From Membranipora membranacea (lineage: Eukaryota > Bryozoa > Gymnolaemata > Cheilostomatida > Membraniporidae), in NCBI GenBank assembly GCA_914767715.1, contig OU612065.1, positions 434,001 to 498,000 of the forward strand: DNA of 64,000 nt, given 5' to 3'. The notes beneath the pieces were generated by a model. That model did not search any database and was not told the DNA's origin. It worked only from the letters and a program-made list of their open reading frames with translations. Of this stretch, positions 1 through 64,000 are shown piece after piece. The translations under genes and the position numbers were made by a program. Positions within the stretch are counted from its first letter, which is position 1, and every line of letters starts with the position of its first letter.

Positions 1-493
1 TGTCAACACAGGCTTTCGCGGATATGTGTGCCCTATATGTGGAGGCTGTGATGTGTTGTCAGTTATACTACTTGTACTTGACAGCAAAGGGTTGTAAGTA
101 ATAATATTAAATGACCGTAGAATACTGACAATGTGTATATATTAACAATGTAATATATTACTGTGACATATCAATAGTGTAATACTATTGGGTAAATGAC
201 TGCAACCACCCAGTCTAGATAGGAGCAGAGTCAGCAGATAGGACAGAGTCAGCAGATAGTTAAAGGCTTAGGCTTAGCAACTGAAAGAGCAACGCTAAAA
301 AGCTATTTACCATCGTACAGTTCTAGTCTACGTATCTTAATTGTTTGTGACAGTTAATTACATATACTCTACAACGTTTGAATGCGCTCTAAATATGATT
401 TGATACGTAAAGTGTTTTCGCACCTTGGTATCTACAATGAACAAGCTGGCATGTATAATGATGTTCTACTCAATATATGACATACACCGACAG
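1..493. other. Region 5' of the first recognised SmgGDS exon
   Basis: No coding exon could be supported here. A short open stretch at 2-94 has no convincing donor. The ATG at 437 runs into the exon at 494 in the wrong frame. This probably holds an intron or promoter of the SmgGDS gene. Confidence 0.4.
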
Positions 494-3400
494 GTGAGGA
501 GTCTTACACAGAGACTGTGGGTAGATTAGTAGCTGATGGTGTAACAGTGAACGCTCTTCTTGATGCAATAAATAATCATGAGAAGAATAGTGCATCAGCA
601 ATCACCGCCGCTCAGCTCACTGCTGAACTCTCTAAAGCAGGTATTATCCTTAATATTACTCATCGCAAATAATTTTGATCAAAATCAGAATAACAAAACT
701 AAAAAAATTTTACTGATCAATAACCAGAGTGTGAGCAGGGTTAAAGTCAATGTAATTTATGACCATACATTCATATCGACTACCTTCCCATGTGTCTATC
801 AATAAATGTGATCATTACAGACTGCGCTCGTCAACAGCTTGCAGAATCTGGAGTTATCCCTCGCCTGGTTCATCTACTCAATGACGAAAATAAAGAGTTG
901 TCTCTGCAGTGTGTTAGAGCTCTGGGTAATCTCTGCTATGAACAAGGTAAACTTTGAAATCATAACATTGTTTTGAGGGAACATTGCGATATGCTTTGTA
1001 TCTTATCTTGTAGTAGCCTACACTTCTGCAGTCCCACACCTATTTTCTCCTGGTTTACAGTTACACGCTCGTACAAACATGCCAAACATTATTAGTCTAG
1101 GGCTAGGGCTACGATTGTTATATCAGTAACCGCTATTTTCAGTAACATGTGAAATTTCGTGATATGCAATCATAACAGACATGCTCATGTATAAACGAGA
1201 TTCTTCACTTTGATTCAGATACGAGCAGAGATATGATAATAGAGGCAGGAGGGATAACTTACATTGAGAAGCTGCTCCTGTTCTGTGTGGATCAGCGGGT
1301 CGGAGTTTTTACTCAACTCAAAACTGCCTGCTGTGGATTTATTCATAATCTGCTCAACAGCAACGGTGAGAAAAGATATCCTCTCTGCATGGCCTGTTGT
1401 GTGACATTTGAATTTTTCTTTCCATCATGAAGTACACTTAAACAATATAAGATATTTATGCTTGTAGCTGACATGTATGCTGTATTTTTGCAGAAAACAG
1501 TCGAAAGGCGGCCATGGATAGTGAGATGGTTGTATTACTCAAATCAATGCTTGAGATTAACTCAAGCTCAGCGTCGATGTGTAACTTTATATACTTGGCT
1601 TATACCAGTTTAACTGAGATTGGTGAGTAAGTTACAGTATAGCATTTATGTCTGTATGTCTCGTAATTATGTTACTCCATTTTTTTAACAGTCACATACA
1701 TGAATTTTGATGTTGTTTGTTGCTAATGTTAATTGAGTACTTTTTTCAATGCTGATATTAGCATACTCATTAGAGCACTGTTCATACAGAGCCTCAGTGA
1801 GACATCATTCTGCACTTGCTCTAACTCTCAGCTCTTGTCCCTATATCACGTTTTTCTCCTGACTTTTTTAGAGGGTGGACGAGAAGCCTTATATGGACAC
1901 GAAGTTATCCCTACATTAGTGAAGATATTAGTGAATACCAACATCAAAGATACAGAGGAGTTATTACTCAGTCTCATATCAGCTCTCACTGCTGAATCTG
2001 GTCAGTTCTTACTCCATATAGTCCACACACTAACTGTTTAATGTAATATGTGACAGATAGTGATTGGTTTTTTCTACCTCCTTTTTTCAACATGCTTTTA
2101 GACATCTAACATTTCAACATGCAAAGAAACAAACAAATGACATTGCTCTGTGATCCATTAAGAAATCCTGCTGTGTGTAAAACATTCAAACTTCGGCAGG
2201 ATACAGTAAGTTTACCTTAATTCAAGATATCATATGTGGCCACTATCTCTCTACCAGCTGTTTACTGACTGCACTGTCTCATTTCTCTACTTGACGCAGA
2301 TGGTGTTAAGAAGTCTCTTGCTGAGTCTAGTATAGATATGCACTTACTCAGGATAATCAGCTTACTCAATAACAGTACAGATGAGGAGGATCAGACTCTG
2401 GTTAAATCAGCCTCTGAGCTATTAGTTCTTGTCCTCACAGGAGGTTCGGTTATCATATGTAGTTGTCCTCTCTCTGAACCTTAGGGTCAATGAGAGAACA
2501 ACTCATAATTCTACTGACAGTTTATTGCTTATTGTTCAATGCAGGGAGGGTGGGAGAGGTATATCCTACCCTACCTGTTCAATGTAGGCCAACATAATAT
2601 TGTGGGTAACTCTGAATTGTGGCGTTTAGGGCCTGATAGCTTATTACAAATTTGACCCATCATACTACTTCACACATTAAACCTCTACTCTATATCACAT
2701 GGTGACAGATGAGGCTATGAGTATATGGTTTGATGGAGGTAATGGCTATGTATTCGCCTCTGTTAGTGAATGGTTACACGGCTCTAATGGACAGCTTCTA
2801 CAGTCTGCAGCCTTCGCTATTGGTAACTTTGCTCGTCACGGTAAGTTCGTGTCAAACTTGTCTCATATACTTAATATCATCTGTATGTTAGATTAGTGGT
2901 CGAGTTCAGCCTCCAGTTCGCTCATAGGTCGAAGTCTATTTCATATAATTGACAACTGAGTAACATAAACATTCCTGCTGCTGACTACTGGTCTTCAGGT
3001 TTTGCAGATATAGTTATCACTCCTATCAACATCTTGATTCATCGCATAGTGGGGTAATCAGTCTTTTTGCTGTGGTAGTCTGTGTCAATGATCAGGTTGT
3101 CTATTATCTATATTTTATTTTACCCAGACGAAAACAGTCATATCATAATACAGAGAGGTCTGAGTCTGGAGCTATGTAAGTGTCTCAAACAGCTACATGA
3201 GTTTAGGAATGATGGTAGGACGGCCCCTACTATACATGCCTTGCTGAGCGCCCTGAGAAATCTGGCTATTGCACGTAAGATTACCATTCAAGACTTTTTC
3301 GATAATCTTCTACATAGAATTAAATTCTGACGTATGCTTTTGTTATATTCCTTTGATGTGCCTTTAGAAAAACCGTATGAAACTTTTCCCAACTTTTTAA

Positions 3401-5394
3401 GACCCATAATTGATATTAAGCATTAGCTTTTCATATGGTTGCCTTCAATTTAGATCATACAGTTTGATATATGTTGTTATTTTGTAGCTCATAATAAGGA
3501 CCAGTTAATAGAACAGGGAATACTTGATTACTTATTACCGTATATAGATACAGAAGGTAGTGTAGTTACTAGTAAACTAGTAGGTGTACTCAGACTACTA
3601 GTAGATAAACACGGTAAGTCTCTCCCCACTCCTCTCCCTACTTCTCTCCCCACTTCTCTCCCTACTCCTCTCCCTACTCCTCTCCCTACTCCTCCCCCTA
3701 CTCCTATCCCTACTCCTCCCCCTACTCCTCTCCCTACTCCTCTCCCTACTCCTCCCCCTACTCCTCACACTGCCCATAACTCTGCCTCATACATGTACCT
3801 TTACACCGCCGCCTACTATTATCCAAGTTTTGCCCGTTACATAGTCTCAGTTTTTCGATGGATCTATTATTCAGAGTTTGAAGCGTAACTTTAGCTATAC
3901 ATTTATATATATTTGTCGGTGTGTAACATGCTTTTTACATCATCTCTGTGATTAATAATTGAGACATTAAAATAAGACGTGAATGGCAATGATTTGATAT
4001 TCATGTACTTAATTGAGGATCATGATTATATTTAACAGAGAAGGAGGCGACAGTTCTGGGAATGAATAAAACACTTATAGATAAACTAGTAGAGTTTGGT
4101 AAATCAGAGACTAACATGCTTCTCAAAGGTTTGTCTGCCTTCTTCTCAACTTTTCAAGCTTGACCATCTGTAGATCGGGTACTACTAAGTTGTGTAACTC
4201 TTACAATTATAGCTATCTGTATTATACAATTATTGACATAATGTGATATAGATACTTGACTACAATAATGGTCAACAGGTTTGTATTGCTGGCGAAAATG
4301 ATGGCCAATTTTGTGAATTGACCATCTAACCAGTGCCTGCAGCTCAATGATTACTTAATGATACTTTATTATGCTGACAGGAGAGTCGACTCGCTGTCTC
4401 GCCTGGATCATCAAGAATAGTAAGAGTGCTGATGTTATGTCTAATGTGTTAAATAGCGGAGCATTCAAACACCTGCTCTTCCTTGTCACATCTGAGCATG
4501 TTATCATGCAGAATGAAGGCTTGATCGCTATAACACTTCTCACTACTTATGTACCAGGTGGGTTGATTAAAAAATCCGATGTCATATCACACGCCACATC
4601 CCGAAGCATGAGCAGCGAAATACTAGGTGCAGGCGAGGCTGCAATGTCTGCAATGCCAGGTTGCTCTCTGTTTACAGGCGAGTCGGAGCACACCTGTGGG
4701 CCAACTTAACCCAAATAGTCGATGGACTGCTGCTGAGTGGGTGTAATTATATATTATCTAATAACATACTGAATATTAACTCAATTATTACCTACCAGTG
4801 ATACACAAATGATGAATATATGTAATTCACTGTAGTATTTCATGATTTTATTATAGAGGAAACTTTAGTATTTGTTAAGGAGTCATCTCTTATTGTAACT
4901 CTGATAGAAATACTAAATAAAGAAGAGCCGGTAGCATCTAAAGAAATATCACAGAATATCCTCGTCTATCTAACAGAGCTCATCAATAAAGGTATTATAA
5001 GTCATACAATTACCACCCGAGTGTGTTATATATCTCCTCAGTATACTGACCATACTGTGGTTCTGTAGTGACATGATAATCTTAGTTTGTTTGCGTTAAT
5101 ATCTGTACTCTTCAATGTAAAACAGTTGGATGAATATACAAAGGTATATATATATACCTGCATATACTCATGTATATACCCAGGTATATATATATACATA
5201 TTTATTTACTCAGGTTGATATACACATTTTATATACAAATGTATACATATAAACACACAATTATAGGTATGAAGGAGGAGTTTACTAGTTGTTCTGCTGA
5301 TGTTAAATCTGCTCTGGATAAAACATCTCAAAGATTTACAGAATCTCCATTTGATTCTCTGATCAGCTGTATTAGTAAATCTCTGACTATCTGA
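494..5394 (+). CDS. RAP1GDS1: SmgGDS / Rap1 GTPase-GDP dissociation stimulator 1, armadillo-repeat protein (5' exon missing)
   Basis: Exons read from splice sites: 494-640, 821-946, 1219-1365, 1494-1622, 1872-2000, 2300-2443, 2709-2840, 3128-3274, 3488-3613, 4039-4128, 4381-4557, 4857-4991, 5267-5394. Every junction is phase 1, about one armadillo repeat per exon, giving about 585 residues against about 607 in vertebrate SmgGDS. Diagnostic stretches are [54 protein letters not shown] and [18 protein letters not shown], the last two nearly matching the vertebrate protein. The family binds prenylated small GTPases (Rap1, RhoA, Rac) in the cytosol and promotes nucleotide release and trafficking. 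The first 20-30 residues are not found; they may lie upstream of the window or in an exon I cannot recognise in 1-493. The donor at 2444 (gttcgg) is weak. The stop is at 5392-5394. Confidence 0.94.
3619..3768. repeat. 12-bp minisatellite in SmgGDS intron
   Basis: About 12 copies of a pyrimidine-rich 12-mer (tccctactcctc and variants) start about 5 bp after the donor of the exon ending at 3613. The repeat is intronic and lies close to, but does not include, the 5' splice site. Confidence 0.9.
4562..4708 (+). mobile_element. Possible remnant of a retroelement pol/RNase H fragment
   Basis: Inside an SmgGDS intron, in frame with an open stretch reading through from the preceding exon, lies a peptide containing [17 protein letters not shown]. 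It resembles the S-x-S-x-E-[IV]-L/x-A region of Copia-type RNase H domains. The stretch is short, has no ends and no flanking repeats, and the resemblance is from memory. It could be chance coding. Confidence 0.25.
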
Positions 5395-6590
5395 ACAACA
5401 AAGTGAAGGTCATTATTCTACTGACTCACTAACTACCAGTAGTTATATCCAAATTAAAAGCTATCCTAGTTTGGCTGCCTTGTGTACACATTACCTAAGA
5501 GCATTTCTCTAAGTGAGCATTCATTCTGGAGACACTTTTCTATTTCTTACTTTCTAGCATATCATTTGGTGCTATTGCTAATTTCTTTCTCATTTTAATG
5601 CAGAAACATTTTTGTACGCCAATTGAACTTTAATATTTGACTGAATTTGAGAATAAAATATGTATTACCAAGGAGTTCTCTATACCTCCCTGGTAATACT
5701 GAGTCTGTTACTGAGCTGCTGCCAATCAATATCTGTGTTTATTCTGAAATTTCAGTTCATCAATAAAATCACAATAATATGGCAATCAACTTCTCTAATT
5801 CACTGATTTTAGATGCAGAAACTTAAATAGCTGTTGGTCCTGTTTTCATTTGATTAAAGTCTATTATATTTGCTCAAACTTTCATTGGTTACAACAATAG
5901 ATAAAGAGTATTGTTTTACAACAAACACAATGTGCTTCTAAATACCTGTCAAAAGGCTACTGTATTATTAAAATTTTAATATCAATAATAAGTTCAATAA
6001 TTTGCGCTAAGATACTTTCTAATTGGGTCACTGGCTTGAAGTCGTTGAAATAGATGTGACCTTGTTTGCTTCAACCATGTTAGCGCTAAGTATGCGTTCT
6101 TTGTCTCAATTGCTACCTCGTCAAATTGCATAGTAACGGCTTTATGGGATAGACTGAGAAAAGAAAGTGCTGCCGTTTTATTTACTCAGCATAGACAGTA
6201 CAGCTTTCATTAAGTAAACAGCAAACATGTGTAATAATATACTTTTACCTTGACTGAAAGGCAGCAGTATTAAACTGTGATATCGCCGCTGACATCAAAC
6301 AGCCGACATCAAGAGGATATAACCTGAGATCAACAAACTGGTAAGTTTGACCGCCACCAAACCCAACTTACAATAGGTACATGTCATCTCCCTATAGATA
6401 GTCAGTCTAGATATCTGTGGCTGACAACTAGAGTATAATCTACTTGTGATATCAGTAAGTTTTGTATTTGCTCACCAACTGCCTCAAGATAGCAGTGTTT
6501 AGCATCTGATACAAAAAACAAACGTGTGATAATAATTTGTATGGCATAAGATTGAATCTATATTATGCTTTGCATCAGCTGACCTCAAAC
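5395..6590. other. Intergenic; SmgGDS 3' UTR and next gene's 5' region
   Basis: A polyadenylation signal AATAAA at 5652-5657, about 260 bp after the SmgGDS stop, is the likely gene end. A tiny palindromic element follows (see 5662-5699). From about 5700 to 6590 the sequence is AT-rich with no supported gene; it presumably includes the promoter and 5' UTR of the gene starting at 6591. Confidence 0.5.
5662..5699. mobile_element. Ultra-short palindromic element, CAAGGAG family
   Basis: A 24-bp near-palindrome (5669-5692) has ends CAAGGAG and CTCCCTG and is flanked by GTATTAC on the left and GTAATAC on the right (6 of 7 identical). It shares termini and loop bases (tctata) with the copy at 63343-63365. 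One stem base is mismatched. Confidence 0.6.
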
Positions 6591-8020
6591 ATGGCGTTTT
6601 TTCCAGATCTTAGCAGCATGGAACAGCTGGAGAGGACTTTTGATTTTGGGAAGCGAGGTGTTTATGACTCAACTAACAGCTTAGCTAGGATACGCAGCAG
6701 TCGATATAAGAGAATTAAACAGTCTGTTAGATACGATACGTGGAATCGTCCGGCTCCTGATCTAAGGATGCAGCTGTATCATCCACAGCCTCTACCAAGG
6801 AACAGTCTACAGGCTGTCAGACCATGGAACTATAAGGCTTCATTCGATGACGAGCAGGTAGGTTTATCTGTGTATGTTGTATGAGATAATATGTATAAGT
6901 AGAATGGGATTATATGAGTACATTCTGCTGTAAACTTGCTCTATCTAGAATAAGTAAAAATTAATATGATTTGTCAATGATCAGCAGCACTACATGAATA
7001 ATGACTATAAGACATCATACTCTGAGACATGAGGGTGCATCACTCACATTTATGTAAAATCTATCTCACTCCTTCTTTAACATTTTCAACAGCCAGCAAA
7101 GCGGCCAGCAACAGAAACAAAAACTCTGCCGTCCGCGATGAGAGACGCTCTGTTTGGTGCTGAGGAGAAGGAAGCAGAGATTGTTGTCTCCCCTCGTATG
7201 CTGCGGCCATGGGAAGCTAAGATACTGTTTGTAAAAGAGGGAGCTCTACCAAAAGGAACTTACTCAAATCCTAGACCTCACGACCACAGAGGGGTAATAA
7301 ACATTCAGTGCTGATTTAATGAGGGAGCTGCTTGCAATGTTCTCAAAAGAAGTGATTCTATTCTATGTCTATGTCAGTATTCAATAAGTCATAGGCCTAC
7401 ATACTTTTACCTTTTACCTTCACTGTTTGCTATGACTTTTTTAGTATCCTCCTCTGAAATCCCTCGGTCTTCCGGAGTTTACAGCAAACTATGAGAAGGA
7501 CCCATACAACATCCACTTTAAAACCAAGAATCTTGATCTGGGTAAGCAGTCCAACTCAGTACAAAACTACATTAGATGGAAACTTTCTTTTCTTATACTG
7601 CATGAAATAAATTTAATTATTTTTTGCTCGCCTTGTACATTCAAGTAGTGTGCTTGTGTGTCTCTAGTCAGCTAATTAATTCTCAATCTTGATTATAGTG
7701 CATGGTCTACCATCGAGTACTCGTGATATAGCGCCAGGTAAACAGATGGGAGACCCGGTGCTCAAACAACCTCCTAAGTGGGAGAAGAAACTTCACTTAC
7801 CAGACTTCCCGTTCCCGACAAGACAGAAGAACACGACAAGGCACAGACCTCTCTATCGCTCCCCTCACAGCGCGTTCATGGAGAGAGTAGAGAATAAGCT
7901 CTCACAGGTATGGCATGAAGAGAGAATCAATATCAGCACCGCCCCGGCACACTCCGTCTCATGATGATCTCATATATCACTGTGCAGGTTCACCTAGCCG
8001 GAGTCAGGACTAGGGCCTAA
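6591..8020 (+). CDS. Basic, proline- and tryptophan-rich protein of unknown family
   Basis: Not recognised with confidence. ATG at 6591 (context caaacATGg) opens MAFFPDLSSMEQLERTFDFG. Exons: 6591-6857, 7093-7293, 7445-7541, 7699-7907, then probably 7988-8020 in the correct phase with stop TAA, giving about 268 residues. If the donor at 7908 is not used, the frame instead reads through to a TGA at 7964. All junctions have GT-AG and matching phase. The protein has many R, K, P and W residues (for example SPRMLRPWEAKILF and KQPPKWEKKLHLPDFPFP), no signal peptide and no membrane segment. This low-complexity style recalls small ciliary or sperm microtubule-associated proteins, but that is a guess. 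Confidence 0.7.
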
Positions 8021-9903
8021 CATTGTGTGATATACCCAAGTTTGTATGACAGGATTTCAGATGTTGCTCAAATGTTCGATGATATTTCAGTGTGAGATTT
8101 CATGACATGTGATATGGTGCTCATGTGGATCCCGTTGTGTGTGACTAACATCTTACTCATTCTCCAGATTGTGCCTTTTTGTGAGTCTTTGTTCAGTCAT
8201 GCATATTTGTGTTGTGATAATATTATTATCTCTGTCAGTCTTACCTGCTTATAAACGATTGGTTAAACATTATTCTGGCAAGCTAGCGAGCTTTGATGAA
8301 TCAGTCTCAAATGTGTGTAAAATCGTCATATTCATATATTATATTTATGATGCAATCTAATGTACCGCTTACATTCACTGATAAGAGAAGTCAGTATTGT
8401 GATTCATGTTGTGTATTTACTAGTTTTCCTAAATCTCATTCCCATCGTTAAAGGTATCAGAATGAAACAGGTAAATACGTCATATTCATGTGGGTGATAG
8501 TCAAGTTGTCCACTGATTTTACGAAAGGGCACAACTCCTTACTTGTACTAACTCTTTCATTTGGATTTCTACTCAACAAATTTCTGTATTGTTTTAAATT
8601 TGAATTTAATTTAATTTTTATTTTTACTGATATCAAATCAGCTTAGAATATATTTTTGTTAACTGCATTTTGCTAGTGAAACTCAATAAATTATGAGTCA
8701 GTGCAAGCAACGACAATAAACTAAAGAGAATAATCTCCTGTACATCACGATATGTATTGACTTAATTGCACATTGACGAGGTATGAGCTGTATGTTATGA
8801 TATGATCTTTAGTAGCTGGTGAATTTTTTTTGCTGACTTTTTCAAATGAAAGTATAAATATTCTGTCCTAGTTTGAGTTCTGTAAACTGAGATCATAGCT
8901 GATACTGGGTGGGTAGTTCTGTAAACTGAGATCATAGCTGAGATCATAGCTGATACTGGGTAATGTCACATTAGGTGAGTTGTCTCATCAGTCCTTTACA
9001 TTTTGCTCACTAGACAGTTACCCTTTGTTTGGACGTATTTTGCTTCTTGTTACATGGGACTCGGAGATCTCTTAAAACTTTATGTTTTAAATAAACTGGA
9101 AGATGATCACTGATACAGGAGTTCTCCCCACTTTGTACAAACAGTCACATAACAGCTCACAGTAACTCGTTCCAAGCTTATCTTTGTGAGATTAGTGCGG
9201 CTGCCTCCTTTAGGCCTTACTTAGAGACCCACATGTTTTGAGAAGCCTATGTCAATCTTCACTAGAGTATATATCATGTGGACTGGGCGGTTGAGGAGTG
9301 GTTTAGCTGGTAGAAGGCTGCGATTTAAGGTTTGATTTATCATAACATTTACCTCTCATTATAACGTATTTATTACTAACATAATTTATTTTTATTTTAG
9401 CTGCTACATGCTCATTTTAATATTTTACCTTTAAATCTTTATATTTTATCTCACAGTATTGTACAACAGGTAGAAATTATCGTCTTACATAAAAAAATAA
9501 AAGAAGTGTTTTAAAAACCAACTTTATTATTATTTTATTACAGTTGCTGCAGTGATATGCTATGACAGCAGCGGAGGGTAGCTGGGGTTGGTGAGATGTA
9601 CTATTACTAACATGTTGTAGGTGTAACTATGATTTGGTTTTAGACAAGAGGTATGCAAGGGAGGTCTAATTTCGGGCGTCTGAGAATATATAGAGGAGTA
9701 AAAAACGCAGCCTGAATTTGGCATAAAATAAATGGCTGACTGTGGGTGACAGTGATAGCTTAGCATATAAAGATTTGGTAACCTGATCAATCGTTACTGT
9801 GACATTGACAAATTGTGGTTCTAGTACATAATATATCAAAATCGTCACTCAAGATGAGCTGGCAAGCCTGTGAAAACAATAAATAACACACATTGACCAC
9901 ATG

Positions 9904-9947
9904 ATACTAACACAGAGTAACGATATATCCTTACTCTGTGAAACTAA
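9904..9947. mobile_element. Ultra-short palindromic element, CACAGAGTAAGG family, copy 1
   Basis: A 30-bp palindrome at 9911-9940 has ends cacagagtaa and ttactctgtg, with one stem mismatch at 9921. It is flanked by ATACTAA and AAACTAA (6 of 7 identical). It is 29/30 identical to the perfect palindrome at 16039-16068. Confidence 0.7.
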
Positions 9948-10136
9948 AAACATTTAGTGGTAGTAAGATTAGGCTTTTACTTAATTAATGGAATGGCTAA
10001 TCCATCAGCTTTCAATCTAAATCAGTATGAATGGAGTTAAAGAGTCTCACTGCACCGCATGGCTGCTGGAATGCCTCGATATGGACTGGAGTGTAAGTGA
10101 AATATTGTAGTAGCGTAGTCATTGAAGGAAAGTAGT

Positions 10137-10260
10137 ATTATAGTGGTAGTGAAGATGTATTATAGTGGTAGTGAAGATGTAGTATAGTGGTAGTGAAGAT
10201 GTAGTATAGTGGTAGTGAAGATGTATTATAGTGGTAGTGAAGATGTAGTATAGTGGTAGC
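10137..10260. repeat. 21-bp minisatellite downstream of rhophilin
   Basis: About six copies of a 21-bp unit containing tatagtggtagtgaagatgt lie just beyond the rhophilin stop codon on the - strand, in the likely 3' UTR or flank. Confidence 0.9.
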
Positions 10261-10343
10261 GGAATAGATGTCAATGATAGTAATGGTTAGCTTGAGCCAG
10301 TCTGATATCGTCTGCACATCCTCATTATTTGTATTCACTATGT

Positions 10344-13300
10344 TTATTTATTTCTCAATGAGTCTTTTGGAGCTGATTTCTTGGTTTTTAGGAATGTGAG
10401 GTTTCTCATCTTATTTTTCCATGTACCAGTCATAGTGTCCATCTGCTGCATATCCGCGCTGCCGCTGCTCACAGATGATGTTATAGTGTCGTGCTGCTTT
10501 GTTGGCTTAGTTAGTGGCATGCTGGGTGGCATAGGTGTCACAACTGACATATCTACTGTGGGTAATCTCTGTACTATCACTGATTTGATGTCTTTCTGTG
10601 ACATATTTTTAACGTTGACACCATTTACAGCCACCAGTATATCATTGATCCGCAGACCAGCCAACTGAAATAATATAATAATCGATTATACAAAGGAAAC
10701 CATCACACATATATAATCTAACCCACTACTGCTCTGTGTACTATAATATTAGAGTAGACTAAAGCAAAGGGCTGATCTCTCTGTAGGCAGAAAGGTTACC
10801 AAATGTTAGATCAGACCAACACACTATCATAATAATCTAGAGTCCCGATCTGTAGATTGATGCCACAGATCATGGTACTGGGGGCCACAAGATTAACAAT
10901 GTTATTAAATCTGCAAGTTATTTTATAAGCAGGCAAAGATTCGTTGTAGTTGAAAGTGAAAGTGAAAAGCTGTGAAATGTAGAGATAACTCACGAATCAC
11001 TGAGTCTAGTCCTAAATAACACATATAGAATAATCACTTATGGCTGCAGAGTTTGAGCAGGCACATATGATTGCATATGCTCTTATATACTCTACTGATT
11101 GGAGCAGCAGACCTAACAACATGTGGTTTACACCGGAGTGGGGCAACATATTAACTAAAGACAATCAACAATACAGAGAGCCAAGATTATAACATTGCTG
11201 TTAGCATGTTGATACTAATACTACTTCATGTTCCAAGATACTGAAAATTCCACATCTACAATGATAATCACAATGAAGTTCTATCAGATGATATTTACCT
11301 GGGCAGGGCTGTTAGGTTCTATCTCCACGATACTACTCGGAGTTTCACCTTTAATAGTAAAACCGAATCCCTGTTTGTCCTCTTTTGTTATACAGACAGT
11401 TCTCGGTGCTGTCCATTCACTACGAGCTGAGAAGATGGAGAGTGGTCCCTAAACAAACAAATAACTTACTATAAAGCAGATCAAAACAAACACAGGACTA
11501 AGGCAGTACAGTCACCTGTAGCTCAAATAGGGGATTTCAAGACAAGACAAGTCATCAATAATGGAGGAAAAATTTGCCTCCATGTTCAGATGGAGGTAAC
11601 TCTTAAAACCACAAACCTAATGTAAACAATGTTATCAATGAGGGTATGAATGAGAGTTGTTCCCTCTCGCCATCTTGCTGCATGATTCCATCAGAGAGGA
11701 GATTACTCGGATATACTTCATTGCTGCTGCACTTATTGTAGAGTTTTATTCTACAGTTGAGTGAGTATTGTAAAAGATTAAACTCCTCAGTGTTATCAAA
11801 CTCCAGTCTCATCAGTTACTCACCAGCTGAGAGAAGAAATCGTCTACTTTGACATCAGTAAAACTGATAAGAGATATCTCTACAAGTTTCTGGGTGAGTG
11901 GGACGATATCTGGTGCTGATATAAATATGTCCTCATATTCTTTGTCGTCGCTAACTTCGATCAGCAGCAGCTTAGCACTGTATACAACAGATATTACAGG
12001 TTAGAACCGCTGAGCATGCAGATACCGAGTCATCCAAACCCAGCTGATAAAAAAGTCAGAAAGCCTCTATGGTGGTTCAATGTATGGTTTTTATTGGTCA
12101 ATACTCACTCTGCTTGTGATTGGCTGAGTACTTTCTGGAACACATCATCATTACTCCTGAGAGTGCGACAGAAGCTATAGTCTCTCTCCGCTGTCTCATT
12201 AAGACTGACCGACTGATGGAGGTGAGCTCTACAGTACTGATTCTGTGTTAGCTTATCTGGTGTGTAGGAGATACGACTCTTACTGGTCGTATTATCACTG
12301 CTAGTCACACTATCTAATGTCTCTCTTATCTCATCGTGTGAAGGCAACAACTCTATAATAATAACATCACTCAGTTACACCTCGAGATCACGTGTAACTA
12401 ACACCTCACCATCATGAGAAACTAACACATCGAGATCACGAGCAACTAACACATCGAGATCACGAGCAACTACACATCACTATAAAGAGAAACTAACACA
12501 TCAAGGTAATAACTCCATAAATTAATAAATATGAATTTTATAAATAATAGATATATATGACATAATATGATGCCATAAATAAACAAGTGTTATATTGCAT
12601 GTGACATAGTATTAGCAGTAATCGCAGCTGTGTGTGTAAAACAATACGCCTGATTCATCACTGGTATAAATGAATAACAGAACTATGAGACAGCTGTAAG
12701 CCAGGCATAGACCGGACAGGGGATATATATCACAAGAGTATAACAGAACTATGAGACAGCTGTAAGCCAGGCATAGACCGGACAGGGGATATATATCACA
12801 AGAGTAATCGTTGTGCTGTAGAGCACTAGTTACTGTAACCACTGATAACATGAGAGCATCGTGGGAGAGCGTCGTGGGAGAGCGTGTGGGAGAGCGTCGT
12901 GTGGGTATATGTGCCTCATGGGGTAACATGGTATGGGTAACAAACTTTACCCTCCAAGAAATCTTATCCCTTCTGTGGAATCTGATATCAGGTTTTATCT
13001 CATGATATGATCATGTACACAATGACTGTGTTATTTTATCCCTATCAACGACAAGTTTCTATTTAGATGATGAAAAATTCGCTTTTCCATAATAACACCC
13101 CTCCCTAATATCTACCTTTACTGAGTGTGAGAGCTGAGGCTAGATAGTAGTGAGCCATGGCCATGTAATGATTACACTTCATGATGGTCATAGTAAGCCA
13201 TGAAGCTGGTACATCGTTACGTACAGCTTTACTAGCCACAGCGTTGTGTGTCTCGTTATACATCTGTGACACCATAGCCGCCTCCTGTGCGTATTTAATG

Positions 13301-16300
13301 TGGTCTGTGAACTTGACTGGTTTACCATGTGTTAATATCAGTCTCTCATATACACATTCCTGTGCCTGTGACTAAAATATAAAAATGTGATAGTTATATA
13401 ACAATAAGAGTAGATCTGCAGTGATTGATGAACAGCCAATGGCCAAGCTCCCTAGAAAGTATGTTATGCTCAGATCTGGTATGAGAGCAGCTGGTCTCAG
13501 TCAGCTTCTACCATTCACCCCTCACTCTATCAGCTCAGCAGAGTGTGTGCAGCTAGAGCAGGATACAAAACCTGTAAGATCTGGTTCTTACCATCGCCAG
13601 AATTCTAAATACGGATTCAACATGCATTATAAAGACATTGATTTTATTCTCAGTTTAGCGTGTTATATATTATAATGTTAGACTGAGAAGAAAACATTTA
13701 CAGCAGAACCAAACCATATATAAGTATTGTGTAGGCAGAAAGTTCATACAGCAGAACTATTACTCTAGAGGATACGGCCTGAATCCTCTGTGTATTGGAT
13801 TGTGCGTTACATACAAGCGCCCACTCTCTGATCTGATTCAAAAATAGCTCAGGCTAAGAGTGAATCTTTTCTTTTAAGAAAGCAAAGCTAGAACAAGTTA
13901 TCTTACCAGCATGAGCTGCATGAGTAGCGTTAGAGTTTCTGCGTTCATGTCTAAACTTGGGGCGTGTGTGAATCTGTCCCGTAAATATTTGAGTATACCA
14001 GCAGTTTTCTGGTAGTATTCTAGAGCTGATAACAAACCAGAAGCACAACTCCGATCCTTTAAATGTAAAATAATAAAATAAATGAATTCATGTCTTCACA
14101 ACAACAAAAGTTGTATTCAGTCTATAGAAGTTCATTACTACGTAATTCTGTGTCCCTGTGTCCCTAAGTTCATGTCACTATAAATGTCCGCCACATTGTG
14201 AAACCAGGAAGTTATTTCATCACATATTTTTATGTATCTATCGAATCAATCAGGCAGCTTGTTAGAAATAGAATATATTCAATATTTGGATTTGGTTATG
14301 CCTTATGCTGTTTTGAGAGAATTGGGAAACTAAGTGCAAAGAGTTACCTGGGCTGTGGCTATTTGTGAATATAAAGCACCAATATTAAACAGCACACTGC
14401 CTTTCTCATATCCAAGAGTTCTCTGCATTGTACATATACCAGTCAGTGAATCATACCTACAAACAGTGTATATACATTCAACCCTGTCATACACAATAAC
14501 ACACTCGGCCCTGTCTGAGAAAGTGAAGAGAAGAGAGGACTAACTAATATCACATAGAGCTGCTCTATTATATACCTCCATCTTAGGTATGTAACTCTTC
14601 TCCACAATTACTGACTACATGTACGTGTAGTGTATGTGCAGTGTGCAATCTTTGGTATGTGTACCCTGCGTATGTGGTATCTGGTGTGGAAATAACAGCC
14701 TGATAACTGATTGAATAATTGAATACCACAAGAATTAAGTTTTGATACAAATAAATTGTAAAGCTGATATAATAGCCAGTTTGGATAGCGTGTTATGTAC
14801 ATTGAAGTGAGGAATTCTATTATAAACCAATAATCATGATATAACATCATGAGAAAAGGTTTATATTATCACATATAGGACAAGATGGTGAGACTGATAT
14901 ATAATCTATCACTTATTCTCTGTGACTGATGAGCAGAGGGTCAGTGGTCTGCTCTGTGATTGGTCATGTGATGGCGGTCTGCTCTGTGATTGGTTGGTGG
15001 TCGTGATGGGGTGGACGCATGTAAAATTGTTTCTTACCAAGAGAAATATACAGGTACAGATCGGCCGGGTGGATAAAACCTCTTCTCTACATATCCGAGC
15101 TGATTATAATAACCCAGTAATAACTCGATACCTGCCTCACTTCTGTCAGGTGTCCGAATCGCCTACAATAACATTTTTAACATCATACAGCATTCCAAGT
15201 CACAACGTCGTCAGCATAACGTCAGCATGGCGCAGCTGTGAGTCAGTACTCTTATAATATAGAGTCAACAGGGCTGCCTATCAGGATGTGAAACTTATAG
15301 GAAAATCCAGGAAGTTATCTTTATTCCACCTTTCAAAGGGGATATTCGGTTTCAATAAAAGAGCTCATGATAAATTATCGTGATCATTACTCAGTAGACA
15401 ATATGAGCTCATAACATGTTTTGATATTTTAGTATTTACCTTTCTCAATGAATGCAGCTTACTTATATTCTCCTCATAATTACTGCCTGACTCAGAATAA
15501 TGCTCCTCAATATAATCCTATAGAAAATAAGCATTCAAATAAATTTATAAAAATTCTGACGATCAGGCCGATAAGTATAACAGTAAGGCAGTGATAACCA
15601 GCTACTCAGTAAACAATAATACATCTGCATACTAACATAGAATTATCATCAATTTTCATTCCGACTCTCCATTTTTGTAGTTGTTGAATGTGACTGTCCG
15701 TTACACTGTCAGATGTAGAAAAAAATCAGAGAGCTTCATGTATGATATTAGGATTCATATAACACGACTCCATCCCAGGAAAAAGCCCAGGGTACATTGC
15801 GTATTATTACACTGGTCAGTAACCTCACAAAGTATAGTTTCTCTGCTTACCATGAATACAGTCTTAAAGTTGGCATCTTTGGTCTCTTTCAAGCCCAAGG
15901 ATATCATCGGGATTGAATCACCAGAACTGCAATAAAAAAACACAAAATGAACATTATATAGAGTGACAAAATATGAGTGTGACAGCATAACCTGAGGCAT
16001 TAGTCCTTACTCACTAACAAACACATGTAACATAACATCACAGAGTAAGGATATATCCTTACTCTGTGATAACATGCCTGTTTTATATTATTTCTCACCA
16101 TGAATCTGATCCTATGACAAAGTGTATAATTGAATTGTTTATTTTTGTTACACAGTACAGTACAGTAATTTACACCATTGTGTGGCTAGCTGTAAAATAA
16201 ATTGCTTTTCTTTTTGTCCAGTCACAATAGCGCTGATGCAAAATACACTGAAATACATGAAGCTGAGGCTACTTGTGTGACAATGTAAGGGTTAGGTATA

Positions 16301-19300
16301 TCAGAGTATATAACCCCAGGGGAATAACTGATCTCACATACAGAGTGTCTCAAACATCAGTAAATTATTCATTGTGTGTAGTATATCAACACAGAGTTAA
16401 TATATCAACATTGAGTTAGGATTTCATATTAACCCACTAGATGTAAATCATGTCAAGATGCAGTATGCAGCATTATTACATATACTGTCCGTACTAGGCT
16501 GAGAACATAGTATATGCATATATTGGTAAGTTGTCTACGCCGGAAAATTGCAGTCTGCAGTTAAGAGATTATAGATGAAAAAGGAAATCAAAACTTTTCA
16601 GCTTTGAGTTGGCACCTTTGGGTGGTGCTTATACCTTGTGAAGTGCTCCATATAACCCTCATCTGTTATAACTGAGGTCACTTGAGATTGAATAGCATGC
16701 TTGACTCAATGTACTAACAGTTCACAAGGGAGCATCAGGGGAAAAAATCAGCCTGATTTGTCTCAAAACATCCTCGGAATGTTCAAAAAACATTCCTTAG
16801 GAATCTTCAGATGCTTCATCACTTCCGGTGACAGAATGCGAGGATGTGACTGATAGGGAGGCTACTGCTCAGCCTGACACAGTAACTCAGCCTGACACAG
16901 TAACTCAGCCTGACACAGTAACTCAGCCTGACACAGTAACTCAGCCTGACACAGTAACTCAGCCTGACACAGTAACTCAGCCTGACACAGTAACTCAGCC
17001 TGACACAGTAACTCAGCCTGACACAGTAACTCAGCCTGGCACAGTAACTCAGCCTGGCACAGTAACTCAGCCTGGCACAGTAACTCAGCCTGACACAGTA
17101 ACTCAGCCTGACACAGTAACTCAGCCTGACACAGTAACTCAGCCTGACACAGTAACTCAGCCTGACACAGTAACTCAGCCTGACACAGTAACTCAGCCTG
17201 ACACAGTAACTCAGCCTGACACAGTAACTCAGCCTGACACAGTAACTCAGCCTGACACAGTAACTCAGCCTGACACAGTAACTCAGCCTGACACAGTAAC
17301 TCAGCCTGACACAGTAACTCAGCCTGACACAGTAACTCAGCCTGACACAGTAACTCAGCCTGACACAGTAACTCAGTGTTTATCTCTGTGGTATGAAGTG
17401 AGCAGTAATCTCCACTGACAATATGACGCTGAGTCACACAGTCAGTTAGTAGTCGCCTGTCCGCCCAGATAAGATAAGGCGGCAAACTAACAGATCCTTA
17501 AATACACCCAAAGAGTTATGAGCATCAGCTATTTCTGTGTATGGCTGTGTATGGCTGTGTATGGCTGTGTATGGCTGTGTATGGCTGTGTATGGCTGTGT
17601 ATGGCTGTGTATGGCTGTGTATGGCTGTGTATGGCTGTGTATGGCTGTGTATGGCTGTGTATGGCTGTGTATGGCTGTGTATGGCTGTGTATGGCTGTGT
17701 ATGGCTGTGTATGGCTGTGTATGGCTGTGTATGGCTGTGTATGGCTGTGTATGGCTGTGTATGGCTGTGTATGGCTGTGTATGGCTGTGCTCAGAGATCG
17801 CCCCAAACTTACTAGTTAGTAACGATAATCAGAGTGCCGAGGGGAGGTACTTACTTCTCATTTTGGTAGGTTTTGATGGAGCTGTTGAGCTCAGCTAAGT
17901 CTCCTCTCAGCACTTCAAGTTTAGAGTTAACAAAGCCTAGCTCTATAAGAACTTTCTCCTTTACCACCTTATTATTGGAAGCCCTGCAATAAACAAATAG
18001 AGTTAGGTATATTCAATAATGAAGTTCTGTGAAGCCGCCACGCTTAGCTCTATTCGTGAACATTTACTTTCCTTGTGGGCATGTACTTTTATTCTGGTCT
18101 GTATTTTACCAACTCCTGATGGTTTGATTTCATCTCCATGGATTTAGACAGAAGATCACTTGTTAGTATTCAGACGTGAATCGAAGAATCTGACACTGTA
18201 ACACAAGAGAACTTTTCATATAAAGTGTCTTCCTGTAATTGATAGTGATGTAGTCATGAGGACCACACATGGTTGTTATCGTTATATAACTGCTCTTGTA
18301 TGGAAGCCTTCGCTGAAACTAGAAAAAAAAGAGGTATCATATTAAATACCTGAGCAGATTTTCAGCTCCTTTGCGGAGGCGTAATTCTTTAATAATATCA
18401 TCATTTATCCTGCTCCGCTTTTTCTGAAGTTTGCTTCTTGCTGTGCTGTATGAAGGATTACAACCCTGTAAACAGAGTAACAAAACATTAAATCAGTAGG
18501 CGGACTAACATTACTAACATTACTAACATTACTACCATTACTAACATTACCCTCAAACCAAATATATCCTCATCTCAATGTCAGCTTAGTTAAAACTTGA
18601 GAGCATCTTCAGCCTGATCTTGACCCGTCTGAAGAGCTCAAGATGCCACATTCATCTAACCCAACCCAAAGTTGTATATATTCCAGCCAGTGTAATTATA
18701 TGGGTTGCTCATAGGATGCCAGTGAGTCATTGTTGGATAATGATTAATCTACGCCACCTACAACAATTACTACTTGATATTTATTGTATTAAAATATGAT
18801 TCAGAATACAATGCCTATTTATTTGCCAAGTATCATATTACTTTTTCAATACCTGATTGTAATGCACTAATACTTGAGCTCGTATTGTTGAGGCAAAACA
18901 CAACATAAACCTAGCAGTGACTGCAGCAGGCAGCTAGTGTTGTGTAGATCAGTGCTTAAAACATCTGGTCCAAACAGAGCTTATGGATATGTACAGAATG
19001 TAGAAATGATGTTTCCTATTTTATGTGATTTGAGAGGCTTTACTATTATGACCATCTTTCATATTACAACCAAAAAGTCAGGCACATAATTAACCATCCT
19101 GGATGAGGTGCTCAAATGAATTAATATGTTGTGATTATGATAATATTAGGATAAGCTACCCTTGTCAACATAGAGTAACAAGAGACATATTTGTATGTAT
19201 ATTTATAAATATAAATCAAAACAAGCATTCCTCAGTCATGAACCAAGTGCCACCAGGGAGAATGGTGCCACTGTGTCACCAACATGTTCCGCTAAGCCGG

Positions 19301-19840
19301 GATACAGTGAATGGCATATTTCTTGGGTTGTCTTAATGAGTAAAAAAAATGCATAGTAGTGACAATGACAGTTGACAGGCATAGCCCTGAGTAGATGAAT
19401 GTCAATCTGTTCATAGAATAATATAGAGTCACTAATTAACTTGAATACCAGTGCACTGTAATGACTTATGGTGTCTTGGCTGTGTCTCTCTGCTATCATA
19501 TTAAGCTACTCATTAAAGTCATGAGTTTTTGGGCAGCATTCTGATTCATGTATGTAAGTAAGGTCAGGAGGAGGTGTTGAGAGGAGGAGAGTGGTAGCTC
19601 TAACCTAGGAGTAACAGCTGTTGCTCCTTGCTCTAACCAGGGAGAATGGTTTCTATCTGCTCCAACTCCAGTTGTTAATCAGACATATAATATGACATAT
19701 GATATACAGTATGTTGCAAGGATTCAACCAAATCCTTGATAGGGACTGATGGTAATGCTAGGTAGGTACTAGTTGATTCTTACCTTTTTAAATGGGTTGT
19801 CATCAATGACAGGTGCTTGTACTCCATCATACTCCTCCAT
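10344..19840 (-). CDS. RHPN: Rhophilin (HR1-BRO1-PDZ Rho effector), complete
   Basis: Coding exons on the - strand, 5' to 3': 19840-19784, 18465-18350, 17983-17855, 15926-15851, 15517-15440, 15162-15038, 14456-14348, 14056-13907, 13371-13116, 12352-12109, 11977-11824, 11448-11299, 10664-10344. All phases match, giving 654 residues (human RHPN2 686). The start reads [21 protein letters not shown]1 (about 20-100) includes [20 protein letters not shown]1 (about 105-430) includes [53 protein letters not shown] and [17 protein letters not shown]. The link [17 protein letters not shown] precedes a PDZ domain (about 513-585) with loop GFGF and [13 protein letters not shown]. The C-terminus is basic. 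Rhophilins bind GTP-Rho through HR1 and act at actin and endosomes. In the last codons AATAAATAA, a polyadenylation-like AATAAA abuts the stop. Confidence 0.95.
12400..12500. repeat. Short imperfect tandem repeat in rhophilin intron
   Basis: Three to five degenerate copies of actaacacatcgagatcacg occupy the intron between the exons 12109-12352 and 13116-13371. Confidence 0.7.
12672..12807. repeat. Tandem duplication of about 67 bp
   Basis: Two near-identical copies of a block beginning taacagaactatgagacagc and ending atatatatcacaagagtaa lie in the same rhophilin intron. Neither copy contains a splice junction. Confidence 0.9.
16032..16075. mobile_element. Ultra-short palindromic element with 7-bp direct repeats, CACAGAGTAAGG family, copy 2
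   Basis: A perfect 30-bp palindrome at 16039-16068 (ends cacagagtaagg and ccttactctgtg) is flanked on both sides by exactly ATAACAT (16032-16038 and 16069-16075). It sits in the rhophilin intron between 15926 and 17855. The second copy is at 9911-9940. Confidence 0.8.
16867..17374. repeat. 18-bp minisatellite in rhophilin intron
   Basis: About 28 tandem copies of cctgacacagtaactcag are present, with three consecutive variant units carrying ggcaca near 17037-17090. The unit is a multiple of three, so both strands carry long repetitive ORFs. They are inside the intron between 15926 and 17855 and are not genes. Confidence 0.97.
17536..17790. repeat. 12-bp minisatellite in rhophilin intron
   Basis: About 21 virtually perfect copies of tgtgtatggctg are present. 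The near-perfect identity implies recent expansion or homogenisation. ORFs in three frames here are repeat artefacts. Confidence 0.97.
19247..19271. mobile_element. Possible excision footprint of the CAGGGAGAA palindromic element
   Basis: GTGCCAC (19247-19253), then CAGGGAGAATG (19254-19264), then GTGCCAC again (19265-19271). The 11-bp core is the first ten bases and last base of the 18-bp palindrome found at 20294 and 30144, with seven bases missing. The 7-bp flanking repeat is exact. Confidence 0.6.
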
Positions 19841-19850
19841 CTTGTAGCAT

Positions 19851-19858
19851 TGACGTCA
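19851..19858. promoter_or_regulatory. Palindromic CRE-like site TGACGTCA near rhophilin start
   Basis: The full 8-bp CRE consensus for CREB/ATF factors lies 11 bp upstream of the rhophilin ATG (- strand). It could be in the promoter or in the 5' UTR; function is inferred from the motif alone. Confidence 0.4.
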
Positions 19859-20286
19859 ATATTTTATATCCTCATGACTGAAAAAGAGGTAGTTCCCAAC
19901 AGCTTTAACAATATAACTTATTTAGGAACTTTATCTTTGACTGATTTGGGAAACACTGGCCACACCTTTTCTCTCACACATTTTACATCAATTGTTGATA
20001 TGTTGATAAGTAAAGGTTAAGAGGTCAGAATCCAATGTTTATCTGCAGATAATTCTGCAGCTGACATTCTTTAGTTTCACCTCTACACGACCTTGAATTA
20101 GAGAATTGTATTTATCCTGCTGTGGAAAATATTTCATTTTTTCTCGCAAGCAAGGGTTACCTAGATTGTGCCCTCCCACACCCAATTAGATAGAGCAAGT
20201 ACATCTGCTAGTTAACATCTTGAGTTCAGTAAATGAAGACCTTTCTTGTCCAACTTGCCAAAACTGGCTAATATTGTTCTGGCTAC

Positions 20287-20318
20287 ATCACACCAGGGAG
20301 AATTCTCCCTGATCACAC
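20287..20318. mobile_element. 18-bp palindromic element with 7-bp target-site duplication
   Basis: CAGGGAGAATTCTCCCTG at 20294-20311 is a perfect palindrome flanked on both sides by ATCACAC. The same 18-mer occurs at 30144-30161 with different, but again exact, 7-bp flanking repeats. Confidence 0.8.
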
Positions 20319-20589
20319 TGAATTAAATTCTTCTCATAAAATTGAAATAGTATCATAGCGTTATATACAGTTAGGACACTAAATACAGGGACCCATCAGA
20401 CTGTTATCTGATTGGCTGTCCCTAGTAGCATGAATAATAAGCCTGAGAAATTGTCTTGTTTACAAAATTGCAAACAGTAATTATACCCCTACGGTGTAGA
20501 TGATTTTGGCATTTTTAGATTGCTACTAGGGACTGGCTATTTTTGCAAGCCCTTTGTTTTGCAAAAGAAAGCTAATGATGCTATTCCAG

Positions 20590-20896
20590 ATATGGAATTC
20601 AATGCTACATCATTACTACAGAAATTACAGCTAGAAAATTGGGTCGCTGGAAGAAAGGCGGAGAAATCATCGGCTGTGTCTGCTCACCAGAGTTCTTCAG
20701 AACGAGAACCAACACCATGCTCTCTCTAAAGCATATGATGAAATCACCGTAGACAGGGAAAATGCTACAATGACCACCAGAGCAGCCGCCAGAGGTGAAC
20801 CTAACTCTGTGGCCACAAACAAAAGTATTTACCACGCTAGTTTCCTGCCTCGGACAATCCGTGAGATGAGAGGGCAGAAAACCGCCCAACCCTAAA
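20590..20896 (+). pseudogene. Decayed non-LTR retrotransposon reverse-transcriptase C-terminus
   Basis: A frameshifted stretch ends with peptide ALSKAYDEITVDRENATMT, then TTRAAARGEPNS and SIYHASFLPRTIREMR, stop at 20893-20895. This is the same region as the better-preserved copy at 21240-21755 (KTRAAERGEP, YHNSFLPRSIRDLR). The part before about 20700 needs a frame change to match, so the copy is dead. Confidence 0.7.
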
Positions 20897-21239
20897 CAGC
20901 GCCATGCTGTTAAAACCACACTCCCTGGTCTAAACCCTGGTCCTAACATTTAGAGGCATCCCTAAACCGATTTCTTAGACAAATCAATAGGATGTGCTAC
21001 CTCATCTGAGGTAAGGAAACTGAGGTAAGAAAGAAATACTATATATAAAAAAGTCCACACTCCAGTTCTGTATGGACATGGTCAATTAGAGTAGCCACTG
21101 TTATGAACTCATCATAGAAGACGAGTTGTCGGTGCAACCCATGGCTTGTGCTAAGATTTATTTTAGTTAATACTCAGTCCTATCTATGTGACGCTCATAC
21201 AACATACAGTCGTGCTACAATCAGATCTGAAATTTAAAA

Positions 21240-21755
21240 AAACATATATGTGACATTATGAGAAGCGCAAACAAGACTCTAGGTTGTATAAAATACACGC
21301 TACATGGAGCTCCTGAGAAGGCAAAACTACTTGTGTACACGAGCTTATGCCGCCCTAAGCTTGAATATGCAGATGTACTCTGGGACCGGTCTGACAATGC
21401 CTCTATAGAGGACCTTGAACTAGTGCAAAACAAAGCAGTGAGATTCATAAAAAATATCCAAGGCAGACGTGGCGTCACAGAGGCACGTACTAGTCTTGGA
21501 ATCCAGACTCTACAAGAGAGACGTAAAGCCCATAGAATATCACTCCTGATGAGAATTCTCTCAGACCAGAATAAACACGATACCCTATCCGCTGACTATG
21601 ATGAACTTGTAAACTGTAGATCGCAGGCAACTATGAAAACAAGGGCAGCCGAAAGAGGAGAGCCAACCTCTATCCAGGCATCGTCTGCCGTTTATCATAA
21701 CAGTTTCCTGCCACGAAGCATAAGGGACCTCCGGATAGGGTCTCAACAAAATTAA
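21240..21755 (+). pseudogene. Non-LTR (LINE-type) retrotransposon ORF2 3' fragment
   Basis: An open frame of about 165 residues from 21258 contains SANKTLGCIKYTL, LVYTSLCRPKLEYADVLWD, DLELVQNKAVRFIKN and LGIQTLQERRKAHRISLL. This is the thumb and C-terminal part of Jockey/CR1-like reverse transcriptases (family pattern K-x-x-R-x-L-G, R-P-x-L-E-Y-A-x-x-x-W, E-x-x-Q-x-x-A-x-R-F). No polymerase core or endonuclease is present, so this is a 5'-truncated insertion. Confidence 0.85.
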
Positions 21756-22648
21756 CCTTGAAATGGCTACATGCCAGAATTCTGAAAATACCACTGCTCA
21801 AACAAATGCCTCAACAAATGAGGCACTCAGCTTTTATACCTGACATTGGTAGTTTACGAGTGTTCTAAAGTAATTGAGGTAAGAATTGAGGTAAGAATTG
21901 AGGTAAGAATAGCATAGGTGCCCCAAAACAATTACAGCCGCCAATGTTGTACGCAGTGGCAGGACTCACTTTTGTGGCCCTGCTTCAACCTATCCGGATG
22001 CCTATTTTTCTACTGCCATGGATGTGTTGCCGCAAAAAAAAATGCTCGAAGATCTGGACGGGTATTTAGTGACCACCAGTATTGCCAATGGTCATCCGGA
22101 TGGGTTTGTGACAATCACAGCTTGAGATAGATACAAAGTGAAATGAATGGCCAGTTAGCACTGCCGGACAGGTATTTGTCATAAGCGGATGGCCCTTTTG
22201 CAGTGAGGTGTGATGGATGGCCACATTTACCGTTCACATTTTTAGCACAGCAGACCCTACAGCACCCACAACACTATGTATGAGCCTCGAGTGCTGTAAG
22301 ACATGTCCCATACTGCACCTACAACACCTTTGTCTTGCCACAACTTACAATATCGCCAGCACCTGTTTTTAGTTCCCATTAATCAAAGCATAATTTTCAA
22401 TGTATTCTATATTTGTTATTCTATGTAAGGAGCACGGCCAATGGTCATTCTTACTCTGTAGTTTGTCCAAGTCCAATTACTGAGTGCTCCATTGGTCGAG
22501 GAGAGAGAACTCGACCAATGGGACACTGAACTAGCGGACTTTCGCAAACAGAATATAACGGTGCGTTAGGCTCTTATTGATTGAGTGATTGAACATCTGT
22601 TGTAGCTCATCCATGAAGTCTCTCAGTGTTAAAATATAAATATTCATC
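21756..22648. other. Intergenic and probable LIG4 promoter region
   Basis: No coding exon is supported. A short tandem repeat of gaggtaagaattgaggtaag lies near 21869-21909. An inverted pair of CCAAT boxes lies at 22488-22521 (ccattggtcgag ... ctcgaccaatgg), with a further ccaatgg at 22439. These are about 130-210 bp upstream of the LIG4 ATG and could bind NF-Y; this is motif-based inference. Confidence 0.4.
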
Positions 22649-25600
22649 ATGGTGCAATCAGCATCAAAGATTCCGTTTGTTGCTTTGTGCAATGTACTGG
22701 AAGGTATTCAATCAAAGAAAACTGTGGCAGACAAACGTAAGCTACTTCTGAAGTTTGTCGAAGAATGGAGAGAGAAGACATACAATCCAAAGGATAAGGT
22801 AAGAAGATCGTCATAATCAACATAAAATGAACGGTAATCACACAGGATTGATTAAAGAAAATCATCAAAAATGGCTCATTAATGTAACGCAAAGTCTTCA
22901 TTTACATTTGGTTCAAGTACGACCGATTGCGGCGGTGCGTTTGTATCACACTAAGCTGCTTCATTGCACTGTGTTACTAAATAATCATAATAGATAATGT
23001 AATTAGCTTCAGGCCCTACGCCGATCCCACTACACATCTTAATGCTTCAGAGTTTTCTTCCGTAGGAGGATAGCTTCTATCCAATGCTCCGATGCATTGT
23101 ACCACAGCTGGAAAAAGTAGCTTACGGTATAAAACAGGTAATATTACCTATATATATAATGAAAATATATATATATATATATATATATAAACAGTACTGT
23201 AAATCAAGGAGTAAATCAAGCAAATAAATTCCTATCCAGAGAAAAGTGTTGAGTGGTTGAGGCTGTTATATAACAAGATGACGGTGTGTGTTTCAGCACT
23301 CACTTGGAAGGTTGTATATAGATGTGATGGGATTAGGGAAGAAGAGTGATGCTGCTAACATACTAATGAACTACAAGAATCCGGCGGCAGCAGCAGCAGC
23401 ATCCTCCTCATTCAGCAGTAAGGTACAGTACATCTTACTGCCTACTACTTGTACTGACACGCTTGATGTTGATACATAACTTGGCAACAGACTGAAACGA
23501 TCTTATTTAAAATGTTAGATATACTGACTTAGTCAGGTATATCTAACATTTTAAATCATAGTCATAGTCAGGCTGACTATGATTTCAGTTCCTTTTGCTC
23601 TAGGTAAAGACCAATAGATTCTTACAGTCTTATACAAGTTAGTATAGAAATGTTAAACAGCCAAGCTATTCCTATGATATCCTTGTAACGAGTATCTGAT
23701 GATGAATCATATATGTATATAATATTATCCCCTATTTATTGTACAGACCGATATCCTTCATGCATGTGTGGATGAAGATTTGTATTGACTGGTTGTATAG
23801 TATGATTGTATGACTGATATATGTATGTTGTAGAGTCTTGGGGATTTCGCTGAGTGTGCTTATAGTGTCCTGAAAGACCGATGCTCAGTTAAATCAAAGC
23901 TATCGGTTATGGATGTTATTGATAAGCTCAATGATTTAGCTAACGGTTACAGCGGTAACGATAAGACTCTGGTGAAATCAACACTAGAGTATCTGATCCG
24001 TAACCTCACAGGACTAGAGAATAAGTGGTTCATCAGGATGTTAGTCAAGGATATGAAGCTTGGTGAGTATACTCAGTCGATCATATTATAGTTCTCGACT
24101 CATTACTGTGTATTCTGAGACCACTACTTGGTACCATACATATATAATAACCAGCCGATCACTACAAGCTTACCTCAGTGAATGTGTGTAATGGCACTGA
24201 GCCACTTTAACCCCCTGATTATGTTACTGCATTGGCTGTGCTGTATATATTATTGTGTTTATTATACTTGTAGGATTAGGACAGGACAGTATACTATCTG
24301 CTGTACACCCAGATGCCCCAGCTCTGTTTAATGTAGACACAAGTCTCGAGAGGGTAGATTATACATATTATGTGCCTTTAACTGCCTTGCTTGTTCTGGT
24401 TATTATACTTCGATTACTCAGAGAAATACAATGTATGGTATCATCTATCTAACCATTAATGAAGCCAAAATGTACGTTTAAGTACGTTTGAAATGAAATC
24501 AGGTTTGCCTTCATAGTAAGAGGTTTACTAGCCTGTCTTGATAGCTAGACAAAGCCTGTCAAGACAGGCTAGTTCACACTCAACTACATGTATATACCCA
24601 TATTTTTCGAAGTTGTCCTCCCATTGACATTAATAAGACAACTTGTGATTATAATAATAAGCTTGAATTGATCACCAGAGAGTTTGGGACGCCGTGGTAT
24701 TACTAATGATATATACTTACAGGTATGTAGTAAGCTGAGAGATATAACTAAGAGGCTACATGAGGTAGAAGTGAGCCTATTCGCTCCTCTAAAACCCATG
24801 CTGGGTAAACAAGCAAGACCAAATGAGGTACATATACTCTACATAATCTGTAGTATATTATGTAATGCAATGGAAACTGTGAAAACGCTCAGATTCATTA
24901 TTTATAATCATGTACAGACACAGTAATCAAATGTGAGCCTCGCCTTACCTCTACCTCTTAGTGGACTACAGTGATATTCACTTTACCTGGTTGAGGCGTT
25001 CTTACAATGTCCTAACTTTATTAGACTGTGATATTCACTTTACCAGGTTGAGGCGTTCTCACAATGTCCTAACTTTATTAGACTGTGATATTCACTTTAC
25101 CAGGTTGAGGCGTTCTTACAATGTCCTAACTTTATTAGACTGTGATATTTACTTTCTCAGGTTGAGGCGTTCTCACAATATCCTAACTTTATTAGACTGT
25201 GATATTCACTTTACCTGGTTGAGACGTTCTTACAATGTCCTAACTTTATTAGACTGTGATATTTACTTTACCTGGTTGAGGCGTTCTCACAATGTCCTAA
25301 CTTTATTAGACTGTGATATTTACTTTACCTGGTTGAGGCGTTCTCACAATGTCCTAACTTTATTAGACTGTGATATTTACTTTACCTGGTTGAGGCGTTC
25401 TCACAATGTCCTAACTTTATTAGACTGTGATATTCACTTTACCTGGTTGAGGCGTTCTCACAATGTCCTAACTTTATTAGACTGTGATATTCACTTTACC
25501 AGGTTGAGGCGTTTTCACAATGTCCTAACTTTATTAGACTGTGATATTCACTTTACCTGGTTGAGGCGTCCTCACAATGTCCTAACTTTATTAGACTGTG

Positions 25601-28600
25601 ATATTCACTTTACCTGGTTGAGACGTTCTTACAATGTCCTAACTTTATTAGACTGTGATATTTACTTTACCTGGTTGAGGCGTTCTCACAATGTCCTAAC
25701 TTTATTAGACTGTGGTATTTACTTTACCTGGTTGAGGCGTTCTCACAATGTCCTAACTTTATTAGACTGTGATATTTACTTTACCTGGTTGAGGCGTTCT
25801 CACAATGTCCTAACTTTATTAGACTGTGATATTCACTTTACCTGGTTGAGGCGTTCTCACAATGTCCTAACTTTATTAGACTGTGATATTCACTTTACCT
25901 GGTTGAGGCGTCCTCACAATGTCCTAACTTTATTAGACTGTGATATTCACTTTACCTGGTTGAGACGTTCTTACAATGTCCTAACTTTATTAGACTGTGA
26001 TATTTACTTTACCTGGTTGAGGCGTTCTCACAATGTCCTAACTTTATTAGACTGTGATATTTACTTTACCTGGTTGAGGCGTTCTCACAATGTCCTAACT
26101 TTATTAGACTGTGATATTTACTTTACCTGGTTGAGGCGTTCTCACAATGTCCTAACTTTATTAGACTGTGATATTCACTTTACCTGGTTGAGGCGTTCTC
26201 ACAATGTCCTAACTTTATTAGACTGTGATATTTACTTTCTCAGGTTGAGACGTTCTCACAATGTCCTAACTTTATTAGACTGTGATAATCACTTTACCTG
26301 GTTGAGGCGTTCTCACAATGTCCTAACTTTATTAGACTGTGATATTCACTTTACCTGGTTGAGGCGTTCTCACAATGTCCTAACTTTATTAGACTGTGAT
26401 ATTTACTTTCTCAGGTTGAGAAGTTCTCACAATGTCCTAACTTTATTAGACTGTGATATTTACTTTCTCAGGTTGAGACGTTCTCACAATGTCCTAACTT
26501 TATTAGACTGTGATATTTACTTTCTCAGGTTGAGACGTTCTCACAATGTCCTAACTTTATTAGACTGTGATATTCACTTTACCTGGTTGAGGCGTTCTCA
26601 CAATGTCCTAACTTTATTAGACTGTGATATTTACTTTCTCAGGTTGAGACGTTCTCACAATGTCCTAACTTTATTAGACTGTGATATTCACTTTACCTGG
26701 TTGAGGCGTTCTCACAATGTCCTAACTTTATTAGACTGTGATATTTACTTTCTCAGGTTGAGACGTTCTCACAATGTCCTAACTTTATTAGACTGTGATA
26801 TTTACTTTCTCAGGTTGAGACGTTCTCACAATGTCCTAACTTTATTAGACTGTGATATTCACTTTACCTGGTTGAGGCGTTCTCACAATGTCCTAACTTT
26901 ATTAGACTGTGATATTTACTTTCTCAGGTTGAGACGCTCTTACAATGTCCTAACTTTATTAGACTGTGATATTTACTTTCTCAGGTTGAGGCGCTCTTAC
27001 AATGTCCTAACTTTATTAGACTGTGATATTTACTTTACCTGGTTGAGGCGTTCTCACAATGTCCTAACTTTATTAGACTGTGATATTTACTTTACCTGGT
27101 TGAGGCGTTCTCACAATGTCCTAACTTTATTATACTGTGATATTTACTTTCTCAGGTTGAGACGTTCTCACAATGTCCTAACTTTATTAGACTGTGATAT
27201 TTACTTTACCTGGTTGAGGCGTTCTCACAATGTCCTAACTTTATTAGACTGTGATATTTACTTTACCTGGTTGAGGCGTTCTCACAATGTCCTAACTTTA
27301 TTAGACTGTGATATTTACTTTCTCAGGTTGAGACGTTCTCACAATGTCCTAACTTTATTAGACTGATATTTACTTTACCAGGTTGAGGCGTTCTCACAAT
27401 GTCCTAACTTTATTAGACTGTGATATTTACTTTACCTGGTTGAGACGTTCTCACAATGTCCTAACTTTATTAGACTGTGATATTTACTTTCTCAGGTTGA
27501 GGCGTTCTCACAATGTCCTAACTTTATTAGACTGTGATATTTACTTTCTCAGGTTGAGACGTTCTCACAATGTCCTAACTTTATTAGACTGTGATATTCA
27601 CTTTACCTGGTTCAGACGTTCTCACAATGTCCTAACTTTATTAGACTGTGATATTTACTTTCTCAGGTTGAGGCGTTCTCACAATGTCCTAACTTTATTA
27701 GACTGTGATATTCACTTTACCTGGTTGAGACGTTCTCACAATGTCCTAACTTTATTAGACTGTGATATTTACTTTCTCAGGTTGAGACGTTCTCACAATG
27801 TCCTAACTTTATTAGACTGATATTTACTTTACCAGGTCGAGGCGTTCTCACAATGTCCTAACTTTATTAGACTGTGATATTTACTTTCTCAGGTTGAGAC
27901 GTTCTCACAATGTCCTAACTTTATTAGACTGTGATATTTACTTTACCAGGTTGAGACGTTCTCACAATGTCCTAACTTTATTAGACTGTGATATTTACTT
28001 TCTCAGGTTGAGACGTTCTCACAATGTCCTAACTTTATTTGACTGTGATATTTACTTTACCAGGTCGAGGCGTTCTCACAATGTCCTAACTTTATTAGAC
28101 TGTGATATTCACTTTACCAGGTTGAGGCGTTTTCACAATGTCCTAACTTTATTAGACTGTGATATTTACTTTACCTGGTTGAGGCGTTCTCACAATGTCC
28201 TAACTTTATTAGACTGTGATATTTACTTTCTCAGGTTGAGACGTTCTCACAATGTCCTAACTTTATTAGACTGTTATATTTACTTTACCAGGTTGAGACG
28301 TTCTCACAATGTCCTAACTTTATTAGACTGTGATATTCACTTAACCTAATGAGGCGTTCTCACAATGTCCTAACTTTATTAGACTGTGATATTCACTTTA
28401 CCAGGTTGAGACGTTCTCACAATGTCCTAACTTTATTAGACTGTGATATTTACTTTCTCCGGTTGAGACGTTCTCACAATGTCCTAACTTTATTAGACTG
28501 TGATATTCACTTTACCAGGTTGAGGCGTTCTCACAATGTCCTAACTTTATTAGACTGTGATATTTACTTTCTCAGGTTGAGACGTTCTCACAATGTCCTA

Positions 28601-31600
28601 ACTTTATTAGGCTGTGATATTTACTTTCTCAGGTTGAGGCGTTCTCACAATGTCCTAACTTTACTAGACTGTGATATTTACTTTCTCAGGTTGAGGCGTT
28701 CTCACAATGTCCTAACTTTATTAGACTGTGATATTTACTTTACCAGGTTGAGACGTTCTCACAATGTCCTAACTTTATTAGACTGTGATATTTACTTTAC
28801 CAGGTTGAGGCGTTCTCACAATGTCCTAACTTTATTAGACTGTGATATTTACTTTCTCAGGTTGAGGCGTTCTTACAATGCCTAACTTTATTAGACTGTG
28901 ATATTTACTTTCTCAGGTTGAGGCGTACTTACAATGCCCTAACTTTATTAGACTGTGATATTTACTTTATCAGGTTGAGACGTTCTTACAATGCCCTAAC
29001 TTTATCAGACTGTGATATTTACTTTCTCAGGTTGAGGCGTACTTACAATGCCCTAACTTTATTAGACTGTGATATTTACTTTCTCAGGTTGAGGCGTACT
29101 TACAATGTCCTAACTTTATTAGACTGTGATGTTTACTTTCTCAGGTTGAGGCGTTCTTACAATGCCCCAACTTCATTAGACTGTGATATTTACTTTCTCA
29201 GGTTGAGGCGTACTTACAATGCCCTAACTTTATTAGACTGTGATATTTACTTTATCAGGTTGAGACGTTCTTACAATGCCCTAACTTTATCAGACTGTGA
29301 TATTTACTTTCTCAGGTTGAGGCGTACTTACAATGCCCTAACTTTATTAGACTGTGATATTTACTTTCTCAGGTTGAGGCGTACTTACAATGTCCTAACT
29401 TTATTAGACTGTGATATTTACTTTCTCAGGTTGAGGCGTTCTTACAATGCCCTAACTTTATTAGACTGTGATATTTACTTTCTCAGGTTGAGGCGTACTT
29501 ACAATGCCCTAACTTTATTAGACTGTGATGTTTACTTTCTCAGGTTGAGGCGTTCTTACAATGCCCTAACTTCATTAGACTGTGATATTTACTTTCTCAG
29601 GTTGAGGCGTACTTACAATGCCCTAACTTTATTAGACTGTGATATTTACTTTCTCAGGTTGAGGCGTTCTTACAATGCCCTAACTTTATTAGACTGTGAT
29701 ATTTACTTTCTCAGGTTGAGGCGTACTTACAATGCCCTAACTTTATTAGACTGTGATATTTACTTTCTCAGGTTGAGACGTTCTTACAATGCCCTAGCTT
29801 TATCAGACTGTGATATTTACTTTCTCAGGTTGAGGCGTACTTACAATGCCCTAACTTTATTAGACTGTGATATTTACTTTCTCAGGTTGAGGTGTACTTA
29901 CAATGCCCTAACTTCATTAGACTGTGATATTTACTTTCTCAGGTTGAGGCGTACTTACAATGCCCTAACTTTATAATGGAGAGGAAGTTTGATGGTGAGA
30001 GAATGCAACTACATATGAAGAATGGAGAATATAAATATTACTCTAGAAAGTAAGACTAAGACTAAGACTAAGACTAAGACTAAGATATCGACGATATGTT
30101 AATATTATCGTTTGTTTAATCGCTCCGATAATCTTCCTCAGCCCAGGGAGAATTCTCCCTGCTCAGCCCTTCTCCTTACGCCTTCTCTCATGCCATCATG
30201 TCATTCTATTCATCCATCTCTTTCACCTTCCCTCTTGTTCTGTGTTTTCATTTCGATTTTTATTTACAGTAGATATAATCCCTTCTCAAATTAAACCAAT
30301 TATATGTTCTGATGATAGAGTTTATAGATGTATATGTAATCACCTCAGCCAGTGTTCTTAGTCAGGTAGACTAAGTATCTACTCACTTGTTTAAGGCTGT
30401 CACACTTTATCTGCATAGTCTGATATTTATTTATGTGATTTACAGCGGTAAGGATTACACGAGTACATACGGATCCACACAGTTTGATGGTAACCTCACG
30501 CCTCGTATACACTCACATCTAAAGGATGTGAGGAACTGTATATTAGATGGAGAGATGTGCGGTTATGATACAGAGCTACATGTACTCGGTCAGTATATCA
30601 TCGTCAGCACACACATCGCAGCTACATTACGTATAGTCTTAGTCTGATTGTCTCAATAAGAAGGAGTATCTGTCTCACATAGTATCAGTTTAGAATGTTG
30701 TGCAGACCATGCTGGTTATCATATTAGCTGGTTAAATGAAGCGGTTCATTGTAAGATATATCTACGTATATGACTGTTGAGTTAGTGTAAAATCCAGCTT
30801 GAGGATGGTACTAACTTGTCTACCCTTCTTATATTTCAGGTTCTAAGGCGATGAACTTTGATATTAAATCAGCGAGTTTGACTCGGTATACTCCGTGCTA
30901 TGTTGTATTTGATATGTTATATCTAAACAATGAGGTCCTTACTAACCTACCGCTGAGACAAAGACTAAGTAAACTATCCGAGGTAATCGAGCCGGAGGAT
31001 GGGCTAATATTCGCATCTACGTCCACTAACGCATCTACTAAGTAAGTCATCTACTAAGTATGTCATCTACTAAGTATGTTGTCTACTAAGTATGTCATCT
31101 ACTAAGTATGTCACCTACTAAGTGTGTCACCTACTAAGTATGTCATCTACTAAGTGTGTCACCTACTAAGTATGTCACCTACTAAGTATGTCATCTACTA
31201 AGTAAGTCATCTACTAAGTGTGTCATCTACTAAGTATGTCATCTACTAAGTGTGTCACCTACTAAGTATGTCATCTACTAAGTATATCATCTGCTAAGTA
31301 TGTCCCCTGCTAAGTATGTCATCTACTAAGTATGTCATCTACTAAGTATGTTGTCTACTAAGTATGTCATCTACTAAGTATGTCACCTACTAAGTGTGTC
31401 ACCTACTAAGTATGTCATCTACTAAGTGTGTCACCTACTAAGTATGTCATCTACTAAGTCTGTCATCTACTAAGTAAGTCATCTACTAAGTCTGTCATCT
31501 ACTAAGTATGTCATCTACTAAGTGTGTCACCTACTAAGTATGTCATCTACTAAGTATATCATCTGCTAAGTATGTCCCCTGCTTAGTATGTCATCTACTA

Positions 31601-34600
31601 AGTATGTCATCTACTAAGTATGTTGTCTACTAAGTATGTCATCTACTAAGTATGTCACCTACTAAGTGTGTCACCTACTAAGTATGTCATCTACTAAGTA
31701 AGTCATCTACTAAGTAAGTCATCTACTAAGTATGTCATCTACTAAGTAAGTCATCTACTAAGTAAGTCATCTACTAAGTATGTCATCTACTAAGTAAGTC
31801 ATCTACTAAGTATGGCATCTACTAAGTATATCATCTGCTAAGTATGTCCCCTGCTAAGTATGTCATCTACTAAGTATGTCATCTACTAAGTATGTTGTCT
31901 ACTAAGTATGTCATCTACTAAGTATGTCACCTACTAAGTGTATCACCTACTAAGTATGTCATCTACTAAGTGTGTCACCTACTAAGTATGTCATCTACTA
32001 AGTATGTCATCTACTAAGTAAGTCATCTACTAAGTGTGTCATCTACTAAGTATGTCATCTACTAAGTGTGTCACCTACTAAGTATGTCATCTACTAAGTA
32101 TATCATCTGCTAAGTATGTCCCCTGCTAAGTATGTCATCTACTAAGTATGTCATCTACTAAGTATGTTGTCTACTAAGTATGTCATCTACTAAGTATGTC
32201 ACCTACTAAGTGTGTCACCTACTAAGTATGTCATCTACTAAGTATGTCACCTACTAAGTATGTCATCTTCTTAGTTCTATCATGTTATATTTGTGTGACA
32301 TTTTTACCGGTTGGCAAAAGATCACAAGTTTTGGTCATCATGTCATTGGGGGGCGTATTGTGCGTTGTATTATATTATTCTATATTACTATACATTAATG
32401 TATATTATAACTTTTGTAGTAAGGAATGTTTAGATGCACTAAATCAGGCCATAGATAGATATGAGGAGGGTATTATGGTTAAACATCCTGACTCTGTATA
32501 TAAGCCTAACTCTAGATCAGCTGGCTGGTAAGTATGTCTCACTCTATTATCCGCTTATATAAGCTCACATGTATGAGCTCACCTGTGCACACTTACCTGT
32601 GTGCGCTTACTTGTTTCTGTAAATGATAAACAATGGAAGGCAACTCTGTCACCATTTAGTTAAACTTATAGTATAAACACGGAATCGTATGTGTTAGGGA
32701 TTGCTTACCACTAAACATTTGTCTGTCATGTTGCCTGCCAGGTTCACACTTAAAGGTGAAATCGTTATGTTGTTACCAATGTGTGTGCTGTATACTGAGT
32801 ATATCAGGATAACAGTTCTGTATTCAGACTCAAATATGAATGCAGTGATTGTAGTTATTACTATTTATCCTTTGTGACTGTGGCAGGTATAAGATAAAGC
32901 CTGAGTATGTAGACGGATTGATGGATGAGTTAGATATAGTAATAATAGGAGGATACTTCGGTAAAGGGAGAAGAGCTCACATCCTCTCACACTTTCTCTG
33001 TGCTGTGATGGATAATAGTAAAACTCCTGCTCAGTTCCACTCAATGACTAAGGTCTGAAATAGTATTATATCACTATTCTCTCAGGACTATAGGACTTTC
33101 ATATCTCACAAAGTAATTACTTGTTCCTGCTTAGAGTCCATATATCATATACTTTCTCTTATTAGTATTTATCTCTCTTCTTTTTGTTCACTAGGTTGGC
33201 TCGGGATATTCGTTTAAAGAGCTGTTAGATTTTAATGTGAAGCTCAAATCGCGATGGCAGAAGACTCAGCCTAGTAATGTTGTCGTGTCGAGAGAGAAAC
33301 CTGATATATGGATAGATCCTCTCAAGTCAGCCATACTGCAGGTCTCTGTCACCAACTCCTCAATCGGTATTATCTACATAATGTAATATAGTCTGGTGAA
33401 GAGAAAAACAGTATTTGTGTTAGCGACAACTCAGAACTTTATCTTTGTTTGATACATATATATACATCAAACGAAGATATATATATATATATATATATAA
33501 TATTTTGAGTTACGCTAAACCGATGTGATATAATTGGTTATATGTGGTAATAATAATATAACACCTTGTTTAATACTCTGACAGGTGAAGGCTACAGAGG
33601 TGATTGAGAGCTCCGCCTTTCACACAGGGTTTTCTCTGAGATTTCCCAGAGTAGAGAAAATAAGAGAAGACAAAGATCCAACTGATTGTTTAACGCTGAC
33701 TGATTTTCATCAACTCAGGACCGTAAGACTATCATTGATATAATCACCGATATTATCCTCAGCTTCCTATGATCTGTTTGGGCGACATTTGATTCATATT
33801 TGCTCATCCTGAACCTACATATACTGTACGCTGCCCATCTAATATGACTTCTGTATATTATAAGAGCCAGCACATTTACATACCTTTGTATATTTATAGA
33901 AGCGTTCCGGACAGCTGACCACTGGCCTTCTCTCTGATGAGTTGTTAGATGAACCTAAGGCTAAGAAGAAGAGAAGAACAGTGGCTAATCGGTCTGTAGC
34001 TCCTCCCACTTTAGCCCAACAGTTTAGAGCTGCAGATACATCACAGATTAATAAAGTAAGAAACTGTCCTCTAACTTACTCACCTGCACAAACAGGCCTA
34101 TCACATCAGTATCACTTAATCATCAGCACTAATAAGCCTATATGTCACGATACACACTAAAGCTTCTTATTTTCGACACTATAAAAGTTACAGGCTATAA
34201 AATATTGCTGAATTTGAGAAGAAATATGCCGACACATGTAGCGACACATGTAGCGACACATGTAGCGTTAGTTTATAGCATTTTGAAACTGTGCACACTG
34301 ATAACAAAGCATCTGACAGACTATATTATATTATATTATATTATATGATATTATATTTTGGTCCTCGTAGGCAGCCAACTGTACTTGTAACTTTCACCTA
34401 ATCACATACATAAAGCTTTGTCAGATGTTGATGCCTATAAATCTGTGACTTAGACGTAATGAGATTATCTAGGACTGACACTCTCTGCTTTCAGGTTCAC
34501 ATATTCTCCTACTGATACCCGACCGCCCGCGTATCATTAGAAGGGAGCAACATGAAATAATGGTAAACTGACTCAAACTTGATCTTGTATATCAGTATTT

Positions 34601-37600
34601 TGTTTTATTGTAGGAGTCTGACACATTCGAAGGCAAAGAGTTCTGTATAATACACGGCTGTACAGCACAAACTAAACAGGACTTAGAGCAGCATGTTGTG
34701 AGAATGGGCGGATCTATAGTCCAAAATGCAGGTCAGCATACATGATAATACAAAGCATTCTGCGCCTGCTCAGCTCTGGGCATGAGCTGATCTCTGCAAA
34801 ATTGAGTCTCGGAATTCCGAAGCCATCTGATTGGCTACCTGCTATGGTGGTACACTCCCCAATGCGAGCTATCTTCTGCTGTCACCATTAGCTATATTCG
34901 ATTGGCAGTTCATGCAGGGGGTGTATCATTTTCCCTGACCAAAATTGCAATCAGAACCCAATCTAAACTCATTGTTCTTGCACATGCGCAAATTAAAGTC
35001 ATGCAGGATACATACTTAGCCTTATGACATCTCTTTTGTGGCAATGATAGCCTAGTTTATCAGTGATCTACATGCCCAGTCAGATCACGAGAGTCAGTAT
35101 GATTACGAAGTATGCATCACTACATCTTATGGTGCTGCTCTTCAATCTTATAAAGTAATGGTCCAGTATACTGATATGACTGAATCTTTACTTTTTGTTG
35201 CAGGATTTGACACATTTTGCGTTGTCGCGGATAAGATAAACTTGCGAGTGAGAAACTATATGAAGGCTGCTAAGTATAACATAGCCAGACTTGATTGGCT
35301 GGTTCGCTGTATAGAGGAGAAGACATTACTACAGTGGTGAGCATTCCTCTGTGCTTCTGCTGCTGTATTTTATTATATAACCACACATTGTCTGCTGTAA
35401 AGACACCTTCAATTAATGACCTTCATAAGTCAAGAGCACTGCACGGTGAACTCCCATCTTACAATAATCCACCTGAATAGGTATTTATGTGGTACCATCT
35501 ATCTACAGGGAGCCATGTGATATGATATCAACCTCTCCAGCTGTCCAGCAGAAGTTTGATGAGAAGTTTGATAGATTTGGAGACGATCATTCTACTAATA
35601 CAAGTACAGAACAACTACAGAAAATATTCAGCCTCATGCCACCGAGAAAACTGGTAAGAAAACCAGTAACATAATGATGTGTTTGTATCAGAAAATACTT
35701 GGTGATTAGAATGTATTTGTTCATATATTTGCAGTATTTGATAAGTTTCTTCAACATACAAATGCCACTTAATATTTGTGTCATTTTATGAATATAACAG
35801 AGGACTAGTAATAAAGTGGTTGCTTGAGCAGATGGCCCGACCAAATAATGTTACTAAATTGTTAATAATATATCAGTATCAATATTGTTATTAAGTCTAA
35901 ATAAAAGTAAATGAGTCTTTAAATGTACATTAATCATCAACACACAAACATAAATGGATGATGTTTTTAGCTTGTGAGTCTGTTTTTGGGTATAGACAGT
36001 CTTATCCCCACCCTCTCCTAACTGTCGCTTCTCTGTTATAGAACGAGCCTTTGGTTACTTATGATGAGATGTGTATTCTAGATGAACAGTTATCTACTCA
36101 TGAGGACTATATCAGATCTCTATTCAGAGCCTGCAGGTCAGTCAACACCTATATATCTGTTTTATATACTCATCATTTCTTTGTTTATAGTGAAAAGTGG
36201 GTAAATAAAATCAAGATATATATATATACATAGTATTGTAACAGGTCTTACAATCAGATGTCAAAGTTGAGTTTATATTATGAGCTCACTAGATAACTTT
36301 TCTGGGGCTAAAACCAATCCCTCAAACTGGCATACAAGGACCTGTTTCCCCAAGATGTGGTTTTGATGTGGCACAAGCTGATTGGATGTTAGAACTAACA
36401 AAATTTTAAGATAGCCAAATACTCCCCCTGTCTTTCATTGCTAGAATATAAAACATCTTCTCTCTCCAAGTTTACATTACTCTCATAAGAACCTGGGTAC
36501 TCACTTTCCTACTTAGCTGTAAGGAATGCGATGCCATTTGACTTTTCAAAGTCTCAGGTATGTTTTAGCTTTCAAAAGGGTACCTTTTTTGCTATTATTG
36601 CTCATTTCGCTATTTGGATTTTGAGCTCCACTTTACGTAGCAGTTAGAAATTAATCCAGCCTCTTAGGGTCTTACAGAGTTGAGAACTAGAGCTCAGCCC
36701 CAGCCCTCTCCCTGCTGCTGCAGTGTGGGACAGAGCCCACACCACTTTGAGCTTAATACCATCACATATTATTATAGATTATACGATGGTGACGAGGGCA
36801 CACAATCCCGCACATCGTTTAATCTGATAGAGGCTCGATTTTATGGTGCTGTCACTAAAGAGGAGCTGACTGATAATGTCACACATGCTGTCTGTAATGA
36901 TCTGTAAGTGCCATCTTATACTTAAGTACACAGCTCATGAGGCTTCTCTTTTAGTTTCATAGTAAGGTCGAAGGTCATGTTGTTTCAAACATTTAATTTA
37001 TCCAAGTGGCAGGAAATAAAAAATAAAGTAACAAATATAAATTCTACATGAAAAATGAAGAGTAGTTTATTTTGTAATGTTGTCAAAGGCAAATCGAAAC
37101 ATTGTAGTTGCTCTATGAGATAAACGAAAGCTTATGTTATAATCGTAGTAACATAATATCATATCACTTGTCGTAAAGTTTGATCGATTCAGACGCCTGA
37201 TAATATTATAATAATTAGCCTCTGTTTTCTTTGAATCGATTATCATTCAACCCACTAAGTTCAACTGAACTACAGTGACTATCCAAGCCACACAGTAGAT
37301 GGAAGTCTCAGTAATTCTCAGCATCATAGCAGTAATATCTGGCCTTTCATTATCTGAATCACTATTGTTTCTGACTTGGTGCGGCTGTAAGGTATAGTAA
37401 CTTGTCAGCGATTAGTGTGAGACAGTGTACAACTCTCAGATCGAGAGCTTTACTGAATCTCCTCTATCTCTGTACAGTTTATCTTATTAGATACATTTAT
37501 ACATTTAGTACTATTTGTACTATTTATTTGTATGCTTGTTATTATTCCATCCTTAGTGAGAATTTAGCCAAACTTCAAGAGATAAACAGAAGCAGAGAGA

Positions 37601-37698
37601 GAAAGTTTCACATAGTCACTCCTTCGTGGATAGAAGAAAGTATAGAAGCTGAGAAAATTCTCAAAGAAAGAGAATTCCCTCTCAGGTTTCAGGTATGA
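22649..37698 (+). CDS. LIG4: DNA ligase IV (NHEJ), complete, 20 coding exons
   Basis: Exons: 22649-22798, 23066-23137, 23297-23422, 23834-24062, 24274-24353, 24723-24827, 29943-30049, 30446-30588, 30840-31041, 32420-32527, 32887-33052, 33195-33341, 33585-33722, 33900-34055, 34614-34731, 35204-35336, 35509-35653, 36042-36136, 36778-36903, 37557-37698. All phases agree, giving 895 residues (human 911). The DNA-binding domain opens [20 protein letters not shown]. Catalytic motif I KFDGERMQ puts the adenylated Lys near residue 269. CILDGEM, REEGIMVK-like [10 protein letters not shown] and WYKIKPEY are further ligase motifs. A basic stretch AKKKRR is a likely NLS. Two BRCT domains ([23 protein letters not shown] ... 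[14 protein letters not shown]) flank the XRCC4-binding linker. The enzyme seals double-strand breaks with XRCC4. Introns 6 and 9 carry giant satellites made from the gene's own splice junctions. Confidence 0.97.
23503..23587. repeat. Two back-to-back hairpins in LIG4 intron 3
   Basis: Arms atttaaaatgttagatatac and gtatatctaacattttaaat form the first hairpin. catagtca and tgactatg form a second hairpin immediately after it. No flanking direct repeat was recognised. Confidence 0.6.
24527..24573. repeat. Hairpin with 15-bp perfect arms, LIG4 intron 5
   Basis: Arms actagcctgtcttga and tcaagacaggctagt enclose a loop of about 17 bp. A related hairpin (ttagcctgtcttgac ... gtcaagacggactta) is at 59911-59948, so this is a dispersed palindromic sequence. 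Confidence 0.7.
24961..29976. repeat. 57-bp satellite built from the LIG4 intron 6 / exon 7 acceptor
   Basis: About 88 tandem copies of a 57-bp unit are present. Each unit holds gttgaggcgttctcacaatg, then tcctaactttattagac, then tgtgatatttactttctcag. The last segment is the polypyrimidine tract and AG of the real exon 7 acceptor. The first segments are homologous to the first ~36 bp of exon 7 (29943 on), including a branch-site-like cctaac. Many 5' units read ttacctgg (AG lost); 3' units mostly read tctcagg or taccagg (AG kept). In the LIG4 frame every unit ends in a TGA. The long ORFs (19-residue repeats) exist only because 57 is divisible by 3. Confidence 0.97.
30044..30087. repeat. Hexamer repeat starting on the LIG4 exon 7 donor
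   Basis: agtaag is followed by about six copies of actaag beginning at the 5' splice site (exon ends 30049). The array is short, but it is seeded on the splice junction like the larger satellites. Confidence 0.85.
30137..30168. mobile_element. 18-bp palindromic element with 7-bp target-site duplication, copy in LIG4 intron 7
   Basis: CAGGGAGAATTCTCCCTG at 30144-30161 is flanked by CTCAGCC on both sides (30137-30143 and 30162-30168). It is identical to the element at 20294-20311, while the flanks are different. Confidence 0.8.
31022..32263. repeat. 16-bp satellite built from the LIG4 exon 9 / intron 9 donor
   Basis: About 77 copies of a 16-mer (tcatctactaagtatg with variants) start at the end of exon 9, whose own junction reads ctactaa then gtaagt. 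Each unit therefore repeats the last ~7 exon bases and the first ~9 intron bases, offering a donor-like site (aa then gtatgt or gtaagt). A marker variant (tatatcatctgctaag) recurs at 31283, 31555, 31827 and 32099, exactly 272 bp apart, so a 17-unit higher-order repeat exists in four copies. In frame, reading past the real donor meets TAA at once. Confidence 0.97.
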
Positions 37699-39700
37699 TA
37701 TTTTCTTGATACTTGTTTGACTTTTCTGTTACACTCAACATTCCAAAAATAGCTCACAATCATCATTATTATTTTTTTTTCTGAAGGCAATCAAGACGAC
37801 AATGATATCCTAACCATAATGTGATAAATAAGGGATAGAGTGATAAGTTATCCCTAAGTGTTGTATTGTGGGATATGATCAGATGAGTCATAGTGTTATT
37901 ATGTGTTGGACTGTTTGGAACATGCATCATTATCTAAACCCAGCTACATTTATCAGCTTATTGAAATCAAGACCAGATGTTAGAATATGGATGTGTGAAT
38001 TTTCATACAGTCACGTTCAGGGTAAACCTTATACATGTATGATCAATCTGAGGTTGAGTGGCTCATACCTCTGAGGTCTTATGAATGTAAACATCCGTGA
38101 TATTATTCTCTGTAATCTTGTGTTACGAGGATGAATAAGAGTCGTTTTACTATCTGTATTAATTTTGATAATTTTTAATATTAAAGACTGTATCTGCAGA
38201 TGACAACCATGTAATCAGATTGAATATGAATATAAATATGTCATCCACTGAATAGTCATAAGACTAACATCATGTTTATTTACTCTCAGAACACCTGTCT
38301 CCACAGTGATAATGTGTACTTATGTTTGGTTCCTCTGCTATGTTACTGATTCTACATAAATATGTGCCATAAAAGGATTATACTTGTTACTATGCTACTG
38401 TAATGTGCAGACAAAATACCATAACAAGGTTCTTTTTTCAGAACTTTATTATGGAATTACTCCTAGGTCCCTCTTATATATCTGTCCATATGTCCATCCA
38501 TCCATCAATCCAGGCCACAGGGTTATGAGATCACAATTACATTATTATCATCGCTGCATGTTATGGAGGGGGGCTGACTTTCCATAACCTTTCCATAATG
38601 TTTTCATTTGGCCCTCTATTCGTGATCAGAAACTTTCAAGGTCCTATTTTCCGGATCTACTCTAGACCATGTGGTATTTTCGAACAGAAAATTCAATTGA
38701 GATGAAAATTTGAGGTCACAAATAATTTCAATGTTTCAATGTTTCATGTTTCCTAGCGGGGTACCATACAAGAAAAATAATTAACACCATGTCGAGCACA
38801 AGAGGCTTTTACATACCTGTTCAAACTTTTATTGCATTTGAACAAATAGGGGCCTCTTGGCAGCTGCTCAAATACACCAACGTATAGCTCCAGACTCAAA
38901 AACATGCCTCAATTGATGAAGGCTAGTGATGATGCGTGTTGTTTCCTCATGGTTATATGAACCATTCATACTGAGTTCCTATTGGCTAATAACTAGGTAT
39001 AATTCATGTGACATTATGGGTTATCAACACATATTAAAAACCGAGTTTTCCAATAAACTGTTGGATTTTTTATATAACAGTCGATTTAATACTCAATATA
39101 GATGTCTGCATTCTCATCTCAAACTTACCAAACCATTCTGGATAATGAAATAATCAAACTATATCTGATTTTAACCAGCCATTATACACCAAAGGCCACA
39201 TGACTCATGCTTTGTTATTAGCCAATAGGAACTCAGTATGAATGGTTCATATAACCATGAGGAAACAACACGCATCATCATTAGCCTTCATCAATTGAGG
39301 CATATTTTCGAGGCTGCAGCTAGACATTGGCGTATTTGAGCAGCTGCCAAGGGGCCCCTATTTGTTCAGATGCAATAAAAATTTGAACAGGTATGTAAAT
39401 CCCTCTTGTGCTCGATATGGTGTAAATGAGTTGTCTTGTATGGTACCCTGCTAGTAAACCTTTTTTAAGGCTTCCAATAATATGGACAGCTATCTCATCT
39501 CAGTGAACACTACCAGCAGGACAACAATGTTTACCCACTATGTCAGGCTGTTTGCTGAAGTCTAAGCATGCTGCAGTCATATAAAAATAATATATGATAA
39601 ATTATCTATCAGTGTGAAGTGAGGATTATGAAATCAAAGCTGCATTTGCTCTCTGACATCAGTGTGGTGTGGAGTAAGGAGCTATCCCAGCAATAAGAGA
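37699..39700. other. Intergenic between LIG4 and the first lectin receptor
   Basis: No gene is supported. A weak hairpin occurs near 37832-37858 (agggata ... tatccct). The main feature is the fold-back element at 38747-39460. Confidence 0.5.
38747..39460. mobile_element. Fold-back element with arms of about 240 bp
   Basis: The left arm begins gtttcctagcggggtaccat. The right end is the reverse complement of gtttactagcagggtaccat. The arms stay homologous through blocks such as ctattggctaataac (left) and gttattagccaatag (right), leaving about 200 bp of unique centre (~39000-39210). No transposase ORF is present. Target-site duplication is not clear. It is a probable non-autonomous MITE or fold-back transposon. 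Confidence 0.85.
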
Positions 39701-42700
39701 ATGTCACTCAAGTTAACGGTAATTCTTCTGTTCTGCATTTGTCAAAGTGAGTTTCATTTAGCAAATGACTCCCTTTTATAAATGAATATAGAGGTAGAAT
39801 TAGTTATATAGAATCATATGCATGAGTGATGGCTGACGGTGCTTTGGATCCTTTGATATAAACTTACAATGCCACACAGGTCAGTCATTGATAATCATTT
39901 TTGTAAGGCCAGACCTTGTCTGGTGAACTTATAAGTATAAATATATTTTGGTCGGTCATTTTTTTCGCTCATCATTTATGAATATTTGACGGCTTCTACT
40001 TGCTCTTTTTATCTGTCATAAACAGAAACTCTTCTTACCTCTATGACTATAAAACTAAACCATAGACCTAATAATATATAAATAATAAGTCTATGAGCTA
40101 AACATTTTTCTGTTGCTAGAAAAAAGTTATGAATGGATGAAAAACATATATATATCTTAGCACAGGATCGGCGATCAACATAAATTTTGGTTCTGGCAAA
40201 AAATTTTGTAATATACTAAATATTCATCTACATATACACCAGGGTATTTGTATACCGGTTCTGTATATTGGGGTCTGGATTTGATGAAGTCACATGTACA
40301 TATTTACCTGCATAGACATTACATTCAACATTCCCAGGTACAACGACCCAGCTTACTGGTGGATGTCTGCCGTTCATGACTTCTTGGATGAATAAGTGTA
40401 TTATCAGCTATAAGTCTGCTACCTGGAGTGGAGCACAGAAGACCTGCGCTGATCACTACAGTGGACGATTGATAGAGTTTAACCATCCTCAGTACTACTC
40501 CAGGGATATAATAGGACTACTAGATGAAACCAGACCTGTCTGGGTGGGAGCTAGGAGAGAGATTAGCTGGTATTGGAGTTTATCCTCCTCTTTACAAAGT
40601 GGTATGTTGAATTTGATTGATAAGTGTTATGTGGCTTTTCTGGGACTTGCTCGGATTGCATATAAAACTGAATCAAAGCTGAATTAATCTGAATTGAAGC
40701 TGAATAAATCATGATGTGAGCATTAACAGAACTGTAGAAACAATCACTCACTGATCAATGAAGTTCATTGCACTGAGTAACAGTTTGATGTTATGTCAGA
40801 TACGCGTAATACTTTGTTTACTTACAGGTCTGACCAGAGGCACTCATCCACCTATAGGGAGAAAGTTTTGGGCCAAACATCGGAATCCTATCGGAGGAGA
40901 CGACTTGGGGATAATACTGGATGGTACACAGAGCTTCAGATGGCTTAAAGTGGCTCCAAACATAACCATAAACACAAATCTGAGGATAAGACCTCTGTGC
41001 CAGTGTGAGAACTGTAGTAAGTTGTTCCTCTTTAATTGTAACAGCTAAACAAGTTTTCAAGTAATCATATCGGTTTATACTCCATCAGAAAGCTCACGGT
41101 CTCAGGGTCCAAGGAAGTCATCATTTTACTTATAATTTGACTGTACTAGGGAAAAATTGATAAATGATGGTAAAATCAAAAGTTTTCCTGTTACTGCTTT
41201 CAATAATCTCCTAGTATCAATTTAACTTTGAATATTTATACAATAAATAGCGAATTTGTCCAGAAAAAAACACATGTTTGGTACCACCAAGGAGTTGGAG
41301 ACTCTTAGAGTCTCTAACTCCTTGGTACCACAAATGTGTGTTTTGGGAGCAATTTTAATATTGCCGAGTTGCTATCACAAGATGTGCTTGATAATGTCCA
41401 GGCATTGGGATAACTTCTATGGCTATCATGTTGGAGCTGAAATAACGAAAAAGACTACTGTATATTCTACCTCAAAAGACATGTTCTGAGCAGTTATTTT
41501 TCTCTCTACATGATATCCAGGGTGGTTTTTCAAATTTATAATCTTAGCCGGTTAAACATTGTCATAGTGGGGTGACCAATTTTTTAAAACCACTGAGTTG
41601 GATTAGCAATATTTGCAGTTATGTTTGTGAATGCTACATCCAAAACATGATCACTCCCATCATACAGAATAATCATCTGAACAAGGAGTTACACTCTTCT
41701 TTGATCAGAGAAGACAACTTCTATAGAATGTATGGAATATGACATTCAGGCTCTGTCTGTTTATAGTTACAGCCCACAGCCTCCTTACCATCTCCTGGCA
41801 CACAAAGTATGAGCAGACAGAGTATTTCACACCATCAGTAGTAGGAGTAGATTGGACTACTGCCTGGGATAGATGTAAAGGTGTGACTGGTGCTCGATTA
41901 GTAGGCTTAATATCTGATAAACTACAGACACATTTACAACAGAATCTACCTGCTGGATATCACTACTGGACTGCTGGATTCTCTAATCAAATATACCGAT
42001 GGGAGGATGGTGGGTATTCACTGTACTTGAGAAATTTAGCAATAAAATCAGCACTAATTTATTCATAAATGGCATAAAAGTAATCCTATGAAAAAGCGAG
42101 GCACTTCTGGCAAAGCTATAAATTGAGGTAAAGGAAAAACACCATGGAATCAACAATCAAATATGTAACAACAATGTTTATGTAATTACTACCACCTCAG
42201 TACCATATTAGTAGTTGGTGAGACTGAGGTAGCCTCTTAGTCATACTCCCACATACCCTGCAGTCTTAATCGGTGGCGTGTAAATCTTTTCACAGGTGGA
42301 TCAGTTCAGGTGGTCGACACTAGCTTGGTAAGCTCCGTCAGTGATCCTGTATGTCTGTCATTAACAATCTACAACAAATCTCCTAAATACCAAGCTAGGA
42401 GTTGTGATGATCACATATCATTCATCTGTGAGTTTGGTAAGCAGAAGCAGACAACTACCACAATCAGTCCTCCTAGAAACTTTTCTCAACATCTGACTAA
42501 CAGAGGACCTCTTCCAGCGCATGTATCAGCACCAGCAAGCGAAGAACCCCAGCCTAACAATAATACCTCATTAGCTAAAGAAGAAGAAGCTGAAAATAAG
42601 ATATCTGCTAATCAGTACCTGACGAGCCCTGTCGGTGAGTACCTGTTTAGTTTCCATTGATTAAATTTCAACATCAGAGACCAAAACATTTGTCTTCAAC

Positions 42701-43681
42701 TGTGACAGTCTGTTTGCATTACAATACTGACTGCTTCCGCTCTGAAATCATAGCGCATCAATGGTGTGTGAGCACCCGCAAGTACAAGAATGTCAGACTG
42801 TAGCAATGATCTCTCACGGGAATATGTAATTTATAGTTTCCCATTGGCAATGCCATATGTGAATCATGTAAAACACTTCACATGTTACAAATTCCTGGAG
42901 TAACGACAGAACACAAATTTGCAAGGTCATGTTATTGATAATAACCATAAACATTAATAAACACTCTATTTATTTGTTTATGATAATAACCCACCATGGA
43001 ATCAGGTAATTTGGGATAAGCAGAAAAGAAACGCATACATATACATATGTATATGATGTAAGACTGCAGTTGATCCTTGACTAGAATAAGAGATGTTCAT
43101 TGCTCACATCTGATTGTTATTCAGGTGTGACCTTCACCTTCCTATTGGTATTACTGACAGCAGTGATTATCGGTCTGATCGCCGCGTACTTCTGTCATCG
43201 TATCAGAAGGTGAGTCAGCTCTCTCATATCAACATGTATATTATCAAATATACAAATATGAATAGTGAGTTCCTCATAACATGTGATATTGACATTCAGC
43301 TATTCGACATTTAGGTTGGGTAGGGGGGGGAGCTGAACTTTGAACCTTCAGAACAGCTCATCATTCAGCTTGTGATCTATTACTTTGGGTATTTACTGTA
43401 CCCAGTATTTACCTTCACTGTTTTGCCTGTAATTTCCAGCCTTATTTATGATTATATTATGATTAATATTATTAAACGTCTATGGATATTTGTGATTTGA
43501 GAAATTCTTATATTATGTGTAACCCAAATGATCTTGTGACTTCCTATCAAACAGACTCGCCTGTTCACATGATGGTGGTTATTACAGGCAAGTTGGACCA
43601 ATGAAGAATAAGCCAAAGGTTCGCCGAAAGGAGCAAGTAAGGGAGGTATCCCCTATTCCACTTCCCACAGTTATGATTTAA
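39701..43681 (+). CDS. Type I membrane receptor with two C-type lectin-like domains (receptor A)
   Basis: Exons: 39701-39746, 40338-40601, 40828-41016, 41767-42009, 42296-42634, 43125-43209, 43555-43681, giving 430 residues with consistent phases. Signal peptide MSLKLTVILLFCICQ. CTLD1 spans exons 2-3 (CIISYKSATWSGAQKTCADHYSG ... split in text: SATWSGAQKTCADH; PVWVGARREISWYW; CQCENC). CTLD2 spans exons 4-5 (DWTTAWDRCKGVTGARLVG; YHYWTAGF; CDDHISFICEF). A Pro/Asn/Glu-rich stalk follows, then membrane helix FTFLLVLLTAVIIGLIAAYF. The tail of about 45 residues has GGYYRQV and ends near SPIPLPTVMI. CTLD1 lacks the EPN/WND sugar and calcium motifs, so the ligand is unknown. Exons of 264, 189 and 243 bp recur with the same lengths in receptor D, showing duplication. 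Confidence 0.88.
41281..41331. mobile_element. Ultra-short palindromic element with 7-bp direct repeats, CAAGGAG family
   Basis: A 37-bp inverted repeat at 41288-41324 (ends CAAGGAGTT and AACTCCTTG) is flanked on both sides by exactly GTACCAC. It lies in receptor A's intron 3. Outer bases cacat/atgtg extend the hairpin beyond the duplication. Confidence 0.8.
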
Positions 43682-44372
43682 CTTAAAAAGTCAGTAAAAT
43701 AAGATTATCAAGACATAAATTGGTTACATTATGATATATTGTTTTGTGTGTGAACCTATGATATGGTTTTGTTTAGCAGCAGCAGCACTTATTCCTCTGT
43801 TTATTTGCGTCCATATCGTCAAATTTATATCCTGCCCGCTGATATGGAGTATAAATATATATACCTCGGTGATTCTGCCAACTTTCCAATCAATGAAAGT
43901 TGTTTTTTTGACATCTGATACCCAGAAAATTGAAGTGAGAGCACGATGAGATTATAAGGATTATCTCTGACAATGTGAGCCTGTCGTAAAGGTTATATCG
44001 TCTCTACCAAAGTCTGATCAGTAGACAATAAAGAGTGTATACTATGTTACTGATTAAGGGTGTGAGCAGCTGCACTCCTTGGTGAAAGTGATAGAACTAT
44101 TGTGTGATGTGACCACCTGATTTTAATCAACCATTTCTTTTGATCAACCTATAAACATACAAATACTTATACATACTTAATTATAGGATTATGAGTCTAC
44201 CACAGTAACTAGTCTCTGGATATCAGTAGTAGTTTCTGATGTATTTTGATCAGTCTCAGAATTTCCCGGTTCTCAAATTTATATAATGTTACGGTTTTCT
44301 TCTTCGTCAGTCTCCATTCTGAAGGAGAATGATGTGGAAGCAGTCGAGTTGAAAAAGACAATCACCATGTTA
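43682..44372. other. Intergenic between convergent receptor A and HDHD3-like gene
   Basis: No supported gene. AATAAA at about 44029 on the + strand could end receptor A's transcript. Confidence 0.4.
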
Positions 44373-45937
44373 TTATAGGACGAGATGATTAATAGATGAG
44401 ATAGTATGTGTGTGAGGACAGTCTGGGTGGGCCTTATCAGTTATAAGACGAGCGTTTACACCGACCCTCATAGCTGCATCATAGTCATTAGTATATGAAT
44501 CACCCACATGTAATATATCTCTATAATCTGTAGTATTATATCCCTCATAAGCCAGTCTGAATATCTCTGTGTCTGGTTTGTGATATCCTACAGAGAGAGT
44601 GAGAGAAAATAACTTTTGTTCACTGTCGATGGAGTCATTCTCTCTCAGGTAAAATATCGGATAAGCCAAAAAAAAAGATTTTTCATCATTTGTTTTTATA
44701 TATATATAAACCTGAGAAGGTTATATTTATGGCCTCCAGCGTTAGGGTTTCTCATGTTAATCAGTCCCTACAAAACTACAAACAATGTTCTATATTCCAT
44801 ACTGAAGCCTTACCAGTCTCATTAGATATGATTAGCTTAGTAAACATTTCAGGAGGGAGTAACTCCCTTATTACATTTCTTATCCTTGAGTCATTGTTAC
44901 TCAGTAATATTAGCTCATAGTCTGTAACATTATATAAGGGATGATTAATATATATCCGAGTGAATCTTTAACGCCCGTTCTAATTTGACTTCAGAACAGA
45001 CTCTGATTTGGAGGAATGGAGACTGTGGTTAGCACAATCTGCAACAGATTAACGTACTAGTTACTAGTATCAAAAGTCCATCACCCACAACAAGTTAATG
45101 TAATCCCAAACCCTATGATGGAGTTTGATGTGATTACCTATTTTATTGTCAGTTTGACCCCAGAATACAGCACTAACTTTGAGCAAGATGATAGAGGGTT
45201 TCTCGAGCTCCGGGGATTAACTCATAAGGCTCTGCCGTAGAGAACACCTCATATAATACCTCACTGACATTGAGCACCGATCTATCATCTAATTCTGTGA
45301 GGTATCTAGGGGTACATTGTCTAATTGTATCACTAGCTACTGTCAGCCACCAATCCTTAGCCTGCAAAAATAGGGAGACATGTGTTGAATGATCTTTCTA
45401 CCAACCAATTCATCGTATGGAGTAGCTGCATTGCCAAAACCAGATGTATTATTTGTCAGAATCAATTCAGACAGCTTACGTGATACCAGCACCAGTACTT
45501 TAGAGGATTCCTATCTCCCTCTCTGCATCGAAGACTTAACGAGATGTGCATTATATGAGTTCATGCAGAACTTATATTTTATTTGAGGCTATAAAGTATG
45601 CGACACATGTTAAAGCTATGAAGTATGCGACACACTTTAAAGCTATTAAGTATGCGACACACGTTATCCTGTTAAAGCTGCAACATTATGGTGACTCATT
45701 TCAGGCAAGTTATGAATTACTTACGCACATTTCTCCATAGCCAAAGTTTGGATATGATCTCCAGTTTCGGTGAAAGTTTTCTCTGAACTTTTGATTGATA
45801 TTCTCCGCCGATGTTGAGTTGAGAAGTGCGTACTGTGCAGCGACAGATTTATATATACCTCCCACTCCTCCTCTCACCTTGAGTATAGTGTTAGTCACAT
45901 CTAACGATATAAGACGAATGGCTGATAGTCCGGCCAT
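44373..45937 (-). CDS. HDHD3: HAD-family hydrolase, HDHD3-like
   Basis: - strand exons: 45937-45725, 45361-45178, 44921-44814, 44587-44373, giving 239 residues (human HDHD3 251). It opens MAGLSAIRLISLDVTNTILK. The cap region has RSYPNFGYGEMCAKDWWL, as in HDHD3. Motif II is LILLSNNDSRI, motif III Lys is in GYHKPDTEIF, and motif IV is HVGDSYTNDYDAA. Exon 2 uses donor AAA|GTTAGT; without it the frame stops at once. HAD motif I in human HDHD3 is D-V-K-D-T; here it is D-V-T-N-T, so the second acidic residue is Asn and phosphatase activity may be weakened. The gene is oriented opposite to the surrounding receptors. Confidence 0.92.
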
Positions 45938-46052
45938 TACAATACAATCATCAGTTCTGTATAACTCTTCTCTTTACTCCCGCCTTACTTTATCCCATCA
46001 TAGAGAGTCAATCTGCAGCCAGTAAAAAATATTCATTCGCGGCCAGTATGAA

Positions 46053-46310
46053 CTAGTACGACTCAATTGTAGATGAGGTGTCTGCTGTTGGTGGTTTCTT
46101 AGAATTATCATTGATAACATATCTAAACTCAGAGTAATACAACTGAGGGTTCGCTTGGTGATGAATATGACCAATGGTCACGGGCAGCCATATAATATAC
46201 ATATCTATACTATAGTGTGTTGTGTGTACAAACTCGATGGCCACGGCCCCCTGGGATTTATCTGCTTGCATCACCTGTGTCCAGACCCAAGTATCATATA
46301 TATAACTCAA
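46053..46310 (-). CDS. Possible terminal exon of an unrecognised - strand gene
   Basis: An open frame has coding-like composition from an acceptor-like ctggacacag (exon start about 46276) to a TAG at 46053. It includes MQADKSQGAVAIEFVHTTHY, IGHIHHQANPQLYYSEFRYV and an end SSTIESY. No partner exon was found further upstream on the - strand. It lies 116 bp upstream of the HDHD3-like start, so it could also be chance. Confidence 0.25.
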   Translation of the reverse strand: MSYIYDTWVWTQVMQADKSQGAVAIEFVHTTHYSIDMYIIWLPVTIGHIHHQANPQLYYSEFRYVINDNSKKPPTADTSSTIESY

Positions 46311-46339
46311 ATGTTTTTTTGTGGTTGATACTGGACACA
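46269..46339. repeat. Hairpin with arms cctgtgtccag / ctggacacagg
   Basis: Outer arms of 11 bp (extended by aagtatca/ttgatact after a short bulge) enclose an AT-rich loop. The hairpin abuts the possible exon at 46053-46276. Confidence 0.6.
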
Positions 46340-46374
46340 GGCAAAATACGCGGGCATGTAAGACCCAGCCAGAG

Positions 46375-46440
46375 CGGCCAATGGTTACAGCCTTTCAAAA
46401 ACTACCAGGGGTCCCAGCAAAGGAGGCCATGTAAACTCCA
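46375..46440. mobile_element. Fragment resembling the 3' part of the window's SINE-like repeat
   Basis: ctaccaggggtcccagcaa followed by ggccatgtaa resembles ctacaaggggtcctagcaat and gggccatgtaa at 58868-58897 in the SINE-bearing block. The tRNA-like head is absent. Confidence 0.5.
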
Positions 46441-47136
46441 ACCACATTTTTAACACCCTGCATCAATCATACCATTTATTGGTGAAGGATCAGACTATAA
46501 ACTTACCCTATTATGTATATATGACAACATAATAATAATGCCTAGCAGCCTAGTATCTGAAACCTCTGTAATAAATATGAGGTTTAACAATTGGCTCAGT
46601 AACACATTGCACAGTTTCTTAAGAAACTCTAAAACTACAAATGGGGAAGGACACATCCCGCATCATATGACAGTCTATTACAAAAAGCCATTTCCTTTAG
46701 TCAAATTTTTTCCGTAACCTATTATGTTGTTATAAATTAAAAAAGACCGCTAGGAGGGATTTTTATCACGACATGGAGAGACAACTCCTAAATATTGCTC
46801 TTTTAGAAGCTTTAACCGATTGCTATAACCTGCAAACTCCCTATGACTGAAACAGGTGAAATATGAGAGCATGCATTGCATGCATCGCCAATTCAGGGCT
46901 TTTAAGGATGTAATGTATTATTTATCGTCTTACTGAGTATTCTATTTTGTTGTGGAAGAGTAATTATTTATCAAGGATGGTATTGTTATCTCACCCGACC
47001 TTCATATTAGGGTAACATGAAGATAAGTCATGATTTGGTCATCAAGTGGATGTTATTTTGGAATCTTTTCTGCATCTGTTAATGTCACCATCACCTATGA
47101 TGCGGCAGCGGTAGCGCTTACTCAGACTCATTAGTA
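46441..47136. other. Intergenic, no supported gene
   Basis: AT-rich sequence without recognised coding exons or strong repeats. It presumably contains the promoter of receptor B. Confidence 0.4.
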
Positions 47137-49321
47137 ATGGATATTTGTACTGAGCTTTTTCTACTTATCATTATAATTATCTGTACCGGTACGTCTCTGC
47201 TTCTCTCTATGCTTTAGATCTGATTGTGGTACATTTCAGTAACAAAATAACATTTTATATATTAAGATTATCAGGAACCAAAAAAAATAAGTGAGCTTGG
47301 ATGTAGGTTTCCAAACCTGTTTTATCATTCTAAAACCTGTGGAGTGGGAGTACCTCAAGGCACAACACTATCTACATACTGAGCGAAACTGGTCATAGTC
47401 ATATCACCAGTGTTTACTACATTGTTAATCACTTTCTATTTTCTACTCTCTGTTATCGATGCATTTTTCAAGACAGTCAAAAGATTTGATGCAAAATTTT
47501 AAACTGTATTTTCTAAGAATAAAATATTTTACTGGTTCTTGTTCTCTTTATTTGCTCTAGGAGCAATCACTGATGAGCTGAGCACAGCTACACCGGCACC
47601 AGGTGATGACCCGACTCCTGATCATGATATCACCCCTGTACAGTATATAAATAGTCCTCTAGGTAAGCTGATATCGCCCCTGTACAGTATATAAATAGTC
47701 CTCTAGGTAAGCTGATATCATCCCTTTACTGTATATAACTAGTCCTCTAGGTAAGCTGATATCAGTATCACCCCTGTACAGTATGTAAATAGTCCTCTAG
47801 GTAAGCTGATATCACCCCTGTACTGTATATAACTAGTCCTCTAGGTAAGCTGATATCGCCCCTGTACAGTATATAAATAGTCCTCTAGGTAAGCTGATAT
47901 CATCCCTTTACTGTATATAACTAGTCCTCTAGGTAAGCTGATATCAGTATCACCCCTGTACAGTATGTAAATAGTCCTCTAGGTAAGCTGATATCACCCC
48001 TGTACTGTATATAAATAGTCCTCTAGGTAAGCTGATTTCACCCCTGTACTGTATATAACTAGTCCTCTAGGTAAGCTGATATCGCCCCTGTACAGTATAT
48101 AAATAGTCCTCTAGGTAAGCTGATATCATCCCTTTACTGTATATAACTAGTCCTCTAGGTAAGCTGATATCAGTATCACCCCTGTACAGTATGTAAATAG
48201 TCCTCTAGGTAAGCTGATATCACCCCTGTACTGTATATAACTAGTCCTCTCGGTAAGCTGATATCACCCCTGTACAGTATATAAATAGTCCTCTAGATTA
48301 ACTGAGGCCAGCACATCAGGCACACCTTGAGAAATCAAAGCGATTTAAAAAAATAGTGAAAGTGGATTGTTTGGATGTTTCTTGTTACAGGTCACAAGAG
48401 TAGGTGTTAAAACCAGAAAACTCCACTTCCTTGTTTTCCTGCGAAACTTATCCTGTGTATTGATATTATTACTGAAATGTCTTACAATCCTTTCACTAAG
48501 TTGTTTCCTTACTGGTTACAGCGCACGCTAATCTTTCTCATATGCCAAGAAGAACACCATGCCTGTATAAAGCATGCCCAGACTATGATAGGAACTAGAC
48601 CTGTATATTAGCTTAGCTGTAGCAAAATAAAGGAAGTTGGTACAGGACCAAATATAGTCATGTTATATCAGCGCAATCAATCATATATTATGATATAAAG
48701 GTTATTTTTTCAGGTATCACATTTTTAGTTATATCTGTGATATTGCTGATATTACTAATAGTGGGAGTCATAACGATAATCACCTTCAGAAGTAAAAGGT
48801 TAGTGGTGTATTTATTGTATTCTTCCTAAATAATACTATGTGCAGCACTGTGCCAGTGAGACTTCTTAAATCTGCACTCGCCTCCGAACTTTACTTGTAT
48901 GATCTGATAGTTGGGTAGTTGATATTCATTTGTTGATATGAGGAAAAGAGTTAATTTTTGACGATTTAATATCTGGGGGTATTTACTATCTGTATTTAGA
49001 CTGAGGGTATTTAATATCTGTATTTAGACTGAGGGTATTTAATATCTGTATTTAGACTGAGGAATTTACTATCTGTATATAGACTGAGGGTTTTTAAATC
49101 TGTATTTAGACTGAGGGTATTTAATATCTGTATTTAGACTGAGGAATTTACTATCTGTATATAGACTGAGGGTTTTTAAATCTGTATTTAGACTGAGGGT
49201 ATTTCAGCCACACAAAGTCTCACCGTGTAATGACGATGTGGAGTCAGAGGTCAGGGGTAGGTCAAAGTTTAGGAGACACTCATTAGCACCTCGACCAATA
49301 CATAAAGACCTCAACTGGTGA
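47137..49321 (+). CDS. Lectin-less type I membrane protein of the receptor family (receptor B)
   Basis: Exons: 47137-47188, 47561-47662, 48714-48798, 49192-49321, giving 122 residues with consistent phases. Signal peptide MDICTELFLLIIIIICT. The ectodomain is only about 33 residues (ITDELSTATPAPGDDPTPDH and on to NSPL). Membrane helix LVISVILLILLIVGVITIIT comes from an exon of 85 bp, the same length as receptor A's. The tail begins RLRVFQPHKVSP and ends RRHSLAPRPIHKDLNW. The tail end matches receptor D (SLAPVPVHQEFQW), so this is a receptor that lost, or never had, its lectin exons. RRHS is a PKA/CaMK-type site by consensus. Both middle junctions sit next to satellites made from those junctions. 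It may be a working small adaptor or a shrinking pseudogene; no internal stop is seen. Confidence 0.75.
47620..48296. repeat. 44/50-bp satellite built from receptor B stalk exon end plus donor
   Basis: Fifteen tandem units repeat the last ~37 bp of exon 2 (ending agtcctctag) plus the first intron bases gtaagct. Fourteen keep a strong donor (ctctag or ctctcg, then gtaagc); the last ends agatta. Four unit types, one with a 6-bp insert (cagtat), recur in order, giving a higher-order period near 182 bp. Reading past the first donor meets TAA inside the next unit, which would release a soluble peptide. Confidence 0.95.
48975..49205. repeat. 28-bp satellite built from receptor B tail-exon acceptor
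   Basis: Eight units of about 28 bp (actgagggtatttaatatct then gtatttag) end in the true acceptor at 49191. Each unit carries an AG acceptor (tatttag or tatatag) plus the first ~11 bases of the tail exon. Splicing to an upstream copy gives a TAG stop after about nine residues. Confidence 0.93.
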
Positions 49322-49858
49322 CCGACAATGTCACGTTACTTTCAATTACTGACCAAGTTACGTATACACTGTCACTGTTTATGTTACTTAGATTATATTT
49401 TTACTGTAACTTCTGTAATTGCAAATTTGTTTCACTGAATTTTTCTCAAGCTTGTGTTTTTCTATATTTTCTATAAATCATGCTGTTCTATCCTTATACG
49501 ATAAAACTCAAAGTTGTTCTCTACAAACATTGTTGCTAGGCTGCTTTAAACACCACTTGAAACAAGCGGACAATATATCAGACTGGGAGCAGATCGGGAG
49601 CTGATAGTTATCTCAGCTCAGGTTATTACTTATTTAACCATTAGGAGACAGATCATGTTTTATCACGCTTAGATAAGTTTACTGTTTATACCTAACAGAT
49701 GTGACAAGGTGTAGATATACCGCGGCACACAAATACAGATATATGTAACTCCATTATATTATGTCTGAGGACTTACTTACTTACACGTACACATACATAA
49801 TTACGCAATGGATTTCCCATACATACACATTGTCACCTTGTGATTTCACACCACGGTG
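49322..49858. other. Intergenic between receptors B and C
   Basis: No supported gene; short spacing between tandem family members. An open stretch at 49419-49604 has no family resemblance. Confidence 0.4.
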
Positions 49859-51860
49859 ATGGTGGAACCTGTTAGGATTCTCTCTTTACTGATATTTTGG
49901 AGCTTCTACATTCCAGGTAAGTGATCATCACCACCATCACCACCACCACCACCACCATCACCACCACCATCACCATCATTTTTACATCCTTACATATTTG
50001 TTCATCAAATACTGGGATACCAGATTTCCAGGCAGAGTAATATCATAAAAACATATCTGGTCAAGACCGGAAATCTCTAGAGTCTAGAGTCTAGACTTAC
50101 TGAAAATAATTCCAAACTGTGTTTTTCACAGGATTCCATGAGCATAAAGAGGAGGAAGTCTTTTCTGCCTAGGACCAAATTTATTGGGTCTAAGGATCAC
50201 CTCCAAACAGAGATTTGGCTTGTATTGACTTTTTATGTACATATGGTGTTCTCTGTACATGTAGGTGAGCTTGCGTGTGATTATGATTACCACATATCAT
50301 GGGGGTATAAATGTATAAAAGTGCACATCACCTCAGTGACATGGAGCGATGCTATGTATAGCTGTCTCAGAGAGAACGGTACACTGTTAGAGCTGCGGCC
50401 TCCAGGTTCATACAAGCAAGCCGATATAACACAACTCCTCACATCTCACAAGCTAACAGATATGTGGATAGAGACCAGGAAACACAAGTCTGGGTACCGC
50501 AGTAGATCTATTGTTAAAGGTGATAAGAATAAGCGTATAACATTGAGTTGAAAATCGCCTTTTCTTTTATTCAGGAGATTTCCGTAGCATACCACATTAC
50601 ACCAGCAAAAACGCTCAATGGGTATGACAATATTTTATAATTCATAGATTCTATCACGTAGAGTATCCTAACCTGTCATGTTATTGTTGTATCATTTGTG
50701 TTATAGATGCGGCGATGACGTTTAGGCGACTAAAAACAAGTATGGGATTGTCATCTCATGACGACCAATGTGTGACTGCTGCACTTAACAGTCAGAATAC
50801 TGCAGAACTTGTGATCCAGAGCTGTAAAATTAGAAAGCCTTTTGTCTGCGAGTTTAGTCATCAACCTGATGTGAAGACTAAAATAATCAGTAGAGCAGGA
50901 ACATCAGTAACCCTGAAATACACACCAACTACACCGATGATCTCACTAAGTAAAAGAAGAACAAAATCTGGACACAAGCTATCAGACCATATTATTAAGA
51001 GCGCTTTTACCCATACAAAAAATCATACAAAACCTAACTCTTATAGCATCAGCCCATCTAACATTCCCAGTACTAATCAGAGCACTGGGCTTTTATATCA
51101 AGCTAACTCTACATCTGTGAAACATTCCTTCTACACCATATCATCCACTACAGAAATACAAGACAAGGAACTCAACAAAGAGCTCAACAAGGGGCTGAAA
51201 ATAGAAAAAAACACTGCAATCACCTCACCTACACCAGTTAAATCATCAGGTAAATTATGGGCTTCATGATGCAAGCAGTGTGTGAACTATCCCAACTTTA
51301 TTATCAGATTAAAACGTCATGTACTCACAACATAATGTTTATACAGATCGTTTTGATAATTCTGATTTTTTCAACAATTTGAGTATTCTTCAAGTGTAAC
51401 TATAGAACTGTTTTTTTCTCTTTGTGATGATTTTAGGAGCAGCTGTGTATGTTGTTCTGGGTATCTTACTCATTGTAATGTTAGTAATAACTCTCATCAT
51501 CTACATCCGATACAGAAAGTAAGTAGCCACTAGTATGGTCAACACTTGTTAACATAGTAGCTAAGGCACAAAATGGTCATCTATTGGCCTTATTTGTCAG
51601 GCTTCCGTTGCTCTATGCAGAGCCACAATAAAGGTCACCTATCTTAGGGTTGTCCACACCTTTGTATAAGGTGGACGACTCTGACGCCACCTAAACAAAT
51701 GCCAACTCAATCACTCAGATATTACTTTGATTGTAGAAATGAGAATGTGATATTACCTGAGGCCCCTGCACTCCATAGAACCTACCCACAGAGGTTTGCT
51801 CTCAGAGCTGCTTCACTGGCTTCTCTACCTCTTCACAATAATAACCGGATTCCTACCTGA
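49859..51860 (+). CDS. Type I membrane receptor with one C-type lectin-like domain (receptor C)
   Basis: Exons: 49859-49916, 50265-50519, 50575-(50583 or 50621), 50707-51249, 51437-51518, 51737-51860. Signal peptide MVEPVRILSLLIFWSFYIP. The CTLD has C-x-K-V..., TWSDAMYSCLRENGTLLEL, DMWIETRKHKSG and CKIRKPFVCEF. A stalk rich in Ser, Thr, Lys and Asn (about 140 residues) follows, then helix AVYVVLGILLIVMLVITLII and tail KNENVILPEAPALHR ... ASLASLPLHNNNRIPT. Problem: exon 3 read to the donor at 50622 ends in phase 0, while exon 4 needs phase 1. A donor at 50584 restores phase but makes a 9-bp exon. This could be a micro-exon, a sequencing error or a broken gene. Other phases agree. Confidence 0.78.
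49922..49980. repeat. (CACCAT/CACCAC)n microsatellite just after receptor C signal-exon donor
   Basis: Trinucleotide and hexanucleotide repeats begin within about 8 bp of the 5' splice site at 49917. Confidence 0.95.
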
Positions 51861-52317
51861 GAGCGGATTATTAGCTGAGAGCCGAGTAATGCTGTCTAGG
51901 TTTCATCGACATAATGATAACTGTCCTCATTTGTTTCTTCCTCATCTCAGGATTTCTTTATTTGATGTTCATGATTATCAATAAGCACTCAAAATCATTC
52001 TGGTCGTATGTCGAGATCTCCACATTTATTTATTATACGTCAGCTGATTTCAGTGGTAGAGTCCCTGATGCAAACTTTCCGGCAGTTAGGTCTCTCAGGC
52101 TAGTCTCTGTTTTCCTTGTGACGCAAGTTATTACTGTAAACAGAATGATAGGAGTAAGTGGAAGATGGTAAATATTTTAATAAAATTTAATTAGTTTTAT
52201 CATGATTGCTTGTACATGTTTTATCTGAGATGTGTATCATAGATAGATCATACTCATCTCTAAGATGATGGGTCAATCAATCGATCAGTCAGGTCATTCA
52301 TGTTCAACTCGTCATCG
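51861..52317. other. Intergenic between receptors C and D
   Basis: No supported gene. Open frames here show no family resemblance. Confidence 0.4.
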
Positions 52318-55300
52318 ATGATGATGTGGCGGCTTCTACCTGCTCTTATAAGTCTCTTGCTTCACCTCATAACCACTACTGCAGGTAAACTAAGTATCTT
52401 TATTAAACTGTATATTTCTTCTCTTACTTACAAGAAGCTACGTGACTTTCCGGTTTTGCCCCCAACTGTGTAGTTTACTGGAGATAAACTCGTTCAGGGC
52501 AAAAAAATAAACACTCAAACAGTGAAACATTTTGACAACAAAATTAACAGGTTGAATATTCTCATCTTTCCACAAGGAGAGCTGAACCTTGTCACATTGC
52601 AATTGGCTCAAAATAAGTTATTAAAGGGTAAAAATCTCCATATTTCTATCCTAGTACAGCGATATCAGCCAATAACACAAAACAGGTTATGTCAACTATT
52701 TTTTATACTATTACTGTCGTTACTACTATACCTAATAACACTGTTGTTGTATTTTAAGGTGATGCTGTAAACTGCCCAACCCAGTGGAAACCATGGAAAG
52801 ATAAATGTGTGCAAGTATATAACAGTGAATATGAGTCCTGGATAAAATCCAGATCTAATTGTATATCTGACGGTGGTAAACTGATAGAGTTCAACACTGT
52901 AGGACAGAACTATACAGACTCAGAGATATCACAGCTTATAACACAAAATAACATGTCGTCACAGATATGGGTGGGGGCTAGAAAACAGAAGTCCTGGTTC
53001 TGGAGTGATAATGGTACAACAAACTCAGGTATCATCTCATTCTATCATTTATATATACCTCACTTTAGACTGCATTACTTCATTTGAGAAAAATATCCTG
53101 TCTGTCTGCCAAATTTCGGACATCGAGAAATTAGGTATGATCATACATGTCTGTCTAAAGGAGAGTGTAAATTACCTGTCATGTAGTTTGTGAATTTACT
53201 TGCAGGGAATCTTCCTATCACAGAACAGTATTGGGGACAAGGGGAACCAAATCAAAATGCTGGTAGTAAAGAAGATAGGATAAGTTTATATAAAGAACTT
53301 AATCCGTCTTACTCGTGGAATGATGAGTCACACCACAGGAAGGATGCAAACTCACCATACAAAGCCCTGTGTTACTGCTCTAACTGTGGTAAGATAAAAT
53401 GCAATGCTTTTTATCCTAGCATTCGATAGTGAAGAGCTAATTGTATAACCAACCATTCAAATGGTTTGGATAACTCATTCTACCCCTTGTTTTGAAGGAC
53501 CTCCCAAGCAGGATATCACCCACTTGTTCAATCTGAGAGGACACGATTACTTCATATCAGAGAGGCATCAGAAGATTGACTGGAACCAAGCATGGAGTGA
53601 TTGTAAGAGTCACAATGCTAAACTAGTAAAGATTGAGACTAAAGAGTTACAACTCAAACTACAGACAGAACTGTCCAAACATGGAGATTATCATTACTGG
53701 ACTGCTGGGTACTGGGATCAACAGAAGCCAAAGTTTCTCTGGAACAATGGTTAGTTATGATAAACAAGATAAGTGGTTAATTTCATCGGTCGGAAAATTG
53801 ACATACCAGCAAAAGCTTGGGTTACCGCTCTACCAAGGAGTAAAAAACTCCTTGATTCTACCAATGTTGTTTTAAGGTAACTTTCTCACAATCTGATATG
53901 TTGAAATCTATCTAGCAGCACTCGGACGGGATGGACAGCACTTTTCTTAGTATTATCCATCAATGTCTAGCAGCGCCAAACTAATGACATCATATTAACC
54001 AGCCTTGGTGTTGATCGACAAGAAGGCAACCTTACAACAAATATTGTCAAAGATAGTAAACCTGCAAGAATCAAAAACAATTGAGTAATGTTTCGCTATC
54101 ACAAGGTTTATAAGATTGCTAAGTCTAATCGGCTTATGAAGGTATCTAAGAAACCATTTTTCGCGAATAAAGATGAGGATTTTAGGGAAAGTATGTCTCA
54201 CTTGACACTTAGAGATAATGATTCAGCACCTGAAAAGTTATCAAACAAGCTCCAAACCCCACAACTTGATATTCGCCTGTTTACTCCTGAATCACAATAA
54301 TGAGAGCCACAGTCTATCTATGAGATTGCAGCTGAGGTAGGTAGTTCTCTGTTTGTTTGTAACACATCATGTATCATGTATCATGTATCATGTATCATGT
54401 ATCATGTATCATGTATCATGTATCATGTATCATGTATCATGTATCATGTATCATGTATCATGTATCATTTATCATGTATCATGTATCATGTATCATGTAT
54501 CATGTATCATGTATCATGTAACGCATCATGTATATTTACAGGATAGAGGTAAAATACCATGTGATATCAGAAAAAATCATGCTTCAGATTAAAGCTCTTA
54601 CACCCTCTGTTATTTTGTAGGTGAAGCTGTTGTGTCTGTTGCACCCGTCTCTATATACTCAGCTAGTGATGAGATGTGTCTCACATTTTATTTCATGAGC
54701 AATACGCTCTATAAACCTATGAGCTGTACCAACCTGCTCCAATCTATCTGTGAGTTAGAAAGCCGACCAACAACTACAAATACAGCCAGTACCATGAAAA
54801 CAGCGAGCACAATGAGTACGACCACATCGACAACTCAGACAACTCAGACAACTCTAACCAACTTCCCTTCTTCTGCTATCACCCGATCTTCCTTTCAGTC
54901 TTCTAGCTTCCTGACAGGTAAGTTACATCAATAATGGAACCAATAGCTTGATCACAGATTTTACACAATTTTGTCATAATTTATAAAATTTGGGTTCTCA
55001 TTTCTCATTTCTCATTATCATGTGCTTAGATTTCCTATATGCTGCCAAATATGTAAATATTTGTCTGCATGTACACACTCAACATTCCCAGGTTCAACGA
55101 CCCAGCTTACTGGTGGATGTCTGCCGTTCCTGACTTCTTGGGTAGATAAGTGTGTTATCAGATATAAGTCAGCTACCTGGAGTGGAGCACAGAAGGTGTG
55201 CGCTGAACACTACAGTGGACGATTAATAGAGCTAAACCGTAAACAGTACCACTCCAGGGATATCATAGGACTACTAGATAAAACCAGACCTGTCTGGGTG

Positions 55301-58300
55301 GGAGCTAGGAGAGAGATCAGCTGGTATTGGAGTTTTAACTCTCCTTTACAAGGAAGTATGTGACATTTGATTGGTTACTTTCAATTCATGTGGCCTTCTA
55401 AATAGACGTAGTGATGGCAGGCTAAACTAACAATATCGCCAACTGAGCCAACACTGATTTAACCTAGGGAAATTGTACAAGAAAGTATTAGTCACAAATA
55501 GCTAGAAATAACAGAAAGCTGTACTCTTGGTTACAAAAGGAAGCAGGATAATGAAATGTCACTGTGAACAAATTTCTATATTCATCAATACAGTTATTAT
55601 CGGTCATGCTGGTCAGGGCATACTGAAACACTCCTGGGATGGAGTTGATGAAAAAGAAATTTACAAAGTAATGTTTTATGTACCTTTCTGGTCCGAGTAA
55701 GATGGCACATAACAAGTTGTCAGTTAATAAGAGGAGCATAGTTAGAACAATGTAAGTTAGATGCATTGAGACCGAATAATAATGTATCCAGCATTAAGGC
55801 ACCGCCTTAAATCCCTGTATATCAATATGACATGGACTGCAAACATTAACACGACTGGAACTCCTGCTTCCAAGGTGCGGCGGGGCGGTTAAGAAGCCTT
55901 ACAGATAGTTCCGATGCTTGAGTCTTTAAATTGAGAAGGGTAATTCCAGGCTTGCTATCCTCACTACGACACAAAATTAAGATCTCCTACTATACTATTG
56001 CGGCTGTGTTGACAAGAGTTAACATAATGAGAATTCCTGCTTCCGAGGTGCGGCAGGGCGGTTCAAAAGCCTTATGGATAATCCTCTACGCTTGTATCAG
56101 GCAGTTTGTGAAGTCATACATCAGGTAGATCTGTGATACTGTAGTACTTTATGCTGTCAGACGCCGGGTAATACTCCTCAGACATATACAGAGAATCCCA
56201 CGTTCAATAACTTGTTACTGTATTGGGATGGGATTGGGATCGTAGATTGTCAACAGTAAATGAGCTTCGTAGATACTCATTTTAATTGTAACAAGTTATT
56301 GATCACAATAATAGTATGTTAATAAAGGTACAGTTTTATGTCTATAAAAACTCCCACTTTTAAATTGAAGGAGTGATGGCAGGCTAAACTAACAATATCG
56401 CCATCTGAGCCAACACTCCGTCTATTTAAAAGATACTTGCTCGGGTTGATCAATGTTAATCAAGAACATGATGAAAGCATCAACAGGACTGTAGAAACAT
56501 CACTCACCGAGTAACAGTTTTATTGATTTGATATGATATGATTGATACACATAATACTTTGTTCACTTACAGGTCTGATTGTAGGCCCTCATCTACCTAT
56601 AGGGAGAAAGTTCTGGGCCAAAAATCAGATTTCTGTCGGAGGAGACGACTTGAGGATAATACTGGACGGTACAAAAAACTTCACATGGCTTAAAGTGACT
56701 CCAAATACAAACATAACCACAAATCTGAGGATAATACCTCTGTGCCAGTGTGAAAACTGTAGTAAGTAGTTTCTTTTTGATTGCCTGTAGTATATTCATT
56801 TTGGTGATTGACGATATGTTTCATCTTCAAGAAAATTACAAAAGAATTTTCTTTCTCTGGTATTTGACATACGCATGTCACACACATCTGTCCGGTAGAA
56901 CATCAAACTGAACCTGTCACTTTAGTGACAGCAGGATTTTTAACCTTCCTACTTCTATCTTCACTTGATCTAAATAATATAATTCTTGTTTAATTTGTAG
57001 TCAAAATTGAAAATTATTGAACAACAGGTTTGTACAGCAGCTCATACAATATTTATGTTTGGTTTAACACATTCAGTCTCTGTCTGTTTACAGTTACAGC
57101 CCACAGTCCCCGTACTGTCTCCTGGTTTAACAGATTCAGTCATTGTCTGTTTACAGTTACAGCCCACAGTCCCCGCACTGTCACATGGCACACAAAGTAT
57201 GAGCAGACAGAGTATTTCATACCATCAGTAGACGGAGTAGATTGGACTACTGCCTGGGATAGATGTAAAGGTGTGACTGGTGCTCAATTAGTAGGCTTAA
57301 TATCTGATAAACTACAGGAATATCTACAACAGAATCTACCTGCTGGATATCACTACTGGACTGCTGGATTCTCTAACCAAATATACCGTTGGGAAGATGG
57401 TTGGTATTCACCACGTATCCGATACATTGAGCAACAAAATCTATAACCAGGTTGATCCCTCTTTGGTGTCAAAGTGATATTGTTAAAGTAGGTTATCAAG
57501 GCGCAGCACCTTGACACACAGCTTTTAAGATATCCATTTGCATCCTCTAAGGGGACAAACTTGTTGCAGATGAAATCAGCATACATTTAATTCTTAAATA
57601 ACATAAAGAGTTATATTCCCTTTTTTGATTGGCATGACATCTACTGGTAAGATGCATTAAGTTTTGATATGTTGACTGATATTTGGATTCATTATTTTTA
57701 GGTGGAGAGCTAGAGAATGTACGGATGCCTCAACTCGCTTCACAAGATGAAGATATATGTGTCACTGCGCGTCGGGAAGGTCTCAATATAACATTTACAT
57801 CTGACATCTGTCAATCAAAACATGGCTTCATCTGCGTCTACAAACCATCAACTCTACCAACTACCACTCAAACAACAACAACATCAAAAACACCTTCAAC
57901 AACACCAACATCCACAACAACGACACCAACAACAACAACCACAACAACAACACCGACGACAACAATACTCTCAGCAACATCATCCACAACAACAACACAA
58001 ACCAGATTACCATCAACATCCTTATCAACCATAACCACAGTTAAAACAACAACACGACAGTTCATGACGAGTACGACATCTATGAGGATGAGCAGAACAG
58101 TTACTGAAAATATTGACAACAGCTTCTTCTCAAGCACCATAGGTATGACTTCAGAGTAACACTGAGCCCCACTGTGTATCATCACCTTACTATTACTTAT
58201 CTGACATATTGTGACAGTTGATGATCTGCTCTTGTACCCTTGTGATGTGACATGTTCCCTTTACTATGTATATCTCTATCTGACAGGCATAGCTGTGACA

Positions 58301-59583
58301 GCCGCACTCTCTCTACTGCTTCTGCTTCTTATAACTGGATTTATCTTGTTTGCTCTTTGTATCAGGCGGGAAAGGTAATGAATTGTGGCCGAAATGGTCT
58401 TGGTATGACACAATAAAAAAGTCAAAAGCGGGTTGTGCCCTGTTCTATATTTATGAAATCGATGATACTTTCTGTATCCGAGGACATAGATCAGAGGCTG
58501 CTTCTAGGTGATATAACAATCTTTTTCTCTTAATGGCAATGTAAAATGGAATGTGCTGTGGGATGAGAGAACACAACTCCGAGTAGTAAATAGCGGGCTA
58601 TCTAATTAGCGCCATCGACTCATTCTTTTTTTGGGGATGGTGAGATGGCGCAATCGGTTAGCGTGCTTGCTATTCACTGCCAGGCGATTAGTGCCGCAGG
58701 AGTTGTGGGTTTGAGTCCCACTGGGGGAGCTTTCATTGTTGATTGTTCCAGCCCCCAGCACCCTCGGTGTATACCTCTCCTGTGTACTTGTCTACTGACT
58801 GACTCATGGAAAGACATGTGACAGCATGGAAAGACATGCTGACAAGCTGGAAAGACAGCTAAACCTACTACAAGGGGTCCTAGCAATGGGCCATGTAAGG
58901 CCAATAACCCTAACACGTACGCTGTGTTTCATAGGGTGGCAATGGTGGATTGGAATGTGCTGTGGGATGAGAGAACACAACTCGGAGTAGTGAATAGCGG
59001 GCTATCTAATTAGCGCCATTGACCCATTCTTTTTTGGGGATGGTGAGATGGCGCAATCGGTTAGCGCGCTTGCTATTCACTGCCAGGCGATTAGTGCCGC
59101 AGGAGTTGTGGGTTCGAGTCCCACTCATGGAGCTTTCATTGTTGATTGTTCCAGCCCCCAGCACCCTCGGTGTATACCTCTCCCGGTAAAACGTACCTAA
59201 CCTAACACATGTACATACAAGTATATAGATGGGAGTTGCTCTTGCATCATATGTGAGTGAGCAACTTCAAAGAAATGGCAAATGGCTATTTGCTACTACT
59301 AAATATGAAACCCAGGAGTAACAGTTACTGTTACCATTGCAGCCGCAACTGCTACCCCATGATCAACCCGACAGTTTTGGATGACTATGATACTGCTATT
59401 TCTGTTGCACTCTCCGATTTTCATATTTACAGGAAGGAGGAGAATAAGGTTGTTCCAGATCGTACTCGCAGACTAAGTCATTGGGAGCAAACATCAACTG
59501 TCAACAAATATACACAGAGAACCAGTATGTCTGGTGATATATCACTTGCTCCCGTACCTGTACATCAAGAATTTCAATGGTGA
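52318..59583 (+). CDS. Type I membrane receptor with four C-type lectin-like domains (receptor D)
   Basis: Exons: 52318-52384, 52759-53028, 53206-53388, 53498-53749, 54621-54917, 55092-55355, 56573-56761, 57157-57399, 57702-58142, 58287-58374, 59433-59583, giving 814 residues with every phase consistent. Signal peptide MWRLLPALISLLLHLITTTA after two further in-frame Met. CTLD1 keeps the calcium/sugar motifs EPN (residues ~126-128) and WND (~150-152), typical of mannose-type binding; the others lack them. CTLD2 is followed by a Thr-rich linker, CTLD3-4 by a long Thr-rich mucin-like stalk. Helix TAALSLLLLLLITGFILFAL; tail RKEENKVVPDRTRR to SLAPVPVHQEFQW. I read one gene because no transmembrane exon follows 54917 and no signal-peptide exon precedes 55092. 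The layout recalls mannose-receptor proteins. CTLD3-4 duplicate receptor A. Confidence 0.83.
53827..53861. mobile_element. Ultra-short palindromic element, CAAGGAG family (degenerate flanks)
   Basis: CAAGGAGT and ACTCCTTG arms around an A-run (53834-53854, 21 bp) are flanked by GCTCTAC and ATTCTAC (5 of 7 identical). It lies in receptor D's intron 4. Confidence 0.55.
54364..54522. repeat. 7-bp tandem repeat (catgtat)n in receptor D intron
   Basis: About 22 copies of catgtat are present with one variant (catttat). Intronic. Confidence 0.95.
55406..56418. repeat. Direct repeats within receptor D intron 6
   Basis: A ~45-bp block starting gtgatggcaggctaaactaa appears near 55411 and again near 56372. 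A second block, cctgcttccaaggtgcggcg with followers, appears near 55863 and in variant form near 56037. These are probably remnants of a dispersed repeat. Confidence 0.7.
57031..57156 (+). repeat. 63-bp tandem duplication of an acceptor plus exon start in receptor D
   Basis: Acceptor gtctgtttacag and the next bases ttacagcccacagtccccg occur twice, exons starting at 57094 or 57157, 63 bp apart. Receptor A has a single copy. Both choices stay in frame, because 63 is 21 codons and no stop is gained, so a 21-residue insertion (ITAHSPRTVSWFNRFSH...) is possible. Confidence 0.85.
58547..58950 (+). mobile_element. tRNA-derived SINE-like block, copy 1
   Basis: A tRNA-like head from about 58633 has an A-box-like tggcgcaatcggttagcg and a B-box-like ggtttgagtcc, followed by a non-tRNA body (ccagcaccctcggtgtatac). 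The block beginning tggaatgtgctgtgggatga repeats 404 bp downstream. It lies in receptor D's last intron. Confidence 0.75.
58951..59190 (+). mobile_element. tRNA-derived SINE-like block, copy 2
   Basis: Same order as copy 1 with a better B box (ggttcgagtcc) and A box gcaatcggttagcgcg. It ends after ggtgtatacctctcc. The two copies are in the same orientation 404 bp apart, either a tandem duplication or nested insertions. Confidence 0.75.
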
Positions 59584-60457
59584 TACAGATATTATTTTGC
59601 TTGACGATCGGCACAATGGGAATTCAACTTGTTGATCCTGAAATTGTGGTGCCATATATCAAATCTGCTGCGATTTTACTGTACGCGGCTGAGAAATGGA
59701 ATATGAATATAAATCTCCAGCATTCTGAGATGGAGCTGTGATTCGTAACATTGTAAACTAATCTAGTGTGAACCAGTTAAGCCATACCTGTTTTCCTGCT
59801 TTGCCACAGTGAAAAGGCTTATTATATCAAAAATAAACGACAATAAATTTACACTATCAGTATAAAACTTTGTATCTCATATCAGCATTAAACTCGTCAG
59901 ATATATATACTTAGCCTGTCTTGACAAGCTCGTCAAGACGGACTTAAATATAATATGACTGGCTTGTGATCATTGGGACTAACGCTACACCAAAACAAAC
60001 AATTCCTAAAATATCACAAATTGCACCATTATAGTCTGATTGTTCCTTGCGGAGAGAAGGAGAAAATCTATCTTTGCTGGACACTCAGAGCTTATCGATC
60101 TCAGTCTGCGTGTGCCTTGGGCTGGACTCAAAGAGTTATTATATAATAATGGCTGGACTGATCATATACACTTAGAAAACTCATAGAAAACCAATTTTGT
60201 TTACAAAGGTGTAAAACAGAAGTTGTCATCTCATAAACTTATTGATTACCCAATCAAAGCAAAGAAAATAATCATGTGACTTTCATTACCTAGGCCACCA
60301 GTAAACTAAAAAGCATTATAGTTTTGACAATCTGACAGATGCGACATTATATTAACTGTTAGATATATCAGAGGCCTGTTGAGTGCGTGACGACAGTGGC
60401 TTTTTGGTGGTTTCAAAGAGTTCATGATTGGCTGAGTATCACAACCAAAAACAGAAA
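59584..60457. other. Intergenic between receptor D and the kinase
   Basis: No supported gene. AATAAA-like aaaataaacg lies near 59830. A hairpin related to that at 24527 is at 59911-59948 (ttagcctgtcttgac ... gtcaagacggactta). Confidence 0.5.
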
Positions 60458-63400
60458 ATGCCTATAGAGAAGGTTCAGGAGTACTGGATAGAGGACAGCA
60501 TCAAGGACAAGTTATTTGAAGATTTCTATTTGCTGGGCAAAGAGCTGGGAAAGTAAGTAAACAACTTAATAAGACACCTGTGGGTGTATGTCATTCCATC
60601 TCTACCTAGTTGTGAAGGTGCTTAGTCCATGTATATCCTCAGGCTGTCCTCAACCTGGTAAGCGCACGGTGGAGATGATTGGGTGATACTGTTATTACTA
60701 GTACAGATTATGGACTGAGTGCTGAGGCTAATCGCAGTCCTCTCTAAGTTCTTGTCATTAAGACTATGCTGCACCGTCCATCTGCTACTTACTCCCTGAC
60801 ACGTATTAAACTCAGACCTGTCCAGGAAAGCCCGGACTGACAAATAAAAAAGCTACGCATGACATAATGGTTTCATAACTGCTACATCTGCTGACCAAAT
60901 CAATACACAGTAAAATAGTCGCGTATTGGCTACCATGCTCAGGCTGGTCTACAGTTGTACTTATTTATTATTTGGTATATGAAAAGATTTTAATTGTTTA
61001 ATTGAGTAAAAAGTATGATTACATTGTCGCATTGTATTTTACAGAGGAGCCACTTCGACGGTGTACAAATGTCAACAGAAGGGAACTGGACAAACATGGG
61101 CTGTCAAAATCATCAACAAAAAGGTTATGTCTCATTATTATCTCAACGTATTATTTTGGATTGTGGTGACAAAATAACAGATTGAGGTAGTACTGTAATC
61201 AATGAACTAAACCATTGCTGTAATGCTTGATACTCTGAATGTCTGATACACTATTTCTGGAGAATGCCACAATGTCCATGTAATAGATGTACTGATTGTT
61301 ATGCTGTACATTTGGTGTTCTGTGCTCCTCTAACGCCAGATACCATCAATCGTGAAATAGTGTATAACTGTGGATAGTCACTACTACTGCCCTAATTAAG
61401 TGCTGGTCTCATTACAATAATAATAGATCGAGTGATATCACAGTCCCACCATTCAGATTATCACTCAGCTGTACAACTAGTCTGAGCCCCCCCAGACTTT
61501 TGCCCCTCGTCCTACGCCCCCCCCCCCCCCGGCGAGAGACCAGCCTAGCCTGCAGCTGTCACTATCATGTATATAAAACATGATTACATGTATCGATTCA
61601 GGCTTATAAATCAGCTTTACAACTTGATAATGAAATAATGTTATAAATTAGCTATTGATTGTAAACAGGTAAGATGCTGATGCCTGATGATTCAAATCTC
61701 AGGGCGATTTGAAGCTTTTCCGTAATACAAATTTTGTTATTTTGTAATTAATGGTTTTGTCAATTGTGCATCAGTTCCAGTCATGCCGACATGACGACAA
61801 AAGCTTTGTTATAATATGGTAAGAGAAACTAACAAAGCGGAATTTTGATGAACCTGGTTTGATAAGAATGTTGAAATGCCTGTTTTAGGTGGATAAGAAA
61901 GTGGTGAAAACGGAATGCGGAGTTCTCCTGAAAATCAAACATAAGAATGTTGTGAGTTAATCATATATATATATATATATATAACTATTCTGCTCAGAGC
62001 TGGTATCAGATTTGATGTTGACACCTGCATAAAATTATGGAATTTGTGCGTATCGTGTGAAGCCTTGTGACACAAAGTCGCCTGAGCTCACACCAGTGGA
62101 CTAATAATAAACCTCCTCACTGCGTATAAAGTGTAAAATTTCAACACTTGCTTATTTCCTTCAGCACAGTGACACACAGTGTTCACACCCCATGTGAGAG
62201 TATTCAGCCTTGTAATACTAATAGCACACCAACCTTGTGCTCTTCTCTCGCTCTCTCTACGTTATATCTATGACGTTGTGTTACAGATCAGATTAAAGGA
62301 GATATTTGAGACACCCACACAGATACATCTGGTGTTAGAGCTAGTGACAGGTGGTGAATTATTTGACAGGTAGGTTGCATATAATGAGCCTGAAGTTATG
62401 AGTACATGTAGGGCTGAGTCAGTATCATCAGACAATATGTTGCATATATTCCACGGCTGATAATGACCCAGTTTGAAAACACAACTCTCCTGAGATTTAA
62501 CTAACAGCCGATTAATTAGTTTTGCAGTGAGCAATTGAAAAAAAATGAACAATTATGTATGATACTGCAAAAGGCAGAATTAGCCCCGGTAGGAGTGTCT
62601 ATCATTGTAGGCTGTAGCCTGTTTGCTGAGTCAGTTCATAAATGAGATCAGCTTTTATATCTTTATGTCCCTGATACTGTGAGATATCGTAGTGTATTTA
62701 TCTACCAGAGATATACTTGCAGTTACCACAATAAATGTTATTCCATCATTCCAAATATAAAGGCTTGATTGTGACATTCTGTTATTTTAGGATAGTATTG
62801 AGAGGATATTACACAGAAAAAGATGCCTCTGTTTGCGTCAAGGAAATGTTAGACGCTATAAAAGTGAGTAATATTATACCTCTGTACTTTATCCTTATAC
62901 CCTGTAGGTCGGCCTGGAGGTCGGCTTCTTACTAACCTACTCTAACTAAGTGTTCATTACTTTCTGATCATTGTCTTATTCAGGTAAGACTGAATCCTCT
63001 CTGTACATGAGTCATTTTACCAGATCTTGAGTACAATTGGCGTCTTGCAAAATGCAAAGCTCTATTTGCACTTTGCCAATGACTTTTCATATGATTTTTA
63101 TGCAGGCATTTTTAAGCTCTTTTTAAGGTAATTATTTTAATCCATGCAGAATGTCATCAATTTTAGGCCACTGAAAGTCAACACACAAAAGCTGTCGAAT
63201 CCTTATTTCAACTTTTACATGTATCATTTTAACTTATTGGCATAATGATATTTTAGTCTCTTTACCTTCCATTGTAACAACTGGTGAAACACTGGTGATA
63301 ATAAGTGTTTGATAAACAACATCAACATAACTATTGTATAACCAAGGAGTGTCTATAACTCCTTGGTATAACACAGTAGCAGACTGTAGGTTTCTGTTGA

Positions 63401-63785
63401 TGATTTAGCTTGAGACATGTTTTCTGTATTTCAGTATCTGCATGAGAATGATGTAGTACACAGAGATTTGAAGGTAAGTTACCTTTCCTAACATTAGATT
63501 TGCAACAATTTCTCAACCAAATCATACTGTCCCACAGTGTGAAACTGCCCCAACCAAGTGCTTCCATGGATTTTGTGACACTTGTTTGTAATTTTTATTT
63601 CAACAATGGCCCGGCTATAATACCAGATTTAACAGCATTAATCCGATGAGGTGTATAGATTAGCTAACTTGTCCTCTGTCTCGCTCTCTCAGACTCTCAC
63701 ATGTCTGCTGAGTTAATTTTCTCATGTTTGTAGCCTGAAAATTTGCTCTATGAAAATAATTCAGAAGAATCTCCCCTGAAAATAG
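60458..63785 (+). CDS. CAMK4: Calcium/calmodulin-dependent kinase IV-like, N-terminal half (runs off window)
   Basis: Exons: 60458-60552, 61045-61123, 61889-61951, 62287-62369, 62791-62863, 63435-63473, 63734-63785, phases consistent. Start MPIEKVQEYWIEDSIKDKLF. Glycine loop LGKGATSTVYKC, ATP-binding Lys in WAVKIINKK, helix C Glu in KKVVKTECGVLLKIKH, hinge ETPTQIHLVLELVTGGELFD, catalytic loop HENDVVHRDLKPENLLYE. The vertebrate CaMK4 pattern K-E-I-F-E-T-P-T is matched exactly, which favours CaMK4 over CaMK1. The last exon ends SPLKI + G, just before the DFG motif. Phosphorylates transcription factors such as CREB in the nucleus after CaMKK activation (family knowledge). Confidence 0.93.
61515..61531. 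repeat. Poly-C run in kinase intron
   Basis: About 15 consecutive C in a C-rich tract (intron 2 of the kinase gene). Such runs are prone to sequencing error. Confidence 0.8.
63336..63372. mobile_element. Ultra-short palindromic element with 7-bp direct repeats, CAAGGAG family
   Basis: A 23-bp inverted repeat at 63343-63365 (CAAGGAGTGTC ... AACTCCTTG) is flanked by GTATAAC on both sides exactly. It lies in kinase intron 5. Confidence 0.8.
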
Positions 63786-64000
63786 GTAAGTCTCCATAAA
63801 TCAGAACCCTAGATATGTTGGTTGATTAAAAACAAGTTTGCCGTTGACTGCTAGACATGGTAAGTACTATATTAGTTTGCTTATCATTACACAAATAATA
63901 CTGGATACAACTTAATTATTTATAGTACAGACAGTCATTCACTCTGTCATTGATATATCTAATCGATAGACAATTATACATCACCACTATCCTTAACCAT
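63786..64000. other. Kinase intron running to window end
   Basis: It begins with donor gtaagt after the exon ending at 63785. The next exon, expected to start with the DFG loop, is not in the window. Confidence 0.8.

Follow-up and report, generated by a model that had tools for sequence, protein, structure and literature searches.

In amphioxus, minisatellite-like tandem duplications across an exon-intron boundary, known as mirages, take in either the 3′ or the 5′ splice site and, in the parts of the report on which we draw, occur in Adh3 and in the globin genes BflGb6 and BflGb9, with AG or GT kept in many, not all, copies (PMC3087553). BflGb6 carries 6 and 3 units of 150–160 bp in two haplotypes, BflGb9 has one 157-bp duplicate, and the Adh3 units measure 10–72 bp; the same parts of that report describe regular splicing and local homogenisation of the copies and propose the repeats as a route to new introns (PMC3087553). 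The relevant parts of a human study describe internal tandem repeats, mostly minisatellites, at exon-intron boundaries of segmental-duplication genes, where they alter splicing or form introns; those that modify genes average 4 copies of 30-bp units, and most of the intron cases (66%) also have repeat-retaining transcripts (PMC2812944). The parts of the Watersipora genome note that deal with repeats and RNA mention no splice-site repeats (PMC12902671).

Here we describe an array of the same kind in the DNA ligase 4 gene (LIG4) of the bryozoan Membranipora membranacea, within the window (the whole 64-kb stretch of DNA that was analysed). As in the mirages, so far as the consulted parts of the amphioxus report go, the LIG4 unit spans the boundary, the authentic junction is the terminal copy, and AG survives in 54 of the 87 upstream copies; unlike the mirages, the array extends over 5 kb with 88 units of 57 bp, lies in a bryozoan and shares its gene with a donor array. 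Mirages are backed by RT-PCR and length-polymorphism data, whereas the LIG4 array is known from the sequence of one assembly. With the human boundary repeats, as those parts of the report present them, it shares its nature as a tandem repeat at a gene boundary, the human ones being shorter and having fewer copies. The earlier note, which knew of no minisatellite class built in this way, had overlooked both the mirages and the human repeats (PMC3087553, PMC2812944), and the LIG4 array is an extreme case of a repeat kind already described. New here are the ~5 kb of acceptor copies, the donor array in the same gene and a probable two-copy stage beside a single-copy paralogue.

The 57-bp acceptor array of LIG4

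The gene and its array occupy the following positions of the window (slashes mark splice cuts).

22649 to 37692, plus strand: model of the LIG4 (DNA ligase 4) gene with 20 mapped exons, the last of which has a provisional end.
24723 to 24827, plus strand: LIG4 exon 6, 3′ end AATGAG/GTACAT.
24971 to 29974, plus strand: 57-bp tandem array at LIG4 intron 6/exon 7, 88 copies by Tandem Repeats Finder and unit-by-unit count.
25201 to 26226, plus strand: units 5–22, 17 of 18 without AG, with a 6-unit higher-order repeat.
28900 to 29925, plus strand: units 70–87, nearest the true exon, 18 of 18 keeping AG.
29926 to 29982, plus strand: unit 88, the true intron 6/exon 7 junction, TTTCTCAG/GTTGAGGCG, cut at 29943.
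29943 to 30049, plus strand: LIG4 exon 7, coding for the ligase active-site motif near its start.

The gene model showed GT-AG in 19 of 19 introns between mapped exons, and the 643-aa protein of exons 1–14 matched PDB chains named DNA ligase 4 over residues 5–623 (E 1e-164). The same protein was 77% identical to Watersipora LIG4 with 100% of the query covered, and 78% identical to Bugula LIG4 with 91% covered, both of the latter being database predictions. The lysine of the active-site motif is among the opening residues of exon 7. The exon 6/7 join read GKQxxPNE/VE in the model and in both bryozoan proteins, with no added residue, and because these two proteins pass from exon 6 to exon 7 without an insert, the copy nearest the exon was taken as the working acceptor. 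Without the 87 extra copies intron 6 would measure 162 nt; the other introns, intron 9 excepted, are 142–653 nt long (17 of 17).

Tandem Repeats Finder returned a period of 57, 87.9 copies, 94% matches and a score of 8160 for positions 24971–29974, and the unit-by-unit count gave 88 copies spaced by 57 bp (83 times), 55 bp (twice) or 56 bp (twice), a copy number that derives from one assembly. Such an array is far beyond chance. Each unit consists of ~25 bp of the end of intron 6 followed by the first 32 bp of exon 7, a correction of the ~20 intron and ~36 exon bases given in the earlier note. Alignment of all units to the exon 7 boundary, which that note had proposed as a check, placed the 88 copies in register with the authentic junction as the last of them and the protein join intact. 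The array is LIG4's own intron 6/exon 7 junction with 87 extra tandem copies, and the claim of a ~5-kb amplification of the gene's 3′ splice site into ~88 copies was confirmed.

The interior of the array is typical of tandem turnover. The 87 upstream copies comprise 40 distinct units, arranged in local blocks and in higher-order repeats of 6 and 5 units; units 11–16 differ from units 17–22 by 1 in 342 bases, and units 70–73 are identical to units 75–78. Over 50 aligned columns, the mean number of mismatches to the true junction copy rose from 2.2 in units 70–87 to 7.3 in units 1–22, and AG was kept in only 4 of units 1–22 compared to 21 of 21 in units 67–87. Since the copies nearest exon 7 are those that most resemble it, an exclusion of boundary copies from concerted evolution within the cluster, as would be looked for in a mirage, was not seen at this edge of the array. 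The AG loss in the 5′ copies was considered as proof of selection and dropped, because 6-unit blocks were copied together and the units are not independent.

Arrays at other splice junctions in the window

Further repeats in LIG4 and elsewhere in the window, overlooked in the earlier note, lie at mapped or predicted splice sites.

30051 to 30085, plus strand: TAAGAC, 5.8 copies, starting at intron base +2 of the LIG4 exon 7 donor, GAAA/GTAAGAC.
31032 to 32268, plus strand: 16-bp array of 77 copies (CATCTACTAAGTATGT), the first copy being the LIG4 exon 9 donor, ACTAA/GTAAGT; the exon ends at 31041.
3620 to 3766, plus strand: 12-bp array of 12 copies in a RAP1GDS1-like gene, from intron base +7 at the ninth mapped exon's donor.
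47625 to 48296, plus strand: 44-bp array of 15 copies, candidate array of donors for a predicted exon that starts at 47561.
57060 to 57182, plus strand: 63-bp duplication in two copies that straddles a lectin-like exon's predicted acceptor.

The 16-bp array at exon 9 is the mirror image of the exon 7 acceptor array in the same gene and contains 70 donor-like sites, the true one included, at a score of 4.0 or more and 0 acceptor-like sites at 5.6 or more. It resembles the short-unit minisatellite at an exon end of the interferon-induced gene 6-16 (IFI6), which carries many splice donors and is shorter and restricted to the donor side. The TAAGAC unit contains no GT. The ninth mapped exon of the RAP1GDS1-like gene ends at 3613 with CACG/GTAAGT, and the 44-bp array holds 13 copies of CTAG/GTAAGC and 1 of CTCG/GTAAGC, with a best donor score of 9.2.

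The 63-bp duplication in the lectin-like gene probably represents a two-copy early stage of the same architecture. TGG was present at both breakpoints, and a paralogue of the gene (acceptor at about 41767) contains one copy of the 63-bp stretch. The predicted acceptors, at sites 57100 and 57163 with scores of 7.4 and 7.0, were called from frame, score and comparison with the paralogue; a lectin homologue search made in support of the exon yielded 434 candidates, of which none reached E 0.001.

Of the 7 tandem arrays in the two mapped genes, 4 lay no more than 10 bp from a splice junction, where 9.8% was expected for each array (binomial P = 0.0025), and 2 arrays contain a junction. Inclusion of the wider span before the first mapped exon at 494, which adds two arrays (128–160 and 217–259), gave 4 of 9 compared to 9.6% (P = 0.007). 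With the focal array left out, 3 of 6 remained near a junction (P = 0.006), a count that tilts towards excess because the 5 kb of that array was still counted as ground available for arrays. Splice junctions may be preferred seeds for tandem-array growth genome-wide, a suggestion that we put forward tentatively and under which mirages would be recurrent in a second, distant phylum. Since the copy nearest the exon preserves the protein, a short-homology duplication across a junction would be tolerated, the intron would then inflate by tens of copies, and the first-transcribed decoys would lose AG. It is also possible, at a level that falls short of an expectation, that arrays lie close to splice sites by coincidence, the genome being rich in repeats, and follow no general tendency: Tandem Repeats Finder reported 37 rows in 64 kb, 3 of 7 arrays (5 of 9 with the wider span) lie more than 10 bp from any junction, and the test has small numbers and a window chosen through the focal array. 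The excess over expectation in both counts and the two arrays that contain a junction speak against coincidence.

Splice signals and the proposed origin of the array

The earlier note, with its ~88 near-identical sites, went too far: AG is kept by 54 upstream copies (39 CTCAG, 13 ACCAG and 2 ATCAG), and the 33 of 87 from which it is absent are no decoy acceptors. The branch-site-like CCTAAC was found, as claimed, in 85 of the 87; it derives from exon 7 sequence, and its second A stands 31 nt before the AG of the next copy. Cuts at upstream copies, read in the LIG4 frame, met a stop after 13 codons in 81 of 87 cases, including 49 of the 54 that keep AG, which bears out the earlier prediction of a short peptide ending before the active site; the remaining six stopped after 11, 19, 26, 32, 32 and 371 codons. 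The protein-compatible copy is indeed the last one, the model and the two bryozoan proteins all joining exon 6 to the unit 88 cut.

On the array, 55 acceptor-like sites (5.6 or more, true one included) and 0 donor-like sites (4.0 or more) were detected, and thresholds set at the leave-one-out 25th percentile gave 54 upstream acceptor-like sites and again 0 donor-like ones. The AG/GTTGAG cut in the CTCAG context scored 1.1 as a donor, and two GTCGAG copies reached 3.9. Real donors had a leave-one-out median of 7.1, with only 1 of 31 below 1.1; the weakest of them scored 0.8, a value reached by 139 array sites, so the lack of donors depends on the threshold. The donor of exon 6 is itself weak (leave-one-out score 3.2 compared to the median of 7.1, n = 31). 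That donors and acceptors exclude each other in the 57-bp and 16-bp arrays was not striking after comparison with the background of 56 donor-like sites per 8727 intron bases, at which most 57-bp units are expected to have no donor. All 21 units from 67 to 87 keep AG, and 15 of them score equal to the true acceptor (11.0); sequence alone thus fails to explain the choice of the last copy. RNA structure hiding the decoys was also rejected, the single 188-nt stretch folded (the last three units and the start of exon 7) giving a z of −1.07, with 26 of 200 shuffles equal or better.

We consider it very probable that the LIG4 array is a mirage-type minisatellite that grew into the intron by tandem amplification, leaving the last copy at work and turning the other 87 into intron. 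The start would have been a short tandem duplication that took in the end of intron 6 and the beginning of exon 7, followed by growth into the intron through unequal exchange or replication slippage, with the exon-nearest copy held by coding and splicing constraint as the working acceptor. Nearly every unit brings a branch-like CTAAC, 31 nt ahead of the next AG. Because the array has acceptors and no good donor, an upstream decoy would be usable only by lengthening exon 7 by ~57 nt per copy. The spliceosome may mostly use the last copy, via exon definition from the donor of exon 7, and splicing errors would produce truncated transcripts cleared by nonsense-mediated decay.

Long tandem arrays are prone to length error, and the array could be an assembly artefact or a collapsed or expanded repeat with far fewer real copies. 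This is quite improbable, as the 40 distinct units among 87, the 55- and 56-bp units, the private variants and the ordered higher-order repeats are unlike simple read duplication, and similarly designed arrays occur elsewhere in the window. Recursive (ratchet) splicing would make the array self-correcting: because each intact copy reads CAG/GT, a transcript mis-spliced to it could go through a second splicing step starting there, restoring the same exon 6/7 join. The intact copies do place GTTGAG (GTCGAG in two) directly after AG, those with CTCAG score like the true acceptor, and a branch-like CTAAC is at hand in 85 of the 87 upstream units; this scheme is nevertheless very unlikely, given a donor score of 1.1 for GTTGAG, below which only one real donor falls, and of no more than 3.9 for GTCGAG. 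That the array is coding or regulatory, its decoys tuning LIG4 output via decay-prone transcripts, is extremely doubtful: the 13-codon stops would suit the latter, and the array bears stop-to-stop open reading frames of 809, 152, 177, 183 and 376 aa, but these frames arise mechanically because 57 is a multiple of 3 and one frame is stop-free, the LIG4 frame is stopped in nearly every unit, and the two bryozoan proteins have no insert.

The LIG4 array offers a natural test of how one splice site is found among dozens of near-identical ones, with copies that vary in AG status and distance and with a mirror donor case in the same gene. Within a single window, one process is seen at a probable early point (two copies) and at a late one (88 copies). 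The mirage phenomenon would extend from amphioxus to another phylum, with a bearing on intron lengthening and on new introns.

The 57-bp array in LIG4 intron 6

The gene carrying the array is DNA ligase 4 (LIG4). Its 20 exons were mapped manually, the final one with a provisional end, and all 19 introns between them follow GT-AG. Over residues 5–623, the conceptual protein of exons 1–14 matched PDB chains that bear the name DNA ligase 4 (E 1e-164). The protein search scored 7989 candidates and gave 586 matches at E ≤0.001, of which the best 120 were listed; the best two among those listed came from Watersipora subatra (77% identity) and Bugula neritina (78%, 91% of the query). Both Watersipora and Bugula are cheilostome bryozoans, so the host of the array most likely belongs to this group too. 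Introns 6 and 9 were 5115 and 1378 nt long, and the remaining 17 spanned 142–653 nt; with array copies removed, introns 6 and 9 would each come to ~162 nt.

Tandem Repeats Finder reported a single array at 24971–29974 (period 57, 87.9 copies). Slicing at a fixed anchor gave 88 units, the last being the exon 7 junction itself, which confirmed the proposal of the earlier note that the array is built on the LIG4 exon 7 3′ splice site in about 88 copies. The same note had described each unit as ~20 intron and ~36 exon bases; the mixed composition stood, and the sizes became ~25 bp continuing the intron (TAGACTGTGATATTTACTTTCTCAG) and 32 bp of exon, counted from the true acceptor (GTTGAGGCGTACTTACAATGCCCTAACTTTAT). 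The sequence left of unit 1, ..CTTAGTGGACTACAGTGATATTCAC, closely matched the intron part, with two 3-base differences, so that this part probably derives from what was formerly the end of intron 6. Of the 87 upstream copies, 85 carried a CCTAAC motif in the exon-derived part, its second A lying 31 nt 5′ of the next AG.

These 87 upstream units fell into 40 kinds. Units 11–16 differed from units 17–22 at 1 of 342 bases, units 70–73 were identical to units 75–78, and the mean mismatch against the true junction copy, taken over the first 50 columns, was 7.3 for units 1–22, 6.3 for 23–44, 6.4 for 45–69 and 2.2 for 70–87. As read from the sequence, this variation is a pattern of repeated local duplication.

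Acceptors, stops and donors within the array

The 88 units ended in CTCAG (40), ACCTG (31), ACCAG (13), ATCAG (2), ACCTA (1) or CTCCG (1). The acceptor AG was kept in 54 of the 87 upstream copies, rising from 4/22 in units 1–22 through 12/22 (23–44) and 17/22 (45–66) to 21/21 (67–87). Scored with a matrix of 32 acceptors from LIG4 and a RAP1GDS1-like gene (13 mapped exons at 494–5394; product matching PDB Rap1 GTPase-GDP dissociation stimulator 1, E 5e-25), CTCAG copies mostly reached 11.0, equal to the true exon 7 acceptor, which itself scored 8.8 and ranked 13th of 32 when left out of the matrix. The earlier expectation that decoy units give a short peptide and then a stop was borne out for most: the LIG4 frame stopped after 13 codons from 81 of the 87 upstream cuts, including 49 of the 54 AG-keeping copies, but from unit 69, which keeps its AG, it stayed open for 371 codons.

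The best GT in the array scored 3.9, against 4.0 for the lowest of 31 real donors with the same matrix, a cut-off partly circular in that these donors were scored with a matrix containing themselves. The leave-one-out minimum was 0.8, which 139 sites in the array passed, and none reached the leave-one-out 25th percentile of real donors. On these matrix scores, predicted good acceptors abound in the array and good donors are scarce, and a weak donor is possible. TAAGAC repeats followed the exon 7 donor.

We interpret the array as a mirage, the name used in amphioxus for tandem duplications spanning exon-intron boundaries (PMC3087553). The junction would have been duplicated and then amplified into the intron, the copy nearest the exon still working. 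Exon definition would favour this last copy, because the exon would then measure 107 nt, every earlier acceptor copy would lengthen it by ~57 nt, and a decoy could not become a separate small exon in an array with no strong donor. Mis-spliced LIG4 messages would mostly carry early stops.

Other arrays near mapped or predicted splice sites

Arrays near mapped or predicted splice sites in the window (forward-strand coordinates; / marks the exon end or predicted cut)
3620–3766: 12-bp pyrimidine-rich array, from intron base +7 of the donor of the ninth mapped exon, RAP1GDS1-like gene
31032–32268: 16-bp array, 77 copies, the first holding the end of LIG4 exon 9 at 31041 (ACTAA/GTAAGT)
47625–48296: 44-bp array, 15 copies, CTAG/GTAAGC in 13 and CTCG/GTAAGC in 1, after a plausible exon starting at 47561
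57060–57182: 63-bp tandem pair across a predicted acceptor, lectin-like gene

The 16-bp array, absent from the earlier finding, appeared as the donor mirror of the LIG4 acceptor array. It held 70 donor-like sites scoring at least 4.0, the true one included, and no acceptor-like site scoring at least 5.6; of the extra donor-like sites only 8 passed the 25th percentile of the leave-one-out scores, and none passed the median. After CTAA, the 76 donor forms were GTATGT (47), GTGTGT (12), GTAAGT (9) and others (8).

The copies of the 63-bp pair differed at 6 of 63 columns, TGG was present at both breakpoints, and the paralogue 15 kb upstream had a single copy (41733–41795). The neighbouring exon at 56573–56761 was in frame with either copy (sites 57100 and 57163). 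By its sequence, the pair is a probable first step of the process behind the LIG4 array. The lectin label is weak, because only 1 of 10 Pfam-scanned pieces (the related stretch 53449–53751) gave a Lectin_C match, below cut-off, and a protein search gave no homologue.

Further repeats comprised an 18-bp × 28 array (16868–17376, 99% matches, open as TQPDTV repeats) and a 10-bp × 25 array (17535–17789, 100% matches), both perhaps young since they are very uniform. Short repeats of the motif TGAGGTAAG, a strong donor-like word scoring 9.5 at 21872–21910, occurred there and at 21000–21040, flanking an ORF (21231–21755) that by appearance only resembles a reverse-transcriptase remnant.

Within the mapped spans of LIG4 and the RAP1GDS1-like gene, 4 of the 7 arrays reported by Tandem Repeats Finder lay ≤10 bp from a junction (expected 9.8% per array; P 0.0025) and 2 of 7 contained one (P 0.0005). 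Including the span before the first mapped exon raised the total to 9 arrays, of which 4 lay that close to a junction (P 0.007) and 2 contained one (P 0.0007). Five distance thresholds were tried for proximity, with P 0.0005–0.015 across both span versions. The counts are small and include the 57-bp array, and the excess at junctions is a lead rather than a result.

Relation to described boundary repeats

Tandem repeats at exon-intron boundaries are described, in the portions cited here, for human genes in segmental duplications, where gene-modifying repeats average 30-bp units × 4 (PMC2812944). A boundary-spanning class is thus already in print, which answers the doubt of the earlier note that any such minisatellite had been described. 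Compared with the boundary repeats in the cited portions of these accounts, LIG4 has a far higher copy number and combines acceptor and donor arrays in one gene. The LIG4 array is a striking structure, real and well supported. It is an extreme case of a known kind of repeat and most likely lies in a phylum not named in those portions.
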